From the NCBI RefSeq assembly GCF_011045115.1, contig NZ_JAAKZG010000014.1, positions 1-64,000 on the forward strand: a stretch of DNA of 64,000 nt. The letters are read 5' to 3'. Shown here in pieces: positions 1 through 64,000 of this stretch. Every line of letters begins with the position of its first letter. Within the stretch, counting starts at the first letter, position 1. Made by a program: the position numbers and the translations under genes. A model generated the notes under the pieces. It did no database searches and was not told the DNA's origin. It saw nothing but the letters and a program-made list of their open reading frames with translations. This stretch comes from Mesorhizobium zhangyense. Its GTDB lineage: Bacteria > Pseudomonadota > Alphaproteobacteria > Rhizobiales > Rhizobiaceae.

Positions 1-82
1 AACTACAGGACGCAAGGCAGCACGCGTGATCGGCTCGCTCCAGCGCTACGCGACGACCCTCCCCATCAACGGGATGCCACCC

Positions 83-658
83 TCACTTCACCGGAGCGTT
101 CTTGATCAACTCCCTCGCCGCATAGCGCGCCGCACGCTGCCAGGCTTCATCATTATCACCGCGAAAGGTCAGCAGGCGGTTGAACACGATCTGGCGGCTC
201 GGAACGTCATAGACCTCGAAGCGCGTCCACAGCACCAGCGTGCTCATCTTCTCGACCGCGCCAACCGTGACGAACCGTGCCCCGGCGCCCTTGGCGCGGT
301 CCAGCATGTCGTCGAGCTGCAGCTCCTTGCTCGTGCAGCCCGCGTCCGGGCACTGCATCTGAGCCAGCGAGAATTTTCCGCTCTTCGACAGTTCATCGTG
401 CATGATCTCGTCGAAACGCTTCAGCCGCGCCTCGTGTTCGGCATCCTGATTGCGCACCTCGCCGGAAGAATCGACCAGATAAAAATCGCCAAGCGCCATC
501 GAAAGGCGCTCTTCGCTGGCATGAGCATTCGAGGCAATTGCGAAGAAAAGAACGAGCGCGCAAAGCAAGGGCACGCTGGCGGCCAAGGCGAGGACGACCA
601 GCCTTCGGCCGTCCGTCGAAGCTTCGCATCTCGCATTCGATTTGACGCGACTGTTCAT
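83..658 (-). CDS. DUF2380-like exported protein of unknown function
   Basis: Encodes about 191 aa. Residues 18-40 are strongly hydrophobic and are followed by SNAHA-S, so a signal peptide cut near residue 47 or an N-terminal anchor is likely. The start at 658 was chosen because GGGAGG lies 5-6 nt upstream; an earlier in-frame start at 715 has no such site. The mature part carries a QCPDAGC cysteine pair and a later segment with the look of DUF2380/DUF3280 proteins, but that family assignment is from memory. It sits 124 nt downstream of mgdD on the same strand, so it may be the last gene of the methylamine operon. No function is known; a periplasmic role is inference. Confidence 0.6.
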   Translation of the reverse strand: MNSRVKSNARCEASTDGRRLVVLALAASVPLLCALVLFFAIASNAHASEERLSMALGDFYLVDSSGEVRNQDAEHEARLKRFDEIMHDELSKSGKFSLAQMQCPDAGCTSKELQLDDMLDRAKGAGARFVTVGAVEKMSTLVLWTRFEVYDVPSRQIVFNRLLTFRGDNDEAWQRAARYAARELIKNAPVK

Positions 659-782
659 GCCGACCTCCCGGTCTGCCGGGCGATCCGCCCTCAGACCAAT
701 CATCATGATCGGCAAAGCTTAGGAGCAGCCGCCGGCCAACTCAACCGGCGCAGTCTTGTCAATTAGAAGGAGGCGTTTGCGA

Positions 783-1421
783 TCAGTCCACGGCGATGGA
801 GACGGTTTCCACCTCGATGCCATATTCGGCCGCCGAGTCGACCAGCGTATGCCACAGGCTGTCGGCGAAGCTCGAAAACACCAGCACATTGAACACCGGC
901 GAACCGTCCGGAGCATCGGCGTCACGCCAGAGATTGACCGCCGTGTGATCGATGGAGGTGGTCGCGGCCGCCCCAATCGGAAACACGCCGTCATGCAGGT
1001 CGAGCGAATTCACCTTCGCCAGCATCTCGCGCACCCTCGGTCCGGACAGGCGGATCAGGCAGCGCCCGTCGGACTGGTCGGACAGCGAAGCGAAACCCTC
1101 GAAGACACCACGCAAGCCATCGACCGGCTGGATCGTACCGAGGCGCGGCGACAGCGCCATGAACTGGTCGGCACCGGACCAGACCAGCACGCCCTTCTTG
1201 CCCGTCACCGCCTTCGGCCCGGTCGGTGCGGCAACGCCGAAATAGGCTTTGGCGGCCTTGGCGGTCGCGGCCCATTGCCCGCGTCGCGCAAAGACCTGCA
1301 CCAGATCGAAGTCACGGATTTCCGACAGGCGAATGCCGGCCTTGGCAATCGCCGCGCCGTGCCTGCCGGCAATGACGGCCTGCTGCAGCGGCGAGCGGGT
1401 GGTCCAGGTGAAATCAGCCAC
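783..1421 (-). CDS. mgdD: N-methylglutamate dehydrogenase subunit D (sarcosine oxidase gamma-like)
   Basis: Encodes 212 aa resembling the SoxG gamma subunit of heterotetrameric sarcosine oxidase. In NMG-pathway organisms this is the fourth subunit of N-methylglutamate dehydrogenase, which oxidises N-methylglutamate back to glutamate and passes the C1 unit to tetrahydrofolate. The GTG start at 1421 overlaps the end of mgdC by 8 bp and has GGAGGG about 7 nt upstream; upstream in-frame sequence lies inside mgdC and is Ser/Arg-rich shadow. The assignment as mgdD rather than soxG rests on mgs and gmaS genes in the same run. Sarcosine oxidase activity cannot be excluded from sequence alone. Confidence 0.9.
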   Translation of the reverse strand: MADFTWTTRSPLQQAVIAGRHGAAIAKAGIRLSEIRDFDLVQVFARRGQWAATAKAAKAYFGVAAPTGPKAVTGKKGVLVWSGADQFMALSPRLGTIQPVDGLRGVFEGFASLSDQSDGRCLIRLSGPRVREMLAKVNSLDLHDGVFPIGAAATTSIDHTAVNLWRDADAPDGSPVFNVLVFSSFADSLWHTLVDSAAEYGIEVETVSIAVD

Positions 1422-4395
1422 GCTGACGCCCTCCCTCGGGATCGTAGAAGACCGGGTTGCAGATTTCGACGTAATAGTCCTCGCCACGCAGCGGGTCATG
1501 CGCGCGCACGATCTCGCCGATGCGCTCGCGCCCGCGCTCGACGAGGCCGAGGCCGATCCACTGGCCGAGCATCGGCGAGTGGCAGACCGAGGTGACATAA
1601 CCCTGGTCCGTGTCCGGGCCGACTGCCGCGCCCTTCGGAATGATATGCGCGCCGGAGCGCAGCCGCCTTGCCTTGTCGACCGGTTTCAGACCAACAACGA
1701 CCTGACGATCGGGCGCCGTCAGCGCCTCGCGCCCGGCCATGACGCGGCCGACAAAATCCTTCTTCTTCGACATCATCTTGCCGAGGCCGAGATCGTCTGC
1801 CGTCGTCGTGCCATTGAGTTCGGCGCCGGCGATATGGCCCTTTTCGATACGCATGACGCCAAGCGCCTCGGTGCCGTAAGGCACGACGCCGAAGGGCTCG
1901 CCGGCCTTCATCAGGTTGCGCGCCATCGCATCGCCATAGCGGGCCGGGACCGAGATTTCGAAGGCCATCTCGCCCGAGAAGGAGATGCGGAACAGCCGCG
2001 CAAACATGCCGCCGCGCAGGCGCACTTCGCGCACCCCCATGAAGGGAAAGCCTTCGTTGGACAGGTCTTCCGCAGGATCGACAATCTCGCGCAGCAAGTC
2101 GCGGGTCTTCGGCCCGGCGATGGAGAACTGCGCCCACTGGTCGGTGCAAGAGGTGAGCTGCACGTCCAGCTCCGGCCACAGCACCTGCCGGCAGAATTCG
2201 AGATACTGCATCACCGGACCGGCCTTGGCCGTGGTGGTGGTGAGGAAATAATGGTCTTCAGCCAGCCGTGAGGTGGTGCCGTCGTCCATGACGATGCCGT
2301 CCTCGCGCAGCATCAGCCCGTAGCGGGCCTTGCCGACGGCCAGCGAGGCGAAGGCGTTGATGTAGACGCGGTCCAAGAAAGCGCCGGCATCCTTGCCCAT
2401 CACGTCGATCTTGCCGAGCGTCGAGACATCGCAGAAGCCGACGCCGTTGCGGACAGTCAGCACTTCGCGGTTGACCGAGGTCAGCCAGTCGTTTTCGCCG
2501 GCAATCGGATACCATTGCGCGCGCTTCCACAGGCCGGTGTCGACGAACACCGCACCGCGCTCAGCCGCCCAGTGATGCGACGGCGTCAGCCTGACCGAAT
2601 GGAAATTCTCGTCGCGATGATGGCCGGCAAAGGCACCGATCGCCACCGGAACATGCGGCGGGCGGTAGATGGTGGTGCCGGTCTGCGGGATCGAGCGCCG
2701 CGTCAGCTCCGACATGATCGCCAGGCCGGTGACATTTGAGTTCTTGCCCTGGTCGGTCGCCATGCCGAGCGTGGTGTAGCGCTTCAGATGCTCGACGGAT
2801 TCGAAACCCTCGCGCTGCGCAAGTGCGATGTCGGAGGCAGTCACGTCATGCTGGAAGTCGACAAAACCTTTTTTCCGACCCTCGACATGCCAGAGCGGCG
2901 AGATGGAAATGGCTTCGTCGCTCGCGGCTGGCGCTTTGCCGGCTCTACCCTTGAAGCCAAGGTCCGATGCAGCCGCCAGCCCTGCCTCATGGCCAGTGCG
3001 CAGGCAGGCGCTCAGCGAAAAGTCGCCATTGGCGGCACCTGCCGAAAGCATTCCTGCCGGGGCACCCTCCGGCACGAAGGCTGCGATATCCTCGCGCCAT
3101 TTCGGCCGGCCACGATGATGCGACGACAGGCCGACGGACGGGTTCCAGCCGCCCGACATGGCAAGCACATCGGCGGCAATTTGTGCACTGCCGCCATTGG
3201 CCAGTGCGATCTCGACGCCGCTGACACCCGTCTTGCCACCCTTAACATCAACCACGACGCCATTGTGCACAGCAAAGCCGCCGCTTTGCGCCAGCGCGCG
3301 ATGATGCTGCGACAAATCTTTGCGGGAATCGATAACGGCGGCGATTTCGATGCCGGCGCGATGCGCGGCCTCGACGGTCTTCCAGCCGTCGTCATTGTTG
3401 GTGAACAGCGCCAGCCGCTTGCCCGGTGCCGCCGCGAAACGCTCGACATAGGTCCGCACGGCGGAAGCCATCATAACGCCCGGTCGGTCGTTGCCGGAAA
3501 AGACGATCGGCCGCTCGATCGCGCCCGCAGCCACCACGCAACGCTTGGCGACGATGCGCCACAGACGCTGGCGCGGCTGGTGAACCGGCGGAACCGGCAG
3601 ATGGTCATTGACGCGCTCCAGCGCACCATAGGTGCCGCCGTCGTAGACGCCGAACACCGCGGTTCGCGTCATGATGCGGACATTCGGCAGCGCTTCCAGC
3701 TCAGCCAGCGCGCCGGCAAGCCATTCGCCCGCCGGCATGCCGTCGATCTCGCCACCGTCGCTATTCAGCCGTCCACCGGCCAGACGATCTTCCTCGGCGA
3801 GGATCACGCGCGCGCCAGTGCGGCCGGCGGCAAGGGCGGCAGCCAGTCCGGCCGGACCGGAACCGACGACCAGCACATCGCAATGCGCCCAGGCTTTTTC
3901 GTAATGGTCGGGATCTGCAATCCCGCTCGTACGGCCAAGGCCCGCGGCGCGGCGGATGGCGGGCTCGTAGAGCTTTTCCCAGAACTTCGCCGGCCACATG
4001 AAAGTCTTGTAGTAGAAGCCGGCAACGAAGATCGGCGACAGCAGCGAATTCACCGACATCACGTCGAAGCCGAGCGAGGGCCAGCGGTTCTGGCTCAACG
4101 CGTCGAGCCCGTCATAAAGCTCGGCGGTGGTCGCTTTGGTGTTGGCTTCGCGCCGCGCGCCGCTGCGCAGTTCGACCAGCGCATTAGGCTCTTCCGGACC
4201 AGCGGTGAGAATGCCGCGCGGCCGATGATATTTGAACGAGCGGCCAACCAGCGTGACGCCATTGGCGACCAGCGCCGAGGCCAGCGTGTCACCGGCATAG
4301 CCGATCATCGCCTTGCCGTCGAAGGTGAAGGAAAGCGGCGCGTTGCGGTCGATCAGTCCGCCCTTGGCGAGACGGTTGGATTGCGCGGAAGCCAT
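1414..4395 (-). CDS. mgdC: N-methylglutamate dehydrogenase subunit C (sarcosine oxidase alpha-like)
   Basis: Encodes 993 aa, the normal length for SoxA/MgdC alpha subunits. The order is an N-terminal ferredoxin-like region (about 20-110), a pyridine-nucleotide/FAD fold with VVGSGPAG at 176-183, a second dinucleotide-binding region, and a C-terminal GcvT-type tetrahydrofolate-binding domain from about residue 600. In the complex it accepts the methylene group on THF after amine oxidation by the beta subunit. Its ATG overlaps the mgdB stop (TAATG) and its 3' end overlaps mgdD, indicating translational coupling. The neighbouring mgs-gmaS genes favour N-methylglutamate as substrate over sarcosine. 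Confidence 0.93.
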   Translation of the reverse strand: MASAQSNRLAKGGLIDRNAPLSFTFDGKAMIGYAGDTLASALVANGVTLVGRSFKYHRPRGILTAGPEEPNALVELRSGARREANTKATTAELYDGLDALSQNRWPSLGFDVMSVNSLLSPIFVAGFYYKTFMWPAKFWEKLYEPAIRRAAGLGRTSGIADPDHYEKAWAHCDVLVVGSGPAGLAAALAAGRTGARVILAEEDRLAGGRLNSDGGEIDGMPAGEWLAGALAELEALPNVRIMTRTAVFGVYDGGTYGALERVNDHLPVPPVHQPRQRLWRIVAKRCVVAAGAIERPIVFSGNDRPGVMMASAVRTYVERFAAAPGKRLALFTNNDDGWKTVEAAHRAGIEIAAVIDSRKDLSQHHRALAQSGGFAVHNGVVVDVKGGKTGVSGVEIALANGGSAQIAADVLAMSGGWNPSVGLSSHHRGRPKWREDIAAFVPEGAPAGMLSAGAANGDFSLSACLRTGHEAGLAAASDLGFKGRAGKAPAASDEAISISPLWHVEGRKKGFVDFQHDVTASDIALAQREGFESVEHLKRYTTLGMATDQGKNSNVTGLAIMSELTRRSIPQTGTTIYRPPHVPVAIGAFAGHHRDENFHSVRLTPSHHWAAERGAVFVDTGLWKRAQWYPIAGENDWLTSVNREVLTVRNGVGFCDVSTLGKIDVMGKDAGAFLDRVYINAFASLAVGKARYGLMLREDGIVMDDGTTSRLAEDHYFLTTTTAKAGPVMQYLEFCRQVLWPELDVQLTSCTDQWAQFSIAGPKTRDLLREIVDPAEDLSNEGFPFMGVREVRLRGGMFARLFRISFSGEMAFEISVPARYGDAMARNLMKAGEPFGVVPYGTEALGVMRIEKGHIAGAELNGTTTADDLGLGKMMSKKKDFVGRVMAGREALTAPDRQVVVGLKPVDKARRLRSGAHIIPKGAAVGPDTDQGYVTSVCHSPMLGQWIGLGLVERGRERIGEIVRAHDPLRGEDYYVEICNPVFYDPEGGRQRG

Positions 4396-4700
4396 TACTT
4401 CGCCCCCGCCTTGGCTGCACCCGCGCCCGGCGCGGCGCGCACCGATTTGATGTCATGGGTCAGCGTGTTGCGCTCGATGACCAGCCAGGAGCGGCAGCCG
4501 CCGCCGTGATACCAGTATTCGCTCATCTCGCCGGCAAAATTGTCGCGCAGATAGACATAGTCGTAGAAGGCCTCGGCTTCGCCGGGCGCACCCGCGCCGC
4601 CGTCGATGGCGACCATCGCCGGGCGCTTCGGCTTGGCGTCACCGAGATAGGTGAATTCGCCGTTCTCGCGTTCGCCACAAAATGGGCATGCAATGCGCAT
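4395..4700 (-). CDS. mgdB: N-methylglutamate dehydrogenase subunit B (sarcosine oxidase delta-like)
   Basis: Encodes 101 aa. It begins MRIACPFCGER, the SoxD-type zinc-finger start with Cys5 and Cys8, and has further Cys/His residues in a YHGGGC segment. SoxD-like delta subunits are small zinc-binding structural subunits of the heterotetramer. The start at 4700 was chosen over an in-frame start at 4739 because the conserved CPFC start follows it directly and the longer form would run into mgdA. It lies 13 nt after mgdA and its TAA overlaps the mgdC ATG by one base. Confidence 0.9.
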   Translation of the reverse strand: MRIACPFCGERENGEFTYLGDAKPKRPAMVAIDGGAGAPGEAEAFYDYVYLRDNFAGEMSEYWYHGGGCRSWLVIERNTLTHDIKSVRAAPGAGAAKAGAK

Positions 4701-4713
4701 TCCTGATCCGCCT

Positions 4714-5967
4714 TCAGTGCAAATTCGGTTGGGCGCCAACGCCCTTTTCGTCGATCATCGCGCCCCGCTGGAAGCGGTCGAGCCGGAAGCGCTTTGCTTC
4801 CTCGTGCGGCGTGTCGGTGGCGATCAGATGGGCGAAGACGAGGCCCGAGCCCGGCGTCGCCTTGAAGCCGCCATAGCACCAGCCGGCATTGAGATAGAGC
4901 CCGTCGATGGGCGTTCTGTCGATGATCGGCGTTCCGTCCATCGACATGTCCATGATGCCGCCCCACTGGCGCAGCAGGCGCACGCGGCCGATCATCGGCA
5001 TCAGCGCCATGCCGCCTTCGCAGACGTCCTCCATCACCGGCATGTTGCCGCGCTGGGCGTAGGAATTGTAGCCGTCGATGTCGCCGCCGAAGACCAGACC
5101 GCCCTTGTCCGATTGGCTGACATAGAAGTGGCCGGCACCGAATGTGAGGACACCGGGAATGAGCGGCTTGATCGCTTCGGAGACGAAGGCCTGCAGCACA
5201 TGGCTTTCGATCGGCAGCCGCATGCCGGCCATCGCCGCGACGCGGGACGAATTGCCCGCCACCGCCATGCCGACCTTGCCGGCACCGATCGCGCCGCGCG
5301 AAGTCTCGACGCCGGTCACCTTGCCGTTCTGGTCGCGGGTGAAGCCGGTGACCTCGCAGTTCTGGATGATGTCGACGCCGAGCCGGTCGCCGGCATGGGC
5401 ATAGCCCCACACCACCGCGTCATGGCGCGCCGTGCCGGCGCGGCGTTGCAGCAGCCCGCCCTGGATGGGGAAGCGCGCATTGTCGAAATTCAGGAACGGC
5501 ATCATCTTGCGGACCTGCGCCTGGTCGAGCAATTCGGCATCGATGCCGTTAATGCGCATGACATTGCCGCGCCGTGCATAGGCGTCGCGCTGCGCATCGG
5601 AGTGGTAGAGATTGACGATGCCGCGCTGGCTCATCATCGTGTTGTAGTTGAGGTCCTGCTCCATCCGCTCCCAGAGCTTCATCGAAAGCTCATAGAAGCC
5701 GGTATTGCCGGGCAGCATGTAGTTGGAGCGCACGATAGTGGTGTTGCGGCCGGCATTGCCGGAGCCGATCCAGCCCTTCTCCAGCACCGCGACATTGCGG
5801 ATGCCGTATTTGTGGGCAAGGAAATAGGCCGTCGCCAGCCCATGCCCGCCACCGCCTATGATGACCACATCGTAGTGGCTTTTCGGCTGGGCATCGCGCC
5901 AGGTACGGGGCCAGTTCTTGTGTCCTGAAAGGGCTGCCCGCGCGAGAGAGAAGATCGAATATTTCAT
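4714..5967 (-). CDS. mgdA: N-methylglutamate dehydrogenase subunit A (sarcosine oxidase beta-like)
   Basis: Encodes 417 aa of the D-amino-acid-oxidase/SoxB fold. The Rossmann motif VVIIGGGGHG lies at 34-43, followed by LEKG and a NTTIVRSNY segment typical of SoxB subunits, in which FMN is covalently held. This subunit performs the oxidation of the N-methyl amino acid, here inferred to be N-methylglutamate. The ATG at 5967 is preceded by GGAAA; a TTG one codon earlier is less likely. It is 36 nt downstream of gmaS and 13 nt upstream of mgdB in the same run. Confidence 0.92.
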   Translation of the reverse strand: MKYSIFSLARAALSGHKNWPRTWRDAQPKSHYDVVIIGGGGHGLATAYFLAHKYGIRNVAVLEKGWIGSGNAGRNTTIVRSNYMLPGNTGFYELSMKLWERMEQDLNYNTMMSQRGIVNLYHSDAQRDAYARRGNVMRINGIDAELLDQAQVRKMMPFLNFDNARFPIQGGLLQRRAGTARHDAVVWGYAHAGDRLGVDIIQNCEVTGFTRDQNGKVTGVETSRGAIGAGKVGMAVAGNSSRVAAMAGMRLPIESHVLQAFVSEAIKPLIPGVLTFGAGHFYVSQSDKGGLVFGGDIDGYNSYAQRGNMPVMEDVCEGGMALMPMIGRVRLLRQWGGIMDMSMDGTPIIDRTPIDGLYLNAGWCYGGFKATPGSGLVFAHLIATDTPHEEAKRFRLDRFQRGAMIDEKGVGAQPNLH

Positions 5968-6003
5968 CAAGGGTTTCCGCCGCGCAGGCCTGCTATTTCC
6001 GAA

Positions 6004-7347
6004 TTACACGTCGAGAGTGTTTTCGCGTTCCCACTGCGTGAAGTGGGAGGCGTAGGCATTCCATTCCTGATGCTTGAGCTTCAGGAAAGCACTGGAGAAT
6101 TCCTCGCCCATCGCCGCTTTCAGCCCGCTGTCCTTGTCGTATTCGCGCAGGGCGTCGAGCAGGTTCAGCGGCAGCTTCGGACCGTTGGTGACGGTGTGGC
6201 CGTCCTTGTACATGTCGATATCGCTGCGCTCGCCCGGATCGGCTTTCGTACGAATGCCATCAAGACCGGCGGCGATGATGACAGCCTGCATCAGATAGGG
6301 ATTTGCCGCACCGTCCGGCAGGCGAAGCTCGAAGCGGCCGGGGCCGGGAACGCGCACCATGTGGGTGCGGTTGTTGCCGGTCCAGGTCACAGTGTTGGGT
6401 GCCCAGGTCGCGCCCGAAACCGTGCGCGGCGCATTGATGCGCTTGTAGGAATTGACCGTCGGATTGGTAATCGCGGCAAGCGCGGAAGCATGCTTCATGA
6501 TGCCGCCGAGGAAGTGCCTGCCCTTGGCCGAGAGGCCGAGCTCGGCATTCTTGTCGGCGAAGGCGTTGCTCTTGCCGTCGAGGTCCCACACCGAGATATG
6601 GGCATGGCAGCCATTGCCGGTCAGGCCCTGGAACGGCTTGGGCATGAAGGTGGCTCGCAGGCCATGCTTCTCGGCAATCGACTTGGTCATGAACTTGAAG
6701 AAAGAGTGCTTGTCGGCGGTGTTGAGCACATCGTCGAAGGCCCAGTTCATCTCGAACTGGCCGTTCGCATCCTCATGATCGTTCTGGTAGGGCTGCCAGC
6801 CGAGTTCCAGCATGGCGTCGCAAATCTCGGCGATGACGTCGTAGCGGCGCATCACCGCCTGCTGGTCGTAGCAGGATTTCGTCGCCGTATCGTATTCGTC
6901 GGAAATCTTGTCGCCGCCCGGCGTGGTCAGGAAGAATTCGGGCTCGACGCCGGTCTTGACGCGCATGCCCTCTTCCGCAGCCTCCGCCACCAGTCGCTTC
7001 AGCGTGTTGCGCGGCGCCTGGGCGACGCTCTTGCCTTCCATGACGCAGTCGGAGGCAAGCCACGCCACATCCCGCTTCCACGGCAGCTGGATGACCGAAG
7101 ACGGGTCCGGCACGGCCAGCATGTCGGGATGCGCCGGCGTCAGGTCGAGCCAGGTGGCAAAGCCGGCAAAGCCCGCACCTTCCTTCTGCATGTCCGAGAT
7201 CGCCTGCGCCGGAACCAGCTTGGCGCGTTGGCCGCCAAACAGGTCCGTGTAGGAAATCATGAAATATTTGACGTTATTCGCCTTTGCGAATTCTGCGAGA
7301 TCGTTTGCCACAGCAGTTCCCCGTTTGCTTTCGAATGCCGTTCCCAT
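6004..7347 (-). CDS. gmaS: gamma-glutamylmethylamide synthetase (glutamine synthetase type III-like)
   Basis: Encodes 447 aa of the glutamine synthetase superfamily. It has EPEFFL near 137, NDHEDANGQFEMNW near 193, GNGCHAHIS near 249 and a late SGATWAPNT/GRFELRLPDG region, which are the GS ATP- and metal-binding segments. In the NMG pathway GmaS joins glutamate and methylamine with ATP to give gamma-glutamylmethylamide, the substrate of the MgsABC synthase. It lies between mgsC and mgdA, exactly as in known NMG operons, which separates it from a housekeeping glutamine synthetase or the related rhizobial GlnT. GAGAGGA precedes the ATG at a usable distance. Confidence 0.93.
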   Translation of the reverse strand: MGTAFESKRGTAVANDLAEFAKANNVKYFMISYTDLFGGQRAKLVPAQAISDMQKEGAGFAGFATWLDLTPAHPDMLAVPDPSSVIQLPWKRDVAWLASDCVMEGKSVAQAPRNTLKRLVAEAAEEGMRVKTGVEPEFFLTTPGGDKISDEYDTATKSCYDQQAVMRRYDVIAEICDAMLELGWQPYQNDHEDANGQFEMNWAFDDVLNTADKHSFFKFMTKSIAEKHGLRATFMPKPFQGLTGNGCHAHISVWDLDGKSNAFADKNAELGLSAKGRHFLGGIMKHASALAAITNPTVNSYKRINAPRTVSGATWAPNTVTWTGNNRTHMVRVPGPGRFELRLPDGAANPYLMQAVIIAAGLDGIRTKADPGERSDIDMYKDGHTVTNGPKLPLNLLDALREYDKDSGLKAAMGEEFSSAFLKLKHQEWNAYASHFTQWERENTLDV

Positions 7348-7376
7348 GGCATGTTCCTCTCAGTTTTTTTATTTGA

Positions 7377-8705
7377 TCAGAAACCGTTCTTTCCCGGTAT
7401 CCAGCTGGTTCCCGCCAGCGGCACCTGTGCCATTGCAGCGGCTTCGATTGTCAGTGCGCAGAGGTCCTCCGGCTCGAGATTGTGGAGATGATTTTTGCCG
7501 CAGGCGCGCGCGATGGTCTGTGCCTCAAGCGTCATCACTTTAAGATAATTCGCCAATCGCCTTCCCGCGGCAACCGGGTCGACACGTTTCATCAGTTCCG
7601 GATCCTGCGTGGTAATGCCTGCCGGGTCTTTTCCCTCATGCCAGTCGTCATAGGCACCAGCGGTCGTGCCGAGCGCCTGGTATTCGGCCTCCCAGCGCGG
7701 GTCGTTGTCACCGAGCGCGACAAGGGCGGCGGTCCCGATCGACACCGCATCGGCACCCAGCGCCATCGCCTTGGCGACATCGGCACCGTTGCGGATGCCA
7801 CCGGAGACGATGAGCTGGACCTTGCGGTGCATGCCGAGATCCTGCAACGCCTGAACGGCGGGCCGGATGCAGGCGAGCGTCGGCTGGCCGACATTCTCGA
7901 TGAACACTTCCTGCGTGGCGGCAGTGCCGCCCTGCATGCCGTCGAGCACCACCACATCGGCACCCGCTTTCACCGCAAGGGCCGTGTCGTAATAGGGGCG
8001 CGCACCGCCGACCTTCACATAGATCGGCTTTTCCCAGTCGGTGATTTCGCGGATTTCGAGGATCTTGATTTCGAGATCGTCCGGGCCGGTCCAGTCGGGA
8101 TGACGGCAGGCCGAACGCTGATCGATGCCCTTGGGCAGCGTGCGCATTTCGGCGACGCGGTCGGAAATCTTCTGGCCAAGCAGCATGCCGCCGCCGCCGG
8201 GCTTTGCGCCCTGCCCGACCACGATCTCGATCGCGTCGGCGCGGCGCAGGTCGCGCGGGTTCATGCCGTAGCGCGACGGCAGATACTGGTAGACCAGCGT
8301 CTGCGAATGGCCGCGCTCTTCCTCGGTCATGCCGCCGTCGCCGGTGGTGGTTGAAGTGCCTGAAAGCGAGGCACCGCGGCCGAGCGCTTCCTTGGCCGGA
8401 CCCGATAGCGAGCCGAAGCTCATGCCGGCTATGGTGATCGGGATTTTCAGTTCGATCGGCTTCTTGGCATGGCGCGCGCCGAGCACGACGCTGGTCTCGC
8501 ACTTTTCGCGATAACCTTCGAGCGGGTAGCGCGAGATCGACGCGCCGAGAAACAGCAGGTCGTCGAAATGCGGAAGCTTGCGCTTCGCGCCGGCGCCGCG
8601 AATGTCATAGATGCCGGTGGCTGCGGCGCGGCGGATTTCCGACAGCGTATATTCGTCGAATGTCGCGGAGTATCGGGGCTTTGTCGGCGGGTTCTGATAG
8701 GTCAT
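7377..8705 (-). CDS. mgsC: N-methylglutamate synthase subunit C, FMN glutamate synthase-like
   Basis: Encodes 442 aa matching the FMN-binding synthase domain of glutamate synthase (GlxD/MgsC type). Visible landmarks are GMSFGSLSGPAKEALG near 114-128, GQGAKPGGGGMLLGQK near 174, VVLDGMQGGTAA near 262 and SGGIRNGADVAKAMALGADAV near 316. In the MgsABC complex it transfers the methylamine moiety onto 2-oxoglutarate to make N-methylglutamate. It follows mgsB by 12 nt and precedes gmaS by 29 nt. The orthologous glxD reading used in older rhizobial annotation describes the same family. Confidence 0.93.
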   Translation of the reverse strand: MTYQNPPTKPRYSATFDEYTLSEIRRAAATGIYDIRGAGAKRKLPHFDDLLFLGASISRYPLEGYREKCETSVVLGARHAKKPIELKIPITIAGMSFGSLSGPAKEALGRGASLSGTSTTTGDGGMTEEERGHSQTLVYQYLPSRYGMNPRDLRRADAIEIVVGQGAKPGGGGMLLGQKISDRVAEMRTLPKGIDQRSACRHPDWTGPDDLEIKILEIREITDWEKPIYVKVGGARPYYDTALAVKAGADVVVLDGMQGGTAATQEVFIENVGQPTLACIRPAVQALQDLGMHRKVQLIVSGGIRNGADVAKAMALGADAVSIGTAALVALGDNDPRWEAEYQALGTTAGAYDDWHEGKDPAGITTQDPELMKRVDPVAAGRRLANYLKVMTLEAQTIARACGKNHLHNLEPEDLCALTIEAAAMAQVPLAGTSWIPGKNGF

Positions 8706-8717
8706 TCTGATCTTGCC

Positions 8718-9404
8718 TCAATACGCGTCGGCATTGTCGATGTTGAAATTGTAGAGCGTCCGGGCCGAGCCGTAGCGCGTGAACTCCTCGGGCTTGACGT
8801 CCTTGACGCCGGCGCGGTCGAGCAAATCCCTAAGCTTGGCGATATGCTCGGGCCGCATCTCCTTCTTGATGCAGTCGGCACCCAGGCTCTTGACGTTACC
8901 GCGCACGAAAAGCTTCGCCTCGTAGATGGAATCGCCCAGCGCATCGCCGGCATCGCCCAGCACCACGAGATGGCCCGACTGCGCCATGAAGGCGGACATA
9001 TGGCCGATATTGCCGTGGACGACGATGTCGATGCCCTTCATCGAGATGCCGCAGCGCGACGAGGCGTTGCCCTCGATCACCAGCAGCCCGCCCTTGCCGG
9101 TGGCGCCGGCATACTGGCTGGCGTCGCCCTTCACGACAATCGAGCCCGACATCATGTTCTCGCCGACGCCGGGGCCGGCCGAGCCGTGCACCGTGATAGT
9201 GGCTTCGCTGTTCATGCCGCCGCAATAGTAGCCGACGCTGCCGCGCACATCGACGCTGATCGGCGCATCGACACCCGCCGCGACCGCGTGGCTGCCCTTG
9301 GGATTGAGCACTTCCCAGGCCGTCTCGTTGGAGCCGTTCTGGACGTTGTGAAGCGCCTGGTTGAGTTCACGCAGCGTTGACTTTGCAAGGTCGAAGACCT
9401 GCAT
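8718..9404 (-). CDS. mgsB: N-methylglutamate synthase subunit B, GXGXG-domain protein
   Basis: Encodes 228 aa made largely of the GXGXG right-handed beta-helix found at the C-terminus of glutamate synthase (GlxC/MgsB type). Repeated Gly-rich turns such as GSAGPGVGENMMSG, YAGATGKGG, GNIGHMSAF and LGDAGDALG span about residues 60-165. The start at 9404 is an ATG with AAGGAG upstream; the longer upstream reading is out-of-frame shadow of mgsA. It works with MgsA (amidotransferase) and MgsC (FMN synthase) and lies between them. Confidence 0.92.
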   Translation of the reverse strand: MQVFDLAKSTLRELNQALHNVQNGSNETAWEVLNPKGSHAVAAGVDAPISVDVRGSVGYYCGGMNSEATITVHGSAGPGVGENMMSGSIVVKGDASQYAGATGKGGLLVIEGNASSRCGISMKGIDIVVHGNIGHMSAFMAQSGHLVVLGDAGDALGDSIYEAKLFVRGNVKSLGADCIKKEMRPEHIAKLRDLLDRAGVKDVKPEEFTRYGSARTLYNFNIDNADAY

Positions 9405-9450
9405 GCCGGAGCTCCTTTCCGCTACATTGACGACATCGTGTTTCACGGTT

Positions 9451-10347
9451 TCAGTGCTCCCAGAAATAAACGGTGGAGGGTTCCGGCTCCCAGACCTTGG
9501 CGCCGTCGATGCCGGGCAGCTTGGCCAATGCGCGGTATTCGGAACCGAAGGCGACATACTGGTCGGTTTCGGCCAGAACCGCAGGCTTGCAGGCGATCGG
9601 ATCGCGCACCACGCCGAAGCCGTTCTTGGTGCCGACGACGAAGGTGAAGAAGCCATCGAGATCGCTGAGGCTCGATTCCAGCGCCTGGCCAAGATCCTGC
9701 CCGTTGGAAATCTTGTGCGACAGGTAGGCGGCTGCGACTTCGGTGTCGTTCTCAGTCTCGAACGTCATGCCCTCGCGCTTCAGTTCGCGCCGCACATTGT
9801 TGTGGTTGGACAGCGATCCGTTGTGCACGAGGCACTGGTCCGGCCCGGTCGAGAACGGATGCGCACCCATGGTGGTGACAGCGGATTCTGTCGCCATGCG
9901 GGTGTGGCCGATGCCATGCGTGCCGCTCATCTTCGAGACTTCGAAGCGTTCCGCCACCTTCTCGGGCAGGCCGACTTCCTTGTAGATCTCGATCGTGTCG
10001 CCCATGCCCATAACGCGCGCATCCGGGCGCAGTTCGGCAATGGCGTCGCGCGCCGCTTCGAGCTTGTTGCGCGGCACGTCGAGCACGGCATGGGTGGACT
10101 TCACCAGCATCGTCACTGACGCGCCAATTTTCTTGCCGAGCTCGGCTTCCAGCCCGGCAAAATCGCGCGCCGGCTGCTGCGACTGGATCGTCAGCTTGCC
10201 GTGATCTTTCTGCGACGCGCCATAGATAGCGATGCCGGCGCTGTCCGGCCCGCGATCGGTCAACAGAACCAGCATTTCCGACAGCATGGCGCCCAGCTGA
10301 GGCTCCAGCGATTTATCCTTAAGAAACAGTCCAACAATGCCACACAT
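9451..10347 (-). CDS. mgsA: N-methylglutamate synthase subunit A, class II glutamine amidotransferase
   Basis: Encodes 298 aa beginning MCGIVGLF, so Cys2 becomes the N-terminal nucleophile of a class II (Ntn-type) amidotransferase. Further family segments are DRGPDSAG near 33, GHTRMATES near 147 and LVHNGSLSNHNN near 169. In the NMG pathway it releases methylamine from gamma-glutamylmethylamide for MgsB and MgsC. An AAGGAGG ribosome-binding site precedes the ATG. It is the first enzyme gene of the mgs-gmaS-mgd run and is separated from the upstream small gene by 157 nt, room for an internal promoter. Confidence 0.93.
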   Translation of the reverse strand: MCGIVGLFLKDKSLEPQLGAMLSEMLVLLTDRGPDSAGIAIYGASQKDHGKLTIQSQQPARDFAGLEAELGKKIGASVTMLVKSTHAVLDVPRNKLEAARDAIAELRPDARVMGMGDTIEIYKEVGLPEKVAERFEVSKMSGTHGIGHTRMATESAVTTMGAHPFSTGPDQCLVHNGSLSNHNNVRRELKREGMTFETENDTEVAAAYLSHKISNGQDLGQALESSLSDLDGFFTFVVGTKNGFGVVRDPIACKPAVLAETDQYVAFGSEYRALAKLPGIDGAKVWEPEPSTVYFWEH

Positions 10348-10504
10348 CGGCTTGAACCTCCTTGCGAGTTTTCTGACTTCAATGGCTAGCAGTTTTGAAA
10401 ATTGAGTTCAACCCATATGAATGTTTTTTTCATGTGAGAAAAGAAAGGGCGCAACTTGAAACAGCCCGGCGCCGTCCCCGGCGTGCGCTCTGTATGTCGT
10501 GGCA
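10348..10504 (-). promoter_or_regulatory. Possible internal promoter/leader of the mgs-gmaS-mgd genes
   Basis: This 157-nt gap is the widest inside the run upstream of mgdD and is AT-rich at 10386-10445 compared with its surroundings. Read on the minus strand it has TTGAAC near 10412, an A/T tract flanked by CATG and CATATG, and AAGGAGG before mgsA. I could not pair a convincing -10 hexamer with the -35-like TTGAAC. A second promoter is inference from spacing and base composition only. Confidence 0.35.
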
Positions 10505-10813
10505 TCACGCCGCTGGCGGCGTGTTTTCCTGCCTTCGCGCAAAGCGCCATTTCTCGTGCTGGATCCGCGCGATCTTGTAGGCGTCGAGCACGCAGAAACC
10601 ATAGATCAGAATGGCTCCGGAATGGCGCGCGAAAAACGAGCCGTCCGGCAGCAGCCGGATGCCGACCCAGCCGAATACCGCCATGAAGAACAGGAACATC
10701 AGCGCGCGCTGCGCATAGCCGAGCAGCAGATGTCCCGCGCCCGGCACCAGTATGGAGGCAGCCAGGATCGCCAGCGGCTTGAATGGCTCTTTCGCCTCGG
10801 CAACCATCGTCAC
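10505..10813 (-). CDS. Small multi-spanning membrane protein of unknown function
   Basis: Encodes 102 aa. Two or three hydrophobic segments are visible (about 13-30, 36-52 and 64-80), with a GAGHLLLGY turn and a closing AYKIAR segment that recalls TM2/DUF5683-type small membrane proteins. The resemblance is by eye and weak. Its start overlaps the stop of the upstream 225-aa gene by 4 bp, so the two are probably translated together. It is placed between the permease and the N-methylglutamate synthase genes, which suggests a link to amine uptake or membrane sensing, but no catalytic motif is seen. Confidence 0.7.
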   Translation of the reverse strand: MTMVAEAKEPFKPLAILAASILVPGAGHLLLGYAQRALMFLFFMAVFGWVGIRLLPDGSFFARHSGAILIYGFCVLDAYKIARIQHEKWRFARRQENTPPAA

Positions 10814-11487
10814 GCTGCGACCTCCATAGGCTGGCGCAGATTGTAGACCACGGCCACCATCCGGTTGAGCACCGCCTCGATAAGGTCAGGATTGATGACG
10901 ATGTCGCCGAACTCCGCCTGCCGAAAGACGCCATATTGCGCGCGGTTCGCCTCCGCGATCTGGATCACGATGCGCACGCCCTTGGGCGAAACCAGGAATT
11001 CCTTCATGCGCGGATTGGCAAACAGCGGCAGCGCCGGCGCAACCGCGCCCGGCGGTGGCATATTGTGCGGATCGTCGCTGCGCAGCAGGCCGTCCTCCGG
11101 CCATCCGGCAGGCGACGCCACGATATGCGGCAGGTGGTCGAAGTTCGAAAAGCTCGTCGGCCCGGCAGGCCGCATCATGAAATCGAACGTGCCGCCAACG
11201 CTAGTGGCGATCGGGATCGTCACCTGAAGCCACAGGCTCGGCAGCTTGCGCACCGCAAGCGTGTCCACCACCGGGCGAAGCTGCACCGGCAGGCCACGGA
11301 ACTGCCCTTCCAAGACGGGATGGTCCGGTGCCTGAAGTTCACGCACGACCGGGTTCTCAAGCAACTCTTTCACCGTGCTGAACAGAAGCCCTTGCCGCTC
11401 AGCCACAGTCTCACGGCTGCGCTGGAACATACGGACGAGCTGCCACGCCACAAGCGCGAAAAGCAGGATGCCGAGTGCGGTTTTCAC
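10810..11487 (-). CDS. Membrane-anchored protein of unknown function
   Basis: Encodes 225 aa. The first 20 residues form one hydrophobic helix followed by a basic stretch (RMFQRSRE), so it should be a single-pass anchor. The rest is soluble, with a Pro-rich loop near 140-155 (HNMPPPGAVAPALP) and mixed alpha/beta character. I recognise no family. It lies 72 nt after the APC permease and overlaps the next small membrane gene by 4 bp, so it belongs to the same transcription run as the N-methylglutamate genes. The location is compatible with a transport-accessory protein; this is inference. Confidence 0.65.
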   Translation of the reverse strand: MKTALGILLFALVAWQLVRMFQRSRETVAERQGLLFSTVKELLENPVVRELQAPDHPVLEGQFRGLPVQLRPVVDTLAVRKLPSLWLQVTIPIATSVGGTFDFMMRPAGPTSFSNFDHLPHIVASPAGWPEDGLLRSDDPHNMPPPGAVAPALPLFANPRMKEFLVSPKGVRIVIQIAEANRAQYGVFRQAEFGDIVINPDLIEAVLNRMVAVVYNLRQPMEVAA

Positions 11488-11559
11488 GATGATCGCTCCG
11501 CTTGCCTTGCGATGTTTCGGCGGCCCGCACCTATCGCGTGGGCCGCCGGTTTCAGGTCG

Positions 11560-12969
11560 TCAGTAGCCGATCGGCTTCGGCCACGGCATGGTGAACTGGT
11601 CGCCGCGCCGGACATATTTGTAGCGGTAGAAGTGGAACCAGATCGACACGACGATATAGAACAGCGTCATGGCGATGAGCTGTGAACCGTATCCGAGGAA
11701 CACCGCGAAGTAGGTGATGACGCAGATCGACAGAAGCGCGATCGCCGGCATCGGGTGGAACGGATGCGTATATCCGCGGCGGATCGAACCCAGCGGCCAT
11801 TTCCTGCGGAACATCATGATGTTGATCGACATGAAGGTGTAGCCGAGCAGGCCCGACAGGATCGAGAAGGTGATCGCCTGGTTCAAATCGGCGATGAAGG
11901 CGAAGGCCAGCGCGATCGGCAGCAGGAACAGGATCGACCGGTAAGGAGTCCGGTATTTCGGATGCACCGCCGAGAACCATGTCGGCAGGTAACGGTCGCG
12001 GCCGAGCGAAAACCAGGCGCGTGCCGCATCGTTGATGCAGCCATTAGCCGAAGCGACAGCCGCCAGCACCGTGCCCCAGAACAGCAGCGTCTCGAGGAAG
12101 CCCGAGCCCGTTGCCCTCGCCGCGTCGAACAGCGGGAAGAAGGTGAAGCCGAGATACTCCCACGGCAGCAGCGAAGCGCAGACATACCAGGTCATGGCGG
12201 CGCCGATCAGCAGCGTGATCATGCCCGCCATCGTGCCATAGGGCAGCGAACGCGCCGGGGAGCGCACTTCCTCTGCGGCCTGCGTCGTGCCCTCGATGCC
12301 GAGATAGAACCAGATGCCGAAATGGAAGGCCGCAAGAACGCCGATCCAGCCATAGGGCAGCGCGTTTTCCGGCGTGATCAGGTCCCCGAGCTTCAGCACC
12401 GTGCCCTGACTCCATGGCTGGACCGAGAAGAACAGGATGATGATGGCGACATAGGCGATCGCGGTGATGACGAAGTTGACGTTGAGCGTCATCAGCACGC
12501 CGCGATAGTTGAGCCAGGCAAGCACGACGATGGTCAGCACGACGAAAGCGTGCCGTTCCAGCCCTTCGGTTCCGGCCACCGTCACGATCAGGTCGCCAAC
12601 GAGGATAGCGTCGGAAACCTCGAGCATCGTATAGGCAAAGACGAGATAGAGCGCGACATTGAAAGCCATCAACGGGCCGACGATATGCTTGGCCTGCGCA
12701 TACTGGCCGCCGGCGGCGGCGACCGTGGAGGTCACTTCGGAATCGATCATCGCGACCGAAGTGTAGAGCAGCCCGATGAACCAGCAGACGATCAGCGCGG
12801 CCAGCGAGCCGCCCTTGTCGACGGCGAAGTTCCAGCCGGTATATTCGCCGACCAGCACGATGCCGACGCCCAATGCCCAGACATGGGCCGGGCCGAGCAC
12901 GCGCAGCAGCGAAACCCGCTGGCCGGGCGCCACCGTCGACGGTGAGGTAGTGATTGCAGCGTCAGTCAT
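11560..12969 (-). CDS. APC-superfamily amine/amino acid permease, candidate methylamine importer
   Basis: Encodes 469 aa with about twelve hydrophobic segments. The first shows GPAHVWALGVGIVLVGEYTGWN, the glycine-rich TM1 pattern of APC permeases, here most like ethanolamine permeases. NFVITAIAYVAIIILF and MITLLIGAAMTWYV are other clear membrane helices. The gene follows three small membrane-protein genes and precedes the NMG pathway genes on the same strand, so its substrate is plausibly a short amine such as methylamine or a product such as N-methylglutamate. Ethanolamine or an amino acid remain alternatives. It begins 9 nt after the 53-aa gene. Confidence 0.8.
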   Translation of the reverse strand: MTDAAITTSPSTVAPGQRVSLLRVLGPAHVWALGVGIVLVGEYTGWNFAVDKGGSLAALIVCWFIGLLYTSVAMIDSEVTSTVAAAGGQYAQAKHIVGPLMAFNVALYLVFAYTMLEVSDAILVGDLIVTVAGTEGLERHAFVVLTIVVLAWLNYRGVLMTLNVNFVITAIAYVAIIILFFSVQPWSQGTVLKLGDLITPENALPYGWIGVLAAFHFGIWFYLGIEGTTQAAEEVRSPARSLPYGTMAGMITLLIGAAMTWYVCASLLPWEYLGFTFFPLFDAARATGSGFLETLLFWGTVLAAVASANGCINDAARAWFSLGRDRYLPTWFSAVHPKYRTPYRSILFLLPIALAFAFIADLNQAITFSILSGLLGYTFMSINIMMFRRKWPLGSIRRGYTHPFHPMPAIALLSICVITYFAVFLGYGSQLIAMTLFYIVVSIWFHFYRYKYVRRGDQFTMPWPKPIGY

Positions 12970-12978
12970 CGAACGCCC

Positions 12979-13140
12979 TCAGAGCTTGTGTTTTTCGGTG
13001 GCTGCCTCGATCTCGCCTTCGCGCGAGGAGGTCAGCACGTCTTCCGAATAGGTCGTGTCGGTCTTGAACCAGTCGAAGAGCATCCAGGCGGCGAGAACCG
13101 CCGAAAGCGCCCAGGCGACATAGGAAAGTGTGAACCACAT
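12979..13140 (-). CDS. 53-aa single-pass membrane protein next to the permease
   Basis: A short reading frame, ATG at 13140 to TGA at 12979, encodes 53 aa. Residues 1-23 (MWFTLSYVAWALSAVLAAWMLF) form one hydrophobic helix; the tail from about 25 is hydrophilic and acidic (DTTYSEDVLTSSREGEIEAA). It starts 10 nt after the preceding small gene ends and ends 9 nt before the permease start, and the frame shows GC-rich third positions, so it is probably real. Its size and arrangement resemble small accessory subunits of transporters. It belongs to no family I know. Confidence 0.65.
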   Translation of the reverse strand: MWFTLSYVAWALSAVLAAWMLFDWFKTDTTYSEDVLTSSREGEIEAATEKHKL

Positions 13141-13150
13141 CGTTTCGCTC

Positions 13151-13531
13151 CTATTTCTTGTCGCCGAACTTTTCGTCGATCACTTCGCGGTATTCCTTGT
13201 CGGAGGCGCGGAAGAGAAAGATGAAATAGCCGACGACCACGACGACCATGACGAGTAGCGTGGTGATGTCCCAGGTGTAGTGGAACTTGTTCTGGATGAT
13301 GTCGTGGGCGGTCGTCGGGTCGTAACCGAGCTTCTCCCAGAATCCGACCATGGTCGGGTTTTGCCCCAGGCTTTCCCAGGTCGGGTTCTCGATCTTGTCG
13401 ATGGCCTTGGAAACACCGGCAAGGCCGAGTTTCAGCGGCAGCCACAGCGCCACGAAGATAGCGACAACGATGAAGGCGATGTCGATGACCTGCATCACTT
13501 TCGGTTGTTCGGGTGGTATATATTTCGGCAT
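13151..13531 (-). CDS. Two-pass small membrane protein upstream of the permease
   Basis: Encodes 126 aa beginning MPKYIPPEQPK. The ATG at 13531 was preferred because GGGAGGACAAAGA precedes it; an in-frame start five codons earlier would overlap the ribosome-binding site. Two hydrophobic segments, about 16-35 and 86-107 (TLLVMVVVVVGYFIFLF), flank a roughly 50-residue loop containing NPTWESLGQNPTMVGFW. The tail is charged (SDKEYREVIDEKFGDKK). No named family is recognised. Its place between two other small membrane genes and the permease suggests a common membrane complex, which is inference. Confidence 0.7.
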   Translation of the reverse strand: MPKYIPPEQPKVMQVIDIAFIVVAIFVALWLPLKLGLAGVSKAIDKIENPTWESLGQNPTMVGFWEKLGYDPTTAHDIIQNKFHYTWDITTLLVMVVVVVGYFIFLFRASDKEYREVIDEKFGDKK

Positions 13532-13560
13532 TCTTTGTCCTCCCAAAACCTGCCAGAGCG

Positions 13561-13851
13561 CTAGAGATTCTTCTCCCGCTTCGCCGCGTCCAGATGCTGG
13601 ATATCCAGCCCGTAGATGAAGTGCTTGTCTTCGGCGTAGTGCTTGACCATCGCCCGGATCGCGGCGGTGTTGAAAATGAGCACCGCGGCAGCAGCAACGA
13701 CCACCGCAACCCTGATCCCGCTATTGGGGATGTAGGGCCAGGTCATGAACAGGACGAAGAGCAGGGTTATCCAGAGAAGTACTACGAGAAGCCACGCACC
13801 GCGCACGTCAGAACGGTACATGGCCTCAATCCGCTGATTGAGGTCCGACAT
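13561..13851 (-). CDS. Two-pass small membrane protein, first gene of the methylamine run
   Basis: Encodes 96 aa. Hydrophobic segments at about 20-40 (WLLVVLLWITLLFVLFMTW) and 48-66 are separated by a short PYIPNSG turn; both ends are charged. GGGAGAG lies immediately upstream of the ATG at 13851. It is the first gene of the minus-strand run that continues through the permease to the N-methylglutamate genes and is divergent from dmmD. A TATAAT box lies 60 nt upstream. No family was recognised. Confidence 0.7.
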   Translation of the reverse strand: MSDLNQRIEAMYRSDVRGAWLLVVLLWITLLFVLFMTWPYIPNSGIRVAVVVAAAAVLIFNTAAIRAMVKHYAEDKHFIYGLDIQHLDAAKREKNL

Positions 13852-14215
13852 TTCTCTCCCTTTCGACAGCGCTCGTATTGGCCTGGCGGAGCGCCGCTTT
13901 CCCTGTGGGAATTATACTGCCAGGCAACATTTTTGTTTGCGAAGAAAATACCCGCGCAACCCCGATGTCAAGGCGTATTTACGCGGCGTAAACCACAACG
14001 CACCGGAATATCGTGGAGCGAATCCAGGTCCTTTTTCTAGCGAAACCTGCGTCCAAGGACTTGTCACCGGCAATCCCTGATTTTGCCTGATAATGAAATT
14101 TTTTGCACTACAGTGTTGCGTGTCCGGAAATTTGAGGCACTATGGCCGGCAATCAAAGTTGCAGCATTTCGCGCGGGGGCGAAATCAAGCAAAGTGCAAA
14201 TGGGAGATGTATCAG
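13852..14215. promoter_or_regulatory. Divergent promoter region between the permease-mgs run and dmmDABC
   Basis: This 364-nt intergenic region holds no convincing gene. On the minus strand a perfect TATAAT lies at 13916-13911, 60 nt before the first small membrane gene. The -35 area is poor and is covered by GCAACATTTTTGTTTGC (13924-13940), an imperfect inverted repeat that could hold a regulator. A 5-bp-arm palindrome GCGTA-TT-TACGC sits at 13973-13984. Toward dmmD an inverted repeat CACT-AC-AGTG lies at 14106-14115, inside TTGCACTACAGTGTTGC, about 100 nt upstream of the start. Binding by the XRE-cupin regulator is inference. Confidence 0.55.
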
Positions 14216-15349
14216 ATGACGGCATCCTGGAGATTCTCGACCCTTGCGGATCGCCATCGCGCCCTTGGCTCCAAGCTCGAAGACTGGAGCGGCATGGGCA
14301 CCGCCTGGACCTACGACAAGGACGCTGACGAGGAATATGTCGCCATCCGCACCAAGGCCGGGCTTATGGATGTCTCGGGCCTGAAGAAGGTCCACGTCAA
14401 CGGCCCTCACGCCTCCCATCTGCTCGATCTCGCCACCACGCGCGATGTCGAGAAGGTCTATCCGGGCAAGTCGGTCTATGCCTGCATGCTCAACGAGGCG
14501 GGAAAATTCACCGACGACTGCATCCTCTACCGCATGGGGCCGAACTCATGGATGGTCGTGCATGGTTCGGGCACCGGCCATGAGGAATTGCAGCGCGCCG
14601 CCATGGGCCGCGACGTGTCGCTGCGCTTCGACGACAATCTCCACGACCTGTCGCTGCAGGGTCCGCTTGCCGTCGACTTTCTCGCCAAGCATGTGCCGGG
14701 CATTCGCGACCTGAATTACTTCCATCACATGCAGACGCGCCTGTTCGGCTTCCCGGTGATGATTTCGCGCACCGGCTACACCGGCGAGCGCGGCTATGAA
14801 ATCTTCTGTCGCGGCCAGGACGCCGGCACGATCTGGGACACGATCCTCGCAGAAGGCAAGGATATGGGCATCATCCCCTGCCGCTTCACCACGCTCGACA
14901 TGCTGCGCGTCGAGAGCTACCTGCTCTTCTACCCCTACGACAATTCCCAGAAGTATCCGTTCGAGAACGAAGGCCCCGGCGACACGCTGTGGGAACTCGG
15001 CCTCGACTTCACCGTCAGCCCGGGCAAGACCGGCTTCCGCGGTGCTGAGGAGCACTACCGCCTGAAAGGCAAGGAGCGCTTCAAGATTTACGGCGTGCTG
15101 CTGGAAGGCAAGGAACCGGCCGACGAAGGCGCGCCGATCTTCAAGGACGGCAAGCAGGTCGGCGTCGTCACCTGCGCCATGTATTCGCCGCTGGTCAATA
15201 AATCGATGGGCATCGCCCGCATGCCGGTCGATTGCGCGGTCGCCGGCACGCCGCTTGAAATCCACAACGCCGGCGGCAAGATCAAGGCGACAGCGCAACC
15301 GCTGCCCTTCGACGATCCCAAGAAGCTGAAGCGCACCGCAAAGGGTTGA
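14216..15349 (+). CDS. dmmD: Dimethylamine monooxygenase-associated GcvT-like protein DmmD
   Basis: Encodes 377 aa of the aminomethyltransferase (GcvT) family, with the segments MDVSGLKKVHVNGP near 57, RTGYTGERGYEIFC near 186 and LGLDFTVSPGKTGF near 260. It is the tetrahydrofolate-binding partner that heads dmmDABC clusters in dimethylamine-degrading bacteria and probably captures the released formaldehyde as methylene-THF. The ATG at 14216 was chosen since GGGAG at 14202-14206 is well spaced; an ATG at 14207 abuts that site. It is 7 nt upstream of dmmA. A glycine-cleavage T protein is unlikely as no gcvH or gcvP is near. Confidence 0.88.
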   Translation: MTASWRFSTLADRHRALGSKLEDWSGMGTAWTYDKDADEEYVAIRTKAGLMDVSGLKKVHVNGPHASHLLDLATTRDVEKVYPGKSVYACMLNEAGKFTDDCILYRMGPNSWMVVHGSGTGHEELQRAAMGRDVSLRFDDNLHDLSLQGPLAVDFLAKHVPGIRDLNYFHHMQTRLFGFPVMISRTGYTGERGYEIFCRGQDAGTIWDTILAEGKDMGIIPCRFTTLDMLRVESYLLFYPYDNSQKYPFENEGPGDTLWELGLDFTVSPGKTGFRGAEEHYRLKGKERFKIYGVLLEGKEPADEGAPIFKDGKQVGVVTCAMYSPLVNKSMGIARMPVDCAVAGTPLEIHNAGGKIKATAQPLPFDDPKKLKRTAKG

Positions 15350-15356
15350 GCCGGGC

Positions 15357-15956
15357 ATGACGGCAAAGACCATATTGAGCCGACCGGTCTATGGCACGCT
15401 CTCGCCGCAACCGGGAAAGCACCATCTCTTCATCGCCGACGCCGAGGGCGCAGCGGCGATCCTCGACATGGCCAATAGCGCGCCCGCCGGCTTCTTCGCC
15501 GATGCCCACATCATGTTCGTTCCCGGCGCCACCGGCACGAAATATGTCGAGCCGTTGAAGAAGCTCCAGCCGGCGCAATTCTATGAAGGCCCCTCGATCG
15601 CCAGCGCCCTGCCGCGCCTGCGCCAGACGCTGGCGACGGCGCATATGGGCCTGCGCGTCTACCTCTCCGGCACCGAAGGGCTGATCGGCCAGGCCATGCA
15701 GGCGGCCCTTGAAGCCGGCATTGATCACACCTCGATCCAGACCGAGCAGCGCGGCTCGCTGGCGCGGCGGGTGCAGTGCGTCCACTGCAAGGGCATCACC
15801 GAGAATGTGACGACCCAGCCCGCGACCTGCTCGCATTGCGGCCTGCTTCTTCTGGTACGCGATCATTATTCGCGCCGCATCGCCGCCTTCCAGGGGGTGT
15901 GCATCAATGCGGAAGACCCGACCGAGAACCCTCCAAAAGAGGAGATTTTCCGTTGA
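15357..15956 (+). CDS. dmmA: Dimethylamine monooxygenase subunit DmmA
   Basis: Encodes 199 aa. The C-terminal part holds a four-cysteine zinc-ribbon-like motif, CVHC near 140 and CSHC near 159, separated by about 15 residues. A gene of this kind lies directly before the reductase gene in described dmmDABC clusters. The protein is required with DmmB and DmmC for the oxidative demethylation of dimethylamine to methylamine and formaldehyde. The stop codon overlaps the TTG start of dmmB. The identification rests mainly on the cysteine motif, the size and the gene order. Confidence 0.87.
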   Translation: MTAKTILSRPVYGTLSPQPGKHHLFIADAEGAAAILDMANSAPAGFFADAHIMFVPGATGTKYVEPLKKLQPAQFYEGPSIASALPRLRQTLATAHMGLRVYLSGTEGLIGQAMQAALEAGIDHTSIQTEQRGSLARRVQCVHCKGITENVTTQPATCSHCGLLLLVRDHYSRRIAAFQGVCINAEDPTENPPKEEIFR

Positions 15957-16918
15957 GCGCCGGAACGAGCAAGATCGACGTCACCGTCACCGATATCGTC
16001 CCCGTTAACGAACTGGTCAAGCGCTTCCATTTCCGGCGCACGGACGGCGCCATCCTGCCGACCTTTTCCGGCGGCGCGCATGTCGTGGTGGAAATGCGCG
16101 ACGACGACCGCACCCGCCTCAACCCCTATTCGCTGATGAGTTCGCCGCTCGACACGACCGACTACACGATCAGCGTGCGGCGCGACGATGTCGGGCGCGG
16201 CGGTTCGCTGTTCATGCATAATCGGGTCAAGCCCGGTCAGCGCATGGTCATCAGCAATCCGGTCAACCTGTTCTCGCTCGATCTCAGGGCCAGGAAGCAT
16301 CTGATGATCGCCGGCGGTATCGGCATCACGCCCTTCATGGCGCAGACCTCGCAGCTTGCCGGCGAAGGCGGCAATTTCGAACTGCACTACACCTGCCGCA
16401 GCGAAGCGCTCGGCACCTATGCCGACGTGCTGCAGGCCCGCTATGGCAGGCGCATCCATCTCTACCACGACGACCGCGACGAAAAGCTGCCGCTCGAAAA
16501 GCTGTTGTCCTCGCAGCCGCTCGGCACGCATCTCTACATCTGCGGCCCCGCCGGCATGATCGACTGGGTGCGCCGGACAGCAAGCGAGGCCGGCTGGCCG
16601 AGCGAGACGGTACACTACGAGCATTTCGCAGCACCGCAGCCGGGCAAGCCGTTCGATGTGACGCTCGCCGTCAGCGGCAAGCAGATCCGCGTCGGCGAGC
16701 AGCAGAGCCTGCTCGAAGCCATCGAGGCAGCCGGTGTCGATCCGCCCTATCTCTGCCGCGGCGGCGTCTGCGGCCAGTGCGAAACCAATGTCGTCTCCTA
16801 TGACGGCAAGTTCCTGCACAACGACCATTGGCTGTCGGAAGAAGAACACCGCTCCGGCTGCAAGATCATGCCATGCGTTTCGCGGTTCGAAGGAAAATCC
16901 CTCGTACTTGAACGCTAG
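15953..16918 (+). CDS. dmmB: Dimethylamine monooxygenase reductase subunit DmmB (flavin/2Fe-2S)
   Basis: Encodes about 321 aa of the phthalate-dioxygenase-reductase type. It has an FMN-binding barrel with NPYSLMSSP near 59-67, an NAD-binding part with AGGIGITPFM near 118-127 and YICGPAGM near 197, and a C-terminal plant-type ferredoxin with CRGGVCGQC near 264-272 plus a later Cys. It would pass electrons from NAD(P)H to the haem subunit. The start is a TTG at 15953 overlapping the dmmA stop (TTGA), with GAGGAG 8 nt before it. Fusion of FMN, NAD and 2Fe-2S modules in this order is normal for the family. Confidence 0.92.
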   Translation: MSAGTSKIDVTVTDIVPVNELVKRFHFRRTDGAILPTFSGGAHVVVEMRDDDRTRLNPYSLMSSPLDTTDYTISVRRDDVGRGGSLFMHNRVKPGQRMVISNPVNLFSLDLRARKHLMIAGGIGITPFMAQTSQLAGEGGNFELHYTCRSEALGTYADVLQARYGRRIHLYHDDRDEKLPLEKLLSSQPLGTHLYICGPAGMIDWVRRTASEAGWPSETVHYEHFAAPQPGKPFDVTLAVSGKQIRVGEQQSLLEAIEAAGVDPPYLCRGGVCGQCETNVVSYDGKFLHNDHWLSEEEHRSGCKIMPCVSRFEGKSLVLER

Positions 16919-16935
16919 CTCGAAGGGGAAAGAAA

Positions 16936-17976
16936 ATGGGAATCAATTTCAGGAAGGAAACGTTTCGCGACGATTTCACCTTCAGGAACAGCCCCGAGCA
17001 CATCAGGCGGTTTCCGTTCCCCTTCCATGAAGACGCCTACATGTATGCGGTCAACATCGAGCCGCATGTGCCGGGGCCGAAAGGCAGCGTGCTAGAACAC
17101 GGCATCGATGTCGACGAGCACTACGTCTCGGAGATGCACGACCGGGCGCTGGTGCTGGCGGAAGACCCGCTGCGCTGCCAGTCGCTGCCGCATATGACGC
17201 TGGCCGGCTGGGACCTGCTCGAACTCTTGATGACCTCCAAGGCCGAGAGCTATCCCGAGCATTTCACGCTGAACCGCGATGGCGACAAATGGCACTGGAT
17301 CAACCGGCCGCTCGGCATCGACGACCGTTTCACCTTCGGCGACGTCTCCACCCTGCCCTATGGGCCGATGGAATACATCACCCGCCAGAGCCAGGGCGAT
17401 TTCTGCATCCTCGACCAGCGCGACGGCAACCTCTGGATGGATGCCGGCATCGTCACCACCCAGGCCGACTGGTCGCTCGATTTCGACATCGGCATGAATT
17501 TCTTCGAATGGCACGCCCCGGTGCCGCTGGCCCATGAAAAGGGCATTTTTACCCGCGCGCTGAAATTCCTCACCAACATCCAGCAAGGCGCGCCGGCACG
17601 ACGCCTGAACTGGACGATGACCATCAACCCGCGCCTCGATACCAGCCCTGAGAATTATCACAAATGGGGCACTGACCGCGCGACGGTGACGCCTGAGAAT
17701 GTTGGACAAAAGGTCCATCTTCGCGTCGAGCTGCAAAGCTTCTGGCGGCTGCCGCGCTCCAACGCGCTTGTCTTCCCGATCCGCTGTTATCTGATCAAGA
17801 TGGACGAGCTGGTGACCTCGCCGAAATGGGCGCGCCGCTTCCACCGCGTCCTGCGCGACCTGCCAACCGAGCTTGCCGACTACAAGGGTTTGTCGCGCTA
17901 TCGGCCGACGGTGCTCGAATGGCTGTCGCAATATGACGACGGCGCAGCGACCTCGCCGGGCTTTGGGCCGGATTAA
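16936..17976 (+). CDS. dmmC: Dimethylamine monooxygenase catalytic subunit DmmC (DUF3445 haem N-demethylase)
   Basis: Encodes 346 aa of the haem-dependent oxidative N-demethylase family (DUF3445). Typical segments are FPFPFHEDAYMYAVNIEP near 20-35, LPHMTLAGWDLLELL near 83 and PVPLAHEKG near 195. Family members demethylate dimethylamine with O2 and electrons from the linked reductase. It follows dmmB by 17 nt with a purine-rich GAAGGGGAAAG before the ATG. It is the last gene of the dmm operon and is followed by a pair of hairpins shared with the convergent regulator gene. Confidence 0.92.
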   Translation: MGINFRKETFRDDFTFRNSPEHIRRFPFPFHEDAYMYAVNIEPHVPGPKGSVLEHGIDVDEHYVSEMHDRALVLAEDPLRCQSLPHMTLAGWDLLELLMTSKAESYPEHFTLNRDGDKWHWINRPLGIDDRFTFGDVSTLPYGPMEYITRQSQGDFCILDQRDGNLWMDAGIVTTQADWSLDFDIGMNFFEWHAPVPLAHEKGIFTRALKFLTNIQQGAPARRLNWTMTINPRLDTSPENYHKWGTDRATVTPENVGQKVHLRVELQSFWRLPRSNALVFPIRCYLIKMDELVTSPKWARRFHRVLRDLPTELADYKGLSRYRPTVLEWLSQYDDGAATSPGFGPD

Positions 17977-17994
17977 GGTTTGCAGCGCGGAGCA

Positions 17995-18152
17995 GCCCCT
18001 CACCCTTACCCTCTCCCCGTGAAGAACGGGGAGAGGGGGTTCTGCAACCTCGCCGCTTGTCCCTTCTCCCAGTAAATGACGGGAAGGAGGGAGTTCCAAC
18101 GCTGACGCCCCCTCTCCCCGTTTCTCACGGGGAGAGGGTAAGGGTGAGGGGC
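17995..18152. repeat. Paired palindromic repeat (rhizobial intergenic element), possible bidirectional terminator
   Basis: The outer arms 17995-18020 and 18127-18152 are exact reverse complements over 26 bp. Each arm also folds locally, because CCCTCTCCCCG and CGGGGAGAGGG flank a short loop in both copies (near 18009-18037 and 18110-18138). The whole lies between the convergent dmmC and XRE-cupin genes. Elements of this sequence type are common between genes in Mesorhizobium and relatives, from memory. It could end transcription from both sides. Confidence 0.85.
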
Positions 18153-18188
18153 AGCGCCGATTTTGCGGAATTGCCGACGACAGCAAAC

Positions 18189-18917
18189 TCAATCGCCGCC
18201 GCTGCCCTGCGGGTAGGAGATGATCGAGAGGTAGCGCATCGGCAGCTTGGTCAGCTCTTCGGGCCCATGCGGCGCATCGGCGTCGAAGAACAGGCTGTCT
18301 CCCGGCGACATCCGGTAGAGATTGTCGCCGTGGCGATACACCACCTCGCCCTCCAGCATGTAGAGGAACTCCATGCCGTCATGCTGGAAGGTCGGAAACA
18401 CGTCCGAATCTTCGCTCAACGTGATCAGATAGGGCTCGACCACGACACCGCTGGTGTTGGAGCCGACATGGCCGAGCAGCGTGTACTGATGGCCGGCGCG
18501 CGTGCCGCGGCGTTCGACATCGACGCCCTCGCCCGCCTTGACGAAGACCGCGTTGCGCTCCTGCTCGAAGCGGCGCAGGAACGCCGTCACCGGCACGCCG
18601 AGCGCCCGCGACAAGGATTGCAGTGTCGTCAGCGATGGCGAGGTGTTGCCGTTCTCGATCTTCGACAGCATGCCGAGCGAGATATTGGTGGCGGTGGCAA
18701 GGTCAGCAACCGTGATGCCCAGCTTCTTACGAAAGGCGCGAACCTCGCGGCCGATCGCCACTTCCAGCACGTTTTCGCGCGTGTCGCGCACCGCATGCGG
18801 GTTCTGCTTCAATGCTGTGTTGTGAAGATCGCCGTCGACCACTTTCAACGGCCGAACCGAAACGCCCGCGGCTGGTTTGCCGACCTGTGTCGTTGCCTGT
18901 GAAGCCTTCTTTGCCAA
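18189..18917 (-). CDS. XRE-family transcriptional regulator with C-terminal cupin domain
   Basis: Encodes about 242 aa. A lambda-repressor-type helix-turn-helix spans about 53-110 (LGITVADLATATNISLGMLS, then SPSLTTLQSLSRALG). A cupin_2 barrel follows at about 165-235 with HDGMEFLYMLEGEV and MSPGDSLFFDADAPH, the usual sensor of a small ligand. The TTG at 18917 has AAGGAGG 5 nt upstream; a GTG at 18944 would add nine residues but would sit inside an inverted repeat. Such regulators commonly control amine or polyamine catabolism. Its convergent position after dmmC makes it a candidate regulator of the methylated-amine genes; ligand and targets are unknown. Confidence 0.85.
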   Translation of the reverse strand: MAKKASQATTQVGKPAAGVSVRPLKVVDGDLHNTALKQNPHAVRDTRENVLEVAIGREVRAFRKKLGITVADLATATNISLGMLSKIENGNTSPSLTTLQSLSRALGVPVTAFLRRFEQERNAVFVKAGEGVDVERRGTRAGHQYTLLGHVGSNTSGVVVEPYLITLSEDSDVFPTFQHDGMEFLYMLEGEVVYRHGDNLYRMSPGDSLFFDADAPHGPEELTKLPMRYLSIISYPQGSGGD

Positions 18918-18939
18918 GCCCGCCTCCTTGCGCTGAGAT

Positions 18940-18954
18940 TTCACTCGTAGTGAA
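18940..18954. promoter_or_regulatory. Inverted repeat TTCACT-CGT-AGTGAA, candidate XRE-cupin operator
   Basis: A perfect 6-bp-arm inverted repeat with a 3-nt spacer lies just upstream of the likely TTG start. Reading the minus strand, TTGCCA and a TAAAAA-like -10, 17 nt apart, precede it, so a bound protein would sit just past the -10 and could autoregulate the gene. The dmm promoter region has a related CACT-AC-AGTG at 14106-14115. Confidence 0.45.
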
Positions 18955-19038
18955 TATTTTTATTCTCAGTACGCGTTTGTGGCAAGGGTTGCAAGTTTCT
19001 TGCTTGGACCGCAGACGGGATGAAATTGGCAAATAGGT

Positions 19039-19569
19039 TCACGAAGACAGGCGCTTCTCATACTCCTTCTCAAGCTCCATGTAGGTCGACCAGAAGCCAC
19101 GCGGCTTTCGGCCTGCCAACTGGTCTTCGAGGATACTGAGATGGGTGTGCCAGCCGCTGGCGACGCTGGTCATTTCCGGGCGATCGGCAAGCCTGCGATG
19201 CGTCAGTATCATGAGAACGTCGTTGCCCTGAGGCGACAGCTCGAAGGTCACTTCCGACATGTCCCCGCCGCTGCTCGGCCAGGTGAAGCTCAGCAAATGC
19301 GGCGGGTCGCAGGCGGTCACGTTGCCGACATTCCTGAATTCCCTGCCGTTTTCCCCGAAACGCTCCGGCGTCGTTTCATGCGAAAGCTCGGAATGCCTGA
19401 AGCGAAGCTCGACCACCCCGCCGACATGATCGGCCATCGGTCCCGCTGCCAGCCAGACGCGGCGCTTCTCCGGCTCGGTCAGATAGGCCCATATCCGCTC
19501 GATCGGCCCGGGAAACACGCGCTCCAGCCGAACCGTGTTGGGCGCGGTGACGACACCGAATTCACGCAT
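19039..19569 (-). CDS. SRPBCC/AHSA1-family protein
   Basis: Encodes 176 aa of the START-like AHSA1 (activator of Hsp90 ATPase) family: RVFPGPIERIWAYLTEPEKRRVWLA near 18-42 opens the helix-grip fold, and a later DPPHLLSFTWP and a WHTHLSILEDQL helix close it. Members bind hydrophobic ligands or act as detoxification enzymes; the role here is unknown. In many bacteria the gene is coupled to an ArsR-type repressor gene, which is absent here. Its promoter carries two near-identical 12-bp palindromes (19611-19622 and 19650-19661). Confidence 0.8.
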   Translation of the reverse strand: MREFGVVTAPNTVRLERVFPGPIERIWAYLTEPEKRRVWLAAGPMADHVGGVVELRFRHSELSHETTPERFGENGREFRNVGNVTACDPPHLLSFTWPSSGGDMSEVTFELSPQGNDVLMILTHRRLADRPEMTSVASGWHTHLSILEDQLAGRKPRGFWSTYMELEKEYEKRLSS

Positions 19570-19990
19570 TGACCTTCTCCTCGCCCCGGTGAACTGACCG
19601 GATCATGTTAAACCATACAGTTCAATATCCCGATTGGAACTGCATTGTCAACCATTCGGTTTAATAAGCCGGCATGGCCTTTGCCAACGCGCGCCGGCTG
19701 TAGTCGAAAAGACACTCAGGTCACGCGCTTTAACATTTGTTAATTTTTGGGTTTGCTGACGGATTCCGCTGAGTTAGATTAGACCCGAATCAGCCGGCCC
19801 GCGGGGGGCCTGGCGAACCACTCAAAGTCAGAGTTCCGGAGTGTTTTCCGGCACAAGACGCGGCAGGTTTCGCGTGGTCCCGCAAGGATTCGGCCGATGG
19901 CACCACACCGTGCCCGGTGCGAGTTTTTCGTAACAGGTGAAAGCGTTTTCAGGTTCGGCCGCTGGCGTCGCCAGAGGTCCGGGCATTCAT
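19570..19990. promoter_or_regulatory. Divergent regulatory region of the AHSA1 gene and visN
   Basis: On the minus strand TTGACA (19651-19646) and TATTGA (19627-19622), 18 nt apart, form a good promoter for the AHSA1 gene. AACCATTCGGTT (19650-19661) overlaps the -35 and AACCATACAGTT (19611-19622) abuts the -10; their centres are 39 bp apart, an operator pair. Toward visN a palindrome TTAACA-TT-TGTTAA lies at 19730-19743. The stretch 19760-19990 has no strong coding signal upstream of the visN start. Confidence 0.6.
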
Positions 19991-20728
19991 ATGGATTCCG
20001 GCCGTTTTGGACACATGACAAGTCTAGCCGCGCAGCATCAGGATACCGGAATACCCGCGGTCAAATTGACATCGCGCGGTGACCTCACCGGTTTTCTCAT
20101 GCAGCTCACGGCCACCATCGGCGCCGACAGCTACATGCTGGTCGCCATCCTGCACGACCAGGACAAGAGCGATGCGCGCATCCTCGCCTCCAACTGGATC
20201 TACGACGCGATCGAACTCGCCGGGCATCAGCTGATCGCCAATCTGGCAACGAGCGCGCTCGCAGTTGCTCCCGGCATCAGGCCGCGCGGCATCGTCACAG
20301 CACACGCCCCTGCCCTGGGCAGCGTTCTCAGCGGCGAGGAAGCCAAGCTCCTTCACGTGCTCGGCCACTGCGAAATCTATGCGCTGAAACTCAATGTCGG
20401 ACGCCAGCGCCTGTTCATCCTCTTTTCCGCGGCCGTTCCCGGCCAGATCGATATCGGCGCGCTGATGAAGGCGCAGGTCGAATGCTGCTACGCGCTCTCG
20501 CAGGCGCCGGCGCTGGTCGCGGCAGCCTCCATGCAGGACCCGCTTTCGGACCGCGAGCGCGAATGCCTGTTCTGGGTTTCGGAAGGCAAGACCACGGACG
20601 AGGTGGCGGTGATCCTCGGCGTCTCGTCCAACACGGTCAACAGCTACATCACCCACGCGATCCGGAAGTTCTCGGCCAGCAACCGCGCCATGGCGGTGGC
20701 GACGGCAATCAGGAGCGGCATCATTTGA
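19991..20728 (+). CDS. visN: LuxR-type flagellar master regulator VisN
   Basis: Encodes about 245 aa. The C-terminal LuxR helix-turn-helix covers about 178-240 (LSDRERECLFWVSEGKTTDEVAVILGVSSNTVNSYI); the N-terminal part is an autoinducer-binding-like domain. VisN and VisR form a heterodimer at the top of the flagellar hierarchy in rhizobia and turn on rem. The start is uncertain: ATG at 19991, ATG at 20015 or GTG at 19937 are all open. Its stop overlaps the visR start (TTGA). The identity is supported by the pair arrangement and the flanking flhB-fliG block, the known rhizobial layout. Confidence 0.88.
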   Translation: MDSGRFGHMTSLAAQHQDTGIPAVKLTSRGDLTGFLMQLTATIGADSYMLVAILHDQDKSDARILASNWIYDAIELAGHQLIANLATSALAVAPGIRPRGIVTAHAPALGSVLSGEEAKLLHVLGHCEIYALKLNVGRQRLFILFSAAVPGQIDIGALMKAQVECCYALSQAPALVAAASMQDPLSDRERECLFWVSEGKTTDEVAVILGVSSNTVNSYITHAIRKFSASNRAMAVATAIRSGII

Positions 20729-21495
20729 CACAGACAGCAGCGGCAAAAGCGGCGGACGTGCTGCTCGGTGTTAGAAGAAACCCCTTCGGCGCCAACGTAC
20801 CGGGCTCGGAGACACATCCGGCCGTCACCATCCCTGACGCCGTGCGGCGTTGCCGCTGGATCGCCGTCGATATCAACGCCACCGGCTTCGGGCTGTTTCT
20901 CGTCAGCCCCTCCATGGAACGGGCGCGCCTGGTTCCGTGCTTCGATTCCGATTATCCGCGCGTATCGCTGCACACGAAATTCGTCTCCGGCAGCAACGGC
21001 GAGGATCTGGTACAGCACACCCGCGTCTCCAGCCTGCCATGCTGGTGGAGCAGCGACGCGCGCTCGGCATCGGCAACGACCCTGCCAGCGCTCGACTGGG
21101 CCGGGAGAATTTCACCCCTGGTGCCGGACAGTTCCGGCATAGCCTTCCCCGTTTACGCCGAACGCGGCCAATGCGGGCTGGTGATCTTCTACGGCACCGA
21201 TATCAGTCTGCCACAGGCGCAGCTTCACGAAATCCATGCCCGCTGTTTTGCGCTCTTCAGTGCCGTCGCCGTCATGCGCCCCGGCGACAGCGGCAAGGTC
21301 CCTTCGATCTCGAAACGCGAACTGGAATGCCTGAAGCTGACCGCCAACGGCTTCACCAGCGAAGACATCGCCAAGCTGCTGAAGCTTTCGGTGCATACCG
21401 CCAACCAGTATCTCACCAACACCACGCAGAAGCTGAATGCCGTCAACCGCATGCACGCGGTGGCAAAGGCGCTGCGGATGGGGCTGATAGAGTAA
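20725..21495 (+). CDS. visR: LuxR-type flagellar master regulator VisR
   Basis: Encodes 256 aa from a TTG start overlapping the visN stop. The N-terminal domain lacks the usual LuxR autoinducer signature that I could check; the C-terminal helix-turn-helix is clear (ISKRELECLKLTANGFTSED, then KLLKLSVHTANQYLTN) near 193-250. It is the partner of VisN, and the overlap implies co-translation of a 1:1 pair. Downstream the gene ends 4 nt from the convergent unknown gene. TTG was chosen because no ATG occurs in frame near the overlap. Confidence 0.87.
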   Translation: MTQTAAAKAADVLLGVRRNPFGANVPGSETHPAVTIPDAVRRCRWIAVDINATGFGLFLVSPSMERARLVPCFDSDYPRVSLHTKFVSGSNGEDLVQHTRVSSLPCWWSSDARSASATTLPALDWAGRISPLVPDSSGIAFPVYAERGQCGLVIFYGTDISLPQAQLHEIHARCFALFSAVAVMRPGDSGKVPSISKRELECLKLTANGFTSEDIAKLLKLSVHTANQYLTNTTQKLNAVNRMHAVAKALRMGLIE

Positions 21496-21499
21496 GCGC

Positions 21500-21946
21500 T
21501 TAGCTCTCCTCAGAGACAAGCCGCGTCACCGTCTTGCGGATCCGGGATTGCTCGAGAGACGCCTCCAGAAACGCCGAGTTTTTTTCCGGGTCTTCGTCGG
21601 CCATGTCGAAGGCGATGTAATTGACCTCCACCGATGCATGGAGCGCGGTCAGCGTCAGGGCGAAATAGACCGTTGCGCCGGCCGGGCGCAATTCGAGGTC
21701 GAGCACGATGCGCGGATTTTCGGACCAGCCGACATGCGCTTCACCGCCATGGCCGAGGCGCAGTGTACCCGGCATGAAGAAAAGCTCGGCGGCTGAATCG
21801 ACGATGTCTGAAATGCAGCCGAACTGTTCCAGCCTTATGAAGGCGATGTAGTCCGCCACATCGACAAGGCGCAATTCGCTCACCACCTCCTGTATGGAGT
21901 TGGCGACGATGATCTCACGCGTCGATGCATGCGGCTGCCTGATCAT
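21500..21946 (-). CDS. Conserved flagellar-cluster protein of unknown function
   Basis: Encodes 148 aa without a signal peptide or membrane helix. A mixed alpha/beta protein, with LRLVDVADYIAFIRLEQFGCISDIVDSAAELFF near 26-58 as a helical part. Its ATG overlaps the flhB stop (ATGA), so it is expressed with flhB. A gene of similar size lies in the same place between visR and flhB in Sinorhizobium, from memory, and has no named function. A chaperone or assembly role is conjecture. Confidence 0.75.
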   Translation of the reverse strand: MIRQPHASTREIIVANSIQEVVSELRLVDVADYIAFIRLEQFGCISDIVDSAAELFFMPGTLRLGHGGEAHVGWSENPRIVLDLELRPAGATVYFALTLTALHASVEVNYIAFDMADEDPEKNSAFLEASLEQSRIRKTVTRLVSEES

Positions 21947-23025
21947 GAAATGCCTTTGCGCTGCGGCTTGTTGCCATAAACAATGCGAACCAGTTCGGCG
22001 ACGGCCTGGTAGAATTTAGCCGGTATCACACTATCGACCGAAACTTGCTTGTACATGGAGCGGGCCAGGGCCACGTCCTCGAAGACCGGAATGCCGTGCT
22101 CCTCGGCGATCTCGCGGATTTTCAGCGCCACCAGATCCTGCCCCTTGGCAAGAACCATCGGGGCCGCGTCTTCCTCGCGGACATATCTCAGCGCGATCGA
22201 GTAGTGGGTCGGGTTGGCGATGATCAGCGTGGCGCGCGGCACCGCGTCCATCATGCGCCGTCGCGCCCTGTCTCTGCCAAGCGAGCGCAGGCGCGACTTG
22301 ACGATCGGATCGCCTTCCGACTGCTTCATCTCGTCCTTGACCTCCTGCTTGGTCATGCGCAGGTCCTGCCGCCAGTGGAAGCGCGACCAGACAAGATCGA
22401 CTGCCGCGATCAGCCCCATGACGAAGACGATCGAGACGATGATGTCGATGCCGATGGAGCGCATGGTCAGCGCATAGGCGGCGGGCTGCGTGATCATGCC
22501 GGAAAGCAGCAGGCGAATATCGCCGCTGAGCGTAAAGACGAGCACCAGCGTCACAAAGCCCAGCTTGCCGAGCGATTTCAGGAACTCGACGAAGCCCTGT
22601 ATGCCGAACAGGCGGGTCCAGCCCTTGCTCAGCGATATGCGTTCGGCTTGCGGGCGTATGCGCTCACCCACGAATTGCGGCATGTTCTGCAATACGGAAG
22701 CGCCGACGCCCGCAACCACCAGAAGCACCATCAGGATGCCGAGAATCTTGGCAATTTCGACGAAAACCACCTGATAAAGCTCGATGACGTCAGGCGCCGT
22801 CGAAAGCGGCCAGGCTTCCGGTTTCTCCAGGAAGATCGCCAGGAACATTCCGAGTTGGCTGATGCTGTCCTGCGCGAAGAACACGGCAAAGATCAGTATG
22901 GCAACGAATGAGGCCAGAAGTCCCGTTTCCTTCGAAACGGGCAGCTTGCCCTTTTCGACGGTGTCACGGATCTTCTTCTCTGTGGCTTCTTCTGTTTTGC
23001 TTTCTTTGTCGGCGCCCTCGGACAA
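21943..23025 (-). CDS. flhB: Flagellar export switch protein FlhB
   Basis: Encodes 360 aa, the normal FlhB length. A charged N-terminus precedes four membrane helices (about 28-50, 85-112, 142-162 and 183-205), and a cytoplasmic domain contains NPTH at about 266-269, the autocleavage site that switches export from rod/hook to filament substrates. The TTG at 23025 has AGAGGA upstream. It lies in a minus-strand block with fliG, fliN, fliM and motA and overlaps the following unknown gene by 4 nt. Confidence 0.96.
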   Translation of the reverse strand: MSEGADKESKTEEATEKKIRDTVEKGKLPVSKETGLLASFVAILIFAVFFAQDSISQLGMFLAIFLEKPEAWPLSTAPDVIELYQVVFVEIAKILGILMVLLVVAGVGASVLQNMPQFVGERIRPQAERISLSKGWTRLFGIQGFVEFLKSLGKLGFVTLVLVFTLSGDIRLLLSGMITQPAAYALTMRSIGIDIIVSIVFVMGLIAAVDLVWSRFHWRQDLRMTKQEVKDEMKQSEGDPIVKSRLRSLGRDRARRRMMDAVPRATLIIANPTHYSIALRYVREEDAAPMVLAKGQDLVALKIREIAEEHGIPVFEDVALARSMYKQVSVDSVIPAKFYQAVAELVRIVYGNKPQRKGIS

Positions 23026-23045
23026 GGTGTCCTCTCAATGCCGGT

Positions 23046-24059
23046 TCAGGCAGCGTGCTGCGTCGACGGAAGCTCGAAGGCGCCCTCGAGCGACATGCGA
23101 ATGGCGGTGGAAGCGACGCTTCGCCGTGCCTTCGTCACTTCGGCCGCCGAGATGCCATCGACTTCCTGGCCAAGCTCGGCCTCGATCATGCGGCGCGCAC
23201 GCGCGCCGATCGAGGACAGCACCGATTCCGTGATCTCGGGTGATGCGCCGCGCAGGCACAGCGTCACCAGTTCCGTGGACAGGCCGTCGAACAGCACCAC
23301 GCGCGACTTCTGCGCCAGAAGCGGAATGTCATCGAAGGAGAACAGCCGCGCGCGAATGCCGTCTAGATCGCTCACGCCGGTCTGTTCCAGATCCTGCATG
23401 ACTTCATCGAGCTGCGACTTGTCCATCTCGTTGAGCAGGCTGGCGACGCGGGTCTGACCGACCGATATGTCCTTTTTCGCCCCTTCCGAGAGCACGCGCG
23501 TGCGCAACTGGTTCTCGACGATGCGGGTCGCGGCCTCGGGCACGGTCGTCATCGACATCATCCGCCGGATGATGTCGCCACGCTGCGGCTTCTCAAGCGC
23601 AAGCAGCACATTGGCCGCGACCGAAGGCGCCAGCTTGGACAGGATGACCGCCGAAGTCTGCGGATGCTCGCTGGCGAGGAATTTCCCGAGGCGTTCCGGC
23701 TCGACCTTTTCCAGGTCCGGCCAGACCGGCGGCGGACCTTGCGGGCCGGCCACCTTCTTGCCGTTACCCATGATGGCGTCCATCTCTTCGGCCGAGAGGG
23801 ACTCGTTCATGATCGTGTCCATCTGGTCGCCGGAATCGAGCAGGCCCGCGCCCTCGGTGAATTCCGCCTCGAACTCCGCGACGATGCGCTCAAGATCGCC
23901 TTGCGGGATGGTGCGCAAAAGCCTTGCTGCCTCGATCAGTGCCTTCAGTTCTTCCTGCTTGAAGAATTTCAAGAGCCGGCTCGCCGACGGCTTGCCCATC
24001 GCGACCAGAATGGCAGCGGCTTTCTGCGCACGCGTCAGGTTCACAAGCGCCGTCGTCAT
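23046..24059 (-). CDS. fliG: Flagellar motor switch protein FliG
   Basis: Encodes 337 aa. The N-terminal FliF-binding helices, the middle domain with EHPQTSAVILSKL near 160 and the C-terminal motor domain (FSFDDIPLLAQKSRVVLFDG near 240) are in the usual order. FliG sits on the MS ring and meets the MotA stator. The ATG at 24059 has GGAGG 8 nt upstream; an in-frame TTG at 24077 would overlap that site. It is followed by flhB at a 20-nt gap and preceded by fliN. Confidence 0.95.
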   Translation of the reverse strand: MTTALVNLTRAQKAAAILVAMGKPSASRLLKFFKQEELKALIEAARLLRTIPQGDLERIVAEFEAEFTEGAGLLDSGDQMDTIMNESLSAEEMDAIMGNGKKVAGPQGPPPVWPDLEKVEPERLGKFLASEHPQTSAVILSKLAPSVAANVLLALEKPQRGDIIRRMMSMTTVPEAATRIVENQLRTRVLSEGAKKDISVGQTRVASLLNEMDKSQLDEVMQDLEQTGVSDLDGIRARLFSFDDIPLLAQKSRVVLFDGLSTELVTLCLRGASPEITESVLSSIGARARRMIEAELGQEVDGISAAEVTKARRSVASTAIRMSLEGAFELPSTQHAA

Positions 24060-24099
24060 GCGCCGGACCTCCTGCAATTGGCGAGAGCGCGTAAATTCA

Positions 24100-24489
24100 T
24101 CACGCGGGCTTCGCCGCGGTTATGATTTCGGTGAGCTTGATGCCGAAGCGCGACGGATCGCTTTCCAGCACGGTGATTTCGCCCCGCGCGATCTTGCGGC
24201 CGTTGACGACGACATCGACCGGCTCGCCGATGCGGCGGTTGAGCGCCACGGTCGAACCCTTCTGCAAGGCCATCAGATCGGAGACGGGCATTTCGGTGCT
24301 GCCAAGCACGATCTGAACGTCGACCGGAATGTTCATGATCACGGCGGCATTCGATGCCTGCTGCTCGGCCTTGGCCTTGTCGGGCGAGCGCTTTTCCTCT
24401 TCCTGCAGAGCGCCGCGCAATTCCTCGATTGCCCGGTTGAGCTGTTCTTCCGGAATATCGACATCCGGCGCCGGGTTGGTCTGGTTCAT
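24100..24489 (-). CDS. fliN: Flagellar motor switch protein FliN
   Basis: Encodes 129 aa. The C-terminal SpoA (surface presentation of antigens) fold covers about 50-125, with [22 protein letters not shown] and [13 protein letters not shown]. The N-terminal 45 residues are acidic and helical ([21 protein letters not shown]), as is common in Rhizobiales. The ATG at 24489 has GGAGAAG upstream. It forms the C ring with FliM and FliG, encoded on either side. Confidence 0.94.
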
Positions 24490-24531
24490 AGCCTTCTCCA
24501 ATTCAGGTCCTTCTCGAAACGACGGCGCACG

Positions 24532-25461
24532 TCATCCCGGCAGCAGCGTATCGATGAAGTCCTGGCCGGCATCGAAAGGATGCCTGATTCGCACGGTGTA
24601 ATTCTGCCCCAATTTGCCGAATTCGCACACAAACAGTGTCTTGTTGCGCGCCGAAAGCCTTGCCTCCGACTGCGCCGTCTCGCCAAGTTCGATGATCTGT
24701 CCCGCCTGCAACATGGCAATCTCGCCAAGCGTCATTTTGGCGAGCGGCATCGTCGCCTCCAGATTGACCTCGGAGCGCATGACTTCCTCGCTGAAACGAG
24801 TACGCCATTCCGTCTCCGGCTCGGCGCTCTGCTTCACGCCGGCGTCGCCGCGATGCTTGAGAAGCACGCGCTGCGGCATGGTCAGCGACACCTTGCCGAC
24901 CGTAGCGCCCATCGACACAGAAAAGACGACACGCACGGCAGGTCCGTCGCGGACGATGTGCTTCTTCAGTTCCATGCCGGTGATCGCGGCAGGCAGCGGC
25001 AGCCTGAACTCGAAGGCGCGCGGGCCGGAACCGTTGACCGCCTCGGCGATCTGCTGGAACACCATCGTCGCCACTTCCGTCTCGGTCGGCGACAATTCGC
25101 GATTGATCGGCGAAACCGGCAACTCGGGATCGCCTCCGAACAGCGCGCTGACGATGACCGCAACAGCTGACGCATCCATAGACAGGATCAGGGCATCGGG
25201 CGACGAGGTCGACGAAGCGACCGTCATCGCATGATGGCCGCTCGTCGGCCGTGCCTGCGCAAGCCGGGCCAGATCCACCGAGACGACATCGAAACTGACG
25301 GGGGTCGAAAGATTCTCGCCAAGACCCTGAATGATCGCCGGAAGCGCGCGCTCCGAAAGCGAGCGCGCCGCATCGAGGATGCGGTCGGGCTCACCGGTAT
25401 CGCCGACAAGGCGTTCGACGATGAACGCGCGCGTCTCCGCTGGACTGGCTACGCTGCTCAT
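24532..25461 (-). CDS. fliM: Flagellar motor switch protein FliM (divergent)
   Basis: Encodes 309 aa. A central CheC-like region and a C-terminal SpoA domain (MTLGEIAMLQAGQIIELG near 248) identify FliM together with its place between fliN and motA. The N-terminus MSSVASPAETRAFIVERL does not match the EIDALL-type helix that binds phospho-CheY in enteric FliM. This may be normal for rhizobia or signal a different CheY contact. The gene order fliG-fliN-fliM-motA is the rhizobial one. Confidence 0.88.
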   Translation of the reverse strand: MSSVASPAETRAFIVERLVGDTGEPDRILDAARSLSERALPAIIQGLGENLSTPVSFDVVSVDLARLAQARPTSGHHAMTVASSTSSPDALILSMDASAVAVIVSALFGGDPELPVSPINRELSPTETEVATMVFQQIAEAVNGSGPRAFEFRLPLPAAITGMELKKHIVRDGPAVRVVFSVSMGATVGKVSLTMPQRVLLKHRGDAGVKQSAEPETEWRTRFSEEVMRSEVNLEATMPLAKMTLGEIAMLQAGQIIELGETAQSEARLSARNKTLFVCEFGKLGQNYTVRIRHPFDAGQDFIDTLLPG

Positions 25462-25496
25462 GGCCGGCAGAATTCCTGTTCAGACGCGACCATCTA

Positions 25497-26372
25497 TCAG
25501 GCAGCCTTCTTGGCGTCGGCGGCGGTGTTCATGGTGCTTTGCTCGACGGCATCGATCGACGGCCGGTCGTAGGACGAAATCGTCTTGCGGCCGAATTCGA
25601 TCGCCACCTGCGGCAGCGAGCCGTTCATATAGGCAAGCAGCGTCTGCTTCACGATGATGTAGAGGCGGTTATTCTTCTCGCGCACGATCTTGATCTTGGT
25701 GGCGACCGGTCCGACCACCGCATAGGAGAGGAAGATGCCGAGGAAGGTGCCGACGAGCGCGGCGCCGATCAGGCCGCCCAGAATTTCCGGCGACTGGTCG
25801 AGCGCGCCCATGGCCTTCACCACGCCGAGCACCGCAGCCACGATTCCGAGCGCCGGCAGGCCATCGGCCATCGCCGTCATCGCATGATAGGGTTTGAGGC
25901 TGTCGGAGCGGATCGTCTGGATTTCCTCGTCCATCAGCGCTTCGATCTCGTGCGAACGCGCATTGCCAATGATGATGAGGCGGCAATAATCGCAGATGAA
26001 ATGCGTCAGGTCATGCTTCTTGAGCACGGTCGGGAACGCCTGAAAGATCACTGATTCTTCCGGATTGTCGATATGGGCCTCGACCTCGCTGCGCGACTTG
26101 GTGCGCAGTTCGCGCATCAGACTGTGCAGTACGCCAAGCGTCTCAAGATAGTCGCGCTCCTTCGGGACTGCCTGCTTGACCGCCTCGATGCAGGCCTTGC
26201 CGGTATCCTTCACCGTCTTCATGGGGTTGGCGACGAGGAAACACCCGAGTGCCGCGCCGCCGATGATGACGAATTCCCAGGGCTGCATCAGCACGTCGAT
26301 GTGCCCGCCCATGGCCATGAAGCCGCCGAGCACACAGCCCAGGGTCACCGCAAAACCGATCAGAATGCCCAC
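25497..26372 (-). CDS. motA: Flagellar stator protein MotA
   Basis: Encodes 291 aa from a GTG at 26372, preceded by GGAAGGAC, giving the usual MotA length; the in-frame upstream extension is not supported. Four membrane helices are visible, the first two at about 2-20 and 35-52 ([15 protein letters not shown]) and the last two at about 170-215. MotA and MotB form the proton-driven stator. motB is not adjacent but 14 kb away at 40670, as in other rhizobia where motA stands apart from motB-motC. Confidence 0.95.
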
Positions 26373-26562
26373 TGCCCGTCCTTCCGCAAGTCGTCCAGCC
26401 TTACGCAATACCGGCTGTGCCTTGTGTGAAGCTTGAATCGCCCCTGCATTTTTCGCCGCCAACAAAAAAAGCAGATGATTCTCAGAACAGCCTGCGATTC
26501 AGCTTCGCGCAAGGAAGTTAGTTTAGCGTCCCCAGATACTTTGGGCGGAGGCTTGCCACGCG

Positions 26563-27681
26563 ATGACGACCTATACCAGCTACCAGATCATTGCGAGCAA
26601 CCTGACCAGGTCGCTCGACCGCGTCAGCAAGCAGCCTGTGGTCGATCGCGAGACCAAATATTATCTCGAGAATATCACCAAGGTGAAGACGATCGACGAG
26701 TTCGTATCGAACCCCCGATTGTTCAACTATGCGATGAAGGCGCATGGGCTGGAAGACATGACCTACGCCAAGGCGTTCATGGTCAAGGCGCTGAAGGAAG
26801 GCATCTCCGATCCGGACAGCTTCGCCAACAAGCTTAGCGACAAGCGCTACGCCGAATTCGTCCGCAGCTTCAACTTCGCCGCCCGCGGCGAGCAGACGAC
26901 CACATACAACATGGCGCAGCAGTTCACCGCTGAGAACTACGCCAGCCAGATCAAGATCAACGGCGGCGATCCCGACTCCGATGCCGTGAAGGCCGAGACC
27001 ACCTACTACCTGGCCAATATCGTCAAGGTGAAGTCGATCGACGAGTTCATGAAGGACGACCGGCTGCTCGGCTACGCCAAGACCGCGTTTGCCATGGACC
27101 CGGAAATCGACACCAACGATTTCCTGCGCAAGATTCTCGAGGGCGGCGTCCGCGACGAGGACAGCCTTGCCAACAAGCAGGATGAGCCTCGCTACGCCGC
27201 TTTCGCGACGGCCTTCAACTTCGAGGCTTATGGCGAGAAGGCAACGACCTATGTTGCAGCCCAGCAGCCCTCCACGGACAAATATCTCCGCCAGACTTTG
27301 GAACAGGATGCGGGCAAGCAGAATGAGGGTGTGCGCCTGGCGCTCTATTTCGAGCGCAAGGCTCCGTCCCTGACCAATTTCTACGAAGTCCTCGGCGACA
27401 AGGCGCTTGCTCAGGTGGTTCGCACAGCACTGGGCCTGCCGGATGCCTTTGCGCAGGCCGACATAGACAAGCAGGTCAAGTATTTCGAGTCGCGAATTAA
27501 GATCGAAGACCTTTCCGACCCCACAAAGCTCGGCAAGTTCATCCAGCGCTTCACCGCGCTTTGGGAAATCGAAAATCCGTCGACGTCGGCGGCCACTTCG
27601 TTGACCGTGCTGTTCAGCCAGCCGGCCGAATATGGCGTGTCGACGAATCTGCTGCTCTCCATCCAGTCAATGAAACGCTGA
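26563..27681 (+). CDS. DUF1217 flagellar-cluster protein with three internal repeats
   Basis: Encodes 372 aa of the DUF1217 family. Two clear repeats start at YYLENITKVKTIDEF (about 34) and YYLANIVKVKSIDEF (about 147), each ending near FAARGE/FEAYGE; a weaker third lies at about 250-345. There is no signal peptide and no membrane segment. The family occurs in alphaproteobacterial flagellar loci, next to flgF, and its role is not known to me. It starts the plus-strand operon, with motA divergent. Confidence 0.85.
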   Translation: MTTYTSYQIIASNLTRSLDRVSKQPVVDRETKYYLENITKVKTIDEFVSNPRLFNYAMKAHGLEDMTYAKAFMVKALKEGISDPDSFANKLSDKRYAEFVRSFNFAARGEQTTTYNMAQQFTAENYASQIKINGGDPDSDAVKAETTYYLANIVKVKSIDEFMKDDRLLGYAKTAFAMDPEIDTNDFLRKILEGGVRDEDSLANKQDEPRYAAFATAFNFEAYGEKATTYVAAQQPSTDKYLRQTLEQDAGKQNEGVRLALYFERKAPSLTNFYEVLGDKALAQVVRTALGLPDAFAQADIDKQVKYFESRIKIEDLSDPTKLGKFIQRFTALWEIENPSTSAATSLTVLFSQPAEYGVSTNLLLSIQSMKR

Positions 27682-27693
27682 GGTACATATAAA

Positions 27694-28416
27694 GTGCAGG
27701 ATGGTCTCTATGTCGCCCTCTCGTCACAGATCGCGCTGGAACGCCGGCTGAACACGATCGCCGACAACGTCGCCAACGCGTCCACCGTCGGCTTTCGTGC
27801 CACCGGCGTCAAGTTCGAGGATGTCGTCTCGGGCGTCGGCGAAAAGTCCGTGTCCTTCGCCTCGACCGGCGACACCTATCTGTCGACGCAGTCGGGATCA
27901 TTCCGCGAAACCGGCAATCCCTTCGATTTTGCCATCCGCGGCGATGCCTGGTTCGGCATCGAAACGCCGGCCGGCACCATCATGACCCGTGACGGCCGCT
28001 TCACCATGCTGGAAACCGGCCAACTGGTTTCCATCGAAGGCTATCCCGTGCTCGACGCCGGCGGCGCGCCGATCCAGCTCGATCCGCGCAACGGCGCGCC
28101 GCAGGCGGGCGCCGACGGCGTGCTTCGCCAGGACGGCCAGCTCGTCGCGGCAATCGGCCTCTACGATTTCAACCCCGGCACCAACTTCCAGCGCTATGGC
28201 AATTCCGGCATCATTCCAAACGGCCAGCCTGACCCGGTGGTGGACCGCATCGATGTCGGCGTCGCACAGGGCTTCGTGGAAGATTCCAACGTCAACCCGA
28301 TCCTGGAAATGACGCGGCTGATCGGCGTCCAGCGCGCCTTCGAACAGACTGCCGCCCTGATGCGCAGCTCCGGTGAGACCTTCAGCGAGGCCGTCCGCAC
28401 ACTCGGCTCGAAGTAG
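27694..28416 (+). CDS. flgF: Flagellar basal-body rod protein FlgF
   Basis: Encodes 240 aa from a GTG at 27694. The N-terminus LNTIADNVANASTVGFRATGVKFED is the conserved rod-protein helix; the C-terminus has NPILEMTRLIGVQRAFEQT, the matching rod-protein C-terminal helix. FlgF is a proximal rod subunit. It lies 12 nt after the DUF1217 gene and 10 nt before fliI. Length fits FlgF better than FlgG, which is encoded at 32228. Confidence 0.93.
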   Translation: MQDGLYVALSSQIALERRLNTIADNVANASTVGFRATGVKFEDVVSGVGEKSVSFASTGDTYLSTQSGSFRETGNPFDFAIRGDAWFGIETPAGTIMTRDGRFTMLETGQLVSIEGYPVLDAGGAPIQLDPRNGAPQAGADGVLRQDGQLVAAIGLYDFNPGTNFQRYGNSGIIPNGQPDPVVDRIDVGVAQGFVEDSNVNPILEMTRLIGVQRAFEQTAALMRSSGETFSEAVRTLGSK

Positions 28417-28426
28417 TGCGGCATAG

Positions 28427-29839
28427 ATGACCAACGCCCAGCCGGTCGCAACCAACCCGGACCTTCAGCCTGCGCATCACGAAAACAGGCTGACGATCCT
28501 GGAGCGGAGCTATCATCGCTTCGCCGACGCGCGCACCATCGTCAAACGCGGTGGCCGGATCACCGAAGTATCGCCGACGCACTACCATGTCCGCGGCCTC
28601 TCAGGCTCGGCAAGGCTCGGCGACATCGTCGAGCATCGCGGCCAGAACGGCACGCGGCGAGGCGAGATCATCCAGATTGGCTCGCAGGACGTGCTGGTTG
28701 CGCCATTCGAACGCACCGCCGATGCCGGCGTCAACGACCTCGTTTTCAACCGCGGCCCCTTCGCCGTCGCCCCGCATGTGACCTGGCGCGGACGCGCCAT
28801 CGATTCGCTCGGCCGCCCGATAGACGGCGGCCCGGCTCTGGTTGAGGGAGATATCCAGGACGCGGCCGATTCCGTGCCGCCGGCCGCCCTTTCCCGCCAG
28901 CGCGTCGAAACCTCGTTTCTCACCGGTGTTCGCGTCATCGACATCTTCACGCCGATCTGCTTCGGCCAGCGCCTCGGCATCTTCGCCGGTTCCGGCGTCG
29001 GCAAATCCACGCTGCTCGCCATGCTTGCGGGTGCGGAAGCCTTCGACACTGTCGTTGTCGCGCTCGTCGGCGAGCGCGGCCGCGAGGTGCGAGAATTCCT
29101 CGAAGACACGATTGGCCATGCCAGCATGGCCAAGACAGTGGCGGTCGTCGCCACCAGCGATGAAAGCGCCATGATGCGCCGCCGCGCCCCAGACACGGCG
29201 ATGCGTGTGGCCGAGCACTTCCGCGAGCGCGGTGATCGCGTGCTTCTGGTGCTCGATTCGATCACGCGTTTTGCCCATGCGCTGCGCGAGGTCGCCATCG
29301 GCACCGGCGAGCCGCCGATCGCGCGCGGTTATCCTGCTTCCGTCTTCACCGACCTGCCCAAGCTGCTCGAACGCGCCGGTCCCGGCGTCGAGGGAACGAC
29401 AGGCTCGATCACAGCGATCATCTCGGTACTGGTCGATGGCGACGACCACAACGATCCCGTGGCCGATTCCGTGCGCGGCATTCTCGACGGCCATATCGTG
29501 CTCGACCGCGCGATCGCCGAGCAGGGCCGCTACCCGGCGGTCAATCCGCTGTCATCCATTTCGCGTCTGGCCGGAAAGGCCTGGAGCAATGACGAGCGCG
29601 CGCTGGTAACCCGCCTGAAATCGATGATCTCGCGCTTCGAAGACACCCGCGACATCCGCCTGCTCGGCGCCTATCAGGCAGGTGCGGACGCCGAGCTCGA
29701 CCTGGCGGTGCGTCAGGTGCCGGCGGTCTACGAAGTCCTGACCCAGTCGCCGGCCGACCCGCCCTCGCCCGATCCGCTCGCCGATCTCGCCCGCCATCTC
29801 AGAGCCAAGGAAAAGCCCGATGCAGCTCCGGGAAATTGA
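28427..29839 (+). CDS. fliI: Flagellum-specific ATP synthase FliI
   Basis: Encodes 470 aa of the F1-ATPase-beta-like export ATPase family. Walker A is GSGVGKST at 188-195 and Walker B is VLLVLDS near 271-277; ERGREVREF near 216 is the family signature. FliI drives delivery of substrates to the export gate formed by FlhA, FlhB and FliPQR, all encoded in this window. The following unknown gene begins 20 nt before its stop codon in another frame. Confidence 0.96.
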   Translation: MTNAQPVATNPDLQPAHHENRLTILERSYHRFADARTIVKRGGRITEVSPTHYHVRGLSGSARLGDIVEHRGQNGTRRGEIIQIGSQDVLVAPFERTADAGVNDLVFNRGPFAVAPHVTWRGRAIDSLGRPIDGGPALVEGDIQDAADSVPPAALSRQRVETSFLTGVRVIDIFTPICFGQRLGIFAGSGVGKSTLLAMLAGAEAFDTVVVALVGERGREVREFLEDTIGHASMAKTVAVVATSDESAMMRRRAPDTAMRVAEHFRERGDRVLLVLDSITRFAHALREVAIGTGEPPIARGYPASVFTDLPKLLERAGPGVEGTTGSITAIISVLVDGDDHNDPVADSVRGILDGHIVLDRAIAEQGRYPAVNPLSSISRLAGKAWSNDERALVTRLKSMISRFEDTRDIRLLGAYQAGADAELDLAVRQVPAVYEVLTQSPADPPSPDPLADLARHLRAKEKPDAAPGN

Positions 29840-30959
29840 ACACGCCCTTCGCGCCATGCTCGACGAGAGCAAGGCCAGGGAGGAACAGACCGGATGGCGG
29901 GCAGTCCGCCGGCGTCTGCGCGAGCTCAAGCAGAGCACCAGCCGCATCTTCACGAGAAGCAGAAGATGGGACGAAGAGACACGGCGCTGGTCCTGGCGGC
30001 GGCGTTTGAAACCGGCACAGGTTGAAGAAACCTTTGAACAGGTTCCCGAACATAATGAGGCCGAGGACAGGCGCTCCGGCTGGCGGCTTTTTCGGCGTAG
30101 CGCCAAGCCTGGATATTTCGAACAGCGCCGCCAGGAATTGGCGAACGCACACCGGGCCGAAAGGGAAAAGGAGGTGCTGGAGCAACTCCATCCCAACCCG
30201 CAACCCAGAAGTGCCGAGCGCGAACTGCTGGATATAATCGAGGAAAACACGCCGGAGCGGGTAACGCTCAAGGCGAGACCATCGACGCAATCGACAAGGA
30301 CCGAACCGGCGCGCAACGAAATACGCAAGGTCGAGAAGGAAAAGGCCGGCTGGCGTCCGTTCCAGCGCACCAAACCTGCTGTCGACAACGCTCCAAAACC
30401 CAGGCCCGCGCCAGCCCGGGCGCCTATGCGCCCGACAGTGCCGGTGAAGGCCGTCCGCAACCCGGATCGTCGCAGCGATCTGGTTATTGCCGGCCTTGGC
30501 GTGGGGCTCGGCCTCTTCTGCGCGCTGTTTCCCTGGTATGTCTTCCTCAATCAGGAAAAGTTCGGCGTACAGGCCATGCAGTTCAGCGGCAACGGCCAGG
30601 GCACGCGCCCGGCCCGCATAGCCTTCTCTTCCCGCTATGAGACTGTAGAGGCGCCTTTCGCCGACGAGGATCTTCCGTTCGGCAAGCTGGATCCCTTCAT
30701 CACCGCTTCCTTGCCAAGCGATCAGGCGCCGAGGGCGGCTGCGGCACTCGCCGAGCAGCCTTTTCCCGGTGACGAGGCGACGTTCAGCCTGGTCCATGTC
30801 GTCAACGGCCGCGCCATGATCGAGGACGAAACCGGCCTGTGGGTCGTCCAGCGCGGCTCGCAGCTGCCTGACAACAGCCGCGTCGCCAGCATCGAACTGC
30901 GCGGCAAGAAATGGGTGCTCGTCACCAGCGCCGACAAGATCGTCGAGCTTTCGCAGTAG
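29820..30959 (+). CDS. Membrane protein of unknown function in the fli-flg operon
   Basis: Encodes 379 aa. The first 200 residues are highly charged and disordered-looking, with GWR at 25-27, 87-89 and 177-179, each followed by hydrophobic and basic residues, so three copies of a short motif. One membrane helix lies at about 220-244 (LVIAGLGVGLGLFCALFPWY). The last 60 residues (VNGRAMIEDETGLWVVQRGS, then WVLVTSADKIVEL) look like a small beta domain. A similar uncharacterised gene follows fliI in Sinorhizobium, by memory. The topology suggests a cytoplasmic charged arm and a periplasmic sensor or docking domain. Function is unknown. Confidence 0.75.
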   Translation: MQLREIEHALRAMLDESKAREEQTGWRAVRRRLRELKQSTSRIFTRSRRWDEETRRWSWRRRLKPAQVEETFEQVPEHNEAEDRRSGWRLFRRSAKPGYFEQRRQELANAHRAEREKEVLEQLHPNPQPRSAERELLDIIEENTPERVTLKARPSTQSTRTEPARNEIRKVEKEKAGWRPFQRTKPAVDNAPKPRPAPARAPMRPTVPVKAVRNPDRRSDLVIAGLGVGLGLFCALFPWYVFLNQEKFGVQAMQFSGNGQGTRPARIAFSSRYETVEAPFADEDLPFGKLDPFITASLPSDQAPRAAAALAEQPFPGDEATFSLVHVVNGRAMIEDETGLWVVQRGSQLPDNSRVASIELRGKKWVLVTSADKIVELSQ

Positions 30960-31008
30960 GACCATGACCCCAAAAAGTGGTCACCGGTTTTTGGAAAAGG
31001 TCATGGTC
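30960..31008. repeat. Rhizobiales palindromic intergenic element
   Basis: Arms GACCATGACC (30960-30969) and GGTCATGGTC (30999-31008) are exact inverted repeats, and CCAAAAA (30970-30976) pairs with TTTTTGG (30988-30994) inside them. This is the commonly repeated Rhizobiales hairpin type of the form ATGAYC-CAAAA-GTGG. It lies between the unknown gene and flgB within an otherwise tightly packed operon, and could act as an mRNA hairpin. Confidence 0.8.
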
Positions 31009-31086
31009 AAGCAATAACCTCATGCTGGCCGCAAGGCCCGCGCAAGACTGGTTGCCTACAGTGTGGAAATCTGCCCGGAGATTTCT

Positions 31087-31467
31087 ATGCAGCCTGTCAA
31101 TTTGTTCAATCTCGCTTCCCAGCAATCGGACTGGCTGGCTGTCCGCCAGTCGGCGATCGCCGGCAACATCGCCAATGTGAATACGCCCGGCTACGGTACC
31201 GCCGAGATCGAGCCTTTCGAGAAGGTGCTCGACAAGCGCCGCGTCGCCATGAGCGCCACGCAGGAAGGCCATTTCGCCGGCGGCATCTCCAAGGCCGCCT
31301 ATGCCGTCCGCAACGAGGACGGCAAGAACTCGGTGCTGCCTTCGGAAAACACCGTCGTGCTCGAAAACGAGCTGATGAAGGCCGGCGAAGTGCGCCGCAC
31401 CTTCGAATTGAATACCGCGATCGTCAAGGCGTTCCACCGCATGATGATGCAGACCGTGAAGGGCTGA
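31087..31467 (+). CDS. flgB: Flagellar basal-body rod protein FlgB
   Basis: Encodes 126 aa. The segment [20 protein letters not shown] near 27-46 carries the rod-protein pattern, and the C-terminus [19 protein letters not shown] is a rod helix. The start at 31087 was preferred because GGAG is 7 nt upstream; an earlier in-frame ATG at 31063 would add a non-conserved stretch. FlgB is the first rod subunit after the MS ring. It is followed directly by flgC. Confidence 0.93.
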
Positions 31468-31472
31468 CCTGG

Positions 31473-31889
31473 ATGGACGCACTCACCGCCACGCTCAAGG
31501 TTGCAGCCTCCGGCCTCACCGCCCAGTCGGAAAGACTGCGCATCGTCTCGGAAAACCTTGCCAATGCGCAGTCGACCGGCAGCACGCCCGGCGCCGACCC
31601 CTACCAGCGCAAGACGATCATCTTCTCCGCTGAGGTCGACCGCGCCGTCGGCGCATCGACCGTGGATATCGCCGCGATCAATCGCGACCAGTCGGCTTAC
31701 CCGGTCGAGTTCCTGCCCGGCCACGAGGCAGCCGACGAAAACGGCTACGTCAAGATGCCCAACGTCAATGTGCTGGTCGAAATGGCCGACATGACGGAGG
31801 CAAACCGCTCCTACGAAGCAAATCTCCAGGTCGTCAAACAGGCGCGCGACCTCATTTCCATGACCATCGACCTGATGAGAGGCAACTGA
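31473..31889 (+). CDS. flgC: Flagellar basal-body rod protein FlgC
   Basis: Encodes 138 aa, the usual FlgC length, with [15 protein letters not shown] near 24-38 as the N-terminal rod motif and [20 protein letters not shown] near 97-116 as the C-terminal one. The final ATGA overlaps the fliE start. FlgC is a proximal rod subunit that works next to FlgB, FlgF and FliE. Confidence 0.94.
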
Positions 31890-32215
31890 TGATCACCGGC
31901 ATCGGCGCAATAGGCCCGAAACTCCAGCCGAGCGGTGTCGAAAACACCATCGGCCTCTCCCCCAGCAGTCTCGGACAGACGGCCGGCACCGATATCGGCC
32001 AGTCCTTCGCCAACATGGTTTCGGAAGCCGCCAACCGCACCATCGACACGCTCAAGGGTGCCGAGAACGTATCGGTCCAGGCGCTTCAGGGCGACGCCGA
32101 CATGCGCAAGGTTGCCGATGCGGTGATGACCGCCGAGCAATCTCTGCAGGCGGCTGTCGCCATCCGCGACAAGATCGTCACCGCCTATCTCGAAGTCAGC
32201 CGCATGGCGATCTGA
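31889..32215 (+). CDS. fliE: Flagellar hook-basal body protein FliE
   Basis: Encodes 108 aa. The conserved FliE pattern is present: FANMVSEAANRTIDTLKGAE near 42-61 and the C-terminal VADAVMTAEQSLQAAVAIRDK near 74-94 followed by YLEVSRM. FliE joins the MS ring to the rod. Its start overlaps the flgC stop by one base and it lies 12 nt before flgG. Confidence 0.94.
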   Translation: MITGIGAIGPKLQPSGVENTIGLSPSSLGQTAGTDIGQSFANMVSEAANRTIDTLKGAENVSVQALQGDADMRKVADAVMTAEQSLQAAVAIRDKIVTAYLEVSRMAI

Positions 32216-32227
32216 GGACAATAGATC

Positions 32228-33016
32228 ATGAAAGCACTCGCCATCGCCGCCACCGGCATGAACGCCCAGCAGACCAATCTGGAAGTCATCGCCAACAACA
32301 TCGCCAACATCAACACGACCGGCTTCAAGCGCGCACGCGCCGAATTCTCCGACCTGCTCTATCAGGTCGACCGCATGCAGGGCGTGCCCAACCGCGCCAA
32401 TGCCAATGTCGTGCCCGAAGGCGTCACGATCGGCCTCGGCGTCAAGACGTCCGCCGTGCGCAACGTCCACGTTCAGGGTGGGCTCACCAGCACCGGCAAC
32501 AAGCTCGACCTCGCGCTGACCGGCACCGGCTGGTTCCAGATCGAAGGCGCCGACGGCCAGACGCTCTACAGCCGCGCCGGCTCCTTCAACACCAACGCCA
32601 CCGGCCAGCTCGTCACCGTCGACGGCTTCAACGTCCAGCCGGCGATCACCGTACCTGCCGATGCCGTCGAGGTTGTCGTCAACAAGACCGGCCAGGTCTT
32701 TGCCCGCATCGACGGCCAGGCCGATCTTCAGGACCTCGGCCAGCTGACATTGGCGACCTTCGCCAACGAGGCCGGCCTAGCGCCGCTCGGCGACAATCTC
32801 TTCCAGGAAACCCCGGCCTCCGGCGCTGCCAATGTCGGCGTGCCGGGCGATCCCGGCTATGCAACGGTCGAGCAGGGTTATCTCGAGAACTCCAACGTCG
32901 ATCCTGTCAAGGAAATCACCGAGCTGATCTCGGCCCAGCGCGCCTACGAGATGAACTCCAAGGTCATTCAGGCCGCCGACGAAATGGCTGCCGTGGTCTC
33001 CAAGAACATAAGGTGA
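32228..33016 (+). CDS. flgG: Flagellar basal-body distal rod protein FlgG
   Basis: Encodes 262 aa, the typical FlgG length. The N-terminus [20 protein letters not shown] leads into the rod helix [20 protein letters not shown], and the C-terminus is [20 protein letters not shown]. FlgG forms the distal rod. Its last codons overlap the GTG start of flgA (GTGA). Confidence 0.96.
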
Positions 33017-33495
33017 CGAGAATGATGCCGCGCGCATTTCACAGCCTGATTGTTGCGGCCGCCGCCGGACTGGCGCTGCTGACGGGCGCGGCTGTTTCCT
33101 TTGCCGGCGAGACGGTGACCATCCCCAATCGCGTCATCTATCCCGGCGAAACTATTCCTGCCGAAGCGCTCAAGGAAGTCACGCTCAGCCAGGGCAAGCA
33201 GCCGCCGGCTGCCGTTGCCATGGCAAGGGCCGACATCGAAGGCAAGATCGCACGCCGCACGCTGCTGCCGGGCCGGTACATCCCGCTCGCCGCGGTGCGC
33301 GACGCCTTTCTCGTCGAACAGGGTGCTGCGGTGCAGGCGCTGTTCGTCTCCGGCGTGCTCACCATCTCAGCGGCTGCCGTGACGCTTCAGCCGGGTTCGG
33401 CCGGCGACATGATCAAAGTCCGCAATCTCGACAGCGGCAAGGTGCTATCCGGCACCGTCATGGCCGATGGCTCCGTACGGGTCAGCGGCCTATGA
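33013..33495 (+). CDS. flgA: Flagellar P-ring assembly protein FlgA
   Basis: Encodes 160 aa with a signal peptide (hydrophobic 9-28, SFAGE cleavage region) and the SAF-type domain: [16 protein letters not shown] near 42 and the C-terminal [20 protein letters not shown] near 128-147. FlgA is the periplasmic chaperone for FlgI, which is encoded directly downstream and overlaps its stop by 4 nt. Confidence 0.94.
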
Positions 33496-34748
33496 TGCGC
33501 ATAATTTCACTGGTTCTGGCTTTCCTGATCGGGCTTCAGCCGGCCTTGGCCGACGGCCCCGATGGCAAGATCCCCGGCGGCGGCGTCAATGGCGCGGCCA
33601 TCGACACGAACGCCCGCGTACTTGCCGCCACCGGCGGCGCGGGCGGTGCCTATGGCGACGAAGGCTATGACAATCGCGGCAGGCGCCTGCCCGGCGGCAA
33701 CGGCCCGATATCGCGCATCAAGGACATCGCCCGGCTGCAGAGCGCGCGCGACAACCAGCTCGTCGGCTACGGCCTCGTCATCGGCTTGCAAGGCTCGGGC
33801 GACAGCCTGCGCAACTCGCCCTTCACCGAACAGTCTATCCGCGCCATGCTCGAAAATCTCGGTATCGCGTCCGAAGGCGGTCGCGCCCGCGCCAAGAATG
33901 TCGCCGCCGTCATCGTCACCGCCAACCTGCCGCCCTTCGTCCAGTCCGGCGCGCGCATCGATGTCAGCGTCTCGTCCATGGGCGACGCCATTTCGCTGGC
34001 GGGCGGCACGCTGATCATGACGCCGCTTAAGGCAGCCGATGGCGAAATCTACGCCGTGGCGCAAGGACCCGTCTTCATTGCCGGTTTCGAGGCGCAAGGG
34101 CAGGCCGAGCGGGTAACCCAGGGCGTTCCGACTGCCGGCCGCGTGCCGAACGGCGCCATCGTCGAACGTCAGGTGCAGGCGGCAATGGGCGACCAGTCGC
34201 TGCTCACCCTTCAGCTTCTCAACGCCGACTTCTCCACCGCCGTCCGCGTCACCGACGTCATCAACGACTATTCCCGCGCTCGCTTCGGCAAGCGCGTCGC
34301 CAGCGAGCAGGATTCGCGCACGGTCATGATCCGCAAGCCGGAGGGCATTTCGCCCGCGCGCTTCTACGCCGAGCTTGAAAATCTGGTCGTGGAATCCGAT
34401 GTGCCCGCCCGCGTCGTCGTCGACGAGCGCACCGGCACGATCGTGATCGGCCAGGACGTGCGCATCTCGCGCGTCGCCATCAGCCACGGCACTCTGACGG
34501 TGCGCATCACCGAGACGCCGACCATCGTCCAGCCGGAGCCTTTCTCGCGCGGCGTCACGGCAGTAGAGCCGAACACCGCCATCGATATCTCCCAGCCGGA
34601 CGCCAAGGTCGCGCTCCTCGATGGGCCCGATCTCGAAACGCTGGTTTCCGGCCTGAACCGGCTCGGCGTCAAGCCAGCTGGCATCATCGCAATCCTTCAG
34701 GGCATCAAATCCGCCGGCGCCCTGCAGGCCGATCTCGTGCTGCAATAG
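33492..34748 (+). CDS. flgI: Flagellar P-ring protein FlgI
   Basis: Encodes 418 aa. A signal peptide covers about 1-20 (LVLAFLIGLQPALA). Compared with most FlgI proteins there is an insert of about 45 residues rich in Gly between the signal peptide and the conserved SRIKDIARLQSARDNQLVGYG that begins near 79. The remainder follows the family, including GTLIMTPLKAADGEIYAVAQGP near 172. FlgI polymerises as the P ring in the periplasm with FlgA help. Confidence 0.94.
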   Translation: MMRIISLVLAFLIGLQPALADGPDGKIPGGGVNGAAIDTNARVLAATGGAGGAYGDEGYDNRGRRLPGGNGPISRIKDIARLQSARDNQLVGYGLVIGLQGSGDSLRNSPFTEQSIRAMLENLGIASEGGRARAKNVAAVIVTANLPPFVQSGARIDVSVSSMGDAISLAGGTLIMTPLKAADGEIYAVAQGPVFIAGFEAQGQAERVTQGVPTAGRVPNGAIVERQVQAAMGDQSLLTLQLLNADFSTAVRVTDVINDYSRARFGKRVASEQDSRTVMIRKPEGISPARFYAELENLVVESDVPARVVVDERTGTIVIGQDVRISRVAISHGTLTVRITETPTIVQPEPFSRGVTAVEPNTAIDISQPDAKVALLDGPDLETLVSGLNRLGVKPAGIIAILQGIKSAGALQADLVLQ

Positions 34749-34758
34749 GTGAAGGCCG

Positions 34759-35301
34759 ATGAGCGCTGATCCCCACTTCCTCACATGGCCCCGGCGAAAC
34801 GCCGGCCGCATCCTGGCTGCCGTAGCGCTAACCACCATGCTGAGCGCGAGCGGCCCTGCCGCGACGCAGTCGATCGTCGCTGCCGCAGCACCCACGGACG
34901 GCTCCGAAACCGAAGTCGAGCGCTTCTGCTCCAACATCGCCGACGCCGCCCGCGACCGCCGCTATGCTCTCCAGGCGCAGGAACTCGAGACGCTGCAGAA
35001 GGACATCGACCAGCGCATGAAGCTGCTCGAGGAAAAGCGCGCTGAATATGAGGAATGGCTGAAGCGCCGCGACGACTTCCTGTCGAAGGCAGAAGACAAC
35101 GTCGTCAAGATCTACGCCGCGATGAAGCCCGACGCTGCCGCCGAGCGGCTGGCCGAGGTCAACATCAATGTTGCCGCCGGCATCATGATGAAGCTCGATT
35201 CGCGCAAGGCCGGCGTCATCCTCAACGAAATGGACCGCAAGGCGGCCGCAGCACTTACCGGCATCATGGCGAGTGCCGCCCGCAAGGAAGACCCCTCATG
35301 A
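34759..35301 (+). CDS. motE: MotC chaperone MotE
   Basis: Encodes 180 aa. The hydrophobic 17-32 region is a signal peptide or anchor. A long coiled coil spans about 68-115 (LQKDIDQRMKLLEEKRAEYE), then a MgtE-N-like helical region with MKPDAAAERLAEVN and KAGVILNEMDRKAAAALTGIM. In Sinorhizobium MotE stabilises and folds the periplasmic MotC. Position between flgI and flgH is the rhizobial one. Its TGA overlaps the flgH ATG. Confidence 0.9.
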   Translation: MSADPHFLTWPRRNAGRILAAVALTTMLSASGPAATQSIVAAAAPTDGSETEVERFCSNIADAARDRRYALQAQELETLQKDIDQRMKLLEEKRAEYEEWLKRRDDFLSKAEDNVVKIYAAMKPDAAAERLAEVNINVAAGIMMKLDSRKAGVILNEMDRKAAAALTGIMASAARKEDPS

Positions 35302-35996
35302 TCCGATTTGCCCTCGTAGCACTGGCCGCTGCTACGGTTTCCGGCTGCGCCACCAGAGTTGAAGAAGTCGGCAAGGAGCCGGTGATGTCCCCGGTCGGGT
35401 CCGGCATCGCCGCGCAATCGGTCTATCAGTATCCCCAGCCGCCGGCCCAGCCGGTCAAGCGCTTCTCGCTGTGGGACGATCGCCAGAAGCGGCTGTTCAC
35501 CGATCCGCGCGCGCTGGCACCCGGCGACATCCTCACCGTCAAGATCGAGATCAACGACCGCGCCCGCTTCAAGAACGAATCTGACCGCGACCGCAAGGTC
35601 AACCGCACGCTGGGCGCGGGCATGGACTTCGGCTGGAACGGCAGCAAGCAGGGCGGCTCTTTCGATGCCGACGTCGGCTCGAACACCTCCACCAAGGGCT
35701 CCGGCAAGACCGAGCGCTCCGAGAGCATCGAGCTTTCGGTCGCCGCCGTCGTCAGCGACGTGCTGCCCAACGGCAACCTGGTCATCAACGGTTCGCAGGA
35801 AGTGCGGGTAAACGCTGAACTGCGCATCCTGACCATCGCCGGCATCGTTCGCCCGACAGACATCGGCCCCTACAACACCATTTCCTACGAGCGCATCGCC
35901 GAGGCCCGCATCTCCTATGGCGGGCGCGGGCGCCTGACCGAGGTTCAGCAGCCGCCCTATGGCCAGCAAATCCTCGACAACGTGCTTCCATTCTAG
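35298..35996 (+). CDS. flgH: Flagellar L-ring protein FlgH
   Basis: Encodes 232 aa, a lipoprotein: FALVALAAATVSGCATR has the lipobox VSGC with Cys16. Conserved segments are SLWDDRQKRLFTDPRALAPGDIL near 54-76 and LPNGNLVINGSQEVRVNAE near 156-174. It forms the L ring in the outer membrane around the rod. The ATG at 35298 overlaps the motE stop. Confidence 0.95.
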   Translation: MIRFALVALAAATVSGCATRVEEVGKEPVMSPVGSGIAAQSVYQYPQPPAQPVKRFSLWDDRQKRLFTDPRALAPGDILTVKIEINDRARFKNESDRDRKVNRTLGAGMDFGWNGSKQGGSFDADVGSNTSTKGSGKTERSESIELSVAAVVSDVLPNGNLVINGSQEVRVNAELRILTIAGIVRPTDIGPYNTISYERIAEARISYGGRGRLTEVQQPPYGQQILDNVLPF

Positions 35997-36014
35997 GAAA
36001 GAACCGCCGACGCC

Positions 36015-36515
36015 ATGTCCGTAACCGAAATAGCCCCTTCCCAGCCCAAAGGCCCATCGCTGGTCATTCAGGCCGTGGTCCTTCTGGGCATGACGGCCGC
36101 CGCGATCGGTCTCGGCTGGGTCTCGGGCCAGTACCTGTATGGTCGCGAGAGCGCGGCCAAGGTGGAGGTTGCGGCAGGTGAAAGCCATGAAGCGCCGGCA
36201 AAGGCCGAGGGCGACCATGGGAAGGCTTCAACCGGCCTCGAGGTTCCCTTGCCGCCAATCACCACCAATCTTGCCGCGCCGAGCGACATGTGGGTTCGCA
36301 TGGAGGCCTCCGTCGTGTTCGACGCGCCCCAGCCGCAATCGCTTGTCGACGATATCCATCAGGACCTGCTTGCCTTCCTTCGAACCGTCAAGGTTCACCA
36401 GATCGAAGGCGCCAGCGGGTTCCAGCATCTGAAAGCCGATCTCGAGGAGCGGGCGAAAATCCGCAGCGAGGGCCATGTCAGGCAGGTGCTCATCCGGACA
36501 CTGCTTTTCGAATGA
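36015..36515 (+). CDS. fliL: Flagellar basal-body-associated protein FliL
   Basis: Encodes 166 aa with one membrane helix at about 18-40 and a periplasmic domain that begins MWVRMEASVVFDAPQP near 94. The C-terminus ends FLRTVKVHQIEGASG ... VRQVLIRTLLFE, the FliL pattern. FliL surrounds the stator. Its last codon overlaps the fliP start (ATGA). A second FliL-like gene lies at 56645. Confidence 0.9.
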   Translation: MSVTEIAPSQPKGPSLVIQAVVLLGMTAAAIGLGWVSGQYLYGRESAAKVEVAAGESHEAPAKAEGDHGKASTGLEVPLPPITTNLAAPSDMWVRMEASVVFDAPQPQSLVDDIHQDLLAFLRTVKVHQIEGASGFQHLKADLEERAKIRSEGHVRQVLIRTLLFE

Positions 36516-37243
36516 GAAAACTTCTCCTCACGGGCTTGGCGCTGATCGCCACCGCAACGGTGGCGCAGGCCCAGCAGATCGATCTCGGCGGCATCGGCCA
36601 GGCTGACGGCACCACCGTGGGCTACATCATCCAGATGTTCGGCCTGCTGACGGTTTTGTCGATCGCGCCGGGCCTGCTCATCATGGTGACGAGCTTCACC
36701 CGCTTCGTCATCGCCTTCTCGATCCTGCGCGTCGGCATGGGCCTGCAGACGACGCCCGCCAACATGATCATCATCAGCCTGTCGCTGTTCATGACCTTCT
36801 ACGTCATGGCGCCGACCTTCGATCAGGCATGGGCCAATGGCGTGCGCCCGCTGATGAACAACGAGATAAACCAGGACCAGGCGCTAGAGCGGATTTCCGA
36901 TCCATTCCGGCAGTTCATGGTCAAGCACGTCCGCGACAAGGATTTCGACCTGTTCGCCGACCTTGCGCGCGAACGCGGCCAGACCGTTTCGCGCGAAAAT
37001 GTCGATCTGCGCGTGCTGGTTCCCGCCTTCATGATTTCGGAAATCCGGCGCGGTTTCGAGATAGGCTTCCTCATTGTGCTGCCATTTCTCGTCATCGACC
37101 TGATCGTCGCCACCATCACCATGGCCATGGGCATGATGATGCTGCCGCCGACGGTGGTGTCGTTGCCGTTCAAGATCCTGTTCTTCGTGCTCATCGACGG
37201 CTGGAACCTGCTCGTCGGCAGCCTTGTCAGGTCGTTCAATTGA
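36512..37243 (+). CDS. fliP: Flagellar export gate protein FliP
   Basis: Encodes 243 aa with a cleavable signal peptide (1-20, ending VAQAQ) and four membrane helices. FliP signatures visible are VTSFTRFVIAFSILR near 62-76 and the C-terminal FKILFFVLIDGWNLLVGSLV near 219-238. FliP with FliQ and FliR forms the export gate. It ends the operon that began upstream; a 265-nt gap to flagellin follows. Confidence 0.96.
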   Translation: MRKLLLTGLALIATATVAQAQQIDLGGIGQADGTTVGYIIQMFGLLTVLSIAPGLLIMVTSFTRFVIAFSILRVGMGLQTTPANMIIISLSLFMTFYVMAPTFDQAWANGVRPLMNNEINQDQALERISDPFRQFMVKHVRDKDFDLFADLARERGQTVSRENVDLRVLVPAFMISEIRRGFEIGFLIVLPFLVIDLIVATITMAMGMMMLPPTVVSLPFKILFFVLIDGWNLLVGSLVRSFN

Positions 37244-37508
37244 ACATTCCGGGAAATGGTTAAGAATTTTCGCCGCGACAAAAAGACTCATCCAAACAAT
37301 GGCATGAGAGATTTCCGGAGTTGCGGCAGGCTGAATCCGGCCATAGAGTCATAAAACTGAATTATCCTTTTGGTAGGGATTGCCCGCCATAAAGGCACTC
37401 ATACAGACGGATTGGCCCAACCAGGGCCATAGGCATGATGCCGCTCCGCTCTCGCCGGTATATTCCGGCATGTTCCTCACAAATTGCACATCACAAGGAA
37501 CACGGCTC
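37244..37508 (+). promoter_or_regulatory. Flagellin promoter and leader region
   Basis: This gap has no gene. AT-rich sequence at 37256-37300 and 37330-37380 and the strong ribosome-binding site AAGGA before the flagellin ATG suggest a dedicated promoter and leader. I could not pick a definite -35/-10 pair. In Rhizobiales the flagellin leader mRNA is a known target of FlbT, encoded here at 50439; the binding site cannot be recognised by eye. Confidence 0.4.
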
Positions 37509-38285
37509 ATGGCTAGCCTTCTCACCAACGCATCTGCAATGACCGCCCTGCAGACGCTCACGCAGACCAACAAGAACCTGGCAACCACGCAGAACCGCAT
37601 CGCCACCGGCCAGGCCGTTTCGACCGCTTCGGACAACGCCGCTTACTGGTCGATCGCCACCGGCATGCGCGCGCAGAATTCCATCAACCAGTCGGTCAAG
37701 GATTCGCTGGGCTTCGGCTCGGCAGTCGTCGACGTCGCCTACACCGGTCTGGAAGAGTCCATCAAGCTCGGCGAGAAGATCGTGTCCAAGCTTGCTTCTA
37801 TGGGCCAGGACGGCATCGACGATGCAACTGTCCAGAAGGAAGTCGACGCGCTCACCGCACAGATCGCGCAGATCGCCACTTCGGCCGACTTCGAAGGCCA
37901 GAACCTGCTGAGCACCGCCGGCACCGCCCTGACCGTCGTCGCAGGCTACGTCAAGGATTCGGGCACTCTCGACACGATCACCGTTGCCAAGTACGACCTC
38001 GAAGCAGCTGACTTCTCCGATCTTGCGACGGCGGAAACCACGCTCAAGGCCATGCGCGATGCCGCAGCCGACCTCGGCGCCTCGAAGATCCGCGTCGACT
38101 CGCAGCTCTCCTTCACGTCGAAGCTGATCGACGCTGTCGACCGCGGCGTCGGCGCGCTCGTCGATGCTGACATGAACGCTGAATCGGCTCGCCTTTCGGC
38201 GCTCCAGACCCAGCAGCAGCTCGGCATCCAGGCGCTGTCGATCGCCAACTCCAGCTCGCAGTCGATCCTGACGCTCTTCCGCTAA
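37509..38285 (+). CDS. fla: Flagellin (short form)
   Basis: Encodes 258 aa, short for a flagellin. The N-terminus MASLLTNASAMTALQTL and QNRIATGQAVSTASDNAAYW are the D0/D1 pattern, and the C-terminus (LDAVDRGVG-like, then QQLGIQALSIANSSSQSIL) is the matching D0/D1 part. The variable D2/D3 region is nearly absent. The ATG at 37509 has AAGGA 10 nt upstream; an in-frame upstream extension is not supported. It is the only flagellin in this window and is followed by a hairpin terminator. Confidence 0.94.
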   Translation: MASLLTNASAMTALQTLTQTNKNLATTQNRIATGQAVSTASDNAAYWSIATGMRAQNSINQSVKDSLGFGSAVVDVAYTGLEESIKLGEKIVSKLASMGQDGIDDATVQKEVDALTAQIAQIATSADFEGQNLLSTAGTALTVVAGYVKDSGTLDTITVAKYDLEAADFSDLATAETTLKAMRDAAADLGASKIRVDSQLSFTSKLIDAVDRGVGALVDADMNAESARLSALQTQQQLGIQALSIANSSSQSILTLFR

Positions 38286-38319
38286 TAGCGGATTGGGTTA
38301 AAGGACGGGGCAATTAACC

Positions 38320-38360
38320 GGGTCGCGCTCTTTCGGGGGCGCGGCCCGATTTCATTTTCG
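38320..38360 (+). terminator. Intrinsic-type hairpin after flagellin
   Basis: GGGTCGCGC (38320-38328) pairs with GCGCGGCCC (38339-38347) with one G-U pair and a 10-nt loop, and is followed by a T-rich tract (GATTTCATTTT). Its place 35 nt after the flagellin stop fits transcription termination of this highly expressed gene. Confidence 0.7.
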
Positions 38361-38415
38361 CACAAGCTTCGACCTCTAGTGTTCCTGCCGACAGACATGC
38401 AGGAGCCTTTGAGCC

Positions 38416-40038
38416 GTGCCGCAGCAAATTCAGACCATTCTTTCGAACCTGCAGGGTTTCGGCCCGCGCCGGCTGGCAATAATGGGCGGTGTCGCCGCAT
38501 TGGTGATGGCCATCATCGGCCTCGGCGCCTTCTACCTCAACCGCCCAGCCTATGAGACGCTCTATGTCGGGCTCGAACGTTCCGACGTGAACCAGATCGG
38601 CCTTGCGCTCAATGAAGCAGGCATCGGCTTCGATGTCGGCTCCGACGGCACCAGCGTTCTCGTCCCAACCGGCAAGACGGCAACCGCGCGCATGCTGCTT
38701 GCCGAAAAGGGTCTGCCGACCAGCGCCAATGCCGGCTACGAACTGTTCGACAATGTCGGCTCGCTTGGCCTCACCTCCTTCATGCAGCAAATCACCCGCG
38801 TGCGTGCGCTTGAAGGCGAGATTGCCCGCACCATCCAGTCCATCAACGGCATCCGCGCCGCACGCGTCCATATCGTTCTGTCCGAGCGCGCCAATTTCCG
38901 CCGCGACGAGCAGGAACCTTCGGCCTCCGTCGTCATCCGCGCCTCCGGCATCGACGAGGTCAAGAGCGCGATGTCCATCCGCCATCTCGTCGCCGCCGCC
39001 GTCCCCGGCCTGAATGCCGAGAAGGTGACCGTACTCGATTCGGCCGGCACGCTGCTTGCTGCCGGTGACGATCCGATCAATTCCAGCGCCAGCCGCTCGC
39101 TCGGCGTCGAGCAGACGGTGGAATCGCAGATCGAGGCCAACATCCGCCGCGCGCTGACACCCTATCTCGGCCCGGACAATTTCCGCGCCAGCGTCAAGGC
39201 CGACGTCAACACTGACACCAGGCAGACGGAAGAGACGATTTTCGATCCGGAATCGCGCGTCGAGCGCTCGGTTCAGGTCGTGCGCGCCAATGAGAGCGCC
39301 AACCGCCGCTCCGCTGCCGCACCCGCCACCGTCGAGCAGAACCTGCCTGAAGCAAACCTCGCAGCCGTCGACGGCCCGCAGTCGTCCGAAAACAGCGACC
39401 GCAAGGAAGAGACGACCAACTACGAGATGAACTCAAAGCGCATCGCCACCGTCAGCAACGGCTACACGGTGACCAAGATGTCCGTGGCCGTCGTCGTCAA
39501 CCAGCAGCGCCTGGCCGCAATTCTCGGCGAAGGCGCGACGGCAGAGCAGATCAACGGGCGCATCGCTGAAATCCAGAAGGTCGTTTCCACCGCGGCCGGC
39601 CTCGACATGGCGCGCGGCGATGTTGTCAACGTCTCGGCGGTCGAATTCATCGACGGTCTCGACGGCGTCGAGATCGCCGCGCCCGGCTTCATGGACAAGC
39701 TTGGCCAGCAGACGGGCACGATCATCAATGCCGTCGCCTTCGTCGTCGTGGTCTTCCTGGTCGCCTTCTTCGGGCTGCGGCCGATGGTGGCGTCCCTGTC
39801 GAAGCCTGCCGAGATCGCCGGCCCAAGCTTCGACGACGTGCAGCGCTCGCTGCCGACGCCGGACCAAGCCTCCAGCGAGACCGAGTCCCTGCCGCAGCCG
39901 CCGCGCACCAATCCGCTCGACGATCTGCGCCGCAAGCTCCGGCCTGCCCCGCAGGAACGCCTCGCGCGCATGGTCGACCTCAATGAGGAACGCACCGCGC
40001 ACATCCTGCGCAAATGGGCTCATCAGGAAGCCGCCTGA
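38416..40038 (+). CDS. fliF: Flagellar MS-ring protein FliF
   Basis: Encodes 540 aa from a GTG at 38416 with AGGAG 10 nt upstream. Membrane helices lie at about 22-44 and 438-460. RBM segments between them include AYETLYVGLERSDVNQI near 49 and EIARTIQSINGIRAARVHIV near 135. FliF forms the ring that houses the export apparatus. In Sinorhizobium fliF lies next to visN by memory; here it is 18 kb away, after flagellin, and is followed by the fliH-like gene and motB. Confidence 0.96.
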   Translation: MPQQIQTILSNLQGFGPRRLAIMGGVAALVMAIIGLGAFYLNRPAYETLYVGLERSDVNQIGLALNEAGIGFDVGSDGTSVLVPTGKTATARMLLAEKGLPTSANAGYELFDNVGSLGLTSFMQQITRVRALEGEIARTIQSINGIRAARVHIVLSERANFRRDEQEPSASVVIRASGIDEVKSAMSIRHLVAAAVPGLNAEKVTVLDSAGTLLAAGDDPINSSASRSLGVEQTVESQIEANIRRALTPYLGPDNFRASVKADVNTDTRQTEETIFDPESRVERSVQVVRANESANRRSAAAPATVEQNLPEANLAAVDGPQSSENSDRKEETTNYEMNSKRIATVSNGYTVTKMSVAVVVNQQRLAAILGEGATAEQINGRIAEIQKVVSTAAGLDMARGDVVNVSAVEFIDGLDGVEIAAPGFMDKLGQQTGTIINAVAFVVVVFLVAFFGLRPMVASLSKPAEIAGPSFDDVQRSLPTPDQASSETESLPQPPRTNPLDDLRRKLRPAPQERLARMVDLNEERTAHILRKWAHQEAA

Positions 40039-40673
40039 TGAGCGCGCTTGCCCTTTTCGAGCTTCTTCAGGATTTCGGCCCCGTCCGCGCAGCCGAACCC
40101 GCACGCACGCCAGAGCCGCAACGCAAGGCGGCTTCCCCGGTTTTTACACCGTCGACCATAGCCCCCGACTACTCCGACATGATCAGCGCGGAAGTTGCCC
40201 GCGCTGAAGCTGCGCTGACGGAGCGTCTCGCGGCCGAGCACGTTGTCGAAATGGAGGCCGAACGCCTGCGTCACGCAACCGAGTTGGAGGAAATCCTTCA
40301 TCGCTTCGGGCAGGAAGCCGGCGCGACCTTGGCTGCCGGCATCGCCGAGATGGAAGCGCGCGTCACCGAACTCACCACCACGGCAACGGCTCGCATCGTC
40401 GGCGGCATTCTGAGCGAGGATATCCAGAAGCGTTCGCTTGAAGCGCTTGCCCAGTCGATCAAGACAGCCACCGCCGATCCCGAAGCGGTGCGCATCCGCG
40501 TTTCCGGCCCGCAATCGCTGTTCGAGGCGCTCAGGGCGGCCATGCCGGAGCGGGAGCACAATTTCGATTATGTCGAGGCACCCGGCTTCGACCTCACCGT
40601 CACGATTGACGGCGACATATTCGAAACGCGGATCGCCGAATGGTCCGCGGCAATCTCGGAGATCCTGGCGTGA
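40038..40673 (+). CDS. fliH: FliH-like flagellar export regulator
   Basis: Encodes 211 aa. The segment DYSDMISAEVARAEAALTERLAAEHVVEMEAERLRH near 44-79 is an Ala/Glu-rich coiled coil typical of FliH/HrpE; the C-terminal part has IDGDIFETRIAEWSAAISEIL. The ATG at 40038 overlaps the fliF stop (TGATG). FliH binds FliI and regulates ATPase docking. Similarity is low, so the name rests on fold-like features and its place after fliF. Confidence 0.7.
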   Translation: MSALALFELLQDFGPVRAAEPARTPEPQRKAASPVFTPSTIAPDYSDMISAEVARAEAALTERLAAEHVVEMEAERLRHATELEEILHRFGQEAGATLAAGIAEMEARVTELTTTATARIVGGILSEDIQKRSLEALAQSIKTATADPEAVRIRVSGPQSLFEALRAAMPEREHNFDYVEAPGFDLTVTIDGDIFETRIAEWSAAISEILA

Positions 40674-41893
40674 GCAGCGTGGATATCGACAACGTCAAGC
40701 ACGAGATCGTTATCGTCAGGCGTGGTCATAGCGGTGAAGATGACGCCCATCACGGCGGCGTCTGGAAGATCGCCTTCGCCGATTTCATGACTGCGATGAT
40801 GTGCTTCTTCCTCGTCATGTGGCTGATCAGCGCTGCCGACGAGAAGACGAAGAAATCCGTCGCAAACTACTTCAACCCCGTTCAGTTGATGGACAACACC
40901 ACGAGCAGCCGCGGCCTCGAAAGCGAGAGCGAAGGCCTGCCCGCCGAGAAGCCCGAAGATTCGACCAGCGCGGGCGAAGGCACCGGCCGCGCCAAATCCG
41001 GTCCGTCGACGGAGCAGAATTCCGCCGATGCCGCCGATACCGATCAACGCTCGGATGAGAACCTTTTCGCCGACCCCTACGCAGTGCTGGCCGAGATCGC
41101 CGCCAATTCCGGCGTGCGCCAGAATGTCAGCGACAAGGGCGATGGCGGCGTGCAGGAAGCCGGCCCGGCAACCGGCGCGGAAGGCGGCGAATCCTACCGC
41201 GATCCGTTCGCACCGGACTTCTGGTCGCAGCAGGTGGCAACGCCCCTGGCCGAGGCAAGTGCGGAGCGCTCCAAGCCCGAAACGGAAACCGCCAAGGCTG
41301 ATATCACCGCCCCCAAGGATGTCGCACCGCTGGAAGAACTTGCCGAGACGAAAAAGGAAGCCAAGCCGGAAAAGCCTGTCGCTGAAAAACCAGCCGACAC
41401 TGCGCCCAAGCAGGACAAGCCGAGCGCCGCCGACGTCAAGAAGGCGGAACAGCTGCGCAAGGAACTTGCCGCCGCATTCCCTGCCGGCGACAAGCTGCAT
41501 GACGGCATCTCGGTCGAGGCAACGGCTAAGGGCGTCATCATCTCGGTCACCGACCAGCTCGATTTCGGCATGTTCGAGATCGGCTCGGCCGTGCCCCGCC
41601 GCGAGCTCATCCTGGCGATGGAAAAGATCAGCAAGGCGTTGAACGAGCAGAAGGGCGTGATCACCATCAGCGGCCATACTGATGCGCGCCCGTTCAGGAG
41701 CGCAGCCTATGACAACTGGCGGCTTTCGTCCGCTCGCGCCCATTCGGCCTATTACATGCTGGTGCGCGGCGGTCTAGACGAGCGCCGCGTCACCGAAGTC
41801 GGCGGCTTCGCCGACCGCAAGCCGAAGAGCGCCGCCGACCCGCTGGCCGCCGTCAATCGCCGCATCGAGATCGTGCTGGAGAACGGCGGATGA
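40670..41893 (+). CDS. motB: Flagellar stator protein MotB
   Basis: Encodes 407 aa from a GTG at 40670 that overlaps the upstream stop (GTGA). The membrane helix around 35-60 contains IAFADFMTAMMCFFLVMWL, including the stator Asp in FADFMTA. A long disordered linker rich in Glu/Lys/Pro (about 75-260) is followed by the OmpA-like peptidoglycan-binding domain from about 265, with GHTDARPFRSAAYDNWRLS near 337. The linker is longer than in enteric MotB, as in rhizobia. Confidence 0.95.
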   Translation: MSSVDIDNVKHEIVIVRRGHSGEDDAHHGGVWKIAFADFMTAMMCFFLVMWLISAADEKTKKSVANYFNPVQLMDNTTSSRGLESESEGLPAEKPEDSTSAGEGTGRAKSGPSTEQNSADAADTDQRSDENLFADPYAVLAEIAANSGVRQNVSDKGDGGVQEAGPATGAEGGESYRDPFAPDFWSQQVATPLAEASAERSKPETETAKADITAPKDVAPLEELAETKKEAKPEKPVAEKPADTAPKQDKPSAADVKKAEQLRKELAAAFPAGDKLHDGISVEATAKGVIISVTDQLDFGMFEIGSAVPRRELILAMEKISKALNEQKGVITISGHTDARPFRSAAYDNWRLSSARAHSAYYMLVRGGLDERRVTEVGGFADRKPKSAADPLAAVNRRIEIVLENGG

Positions 41894-43218
41894 GGCTCGC
41901 CCGCCCGCTGCATGGTCTGATCGGCATGGCGCTGCTTGCGGCGGCCGCCTTGCCCGTGTCCGCGCGCGCCGAAACCCAGCTCCAGCCCTTCCAGATGGTG
42001 CGCTCGCTGCAGCTGGTGCAGGACCGCATCGCTTCGGGCGACCATGCCGCGCTGCCGATGCAGCGCAAGCTGCTCGAGATGATAGATGATCGCCTGCGCA
42101 AGACCGGGCAGGACGGCTTCGACGATCCACGCAATTACCGCGCCATGCTTGTCTACGCCATGAGCGGCGGCAACCCCGCGACCATCGACACCATTCTGTC
42201 GCGCCTCGTGCTGGATGAGCAGAACCTCGGCATCGGCAAGGGCCTTCTCGACTATCTGAACGGTCAGGCGGTCAGCGCGCGAACGACGCTCGGGCCGGTC
42301 GATCCGATGAAGCAGCCGCCCGAACTCGGTGCATTCCTGGCGCTGGTCAAGGGCTCGCTCGCCGCCAACGACAACCCGCAAGGGGCGCTGAAACTGTTCG
42401 ATCAGGCACGGCTGCTCGGCCCCGGCACATTGGTCGAGGAAGCAGCGCTTCGCCGCTCCATCGGGCTTGCCACCGCGCACGGCGATGCCGGGCGCTTCAC
42501 GCTCGCCTCCACGCAGTATGTCGAACGCTATCTGCGCTCACCCTATGCCAGCCAGTTTGCCGACTCCTTCGTAGCAGGCGTCATCGCTCTTCACGATTCG
42601 ATCGACCTCGCCAAGGTCAGCGAAATCACCACGATGATGGACGCCGAACAGGAGCGCGTGATCTATCTGCGCATAGCCCGCGTCGCCGGCATCGACGGTT
42701 TCAAGGAACTGTCCGCCTTTGCCTCGGCAAAAGCCGAGAAGAACACAGGCAGCGATGCCGTTGCCGGCGGCGAAGACCCGCGCGCGCTGCTCTATGCCAG
42801 CCTTGCCTCGGTGACCTCCGGTACCGATGCGGAAATCAGGGCCATGCTTGCGAAAATCGATCGCGCCAGACTTTCGGCAGGCGACCGCAAGCTGTTCGAT
42901 GCTGTTGCCGCCGTCGCTTCCAAGATGACCGGCACGCTGCCTGCACCCACAAGGCAGGAAGTGCGTCAGGCAATTCCCATCACTGCTGCCGCCGACGAAA
43001 GCGACCCTTTGGTGATCGAAGCCGACCCGCTGCCGCTGGATGCGGTTGAAGAACAACAGCCTCAGGACATTGTGGAAGCTCCGCCACCGATAACCCTAGC
43101 CGAGAGCACGCCAGCCCAGGCTGCCCCGCAAACGCCGCCCGATCCCGCCGATGAAAAGCTGGTCGCGAACCGCAAGAAACTGGAAGAAATCGACAAGATG
43201 CTGGGAGACGCGCAATGA
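41890..43218 (+). CDS. motC: Chemotaxis/motility periplasmic protein MotC
   Basis: Encodes 442 aa. A signal peptide spans about 1-28 (GLIGMALLAAAALPVSARA). The body is helical and repeat-like, with MQRKLLEMIDDRLRKTGQDG near 57 as one element, and the C-terminal 60 residues are Pro/Glu-rich with a helical end. MotC is a rhizobial periplasmic motor protein that works with MotB and is chaperoned by MotE, encoded at 34759. Its start overlaps the motB stop and its stop overlaps the fliK start. Confidence 0.92.
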   Translation: MRLARPLHGLIGMALLAAAALPVSARAETQLQPFQMVRSLQLVQDRIASGDHAALPMQRKLLEMIDDRLRKTGQDGFDDPRNYRAMLVYAMSGGNPATIDTILSRLVLDEQNLGIGKGLLDYLNGQAVSARTTLGPVDPMKQPPELGAFLALVKGSLAANDNPQGALKLFDQARLLGPGTLVEEAALRRSIGLATAHGDAGRFTLASTQYVERYLRSPYASQFADSFVAGVIALHDSIDLAKVSEITTMMDAEQERVIYLRIARVAGIDGFKELSAFASAKAEKNTGSDAVAGGEDPRALLYASLASVTSGTDAEIRAMLAKIDRARLSAGDRKLFDAVAAVASKMTGTLPAPTRQEVRQAIPITAAADESDPLVIEADPLPLDAVEEQQPQDIVEAPPPITLAESTPAQAAPQTPPDPADEKLVANRKKLEEIDKMLGDAQ

Positions 43219-44687
43219 CGATCGGCATCAATCAGGCTCCAGCGGCAACTGTCTCGGTTCCGGCGGTGTCGGGTAAATCGGGAAAGTCGGGCGCCAAGGG
43301 ACAGGACAGCGGCAGCACATTCGGCGCCGTTGTCGGCCTTCCCGGCACGAAAGGCAAAGGTGGCGAGATGACGTCCAGCGCGGGGATCGGCCTGCAGAAA
43401 CCGGAAAAGCTGGCGCAGCAGAAGACCCCGGCCGCATCGTCCGAACAGGGACAGCCACGCTGGCTTCGCCCTGGCGCTCAATTCGACAAGGTCATCGACG
43501 TCGCCCTGAAGGCCACCACTGATGAGGCCGACGCCTCGGGCGAAACCCTGCCGGAAGAGGATTCCGCCGGGACCGACCCAGACGGCGCCACGGATACTCG
43601 CTCGGCAAAAGCCGTCGGCGACCCATTGTCGGCGATCATGATGGCGAGCAGGCTGGAAACGCGAGGCGAGCAGTCGGGCAACGCCAAGGCCGGTTCTGAA
43701 AAATCGGACACCACTGGGATGTCATCGGCGCGCGAAGCAACGGCCGCGAAACTCCCGCTCGAAGGCGATGCGGCATCGCTGGCCGAGGCAGCACGCGCAG
43801 CGCGTAGCGCCGAGGGCAAGGAACAGTCGACTGCCGCCAATTTTAGGTTGCCTGGACAGGTTTCCGGCGAAATGGCCACCCTTTCCGTTGCCCGCACTGA
43901 CGTGAAAAACGCTGCCAAGTCGGCGGCAGCGTCCCTCACCGTCTCGCTGTCTCAAGCGACGACCGTCGGAGACGCAACAGCAGACGGCGCCGACGCGGCG
44001 ATCCCGTCTGTCGGCGACGACTTTCGTCAAAGCCTAGAGGCCGGCAGTCGCGGTCGCCAGCAGGCGGATACGTCAGGCCGGCGCTCGGACGGCAAGGCCG
44101 AGCGGGTGACCGTGGTGAACCAGCAGAACATACCCGCGCCGATCGCCCAATCACCAGTTTCGACCGCCTCGGCGCTTGCCAATCAGCTCGCTGCCGACAC
44201 CGGTTGGCGCGAGGCGGCGGCACCTTCCTTCCGGCCTCTTGCCGCACAACCCAATTTGTCTTCGGCACACACCCTGAAAATTCAGCTGAACCCCGCAGAG
44301 CTCGGTGTCGTCACGGCCAGCATGCGTTTCTCCGGAGAGCAACTGACGGTTGAGATTCAGGTTGAGAACGGTGACGCTTACCGCCGCCTCAGCGCCGACA
44401 GCGAGACCATCGTGAAATCGCTGCGCGCGATGGGTCTCGACATCGATCGGGTGACAGTCCAGCAACCACAGGTCGCATCGCAATCCGTGACGCGAACCGA
44501 CAGCAGCGCAATGGCTTCGGGCTTTGCGCCGCGTGACCAGCAGTCGTTCGGCTCCGCCGGTTCCGGCGGCAATGGCGAGACATCCGGCGGACAGCGATCG
44601 GCAAGGGACGGCAACGATGGCGCATATGGGACTAGTGATGGCGCATCGACTTCTTCGAACCGCTCTGGCAGCGATCTTTATATCTAG
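43215..44687 (+). CDS. fliK: Flagellar hook-length control protein FliK (formerly MotD)
   Basis: Encodes 490 aa. Residues 1-330 are low-complexity, rich in Ala, Ser, Gly, Thr and Asp. The conserved C-terminal domain is LKIQLNPAELGVVTASMRFS near 354-373 and VEIQVENGDAYRRLSADSE near 379, typical of FliK. FliK ends hook elongation through FlhB. Rhizobial annotations call this gene motD. Its 3' end overlaps the start of the transglycosylase gene by 71 bp. Confidence 0.9.
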   Translation: MTIGINQAPAATVSVPAVSGKSGKSGAKGQDSGSTFGAVVGLPGTKGKGGEMTSSAGIGLQKPEKLAQQKTPAASSEQGQPRWLRPGAQFDKVIDVALKATTDEADASGETLPEEDSAGTDPDGATDTRSAKAVGDPLSAIMMASRLETRGEQSGNAKAGSEKSDTTGMSSAREATAAKLPLEGDAASLAEAARAARSAEGKEQSTAANFRLPGQVSGEMATLSVARTDVKNAAKSAAASLTVSLSQATTVGDATADGADAAIPSVGDDFRQSLEAGSRGRQQADTSGRRSDGKAERVTVVNQQNIPAPIAQSPVSTASALANQLAADTGWREAAAPSFRPLAAQPNLSSAHTLKIQLNPAELGVVTASMRFSGEQLTVEIQVENGDAYRRLSADSETIVKSLRAMGLDIDRVTVQQPQVASQSVTRTDSSAMASGFAPRDQQSFGSAGSGGNGETSGGQRSARDGNDGAYGTSDGASTSSNRSGSDLYI

Positions 44688-45204
44688 CGCCGCAACGGCG
44701 GCTCTGGCAGCCGGCAATCCGTGCGAACCTGAAATCCTGCGCGCGGCTGATCGCTATGGCGTGCCGGTCGGAATCCTCTATGCAGTGGGGCTGACGGAGA
44801 CTGGCAGAAAAGGCAGCCTTCAACCCAATGCATTGAATATAGAAGGAAAAGCTGTCTTTCCATCATCTTCGGCACAGGCAATTGCCGCCTTCGAAACGGC
44901 GCGGCGCAATGGCGCAAAATTGATCGATCTAGGATGCATGCAGATCAACCACCACTATCACGGCGAGCATTTCCGCAGCGTCGCCGAGATGCTCGATCCC
45001 GGCCGAAACGTGGACTATGCGGCACGCTTCCTGGCGCAGCTTCATGCCCGGCACATGACCTGGTCGATGGCGGTTGCGCGCTATCATGCCGGCCCCAACA
45101 ACGACCCGGCGCAGAAGCGTTATGTCTGTCGCGTCATAGCGAACATGGTCGCCACCGGCTTTGGCAAATGGACCGGCAACGCGCGCTCTTTCTGCGCCCC
45201 ATAG
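44617..45204 (+). CDS. Periplasmic lytic transglycosylase (SLT domain)
   Basis: Encodes 195 aa with a signal peptide (about 12-28, ending ATAALAAG). The SLT fold starts at ILRAADRYGVPVGILYAVGLTETG near 35-58 with the catalytic Glu in LTETG, then CMQINHHYHGEHF near 105 and VARYHAGPNND near 149. The ATG at 44617 has AAGGGA 8 nt upstream and lies inside fliK, a 71-bp overlap. It probably opens the peptidoglycan for rod passage; FlgJ of this window lacks a muramidase domain. Confidence 0.9.
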   Translation: MAHMGLVMAHRLLRTALAAIFISSAATAALAAGNPCEPEILRAADRYGVPVGILYAVGLTETGRKGSLQPNALNIEGKAVFPSSSAQAIAAFETARRNGAKLIDLGCMQINHHYHGEHFRSVAEMLDPGRNVDYAARFLAQLHARHMTWSMAVARYHAGPNNDPAQKRYVCRVIANMVATGFGKWTGNARSFCAP

Positions 45205-45430
45205 TTGTACTGCTGTTGGAACGGAATTTGATGGCGGCCATGCCTACTGGACGTCAGGCGTGTGCATTACCCGCGCCACAATCAAACGGCGCGAGCACCA
45301 CCGGGGGATGCAACCATTCCGATTCTCGACTCCCAAGAAACTAGCTACAAGATTTAACGGTTTTTCATGATTCGCGGCAACGCGTACGACTTCCCCGTCA
45401 GGGCATTCTTGCTGATTCGGGGGCGGGTCG

Positions 45431-46102
45431 ATGATTGTAATCGTAGACGAGCGACAGCTCGTTACAGAGGGATATCATTCACTTTTCGACAGGGAAGGCG
45501 TCGCAAGCGCCGGCTTCCGGTCGAGCGAATTCGGCGAGTGGGTCGAAAGCGTCGCTGAAGCCGATCTCAAATCAGTCCGCGCTTTCCTGATCGGCGATTG
45601 TGGCGGCGATGTGGTGCTGCCGCGAAAGATACGCGACCGCTCCGGCGCTCCGGTGATTGCGCTCAGCGAACAGCATTCCCTGGAAAACACGCTAAAGCTT
45701 TTCGAGTCCGGCGTCGACGACGTCATCCGCAAGCCCGTCCATATCCGCGAGATCCTGGCCCGCATCACCGCCATCCGACGCCGTGCCCAGGAAGAAGCAA
45801 GTTTCACCCAGGTCGGCCCGATGCGCATCTTTACGGATGGCCGCGACCCGGAGATCGCCGGCGAGCCGCTGCCGCTGCCGCGGCGCGAACGCCGCATCCT
45901 CGAATATCTGGCGTCCAACAGCGGCCGCCGCGTCACCAAGACCCAGGTCTTCAACGCCATCTACGGCATCTTCGACGAAGAGGTCGAAGAGAACGTCGTC
46001 GAGAGCCATATCAGCAAGCTGCGCAAGAAGCTGCGCGAGAAGCTCGGCTTCGACCCGGTCGATTCCAAGCGCTTCCTCGGCTACCGGCTGATCGTGGGAT
46101 GA
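45431..46102 (+). CDS. rem: Flagellar regulator Rem (OmpR-type)
   Basis: Encodes 223 aa. An N-terminal receiver-like domain ([26 protein letters not shown]) is degenerate, and the C-terminal winged-helix DNA-binding domain from about 127 carries [21 protein letters not shown] and [13 protein letters not shown]. Rem is the growth-phase-dependent activator of flagellar genes downstream of VisNR. The gene sits after motB-motC-fliK-transglycosylase and before flgE, as in Sinorhizobium. Confidence 0.92.
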
Positions 46103-46283
46103 GAGGTTTTCCGCACAGGATAGCCGCGCCTTTCGGCGCCGGCCCGCTGCTCAACGCGGATGCTGCGCGTGCGCCCTGCCCTGTGCTCGAATTCTCCTCG
46201 CGGCTGCGCCGCACCAGCCTCGCGCAAGTCAAACCGTATAGTCTTCTCCTGACCCAGGGTCCGGATAATCAGGAGACTTTTCG

Positions 46284-47549
46284 ATGAGCTTGTATGGAAT
46301 GATGCGCACGGGCGTGTCGGGCATGAATGCCCAGGCAAACCGCCTTTCCACCGTCGCAGACAACATCGCCAATTCCAGCACCACCGGCTACAAGCGCGCG
46401 AGCACGGAATTCTCCTCGCTGATCATCCCTTCCACCACCGGCAACTATACGTCGGGCGGCGTCACGACGACGGTGCGTAATTCGATCAGCCAGCAGGGTG
46501 ACCTGAAATACACCACCTCCGGCAGCGACCTCGCGATCAACGGCAACGGCTTCTTCGTCGTGCAGGGCGCAGGCGGATCGCCGGTACTGACCCGCGCCGG
46601 CTCGTTCGTGCCGAACGCGCAAGGACAGCTTGTTAACGCCGCCGGCTTCCAGCTCATGGGCTACAGCTACGAGAACGGCATCCCCAGCGCCGTCGCCAAC
46701 GGCCTTGGCGGACTGGTTCCCGTGACCATCAACCAGACGGATCTGGTCGCAATCCCATCGACAACCGGCATTTTCACCGCCAACCTCCCGTTGGATGCCG
46801 AGATCGTCGACCCGGCCGACCTGCCGTCGGCGAATGCCACCACCGCGACATATTCGGCCAAGTCGTCGCTGGTCACCTACAACAGTCTCGGCAGCGAAGT
46901 CCTGCTCGACGTCTATTACACCAAGACCGCCGACAACACCTGGGAAGTCGCCATATACAAGCAGTCGGACGCAGCAGCTGACACCTCATTCCCCTATACC
47001 GGCGACGAGCTGGTCGGCACCCAGACCCTCGAGTTCGATCCTGCGAACGGCAAGCTGACGACGACTCCGCTCGACGTGACCGTGACGATCCCCGGCCCGC
47101 CGTCGCAGGAGATCAAGATCGACCTGTCCAAGATGACGCAGCTCGACAAAAGCTACACCGTCGTCTCTGCTGAAGCCGACGGCGCCCCGCCCGCCAGCAT
47201 CGAAGGCGTACAGATTTCCGACGACGGAACCGTCTACGCCAAATACGAAAACGGCGCGCTGAAGCCGATCTTCCGCGTTCCGATCGCCACCGTGCAGAGC
47301 CCCGACATGATGCAGGTTCTGCCCGGCAACGTGTTTTCGCCAACCGCCGACTCAGGTGTCGTCCAGATGGGCTTCGCCAACGAGAGCGGCAGGGGCAAGG
47401 TCGTGTCCGGCGCTCTGGAAGGGTCGAATGTCGACATCGCCCAGGAGCTGACGGATATGATCGAATCCCAGCGCAGCTACACCGCCAATTCGAAAGTGTT
47501 TCAGACTGGCGCCGATCTCATGGACATCCTCGTCAACCTCAAGAGGTAG
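46284..47549 (+). CDS. flgE: Flagellar hook protein FlgE
   Basis: Encodes 421 aa. The rod-type N-terminus MSLYGMMRTGVSGMNAQANR and NIANSSTTGYKRASTEFS are followed by a variable hook domain, and the C-terminus IAQELTDMIESQRSYTANS is the usual hook end. FlgE builds the hook. A 181-nt region before it separates it from rem and likely holds its promoter; TCAGGAGA lies just before the ATG. Confidence 0.96.
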   Translation: MSLYGMMRTGVSGMNAQANRLSTVADNIANSSTTGYKRASTEFSSLIIPSTTGNYTSGGVTTTVRNSISQQGDLKYTTSGSDLAINGNGFFVVQGAGGSPVLTRAGSFVPNAQGQLVNAAGFQLMGYSYENGIPSAVANGLGGLVPVTINQTDLVAIPSTTGIFTANLPLDAEIVDPADLPSANATTATYSAKSSLVTYNSLGSEVLLDVYYTKTADNTWEVAIYKQSDAAADTSFPYTGDELVGTQTLEFDPANGKLTTTPLDVTVTIPGPPSQEIKIDLSKMTQLDKSYTVVSAEADGAPPASIEGVQISDDGTVYAKYENGALKPIFRVPIATVQSPDMMQVLPGNVFSPTADSGVVQMGFANESGRGKVVSGALEGSNVDIAQELTDMIESQRSYTANSKVFQTGADLMDILVNLKR

Positions 47550-47580
47550 TCCGGCCGGACGAGCCGAACAGGAATAAAGC

Positions 47581-49029
47581 ATGTCGTTATCCAGCGCACT
47601 CAGCATCGCCCAGAATTCCCTTCTCAACACGAGTCGCCAGACCAGCGTGGTCTCGCGCAACGTTGCGGAAGAGAAGAACGCGGACTATGCGCGCCGGACC
47701 GCCGTGCTTTCCAGCACCGCTCCAGGCGCTCGCGTCGTCGTTATCCAGCGCGCCACCAACGAGCAGCTTTTCCGCCAGAACCTGTCGGCCGTCTCCTCCT
47801 GGAGCGGCCAGACGACGCTCTATACCGGCATGGATCGGCTCAGTCTCGCCGTCGATGGCGTCGACAACGCGCTTTCGCCTGCAACCTCCATCACCGAATT
47901 GCAGAAGGCGCTGCAGACCTACTCGGCTACCCCGACCAACCGCACGCTCGCCGACAACGCCATCAACGCCGCACGCAATGTGGTGCGCAGCCTCAATGAC
48001 GGCGCAGCCGCGATCCAGACCTTTCGCGTCGAGACCGACCAGCAGATTTCCACTGCAGTCAACGAACTGAACAACCTGCTTTCCCAATTCCAGGACGCCA
48101 ACAAGGAGATCGTCTCCGGAACGGCATCCGGTCGCGACGTGAATGACGCGCTCGACAAGCGTGACGCGCTTCTAAAGCAGATTTCGGAATATGTTCCGGT
48201 CTCCACCTTCACGCGCAGCAACAACGACATGGTCGTCATGACCGCCGACGGCACGACGCTGTTCGAGACCGTGCCGCGCAGCATCACCTTCCAGCCAGAA
48301 GCCGCCTACCCTTCAGGCACCGCCGGCAACAAGGTCTACATCGACGGCGTGCCCGTCACCATGGGATCGGGCGGCAACACCACCGCCGGCGGCAAGATCG
48401 CCGGGCTTCTGCAGTTGCGCGACAGTGTCGCCACCACCATGCAGAGCCAGTTGGACGAAGTCGCGCGCGGCCTGATCAGCGCCTTCGCCGAGACCGACCC
48501 GAACGGGGTTCTTGCCGATGCACCCGGCCTGTTCACCTGGCCCGGCGCGCCCGCCATGCCCGCGGACGGCACGCTGGTCAATGGGCTCGCGGGGCAGATC
48601 TCGCTCAATGCGGCTTTCGTCAGCAATCCGGAATATCTGCGTGACGGCGGCGCCAACGGTGCCGGCTACGTCCACAACACCGAAGGCGGCGCATCCTATA
48701 CCGACCTTCTGATCAAGTATGGCGACCGCATGGACGAGCCAATGGCCTTCGATGCCGCCACAGGCATCGGTGGCACGGTAAGCCTGGCCACTTACTCGGC
48801 GAACTCCATCGGCTGGTTCCAGGGGGTGCGCAAGGATGCTTCAACGGCGGCTGAGTCCAAGGAGGCGCTGGCCGTCCGCACGGCAGAGGCGCTTTCAAAC
48901 GAGACAGGCGTCAATGTCGACATGGAACTATCGATGCTGCTCGAACTTGAGAATTCCTATTCGGCGTCTGCCCGCCTGATCAAGGCGGTCGACGAAATGC
49001 TGGCAACCTTGCTGGCGGCAGTGAGGTAA
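47581..49029 (+). CDS. flgK: Flagellar hook-associated protein 1 FlgK
   Basis: Encodes 482 aa. The N-terminus (LSIAQNSLLNTSRQTSVVSR) and the C-terminal helix (LELENSYSASARLIKAVDEM) are the conserved HAP1 ends; the middle includes VSGTASGRDVNDALDKRDAL. FlgK forms the first junction ring between hook and filament. It lies 31 nt after flgE and 4 nt before flgL. Confidence 0.95.
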   Translation: MSLSSALSIAQNSLLNTSRQTSVVSRNVAEEKNADYARRTAVLSSTAPGARVVVIQRATNEQLFRQNLSAVSSWSGQTTLYTGMDRLSLAVDGVDNALSPATSITELQKALQTYSATPTNRTLADNAINAARNVVRSLNDGAAAIQTFRVETDQQISTAVNELNNLLSQFQDANKEIVSGTASGRDVNDALDKRDALLKQISEYVPVSTFTRSNNDMVVMTADGTTLFETVPRSITFQPEAAYPSGTAGNKVYIDGVPVTMGSGGNTTAGGKIAGLLQLRDSVATTMQSQLDEVARGLISAFAETDPNGVLADAPGLFTWPGAPAMPADGTLVNGLAGQISLNAAFVSNPEYLRDGGANGAGYVHNTEGGASYTDLLIKYGDRMDEPMAFDAATGIGGTVSLATYSANSIGWFQGVRKDASTAAESKEALAVRTAEALSNETGVNVDMELSMLLELENSYSASARLIKAVDEMLATLLAAVR

Positions 49030-49033
49030 TACG

Positions 49034-50080
49034 ATGAAAGCCAGTTTTGTCTCCTCGTCATCCATCAACCAGGCCATGCGTTATTCCATGATGAAGACGC
49101 AGGCCGCGCTCATAACCGCGCAGAAGGAGCAGGCAACCGGTTTCGTTGCCGACAAGGGCCTGGCGCTCGGTGCAAGCACGTCCCAATCGGTTACCTTCAA
49201 CCGGGAACTCGAGCGCATGAAAGGCATCACCGCCTCCAATGCCCTGGCCACCGCGCGCCTGACTGCGACCCAGAATGCACTCGACCAGGTCTCGAAGGCC
49301 GCGCAGTCCTTGCTGTCGATCCTGCACACCGCAACGTCGGGCGACTCCACCGCGAGCATCACCAAGGCTACCGCCGTGGACACCTTGAAAACCATGACCT
49401 CGGTCCTGAACAGCGGTTTGAACGGCGAGTACATATTCGCCGGCGTAAACACCGACGCGAAGCCGATCAACGATTACACCGCACCTGGATCGCCCGCCAA
49501 GGCCGCCTATGACGCGGCTTACGCGCAGTATCTGGCCGATACCGGGGCCAACACTGCCGACCCGTTTCCGACCGCCGCCGACATGGACTCTTTCATAAAC
49601 ACCTATGTCGAGCCGCAATTCACGGGCGCAGGCTGGGACAACTGGTCGAATGCCTCTGACCAGAGCATCGGCAGCCGCATTTCGCTGAATGAGACGACCG
49701 AGACATCGGCGAGCGCCAACAATGACGGCTTTCGCAAGCTGGCCATGGCCACAACGATGATCACCGAACTTCTGTCAGGCGAGCTTCCGGCCGACGCCCG
49801 CAAGGCATTGGTCGACCGCGCCTGGGTATTGGTGTCCGACAGCATCGGCGATATCGTTGATCTGCAGTCCAAGATGGGCATCGCCGAGAAGCGTGTCACC
49901 GATGCCACCGACCGTCTGAACACGCAGGCCGGACTGATCGAAAAGCATATCCTGGCGACCGAAGGCGTTGACCCTCTCGAGGCAAGCACCAGGGTCTCCG
50001 ACCTTATTTCGCATTATGATACGTCTTTGGCGATCACGGCACGCATTCAGCAACTCAGCTTCCTGAAATTCATGAGCTAA
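49034..50080 (+). CDS. flgL: Flagellar hook-associated protein 3 FlgL
   Basis: Encodes 348 aa, a flagellin-like protein. The N-terminus [20 protein letters not shown] and the C-terminal coiled-coil ([20 protein letters not shown], then LSFLKFM) identify HAP3. FlgL forms the second junction ring. It is followed by flaF after 14 nt. Confidence 0.94.
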
Positions 50081-50094
50081 CCGGCGGGCATCAA

Positions 50095-50442
50095 ATGTAT
50101 CAATTTTCATACGCCGACGTTCAGACCGACTCCGTGGCAGACGCCAAGGATCGCGAGAAACAGCTTCTGAACCGTTCGATCGATCTGCTTGCAACCGCAA
50201 GCAAAGTCGGTGTCGGCTCGCTGGAGGCGGTACAGGCGCTGCACTTCACCAATCGGCTCTGGACCACTTTCATCGAGGACCTCGGCAGCCCCGACAACGC
50301 CCTGCCCAAGGAACTGCGCGCCAACCTGATTTCGATCGGGCTGTGGCTTCTGCGCGAAGCCGAGGAGGTGCGTCAGGGCCGCTCCGACAATTTCGAAGGC
50401 CTGATCGAGGTTTCGCAGATAATCCGCGACGGCATTCAATGA
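50095..50442 (+). CDS. flaF: Flagellar biosynthesis regulator FlaF
   Basis: Encodes 115 aa of the FlaF family, beginning [41 protein letters not shown] near 62 is a conserved part. FlaF is needed for flagellin synthesis and secretion in Caulobacter and rhizobia and works with FlbT, whose gene overlaps its stop codon. Confidence 0.94.
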
Positions 50443-50882
50443 AAAGCACGCTGAAGATCTCGTTGAAGCCGAACGAGAAGATCTACATCAACGGCGCCGT
50501 CATCAAGGTCGACCGCAAGGTTTCGCTGGAACTCCTCAACGACGTTCAATTCCTGCTTGAGAGCCACGTCCTTCAGCCCGATGACGCCTCGACGCCGCTT
50601 CGCCAGCTCTATTTCATGATCCAGATCATGCTGATGGAGCCCACTGGCGGGCCGCAGGCCCGCGAAATGTTCCGCCAGTCCCTGCCGCTGCTTCTGGCAA
50701 GCTTCGAGGACGAAGAGATACGCGCCACCCTCAAGCAGATCGACCGCATGGTCAGCGAAGACCGCGTCTACGAGGCGCTCAAGGCGCTCCGCGGCCTATA
50801 CCGTCTCGAAGAGCGAGCCCTTGCCCTGGAAGCTCCGGCAGCATCCGCGCCTCGCCCCATCGCCGTAGGAGAACGATACTGA
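50439..50882 (+). CDS. flbT: Flagellin translation repressor FlbT
   Basis: Encodes 147 aa of the FlbT family, with [20 protein letters not shown] near 8-27 and ARTLKQ-like helices afterwards. The last 20 residues are Ala/Pro-rich. FlbT controls flagellin mRNA stability and translation by acting on the leader. The ATG at 50439 overlaps the flaF stop and the final TGA overlaps the flgD ATG. Confidence 0.94.
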
Positions 50883-51292
50883 TGAGCATGGTAATCGCAC
50901 CCACCACGTCGACGACCAACACATCCTCGACCGAGAAGACCCCGCAGACCACCGTCGACTATCAATCCTTCCTTCGCCTGCTGGTCGCGCAGATGAAGAA
51001 CCAGGACCCGACCAACCCGATGGATTCGACGCAATACGTCGCCCAGCTCGCGCAGTTCTCGCAGGTCGAGCAGTCGGTCCAGATCAACAGCAAGCTCGAC
51101 GCGCTGCTGTCATCCTCGACGCTGTCGCAGGCCGACGCCCTGATCGGGCGCAACATCACTTCGGCTGACGGTACGCTTTCGGGCAAGGTCGCCTCGGTGA
51201 AGCTCTATTCGGACGGCATCGTTGCCGTGCTGGAAAGCGGCAAGGAGATCGTCGTCGGTCCCGGCGTCGTTATCAAGCCGAGCGAAGCGTGA
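50882..51292 (+). CDS. flgD: Flagellar hook capping protein FlgD (short)
   Basis: Encodes 136 aa, shorter than enteric FlgD. The conserved N-terminus is VDYQSFLRLLVAQMKNQDPT near 22-41 and STQYVAQLAQFSQVEQSVQI near 46-65; the FlgD_ig and Tudor parts of enteric proteins are missing. FlgD caps the growing hook. It lies between flbT and fliQ with start/stop overlaps. Confidence 0.92.
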   Translation: MSMVIAPTTSTTNTSSTEKTPQTTVDYQSFLRLLVAQMKNQDPTNPMDSTQYVAQLAQFSQVEQSVQINSKLDALLSSSTLSQADALIGRNITSADGTLSGKVASVKLYSDGIVAVLESGKEIVVGPGVVIKPSEA

Positions 51293-51555
51293 ACGAAGCC
51301 GACGCCCTCGACATCGTCCAGTTCGCCATCTGGACGGTCCTGACCGCCGCTGGTCCGGCGGTAGCCGTGGCAATGCTGGTCGGCGTCGCCATCGCACTGG
51401 TTCAGGCGCTGACGCAGATCCAGGAAATCACGCTCACCTTCGTCCCCAAGATCATCGCCATCATGCTCGTCGTTGCCTTCACCGGCCCGTTCATGGGCGC
51501 ACAGATTTCATCTTTCACCAACGTCATCTTCGAGCGCATCGAAACCGGGTTCTAG
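51289..51555 (+). CDS. fliQ: Flagellar export gate protein FliQ
   Basis: Encodes 88 aa from a GTG overlapping the flgD stop (GTGA). Two membrane helices are clear (about 18-40 and 54-75) around VGVAIALVQALTQIQEITLTF, the FliQ pattern. It joins FliP and FliR in the export gate. The expected next gate gene flhA is separated from it by 804 nt that hold an unrelated gene. Confidence 0.93.
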   Translation: MNEADALDIVQFAIWTVLTAAGPAVAVAMLVGVAIALVQALTQIQEITLTFVPKIIAIMLVVAFTGPFMGAQISSFTNVIFERIETGF

Positions 51556-51834
51556 ACCCCTTGAAGACCGTTTGATAATTCGCCTGCCGAGGCATATGGC
51601 GTGGTTTTCGGGGTCGCCACAGGCGACGAGCGGATCGTACATAAGGTAAGTGAGCGCCGGAAGCGCAGAAAACTGCGTCAGATGACCGGCAGGGTAGAGT
51701 TTCCAAACGGTCTCTTAGCCTTGCCCGCCGTTCGTAAGCCATCAACCTTTCGCTTACCTTGCGGTATGGCGATGCTTGCCGACCGCCTCCAGACGTGCTT
51801 GCCTTTGGTTGCTTTCACTCTGAGGGATACAACC
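51556..51834 (+). other. Non-coding stretch between fliQ and the LprI-like gene
   Basis: Nothing convincing is seen: no gene, no long hairpin and no repeat. The sequence is less GC-rich at 51565-51600 than the flanking operon. Frames through it continue into the LprI-like gene but show no conserved protein and lack ribosome-binding sites. It may contain the promoter of the inserted gene. Confidence 0.4.
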
Positions 51835-52194
51835 ATGCGGTTTATGCTTACTGGCGTCTCCATACTGTCGTTTGCCGCCAACGCGGCACTGGCTGATCCA
51901 GCTTCGGACTTCAAAAAGGCCGACCAGGCGTTGAACCAGACCTTCAAGCAAATTCAGAAGCGGATTGCGGACGATGCCGATGGCAAGGCGCGGCTCGTCA
52001 CGGCGCAGAGAGCGTGGATCGCGTTCCGCAACGCCGAATGCACTTTCCAATCCAGCGGCGATGACGGCGGCTCTGCGGCGCCGATGGTTGCCGCTGCATG
52101 TCAGGCTGAACTGACTAAGAATCGCACCAAACAGTTGAAAGCCTATCTGAATTGCCAGGAGGGCGACCTCGCTTGCCCGGTGCCGGCAGAATAG
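51835..52194 (+). CDS. LprI-family (DUF1311) periplasmic protein
   Basis: Encodes 119 aa with a signal peptide (residues 5-20, ANAALADP). The mature part has KKADQALNQTFKQIQKRI near 27-44, RLVTAQRAWIAFRNAECTF near 53-71 and cysteines at C-terminus, the LprI/DUF1311 pattern, some of whose members inhibit lysozyme. GAGGG lies 9 nt before the ATG. It splits fliQ from flhA and is unrelated to flagella as far as known, so an insertion is likely. Confidence 0.8.
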   Translation: MRFMLTGVSILSFAANAALADPASDFKKADQALNQTFKQIQKRIADDADGKARLVTAQRAWIAFRNAECTFQSSGDDGGSAAPMVAAACQAELTKNRTKQLKAYLNCQEGDLACPVPAE

Positions 52195-52359
52195 CCGGAA
52201 GGAACAAGATACCAACATTCAAGATGGGATACGTGCTGATCGCGCTTGCGCCGCTGGCAGTTCCCTCCTCCCATGTTCGCGCAAGCTTGGCCGTTTAGGG
52301 TCATGCTGTAATCGGCCATTGCCAACTTCGGCACCGGTCGGGAGCAGCATGGAGACAAG

Positions 52360-54447
52360 ATGGCCATCGCAGAAACAATGCCGTCGGGCAGCCCCGCGAA
52401 AAGCGCGCGCGACATCTTTTTCGCGCTCGGCATCGTCGTCATCCTGGCCGTGCTTTTCCTGCCCATTCCGGCCTTCCTCATCGATATCGGCCTGGCCTTC
52501 TCCATCGCTCTTTCGGTGCTGATCCTGATGGTGGCGCTGTGGATACAGCGGCCGCTCGATTTCTCATCCTTCCCGACCATTCTGCTGATCGCGACGATGC
52601 TGCGCCTGTCGCTCAACATCGCCACCACGCGCATGATCCTGTCGGAAGGCAACATCGGCACCCATGCCGCCGGCTATGTCATCAGCGGCTTTTCGCAACT
52701 CGTCATGAGCGGCGATTTCGTCATCGGCCTGATCGTCTTCCTGATCCTGGTCATCGTCAATTTCATCGTCATCACCAAGGGTGCCACCCGTATCGCCGAA
52801 GTCGGCGCGCGCTTTACCCTCGACGCCATTCCCGGCAAGCAGATGTCGATCGACGCCGACCTTTCCGCCGGTGTCATCGACGACAAGACGGCGCAGCTTC
52901 GCCGCCGCGAACTGGAAGAGGAAAGCTCTTTCTTCGGCTCCATGGACGGTGCTTCGAAATTCGTCCGTGGCGATGCCATCGCCGGCCTCATCATCACGGC
53001 CATCAACATCGTCGGCGGCATCGCCATCGGCTATTTCCGCCATGACATGGGCATGGCCGAAGCCTCCGACGTCTTCATCAAGCTTTCGGTCGGCGACGGT
53101 CTCGTCACCCAGATCCCGGCGCTGATCGTCTCGCTGGCCGCCGGCCTTCTCGTCTCCAAGGGTGGCACGCGCGGTTCCGCCAACCAGGCAATCTTCGGCC
53201 AGCTCGGCGCCCACCCGCGCGCGCTGTTTGTCGCGGCCGTCCTGCTCATCGTGCTCGGCCTCATGCCCGGCCTTCCGATGTTTCCTTTTTTCGCGCTTGC
53301 CGCCGCCATGGGCGCGATCGGCTACATCATTCCCAAGCGCGAGCAGCAACGCGTCGATGAAGCCCATGCCGTGCAGAAGCAGGCGCAGGTGACCAAGGAC
53401 GAAGAGGAAAAGAACTCGATCAAGGCATCGCTCAAGACCGCCGAAATCGAACTGCTCATCGGCAAGCAGCTGTCCACCAAGCTTCTCATCTCGCATCAGG
53501 AACTGGCCTTCCGCATGGGCAAGATGCGCAAGAAATTCGCCCAGCAATACGGCTTCGTCGTTCCTGAGGTGCGCCTCACCGACGACCTCTCCATCCCGAG
53601 CAAGAGCTACCAGATCAAGGTCCATGGCACGGTGGTTGCCGAATACCAGATGCGCGTCGGCGAGATCATGGTGCTTCTCGGCACCCGCGAGCTCCCCGAC
53701 ATTCCGGGCGAGGAAGTGCGCGAGCCGGCCTTCGGCATGCGCGCTTATTCCGTACCGGAAATGTTTGCCGAGGATCTGAAGCGTGAGCAGTTCACCTCCG
53801 CTGACAACATGTCGGTGCTGCTGACCCATCTCAGCGAAGTCATCCGCAACAACCTGCCGCAGCTCCTGTCCTACAAGGATATGAAGGCGCTTCTCGAACG
53901 GCAGGACCAGGAATACCGCAAGCTCGCCGACGAGATCTGCACCTCGCACATCTCCTATCCGGGTCTGCAGGCGGTGCTGAAGCTGCTGCTGGCCGAGCGC
54001 GTGTCGATCCGCAACCTGCATCTCATCATCGAAGCGATTGCCGAAATCGCGCCGCATGTGCGCCGCACCGAGCAGATCGTCGAGCATGTCCGCATCCGCA
54101 TGGCACAGCAGATTTGCGGCGATCTGTCCGAGAGTGGCGTGCTGAAGGTCTTGCGGCTCGGCAACCGCTGGGATCTCGCCTTCCACCAGAGCCTCAAGCG
54201 CGACGCCAAGGGCGAAGTGCGCGAATTCGACATCGATCCGCGCCAGCTCGAGGAGTTCGGCCAGGACGCATCGAAGGCCATACGCGGCTATCTCGAGGCC
54301 GGCGAACGCTTCGTCCTCGTCACCTCGCCCGATGCCCGCCCCTATGTCCGCATGATCATCGAACGGCTGTTCACCACCTTGCCCGTTCTTTCCCATGTCG
54401 AGATCGCCAAGGGCGTCGAAATCCGGGTGCTCGGAACCATATCGTGA
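52360..54447 (+). CDS. flhA: Flagellar export gate protein FlhA
   Basis: Encodes 695 aa, the normal FlhA length. Eight membrane helices fill about 20-310, and [19 protein letters not shown] near 60 and [16 protein letters not shown] near 269 are family segments. The cytoplasmic domain follows with [20 protein letters not shown] near 481. GGAGACAAG precedes the ATG. It is followed by fliR with overlapping codons (GTGA). Confidence 0.96.
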
Positions 54448-55196
54448 CGGTCACTGCCGAAAGCGTGGTGCTTGCGGCATTCATCGCGTTCTGCCGCATC
54501 GGCGGCTGCTTCATGATCATGCCCGGCCTGTCCAGCGCGCGCGTGCCGCTGCAGATAAGGCTGTTCGTGGCAGTCGCGGCCACCGGCGCTATTCTTGTCA
54601 ATCTCTGGGACCAGATCGTCCCCTTCATGGACCGCCGCCCGCAATTTCTGGTGCCGATGATCGCATCGGAACTTCTGATCGGCGGGCTGATCGGCGTTAT
54701 GGCCCGGCTCTACATGATGGCGCTGAGCTTCATCGGCACGGCCGTGGCCATGCTGATCGGCTATGGCGGCATGTCCGGCATGGCCATCGAAGAGAACGAA
54801 GCCCAGCCCGCACTGGCTTCGATCATCACCTTTTCGGCGCTGCTGCTGCTGTTCGTCTTCGACTTCCATCACGAGATTATCAAGGCGCTGGTCACCTCCT
54901 ACCGCGTCGCGCCGCTCGACGTCTTCTTCAACCCGCAGGCAGCACTGGTCGACGTCACCGACACGCTGTCGGAAAGCTTCCTGCTGGTGCTGAGGCTTGG
55001 CAGCCCGTTCATCGCCTATGCCATCCTGGTCAACCTCACCATCGGCTTCGTCAACAAGCTGACGCCACAGATTCCGGTCTATTTCATCTCGCTGCCCTTC
55101 GTCATCGCAGGCGGGCTCATCATCTTCTATTTCTCCATCGGCACGCTGCTCAGCCTGTTCGCCGACGGCTTCCTCGCCACCACCATCGGGAGATGA
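54444..55196 (+). CDS. fliR: Flagellar export gate protein FliR
   Basis: Encodes 250 aa from a GTG overlapping the flhA stop. Six membrane helices are visible; family segments are [19 protein letters not shown] near 11-29, [19 protein letters not shown] near 168-186 and a C-terminal [20 protein letters not shown]. FliR completes the export gate. A TTG-started small gene begins 5 nt after its stop. Confidence 0.95.
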
Positions 55197-55200
55197 TGCT

Positions 55201-55590
55201 TTGAGCGCGCGCAAGGAACGGCTTCGGAAGCTGGTGAAGGTGCAGGAGCAGTTGAAGGCGCTGCATGAAACCCGTCATGCCGGCTTCGTGTCGGAAGCGG
55301 TGGCCGCGCAGAACGAGGCCGCCGAGCTGGTCGAGCGCTTCGATTCCGAAGGTTCGATGTCGTCGATGTTCCCCGAAATCTACCACCAGCGCATTGGCAA
55401 GGCGCTGGCCCGTCAGGAGGAGAACACGCAGCTGGCCAGGAACGAAGCCGACAAGGTCGCAACCGCCACCGCCCGCACCAACATGGTCGAGCGCGCCTAC
55501 CGTGACGTGCGCCGCCAGGTCGACCGCCACATCGCCGACCGCGAACGGCTGGACCTCATCGAGCGCAACGCCACCTCCGACGACAAGTAA
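55201..55590 (+). CDS. Coiled-coil protein, FliJ-like candidate
   Basis: Encodes 129 aa from a TTG at 55201 with GGGAG 8 nt upstream. It is almost wholly helical and charged: RKERLRKLVKVQEQLKALHE near 4-23 and RNEADKVATATARTNMVERA near 80-99. Its length, coiled-coil character and position after fliR resemble FliJ, the central stalk of the export ATPase, but sequence conservation in FliJ is too low to decide. No other fliJ is seen in the window. Confidence 0.6.
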   Translation: MSARKERLRKLVKVQEQLKALHETRHAGFVSEAVAAQNEAAELVERFDSEGSMSSMFPEIYHQRIGKALARQEENTQLARNEADKVATATARTNMVERAYRDVRRQVDRHIADRERLDLIERNATSDDK

Positions 55591-55653
55591 GGTTGCCACA
55601 AGCTTGCTCGTCCATGATCGGCATCTCAAAAGTCGGATAAGGGACAGTTTTTC

Positions 55654-56214
55654 TTGGCGATTTCCCCACCCAGCGACATCGTTCTGGACGTTGCCCGCGC
55701 GGTCGAGCCTTCCAATCTGGAAACGGCCCGCGCCGAACTGGCCAAACGTGGAAATGCCGTGGGTGGCAGTGCCGTCGCGTCGTTCTCGCTCGGCGAGACC
55801 GGTGTTTCCGCCGGCTTCAAGACCGGCACCGAGCAAGCCAAGTCGCCCGACTCCTTCAAGCGCTTCGAGGCGATGGTGCTGCAGACCTTCATCCAGAACA
55901 TGCTGCCGAAGGACGCCGAAAACGTCTACGGCAAGGGCATTGCCGGCGACATGTGGAAGTCGATGATGGCCGGCAAGATCGCCGACGTCATGGCCGAACG
56001 CGGCGGCATCGGCATCGCCGACCGCGTGCTCGGCGACCACTATGTCGACGGCAAGAACAAGGTTGCCGTCGGACCCGTCTCGGGCGGGCCTGAGAAAGCC
56101 GAGAGCGACAAGCAGTCCATGCTCTCGACCGCCCTCGTCCAGGAACTTCAGCGCAAAATGGCAAAAAGCCTGTCGGAAGATCAGGCAGCCATTTCGGCAA
56201 AGACAAAAATCTAA
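55654..56214 (+). CDS. flgJ: FlgJ-type rod-binding protein (CheL-like, no muramidase domain)
   Basis: Encodes 186 aa from a TTG at 55654 with AGGGA before it. The FlgJ N-terminal domain spans about 68-130: FKRFEAMVLQTFIQNMLPKD, GIAGDMWKSMMAGKIADVMA. The muramidase domain of enteric FlgJ is absent; the separate transglycosylase at 44617 could supply that activity. Rhizobial and Caulobacter versions are annotated CheL or FlgJ. Confidence 0.85.
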   Translation: MAISPPSDIVLDVARAVEPSNLETARAELAKRGNAVGGSAVASFSLGETGVSAGFKTGTEQAKSPDSFKRFEAMVLQTFIQNMLPKDAENVYGKGIAGDMWKSMMAGKIADVMAERGGIGIADRVLGDHYVDGKNKVAVGPVSGGPEKAESDKQSMLSTALVQELQRKMAKSLSEDQAAISAKTKI

Positions 56215-56231
56215 TCTCTAGGGATCCGAAC

Positions 56232-56648
56232 ATGAGCGAACAGAAGCCGACCGTCCAGAATCTGCCGGCCCGCAGCACGCGGGCCGAACCGGCCGCGCGG
56301 ACGGGCAATCTGTCGGCGATCATCGGGCGCATCGTGGAAGCCGTCGAGGAGGAAACCGCCGCTATCCGTGCCGGCGGCAGCTTCGACATCAAGTCCTCCA
56401 ACGTCCGCAAGAGCCGCTACCTCTACGAACTCACCCGCGCCACCAGGGGCGTCGGCGAGCCCGAGCTTCTCGCCGAGCATCGCGACGGCATCACGCTGCT
56501 GCGCGACAAGCTGGCGACCAACGCCGCCGTGATCCAGGCGCATATGGGCGCTGTGAGCGAGATCGCAACGCTCATGCAGAACGTGATCCAGCGCGCCGAG
56601 ACCGACGGCACCTATTCCGAAGGCGAATTCGGGTGGGCCGCCCGTTGA
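56232..56648 (+). CDS. flgN: FlgN-like flagellar chaperone
   Basis: Encodes 138 aa. Residues 1-25 are disordered; then helices with IIGRIVEAVEEETAAIRAGG near 30-49 and LYELTRATRGVGEPELLAEHRD. The C-terminal FGW lies at the overlap with the next gene. The size, helicity and place beside flgJ resemble FlgN, the FlgK/FlgL chaperone. The match is by pattern only. Confidence 0.65.
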   Translation: MSEQKPTVQNLPARSTRAEPAARTGNLSAIIGRIVEAVEEETAAIRAGGSFDIKSSNVRKSRYLYELTRATRGVGEPELLAEHRDGITLLRDKLATNAAVIQAHMGAVSEIATLMQNVIQRAETDGTYSEGEFGWAAR

Positions 56649-57154
56649 TCAAGTTCATTGTCGCCGCCGTCTGGATCTGCCTCGCCACGCTCGGCGCGGT
56701 TTTCTATTCGTTCCAGACGTCGAGCGCCAAGTCCGACGCATCAGCCACGCCTGCCCTTCTCGGCGGCCTGGACTACCTCAGGACGGAAGTCATCTCGGTC
56801 CCGGTGTTCAGCAAGGCCACGATCGACGGCTATTTCCTGACCCGCCTCGTCTACACCGTTGACCCGGCACAGATGAAAAAGCTGTCCGTGCCGGCGCAAT
56901 CGCTGATCATCGACGAAGTCTACACCTACCTCTACGCCAATCCGCAGATCGATTTCTCCAAGCGCGAGAACTTCAATCTCGACACTTTCCGGGGCGGTAT
57001 CCGCGACAGCGTCAACAAGCGTGTCGGCGAGAAGCTCATCAGTGAGGTCATCGTCGAGCAGATCGACTTCCTGTCCCGGGAAGAAACCCGCGACAAGTCG
57101 CTGCGCCGCCGCGAGGTCACCCGGCCCGAGGCCACCCCGGCAGCCGCGCATTAA
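56645..57154 (+). CDS. Membrane-anchored FliL-like protein
   Basis: Encodes 169 aa from a TTG at 56645 overlapping the upstream stop (TTGA); a GTG at 56633 is the alternative. The first 20 residues form a membrane helix. The C-terminal part, NLDTFRGGIRDSVNKRVGEK and LISEVIVEQIDFLSRE, resembles the end of FliL proteins. It would be a second FliL-type gene (first at 36015) at the end of the flagellar cluster. No function is established. Confidence 0.65.
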   Translation: MIKFIVAAVWICLATLGAVFYSFQTSSAKSDASATPALLGGLDYLRTEVISVPVFSKATIDGYFLTRLVYTVDPAQMKKLSVPAQSLIIDEVYTYLYANPQIDFSKRENFNLDTFRGGIRDSVNKRVGEKLISEVIVEQIDFLSREETRDKSLRRREVTRPEATPAAAH

Positions 57155-57194
57155 GGCCAGGCGCTATTTAGCGAGCGGCAACCAATTCACTCCA

Positions 57195-57224
57195 TTGACG
57201 TTTACGTCAACGAGACGCTATACG
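57195..57224 (+). promoter_or_regulatory. Promoter with MerR/LiuR-like palindrome before the SCP2 gene
   Basis: TTGACG (57195-57200) and TATACG (57219-57224) are 18 nt apart. The -35 is part of a perfect 16-bp palindrome TTGACGT-TT-ACGTCAA (57195-57210). This form resembles operators of MerR-family regulators of branched-chain amino acid or fatty-acid breakdown (LiuR type), from memory. The long spacer fits MerR action. Confidence 0.6.
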
Positions 57225-57316
57225 ATTTCCAACACTTGAAGATCATTCCGGGCAAGTCCCGGCATGTTTGAACCGTGCGATCTGCGCACGACATCACGAG
57301 ACAAGGGAGCATTGCC

Positions 57317-57598
57317 ATGAGCGTAGAAGCTGTTGTTGAAAAAATCCGGTCCAAGGTGGAAAGCTCCGGCTTCGACCGCTCGGTAAAGTTCGATACGGGC
57401 GGCGACGGCGTCATCGTCATCGACGGTGCAAGCATCTCGACCACCGACGCCCCTGCCGACTGCACCATCAAGCTCAGCCTCGACGACCTCGAGTCGCTGG
57501 TTGCCGGCGAATTGAACCCGACGATGGCGTTCATGAGCGGCAAGATCAAGGTCGAGGGCGACATGACGGTTGCCATGGCGCTCAGCCAGGTCATCTGA
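57317..57598 (+). CDS. SCP2 sterol-carrier domain protein
   Basis: Encodes 93 aa, a single SCP2 domain: VKFDTGGDGVIVIDGASIS near 23-41, then TIKLSLDDLESLVAGELNPT near 50-69 and FMSGKIKVEGDMTVAMALSQ near 72-91. The family binds lipids or acyl-CoAs. The ATG at 57317 has AGGGAG 8 nt upstream. It is a single gene with its own promoter and a strong terminator. Confidence 0.9.
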   Translation: MSVEAVVEKIRSKVESSGFDRSVKFDTGGDGVIVIDGASISTTDAPADCTIKLSLDDLESLVAGELNPTMAFMSGKIKVEGDMTVAMALSQVI

Positions 57599-57615
57599 CC
57601 GGACGACCAATCAAC

Positions 57616-57650
57616 AAAAAGCCCGGCGCTGCAAAGCTGCCGGGCTTTTT
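57616..57650 (+). terminator. Intrinsic terminator of the SCP2 gene
   Basis: AAAAA-GCCCGGC-GCT-GCAA-AGC-T-GCCGGGC-TTTTT: a 10-bp stem with one bulged T and a GCAA tetraloop, flanked by A and T tracts. It lies 18 nt after the stop codon and could act from both directions. Confidence 0.92.
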
Positions 57651-57734
57651 CGTTTATGGCCGTGTTTTAGGGTGTGTGGAGATTCAGCTCAGGACGAGTT
57701 TGCAGGCCCGTCATGGCGTGAATATCAACATATC

Positions 57735-58304
57735 CTAGGCCGCGAGCGACAATCGCTCGATCTTCCTCTGCTTGCGACCGGCAGCTTTCAGCACGCCAGC
57801 CACGCCATCCAACGCGCCCTCGGCAAGCTCCAGCGCCAGGAAGCGATGCTGCTCATAGGGGCCGGGCATCGCAAGCGAACCGGTCTTCTCTGCCGAGAAG
57901 CCGAAGCGCGCATAATAAGGCGCATCGCCAACAAGCAGGATGGCGCGGTGGCCAAGCCGCCGTGCTTCAGCAATCGCTTGGCGCATCAGCGCCGAACCGA
58001 CGCCGCCATTCTTGATCGAAGGGTCGACCGCCAGCGGGCCAAGCAGCAGCGCGCGCGTGTGAGCATCACCCATGGCCACGTCCCACAGCCGCACCGTTCC
58101 GATGACCATGCCCTCTGCGTCACGCGCGACGAACGCCAGGCCTTCGGATGGCCGCCGGCCACGCCGCAGCTTTTCCGAAGACTTCTTCTTGCGCCTCGGT
58201 CCCATGGCGCGGTCGAGCAGCGCTTCGCGCGCCGCCACGTCGGCCACGGTTTCGGCGATGATTACAAATGCCGGCGCTTTGCCGGTGATTTCAGAGACTT
58301 CCAT
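57735..58304 (-). CDS. GNAT-family N-acetyltransferase
   Basis: Encodes 189 aa. The acetyl-CoA loop is in GPLAVDPSIKNGGVGSALM near 89-107 (GGVGS), followed by APYYARFGFS near 128-137. A basic insert GPRRKKKSSEKLRRGRR lies near 35-51. It is 100 nt downstream of the ornithine decarboxylase on the same strand, so polyamine acetylation is possible but unproved. The substrate is unknown. Confidence 0.85.
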   Translation of the reverse strand: MEVSEITGKAPAFVIIAETVADVAAREALLDRAMGPRRKKKSSEKLRRGRRPSEGLAFVARDAEGMVIGTVRLWDVAMGDAHTRALLLGPLAVDPSIKNGGVGSALMRQAIAEARRLGHRAILLVGDAPYYARFGFSAEKTGSLAMPGPYEQHRFLALELAEGALDGVAGVLKAAGRKQRKIERLSLAA

Positions 58305-58404
58305 ATCCGCGATCCTTCACAAGCGGAGATTGTTCCACGAGCAAACCCGTCGCCGGCTAAAAATCCGCCGGCGAAAGGGGTGACCTGAGGGGCTGTTAAG
58401 CCCG

Positions 58405-59538
58405 TCAGATCACGTAGGATCGGAGAGGCTCGAAGCCGTTGAAGGCGACCGCCGAGTAGGTGGTCGTGTAAGCGCCGGTGCCTTCGATCAGCACTTCGTC
58501 GCCGATGGTCAGCGACAGCGGCAGCGGATACGGCGCCTTCTCGTACATCACGTCGGCCGAATCGCAGGTCGGGCCGGCGAGCACGCAAGGTGCAACCGCA
58601 TCGCCGTCACGCGGCGTGACGATCGGGTAGCGGATCGCCTCGTCCATCGTCTCGGCGAGACCGCCGAACTTGCCGATGTCGAGGAACACCCAGCGCACAT
58701 TGTCGTTGTCGGCCTTCTTCGAGATCAGCACGACTTCCGACTTGATGACGCCGGCATTGCCGACCATGCCGCGGCCCGGCTCGATGATCGTCTCCGGGAT
58801 GCGGTTGCCGAAATGCTTGCGCAGCGCCGAGAAGATCGCCTCGCCATAAGCGCGTGCGGTCGGCACGTCCTTCAGGTAACGGGTCGGGAAACCGCCGCCC
58901 ATATTGACCATCTTCAGCGTGATGCCTTCGCGCGCCAGCGCCTCGAACACGGCCTTGGCATCGGCGAGCGCGCGGTCCCAGGCGGCAAGGTCGGTCTGCT
59001 GCGAGCCGACGTGGAACGACACGCCATAGGCGTCGAGGCCGAGCGCCTTGGCATGGCGCAACACATCGACAGCCATTGCCGGCACGCAGCCGAATTTGCG
59101 CGACAGCGGCCACTCAGCACCCTCGCCGTCGGTCAGCACGCGGCAGAACACGCGGGCGCCGGGAGCGGCGCGGGCGATCTTCTCGACCTCTTCGACGCAA
59201 TCGACGGCGAACAGGCGAATGCCGAGCTCATAGGCGCGCGCAACGTCGCGCTCCTTCTTGATGGTGTTGCCGAAGGAGATGCGCTCAGCCGGGGCGCCGG
59301 CATCCATCGCCATCTCGACCTCGGCGACCGAGGCGGTGTCGAACGACGAGCCCATCGAAGCCAGCAGGCGCAGGATTTCAGGCGCAGGATTGGCCTTCAC
59401 CGCGTAATAGATCTTGGAATCCGGCAGCGCCTTTTCGAAGGCATGGAAATTTTCGCGCACGACATCGAGGTCCAGAACGAGGCACGGGCCTTCGGGACGT
59501 CGGGTGGCGAGGAAGTCGATGATGCGCTGCGTGGCCAT
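58405..59538 (-). CDS. odc: Ornithine/lysine decarboxylase (PLP fold type III)
   Basis: Encodes 377 aa of the eukaryotic-type ornithine decarboxylase family. The PLP lysine is in YYAVKANP at Lys48; HVGSQQTD near 189, GGGFPTRY near 228 and EPGRGMVG near 263 bind PLP phosphate, and GPTCDSAD near 325 holds the catalytic Cys. It makes putrescine from ornithine (or cadaverine from lysine). The ATG at 59538 has GGAGAG upstream; an in-frame start four codons earlier would lie in that site. A long leader precedes it. Confidence 0.93.
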   Translation of the reverse strand: MATQRIIDFLATRRPEGPCLVLDLDVVRENFHAFEKALPDSKIYYAVKANPAPEILRLLASMGSSFDTASVAEVEMAMDAGAPAERISFGNTIKKERDVARAYELGIRLFAVDCVEEVEKIARAAPGARVFCRVLTDGEGAEWPLSRKFGCVPAMAVDVLRHAKALGLDAYGVSFHVGSQQTDLAAWDRALADAKAVFEALAREGITLKMVNMGGGFPTRYLKDVPTARAYGEAIFSALRKHFGNRIPETIIEPGRGMVGNAGVIKSEVVLISKKADNDNVRWVFLDIGKFGGLAETMDEAIRYPIVTPRDGDAVAPCVLAGPTCDSADVMYEKAPYPLPLSLTIGDEVLIEGTGAYTTTYSAVAFNGFEPLRSYVI

Positions 59539-59990
59539 GGGTCTCTCCAATGCGAATGCGCGGCTTTCAGGCGCGCGAAATCAAGCTGCGGCGCGGCCGA
59601 CATCGGCCACGGAATCCGCGGTGGACAAAGGCGCGATCACATTTTCATGGAACCAGCCGGTGGAGACCCCGGAACCATGAGCGTGCGTCACGCGGCGGTG
59701 AACCTAGCCTTGCCCGGCTTCGGTTCGCTTTGTCTGCCTTGGCTTGGATTGGGAGACCCGTTCCGCACTGCCGGCAATGAGGGTGTGCCTCTTCAGTAAC
59801 CCCGGTTTTTGGACAACCGGCAGAACACCAGAAAGGCCCGCACCGTCGTTGCTTCAAGGTGTCCTCGATTTTGCGGTTGGCCGCTAAACCGACTGGAGGG
59901 GTTAGCTCCAGTTACCTTACCGATTTCCCTCACCATTCGAGGATCGGCGGACACCCACAGGCACGTGCGACTTTGGGCAAGCGCGATATA
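59539..59990 (-). ncRNA. Long leader before the decarboxylase, candidate speF-type RNA
   Basis: The 549-nt space between the divergent decarboxylase and amidase genes holds no convincing gene. On the minus strand it has several potential stems (for example CCGGTT/AACCGG near 59810-59830, and paired GC-rich parts near 59645-59700). A conserved structured RNA called the speF motif is known upstream of ornithine decarboxylase genes in Rhizobiales, so this leader is a strong candidate, but I cannot align it to the consensus. The bounds are approximate. Confidence 0.5.
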
Positions 59991-60087
59991 GGAGTCGCGT
60001 CTGTCACAATCAACAAAAATCGTATCGCAGCTTGTAAATTTTCAGTTGTCGAACAAGGCTGGCCAAATCGTTGTGAATCATTGAACA

Positions 60088-61353
60088 ATGCAGGCCATGC
60101 GCTATCCTCTCAACGCCTTCCTTGATGTCCCGCAAGTGCCTGTTTCCAATGGCGAAACCGGACCTTTGGCTGGCCTCGGCCTTGCCGTGAAGGATATATT
60201 CGACGTTGCGGGCTATCGCACCGGCTGCGGCAACCCACAGAAATTCACGGAGACCGCACCGGCCACGAAAACAGCGCCGGCCGTGCAATTGATTCTCGAT
60301 GCCGGCGCGCATTTCCTCGGCAAGACGCAGACCGACGAATTCGCCTTTTCGCTGATGGGCCAGAATTCGCATTTTCCCGAACCGGTGAACTCCGCCGCCC
60401 CCGACCGCGTCACCGGCGGCTCGTCTTCCGGCTCTGTCGCGGCCGTCGCAGGCAGGCTCGCCGACATCGCCACGGGTTCCGATACCGGCGGCTCGATCCG
60501 CGCACCGGCGAGCTTCTGCGGACTGGTCGGCCTGCGCACCTCCCATGGTCGCATCTCGCTCGAAGGCACGATGCCACTCGCCCCATCGCTCGACACCTTC
60601 GGCTGGTTCGCGAAAGATATAGAGACATACGAAAAGGTGGCGGAGCTGGTGCTCAGCGCGCCACCCTCCCCCTTGCGGGGAGGGTCGGACGGCGAAGCCG
60701 GACGGGGTGAGGGTGCCTCAACCGCCGCAACGTCTCATCATAAGGCACGGACAAAACTTCTGCGCCTTGCTGCCCTCGACGAACTCGTCCTCGGCGATAC
60801 CGAAGCAACCGAATATCGCCGGATGCTCTCCATCGTCACCACCGTCCTCGGCGAAGCGAAACCGGCAAAGCCCCTCACCCACTCGACCGACGAGTTCTAC
60901 TGGGCGTTCCGCAAAGTCCAGGCGCACGAGGCATGGGCCAATCACGGCGAGTGGATTTCGTCGCATGCCGGCAGCCTCGGCAAAGGCGTCGAGGACCGCT
61001 TCCGCTTCGGCATGACGATTGACGATCAGGCCTTGGCGGAAGCAAATGCCACCCGCACCGCCTTTCGCGGCGAACTGCGCGACCTGCTCGGCGATGACGG
61101 CATACTCGTCCTGCCGACCGTTCCGGGTGCTGCACCGCTGAAAGCCGATACGCCCGAAAACCTCCTCGCCTATCGCGAACGCGCCTTGCGCTTGCTGTGT
61201 CTCTCCGGCCTGTCCGGCTTTCCGCAGATCACGCTGCCGCTCGGCACCGTAAATGGCGCGCCCTTCGGAGTGTCGCTGCTCGGCCCGTCCAACAGCGACC
61301 TGCACTTGATTTCGCTGGGCAAGAGCATCCTCGAATCGAACAACAAAGGCTGA
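60088..61353 (+). CDS. Amidase (amidase signature family) with repeat-derived insertion
   Basis: Encodes 421 aa. The catalytic triad is visible as Lys35 (LAVKDIF), the cis-Ser in GGSSSGS at 110-116 and the nucleophile Ser136 in SDTGGSIR. Most like bacterial amidases of unknown substrate; GatA is unlikely as no gatB or gatC is near. Residues 191-213 (PPSPLRGG, then GEAGRGEG) come from a palindromic intergenic-type repeat inserted in frame at 60661-60717. An ATG three codons in (60097) is an alternative start. Confidence 0.85.
   Translation: MQAMRYPLNAFLDVPQVPVSNGETGPLAGLGLAVKDIFDVAGYRTGCGNPQKFTETAPATKTAPAVQLILDAGAHFLGKTQTDEFAFSLMGQNSHFPEPVNSAAPDRVTGGSSSGSVAAVAGRLADIATGSDTGGSIRAPASFCGLVGLRTSHGRISLEGTMPLAPSLDTFGWFAKDIETYEKVAELVLSAPPSPLRGGSDGEAGRGEGASTAATSHHKARTKLLRLAALDELVLGDTEATEYRRMLSIVTTVLGEAKPAKPLTHSTDEFYWAFRKVQAHEAWANHGEWISSHAGSLGKGVEDRFRFGMTIDDQALAEANATRTAFRGELRDLLGDDGILVLPTVPGAAPLKADTPENLLAYRERALRLLCLSGLSGFPQITLPLGTVNGAPFGVSLLGPSNSDLHLISLGKSILESNNKG
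60661..60717. repeat. Palindromic repeat inside the amidase gene
   Basis: CCCTCCCC and GGGGAGGG (60665-60685) form an 8-bp stem with a 5-nt loop, and CACCCTC pairs with GAGGGTG near 60711-60717 in an outer stem. The base composition and the Pro/Gly/Arg-rich translation are typical of rhizobial repeats found between genes. The reading frame stays open. Confidence 0.75.
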
Positions 61354-61357
61354 AGCC

Positions 61358-62257
61358 ATGGACACGCTGACACGCATGCGCGCCTTCATCGACGTGGTTG
61401 AGGCCGAGGGCTTTTCGGCCGCCGCCCGCAAGATCGGCCGCTCCAAAGCACTGCTTTCCAAATATGTCCGCGAGCTGGAAGACGAGCTCGGCGCGCTGCT
61501 GCTCAACCGCACGACGCGGCAGTTCTCGCTGACCGAGGCCGGCCACACCTATTATCGCCGCGCCTCCGAAATCGTCCGCGAGGTCGACAGCCTTGCCGAC
61601 GCGGTGCGCGAATCCTCCGGCGACGTGCGCGGACGCATAAAACTGTCCGCGCCGCGCACTTTCGCCGATGCGCCGATCGGCCAGTCGCTCATCGACTTCG
61701 CCAAGGCGCACCCCGAAATCGTGCTGGAAATCCATCTCGATGACCGCTTCGTCGATCTGGTCGAAGAAGGCTTCGACCTCGCCATCCGCATCTCGCGGCT
61801 GGAAAACTCGTCGCTCATCGCGCGGCGTCTGTCGCCCTTTTCGGTGCGGCTTTGCGGCTCGCCCGAACTCATTGAACAGCACGGCAAGCCGACCCGGCCG
61901 CAGGACCTCGCCCGCCTGCCCTGCATCATCGACACCAATGGCCGCTGGCTCTCCAACTGGCCCTTTCTGGGCGACAATGGCGAGACGGTCACCGTGTCGG
62001 TGACTGGCCCGATGGAGGTCAACAGCCCGCTCGCCGCCCGCGCTGCGGCTCTTTCCGGCCTCGGCTTTTCCATCCTGCCCGATTTCATCGCCGCGCCCGA
62101 CATTGAGGCTGGACGGCTGGTGCCGATCCTCGACGATCGCATCCTGACCGGCGGCGGCATTTTCGCGGTCTACCCGCACCGCCGCTACCTGCCGGCAAAG
62201 GTGCGCGTCTTCGTCGATTTCCTCGTACAGTGGTTCAAACCACGCGATCACGCTTGA
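61358..62257 (+). CDS. LysR-family transcriptional regulator
   Basis: Encodes 299 aa. The winged helix-turn-helix covers about 3-60: MRAFIDVVEAEGFSAAARKI and SKALLSKYVRELEDELGALL, with NRTTRQFSLTEAG. The effector-binding domain follows from about 90. It starts 4 nt after the amidase stop, so co-transcription is likely and it may regulate amidase or a neighbour. The effector is unknown. Confidence 0.92.
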   Translation: MDTLTRMRAFIDVVEAEGFSAAARKIGRSKALLSKYVRELEDELGALLLNRTTRQFSLTEAGHTYYRRASEIVREVDSLADAVRESSGDVRGRIKLSAPRTFADAPIGQSLIDFAKAHPEIVLEIHLDDRFVDLVEEGFDLAIRISRLENSSLIARRLSPFSVRLCGSPELIEQHGKPTRPQDLARLPCIIDTNGRWLSNWPFLGDNGETVTVSVTGPMEVNSPLAARAAALSGLGFSILPDFIAAPDIEAGRLVPILDDRILTGGGIFAVYPHRRYLPAKVRVFVDFLVQWFKPRDHA

Positions 62258-62341
62258 TTGCCTGTCGCAAAACGGTCCCAATTTCGCCGGGTTTCTGGTA
62301 ACTCTCCCTATCCTTACTCCCAGACTGGAATGCGACTGCAA

Positions 62342-63007
62342 ATGAAGCTGAAAATGCGAACGGCGATTCTGGCTTCAGCCACTACGGCCCTTCTGGTCTC
62401 GACCGTTCCGGCCAGCGTCCATCCCCATGTCTTTGCCGAAGCGCGGCTCGATGTCGTGCTCAACCCCGACCACACGGTAAAGTCGCTGCGGCATCTGTGG
62501 CGCTTCGACGACCTGTTTTCGTCTACCGTGCTGATGGAGTTCGACAAGAACTCCGACCTGAAGCTCGACGATAGCGAGCTCAAGGAAGTCGCCAACACCA
62601 TCTTCACCTCGCTTGGCGAGTACGGCTATTTCCAGATCGTCACCGCCAACGGCAAGGACGTGAAGATGAAGCCGCCGGCCCATCTCATGGCCAATTACGA
62701 GAACGACCAGCTCATTGTGCTGTTCGAATCCGAACCGGAGAAACCGCTGAAGCTGTCGGGCAAGATCGATTTCGGCGTCTATGACCCGACCTTCTACACG
62801 GCGATCGACTTCACCGAGGACGACAACATGTCTGTGGCGAACTTGCCGCCCATGTGCACGAAGCAGGTCATCCGCCCCGATCCCGACACGGCCATCGCCC
62901 AGAACCAGTCGACGCTCACCGACGCCTTCTTCAACGACCCGACCGGCACCGACATGAGCAAGATTTTCGCGACCCGCCTCGAACTGAACTGCACAGCCAA
63001 AGGATAG
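62342..63007 (+). CDS. DUF1007 periplasmic protein
   Basis: Encodes about 221 aa with a signal peptide (residues 7-23, TALLVSTVPASVHPHVFAEA). HPHVF at the mature start is the DUF1007 signature, probably metal-binding. The start is uncertain: ATG at 62342, with 62330 and 62354 also in frame. Family members are often paired with NicO-type nickel/cobalt exporters, as here, where the exporter gene begins 6 nt later. A metal-delivery role is inference. Confidence 0.85.
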   Translation: MKLKMRTAILASATTALLVSTVPASVHPHVFAEARLDVVLNPDHTVKSLRHLWRFDDLFSSTVLMEFDKNSDLKLDDSELKEVANTIFTSLGEYGYFQIVTANGKDVKMKPPAHLMANYENDQLIVLFESEPEKPLKLSGKIDFGVYDPTFYTAIDFTEDDNMSVANLPPMCTKQVIRPDPDTAIAQNQSTLTDAFFNDPTGTDMSKIFATRLELNCTAKG

Positions 63008-63012
63008 ACCCC

Positions 63013-64000
63013 GTGAAGAAGACGACCATCCGCGTGGTGTTTGCTACCCTGGCGATAGCCTATGTGCTCACCCATTTCGCCGGCCTCGCCCACGCGCAAA
63101 GCTCGCTCGGCATCGGCACCAACGAGGCGATGATCCCCTCGACCGGCCTGTTCGCTGGCTGGATGAACTGGATCAACGCGCAGCAGCAGGCCTTCTACCG
63201 CTCACTGACCGGCGCGATGAAGGCGATGCGCGACAACAATGGCCAGATGTGGGTCCTGGTCGGCCTGTCCTTCACCTACGGCATTTTCCACGCCGCTGGC
63301 CCCGGCCACGGCAAGGCGGTTATTTCGTCTTATATGCTCGCCAACGAAGTGACGTTACGGCGCGGCATCATGCTGTCCTTCATCTCCGCCTTCCTTCAGG
63401 CGCTGACCGCGATCGTCATGATGGCGCTGCTGTTCCTCGTGCTTCGCGGCACCTCGATTTCGATGACCAAGGCGACCTGGTTCCTCGAAGTCTCGAGCTA
63501 CGCGCTGATCACGCTGTTCGGCGCATGGCTGCTCTGGCGCAAGGCCGGCCCGCTCGTACGCGGCTGGTTCGGCGCCAATCCTGCCTACAGCCTGTCAGCG
63601 GCACATGCGCACGCTCATTCCCACGCCGGCCAGGATCACGACCATCATGACCACGCCTGTGATCATCCCTCGCATGCGCATGACCACCACGATCACGGCC
63701 ACTCGCATGCGCATAGCCATGCACATGCGCACAGCCACGCCACGCTGCACGGTCATTCTTCCCATGCCCACAGTCATGCAGCCGGTCAGGTTTGCGAGAG
63801 CTGCGGCCATTCCCATGCGCCGGACCCGGCGATGATTTCGGGCGACCATTTCGACTGGAAGACGGCATGGTCGGCGGTAACTGCCGTCGGCCTGCGGCCC
63901 TGCTCAGGCGCGCTGATCGTGCTGACCTTCGCCTTCCTCAACGGCATCTGGGCCGGCGGCATCCTGTCTGTCTTCGCCATGGCGCTCGGCACGGCAATCA
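63013..64000 (+). CDS. NicO/RcnA-type nickel/cobalt exporter, His-rich (partial)
   Basis: Open from a GTG at 63013 to the window end (329 codons), so the C-terminus is missing. After an N-terminal hydrophobic segment, helices carry HAAGPGHGKAVISSY near 95-109, the NicO metal motif, and GLRPCSGALIV near 294-304, the second motif. Between them a cytoplasmic or periplasmic loop at about 196-275 holds about 28 histidines and CESC, a metal buffer. It is 6 nt after the DUF1007 gene. Efflux of nickel or cobalt is the usual role. Confidence 0.88.
   Translation, partial: MKKTTIRVVFATLAIAYVLTHFAGLAHAQSSLGIGTNEAMIPSTGLFAGWMNWINAQQQAFYRSLTGAMKAMRDNNGQMWVLVGLSFTYGIFHAAGPGHGKAVISSYMLANEVTLRRGIMLSFISAFLQALTAIVMMALLFLVLRGTSISMTKATWFLEVSSYALITLFGAWLLWRKAGPLVRGWFGANPAYSLSAAHAHAHSHAGQDHDHHDHACDHPSHAHDHHDHGHSHAHSHAHAHSHATLHGHSSHAHSHAAGQVCESCGHSHAPDPAMISGDHFDWKTAWSAVTAVGLRPCSGALIVLTFAFLNGIWAGGILSVFAMALGTAI

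Follow-up and report, generated by a model that had tools for sequence, protein, structure and literature searches.

The window analysed here, a stretch of 64,000 nucleotides from Mesorhizobium zhangyense, carries on its minus strand, from position 13,851 to 10,505, six open genes in the order s96, s126, s53, an APC-superfamily permease, s225 and s102 (Table 1). The last two genes overlap by 4 bases, and mgsA starts approximately 160 bases past the end of the module. A first-pass annotation of this DNA had described six tightly spaced genes on one strand that run into mgsABC-gmaS-mgdABCD, and the open reading frames (ORFs) confirmed this arrangement. It had also described five small membrane proteins, three before the permease and two after it. 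The order was correct, but s225 has only one helix, at its N-terminus, and is otherwise soluble.

Table 1. Genes of the module and of its surroundings in the window.
Feature	Position	Strand	Description
s96	13561–13851	-	96 aa; opens the module; two predicted membrane helices; conserved C-terminal motif HYxEDKxFIYGLDI
s126	13151–13531	-	126 aa; helix, loop domain (about residues 40–85), long helix; C-terminal S-x-x-EYREVI-x-EKF
s53	12979–13140	-	53 aa; one predicted membrane helix; conserved tail TSSREGE(I/L)E
APC-superfamily permease	11560–12969	-	469 aa; presumed translocating subunit
s225	10810–11487	-	225 aa; GTG start; N-terminal membrane helix and alpha/beta soluble domain; predicted fold TtfA-like
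s102	10505–10813	-	102 aa; GTG start; about two membrane helices; PGxGHxxxG motif
mgsA	9451–10347	-	N-methylglutamate synthase subunit; downstream neighbour, outside the module proper; named by position and similarity to annotated clusters
mgsB	8718–9407	-	Between mgsA and mgsC
mgsC	7377–8705	-	Between mgsB and gmaS
gmaS	6004–7347	-	Followed by mgdABCD
mgdABCD	783–5970	-	N-methylglutamate dehydrogenase subunits
dmmDABC	about 14150–17976 (dmmD start approximate)	+	Dimethylamine monooxygenase genes, divergent from the module; PF22290/PF22289 DmmA-like, PF11927 over cut-off; NF041259
XRE-cupin regulator	18189–18944	-	Recurs at many NMG/dmm clusters

The listed ORF of mgdD (783–1598) overlaps the end of mgdC, so the true start of this gene is further in. 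The dmmDABC operon and the XRE-cupin regulator had gone unmentioned in the first-pass annotation. Elsewhere, the host genome has two Amt genes.

Searches with the small proteins returned little. Nothing among the Pfam or NCBIfam models scored over cut-off for s96, the same two collections gave no family match at E ≤ 1 for s53, and the resemblance of s102 to DUF6677 was weak and below cut-off. Among PDB sequences no useful match was found to s126, s96 or s225, and the structure model of s126 (pTM 0.32) was too uncertain for a fold search.

Conservation of the six genes

The six genes are one inherited gene unit. All six were found in the same order at 95 of 100 permease loci, a set fetched entirely through the permease (80 loci from a genome scan, 4 plasmids and 16, the window among them, from whole-genome searches) in which some strains are present twice and which, being fetched in this way, cannot reveal partners without a permease. 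Four of the remaining five loci are cut by contig ends (L037, L040, L076 and L127), and at the fifth (L131) the permease was missed by the script and all six genes were found separately. The genome scan itself found 251 loci, and the counts given here cover the 80 listed of those 251.

Selection on the six genes was assessed across 18 Mesorhizobium-type loci (L067 included), using 52 to 153 pairs per gene filtered by equal length and a dS of 0.1–1.5. Median dN/dS was 0.04 for the permease, 0.08 for s126, 0.13 for s53, 0.15 for s96, 0.21 for s225 and 0.23 for s102. These values, together with conservation in the loci, rule out that the small ORFs arose by chance. In Sinorhizobium meliloti Ak57 the frames of s53 and the permease are joined without a stop. 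We judged this apparent fusion likely to be a sequence error, because the s126 stop is also absent from Ak57 and its relative K101 keeps both stops.

Co-occurrence with the N-methylglutamate pathway and with Amt

The permease and s126, the latter detected by profile search, occurred in the identical 15 of 397 Pseudomonadota genomes. All 15 of these module genomes have mgsC, versus 54 of the 397 overall (Fisher p about 1.5e-14, uncorrected for relatedness, the 15 genomes representing 8 genera and 6 family labels). The first-pass annotation had tied the module to methylamine catabolism through the N-methylglutamate (NMG) pathway, and this proposal survived the test. It had named the module's occurrence in genomes lacking the pathway as one finding that would speak against it. 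Such a genome was absent from the 397, but an incomplete metagenome-assembled genome (G523, 82% complete) has the permease with only a 51% paralogue of mgsC. It is the single exception in a class sample in which five of six permease genomes had NMG-type mgsC, four of the six being new to the analysis. Among 61 relatives sampled, the permease clade was present in three, G000 and G001 (gmaS checked) and G037 (mgsC).

At 69 of the 80 listed scan loci (of 251), mgs genes lie within the locus. The other 11 have no mgs gene nearby, and a search for mgsC in 14 genomes (these 11 and the comparisons L074, L070 and L011) found an NMG-type mgsC elsewhere in 10 of the 11, at 86–92% identity. In the eleventh, G064, NMG-type mgsC is absent and gmaS and mgdA are present. 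Each of the 80 listed scan genomes thus carries NMG genes of some kind, be it mgs genes close to the module, mgsC at another site or, in G064, gmaS with mgdA. ORFs were listed for five of the 11 unlinked loci, and by eye their neighbours resemble housekeeping genes. On the plasmids of Aminobacter and Pseudohalocynthiibacter the nearest catabolic genes are those for homogentisate, the Pseudohalocynthiibacter search covering the plasmid alone. Plasmid records L119 and L212–L216 were likewise examined as plasmids only.

The first-pass annotation had also stated that known NMG clusters have transporters of the ammonium type, and this is correct for some clusters (PMC8292978, PMC7574528). In stretches fetched around mgsC, several of them short owing to contig ends, an Amt gene was present in 13 of the 39 NMG genomes that have no module, versus none of the 15 module genomes (Fisher p 0.011). 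Pooled by genus, the counts were 10 of 27 module-less versus 0 of 8 module genera in the fetched stretches (p 0.073), and 12 of 27 versus 0 of 8 within 12 kb (p 0.032). The mutual exclusion of Amt and module is thus weak once relatives are pooled. In two loci of one genus (L148 and L162) Amt is flanked by dmmD and mgsA and shares the strand of mgsA, the slot that the module fills in the window; in L149 and L164 it lies in the same gap on the opposite strand, and L137 has it past gmaS. Because 39 of the 54 NMG genomes lack the module, 26 of them showing no Amt in the fetched stretches either, a dedicated linked importer is not generally needed.

Co-occurrence of this kind does not distinguish methylamine import from the export of something that the pathway produces, for instance ammonium. 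The permease might move a compound that the pathway forms or releases (such as ammonium, N-methylglutamate or glutamate), or exchange methylammonium for ammonium. Two reports describe the release of ammonium by the pathway during methylamine oxidation (PMC8292978, PMC7574528), and exchangers, AdiC for one, are found among the solved structures related to the permease. Against this, Amt holds a comparable place in other NMG clusters, and in the gmas-mgsABC-amt operon of Pseudomonas sp. C5pp it is described as the inner-membrane methylamine transporter (PMC8292978). The nearest curated model for the permease, that of an ethanolamine permease, is likewise taken to represent an uptake system, and we consider a role in moving or exchanging pathway products improbable.

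The permease, its likely substrate and the fold of s225

Pfam searches placed the permease in the APC superfamily, with 102.9 bits to PF00324 (cut-off 24.6) and 84.9 bits to PF13520 (cut-off 27). It had no match to PF00909 at E ≤ 1 and does not belong to the Amt/Mep/Rh proteins. The best curated model was that of the ethanolamine permease (TIGR00908), and the score of 174.5 bits is under the equivalog cut-off of 381.75, which leaves the permease outside Eat proper. Since TIGR00908 is the best curated model, small amines are plausible as the substrate, and the permease may function like Eat despite the score. It has a GE(Y/F)xGWN motif, the acidic residue of which is common to two annotated ethanolamine permeases. 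Among its nearest solved relatives is PDB entry 5oqt, which we take to be GkApcT.

TmoP, the trimethylamine N-oxide (TMAO) permease of Methylocella silvestris, is reportedly another member of the APC superfamily. We rejected the identification of the permease as TmoP: a separate APC gene linked to tdm/tmm exists, and in the host genome (L190) this tmoP-like gene adjoins tdm and tmm. The permease showed no significant BLASTP similarity to the tmm-linked permease of Paracoccus aminophilus (601 aa), used as a stand-in for M. silvestris TmoP, at an E-value of 0.18 that is compatible with distant APC kinship.

These two observations also speak against a related proposal, that the module imports dimethylamine or TMAO, in a role like that of TmoP, and not monomethylamine. 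Several gene arrangements would agree with it. Divergence of dmmDABC from the module is seen in most Mesorhizobium loci as well as in the window, the module of Paraburkholderia precedes dmmD and a tmoP-like gene, and tmoP- or tdm-like genes are near the module in L179, L182 and L188. A search for dmmC in 32 module genomes, however, gave a match in 20 and none in 12. Six of these 12, from three genera with four in a single genus, are known to be near-complete (G081, G608, G698, G768, G328 and G464), and all six have mgsC. Because these six lack dmmC, monomethylamine is favoured over dimethylamine, and we regard service to dimethylamine or TMAO as very unlikely.

The predicted model of s225 resembled TtfA (6t84), with a Z score of 10.6 and an rmsd of 3.2 over 150 residues. 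Foldseek returned the same structure at E 1.4e-3 and probability 1.00, there being no match at E ≤ 0.001, and the PDB sequence search found no match to TtfA, so that the likeness is one of fold without sequence support. TtfA is described as required for MmpL3 transport (PMC6593404). The predicted fold of s225 also resembles the translocon chains 7tm3_4, 6w6l_7 and 9i78_4. We take these three chains to be CCDC47, presumably a factor for multipass membrane proteins.

A mainly soluble s225 with such a fold, and the conserved charged tails of s96, s126 and s53, would suit an arrangement in which the permease by itself brings methylammonium in, with the five small proteins forming a linked set for sensing, assembly or quality control rather than acting as subunits. 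They might, for example, report methylamine status to the cell or aid insertion of the permease. A chaperone of general use should also turn up in other settings, whereas s126, the one partner that was profiled, never occurred without the permease in the 397 genomes. We consider this arrangement unlikely.

Proposed role and comparison with known systems

The explanation that we favour, at a probability of about 0.6, is that the six genes are one functional unit, an APC importer with five dedicated partners that supplies methylammonium to GmaS and the NMG pathway. The permease would be the translocating subunit bringing CH3NH3+ to the pathway, and the role of its five small partners would be to assemble with it, to stabilise it or to gate it. 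In such an assembly the lone helix of s53 may pack against the permease, s96, s126 and s102 may act as small membrane subunits, and s225 may be a membrane-anchored cytoplasmic partner. The module would then do the job of the NMG-linked Amt of other methylamine users. The substrate, the direction of transport, the energy coupling and the contact of the small proteins with the permease are the parts that we infer. The literature consulted, mostly open-access and as text without figures or supplements, yielded neither a description of the six-gene set as a transporter nor, for any of the six, data on transport, expression or complex formation.

A bolder version, which we think decidedly unlikely, is an obligate six-subunit APC assembly that swaps external methylammonium for internal ammonium. 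It would couple substrate uptake to waste disposal, and would represent a new APC architecture and an independent replacement of Amt. The importers named for the NMG pathway in the literature consulted are of the Amt type. Should the module prove to be an importer, a different, multi-gene device would operate in many rhizobia and in other bacteria, with consequences for which organisms obtain methylamine in soil, plant-associated and marine environments. If the five partners are obligate, the permease would also offer a simple model, in bacteria, of heteromeric APC transporters, and five unnamed protein families would gain a testable role.

The NMG-linked Amt of strain C5pp, like the module, sits beside mgsABC-gmaS and has the same presumed role. 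It differs in being a single gene of the PF00909 superfamily, and in the 54 NMG genomes an Amt and the module were never found near the same mgsC. TmoP shares with the permease the APC type and a place within methylated-amine gene clusters, but the tdm/tmm-linked permease is a separate gene and dissimilar by BLASTP. MmpL3-TtfA offers a likeness for s225, in that both TtfA and s225 consist of an N-terminal helix and a further domain and the s225 model matches 6t84; MmpL3 belongs to another transporter superfamily with other cargo, and the match has no counterpart in sequence.

A single-helix partner on an APC transporter has precedent in the accessible text on GkApcT, which was crystallised with the single-helix protein MgtS bound to it, and in eukaryotic heteromeric amino-acid transporters (PMC5803215). 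That MgtS was derived from the E. coli expression host, and a five-partner set is not described in that text (PMC5803215). The closest likeness of the permease itself is to the Eat, ApcT and CAT permeases, with which it shares the AA_permease models and a GE/GD-(Y/F)-x-G-W motif, its best solved relatives being CAT and ApcT-like chains. It is 27–29% identical to two Eat proteins and differs from Eat in that its clade brings with it five conserved partner genes.

Gene content and conservation of the module

The module, which in the window reads s96, s126, s53, APC permease (469 aa), s225 and s102 (each s-number a length in aa), runs on into mgsA-mgsB-mgsC-gmaS-mgdABCD of the N-methylglutamate (NMG) pathway on the same strand. 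The dimethylamine operon dmmDABC is divergent from s96 and is followed by an XRE-cupin regulator. The permease scored above both Pfam amino-acid permease cut-offs. None of the five partners passed any Pfam or NCBIfam cut-off, and they are annotated as "hypothetical protein" in Paracoccus aminophilus, Aminobacter, Pseudohalocynthiibacter and Pararhizobium.

A permease scan of genome contigs gave 251 encoding stretches, the best 80 of which were combined with 4 plasmid and 16 whole-genome-search loci, the window's own included. All of these 100 loci were retrieved via the permease, and some strains were counted twice. A script found the full six-gene set, in the same order and on the same strand, in 95 of the 100. 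Four of the five incomplete loci were truncated at contig ends (L037, L040, L076 and L127); at L131 the script missed the permease extension, and separate inspection found all six genes. Median intergenic gaps were -4 to 46 bases, and median dN/dS was 0.04-0.23 across all six genes (18 Mesorhizobium-type loci). The six genes form one unit. The missing stops in S. meliloti Ak57 (see table) are probably a sequence error; its relative K101 keeps both.

Coordinates of the module and of associated features
Feature	Positions	Strand	Basis
Six-gene module	window 13851-10505	-	gene reading of window
FlhB-like and FliG-like flagellar-like proteins, starting soon past the methylamine cluster	window 21943-25461		judged by eye
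~30-45-residue insert in the loop between the two s126 helices	L063 9318-9824; L133 765-1241		
S. meliloti Ak57 pSymB: s126 and s53 stops absent, s53 and permease in one open frame	L120 11430-13398		
Paraburkholderia caribensis MBA4: dmmD and tmoP-like gene directly after module	L215 6964-13488		
Aminobacter paAMD1: catabolic genes closest to module are homogentisate hmgA and hppD, not NMG	L118 17010-20595		
Pseudohalocynthiibacter pRR4-35_6: closest catabolic gene is homogentisate hmgA, not NMG	L119 22476-23837		
Second, divergent ammonium-type transporter (Amt) in the window's genome	L189, G000:C1:613356-614549		

Association with the NMG pathway and the likely substrate

In a phylum sample of 397 genomes (at least 90% completeness requested), 54 carried the marker mgsC (E<=1e-80). 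The permease clade (E<=1e-60) occurred in 15 genomes, spanning 8 genera and 6 family labels, and all 15 had mgsC, at 69-100% identity. An s126 profile (E<=0.001) matched exactly these 15 genomes. Its positives are partly built in, because the profile held rows from several of them, and its informative side is the lack of a match in the other 382. A class sample of 385 genomes had the permease in six: mgsC was present in two already known (G000, the window's own, and G081) and, at 82%, in G608, G698 and G768, and the sixth, the MAG G523 (82% complete), had only a 51% mgsC-like paralogue. Among the best 80 of the 251 scan loci, 69 held mgs genes. Whole-genome searches of the other 11 genomes identified mgsC elsewhere in 10 (86-92% identity; one a contig-edge fragment, one in two pieces, of which one has a stop). 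The remaining genome, G064, had only a 42% mgsC relative, with gmaS at 64% and mgdA (72%) adjoining.

The module follows the methylamine pathway. The first-pass annotation had proposed a methylamine uptake module, a claim that would be undermined by its occurrence in genomes lacking the NMG pathway; we looked for such genomes and, among those searched, found no clear case, the incomplete MAG G523 being a possible exception and G064 having only part of the pathway. At L210 (G064:C43), xre, gmaS and mgdA lie close together without an intervening mgsABC match, and the rest of the genome lacks an NMG-type mgsC; this is perhaps a shortened methylamine route or an assembly gap. The genomes G081, G608, G698, G768, G061 and G063 each encode a second mgsC-like protein (51-52% identity) in addition to the NMG-type one.

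The dimethylamine marker dmmC (E<=1e-10) was found in 20 of the 32 module genomes searched, with no match in 12. Six of these 12 are near-complete (G081, G608, G698 and G768, of one genus, G328 and G464), and all six have mgsC, which favours monomethylamine rather than dimethylamine as the predicted substrate. Import of dimethylamine or TMAO instead is improbable: the six genomes lack dmmC, and TMAO has a permease gene of its own. Genes resembling tmoP (the TMAO permease gene), tdm or dmmD lie close to the module in L179, L182, L188 and L215, which makes this alternative slightly more likely than it would otherwise be. The TMAO permease, a separate, longer APC protein encoded close to tmm in P. 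aminophilus (601 aa) and, in S. meliloti Ak57, close to tdm, was ruled out as the module's own, the 601-aa protein showing no significant BLASTP similarity to the module permease (E 0.18). At L190, in the window's genome, a relative (64%) adjoins tdm and tmm.

L182 (G208) has dmmD-like and tmoP-like genes ahead of the module, and L188 (G241) a tmoP-like gene near it. The closest curated model for the module permease is an ethanolamine permease, at a score under that model's cut-off. With two annotated ethanolamine permeases it shares an acidic position within a G-E/D-(Y/F)-x-G-W stretch, consistent with a small cationic amine as substrate. These indications of the substrate are all indirect.

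Relation to linked ammonium-type transporters

All 54 NMG genomes encode Amt somewhere. Up to ~20 kb around mgsC was retrieved for 53 of them, several stretches being shorter or off-centre (contig ends, chosen range), and the window served for its own genome. These stretches held Amt in 13 of 39 module-less genomes versus 0 of 15 module genomes (Fisher p 0.011 by genome, 0.073 by genus). By coordinates, three further module-less genomes had Amt 10-12 kb from mgsC, and no Amt (E<=1e-30) lay <=12 kb from mgsC on the same contig in any of the 15 module genomes (p 0.0023 by genome, 0.032 by genus). At L148 and L162 (one genus), Amt lies between dmmD and mgsA on the mgsA strand, the module's place in the window; at L149 and L164 it occupies this gap on the opposite strand, and at L137 it lies past gmaS. 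The module seems to stand in for a linked Amt. In 26 of the 39 genomes without the module, the stretch retrieved showed no Amt either, so an importer is not always linked.

Pseudomonas sp. C5pp is described as having a gmas-mgsABC-amt operon whose amt encodes the inner-membrane methylamine transporter (PMC8292978), and a figure legend marks amt as recurring in marine clusters (PMC7574528). The L189 Amt resembles (57-81%) the mgsC-near Amts of L137, L149, L152, L164 and L171; no other gene of the search panel matched around it.

Possible partners of the permease and known systems

A role of the module in methylamine uptake is probable. The transporter superfamily is known, and we found the five-partner architecture undescribed in the literature searched. 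NMG clusters and tmoP are described for P. aminophilus (PMC4543880) and Aminobacter (PMC8235418); the text sections consulted do not discuss the six-gene set. For A. niigataensis MD1, most plasmid methylamine-cluster genes are reported to reach higher abundance with metformin or dimethylamine than with sucrose (PMC9699525).

The permease aligns with solved CAT/ApcT-type and AdiC-type transporters. AlphaFold2 predicted s225 as one N-terminal helix plus an alpha/beta domain (pLDDT 86, pTM 0.81); the s126 model was weak (pTM 0.32). The top Foldseek match of s225 was TtfA (6t84, E 1.4e-3), with none at E<=0.001. A second comparison gave Z 10.6 and rmsd 3.2 over 150 aligned residues for 6t84, and Z 11.0, 9.4 and 8.8 (rmsd 4.1-5.9) for translocon chains 7tm3_4, 6w6l_7 and 9i78_4, which we take to be CCDC47; lower rows dropped to Z 6.1.

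We propose that the permease would work with five dedicated partners, because the predicted s225 fold is like that of TtfA and because GkApcT-MgtS offers a precedent for an APC transporter that carries a single-helix partner (PMC5803215). The partners may be subunits, chaperones or sensors. The likeness of s225 to TtfA is one of predicted fold, and TtfA is itself a transporter partner, which binds MmpL3 and is needed for MmpL3 transport (PMC6593404, in part).
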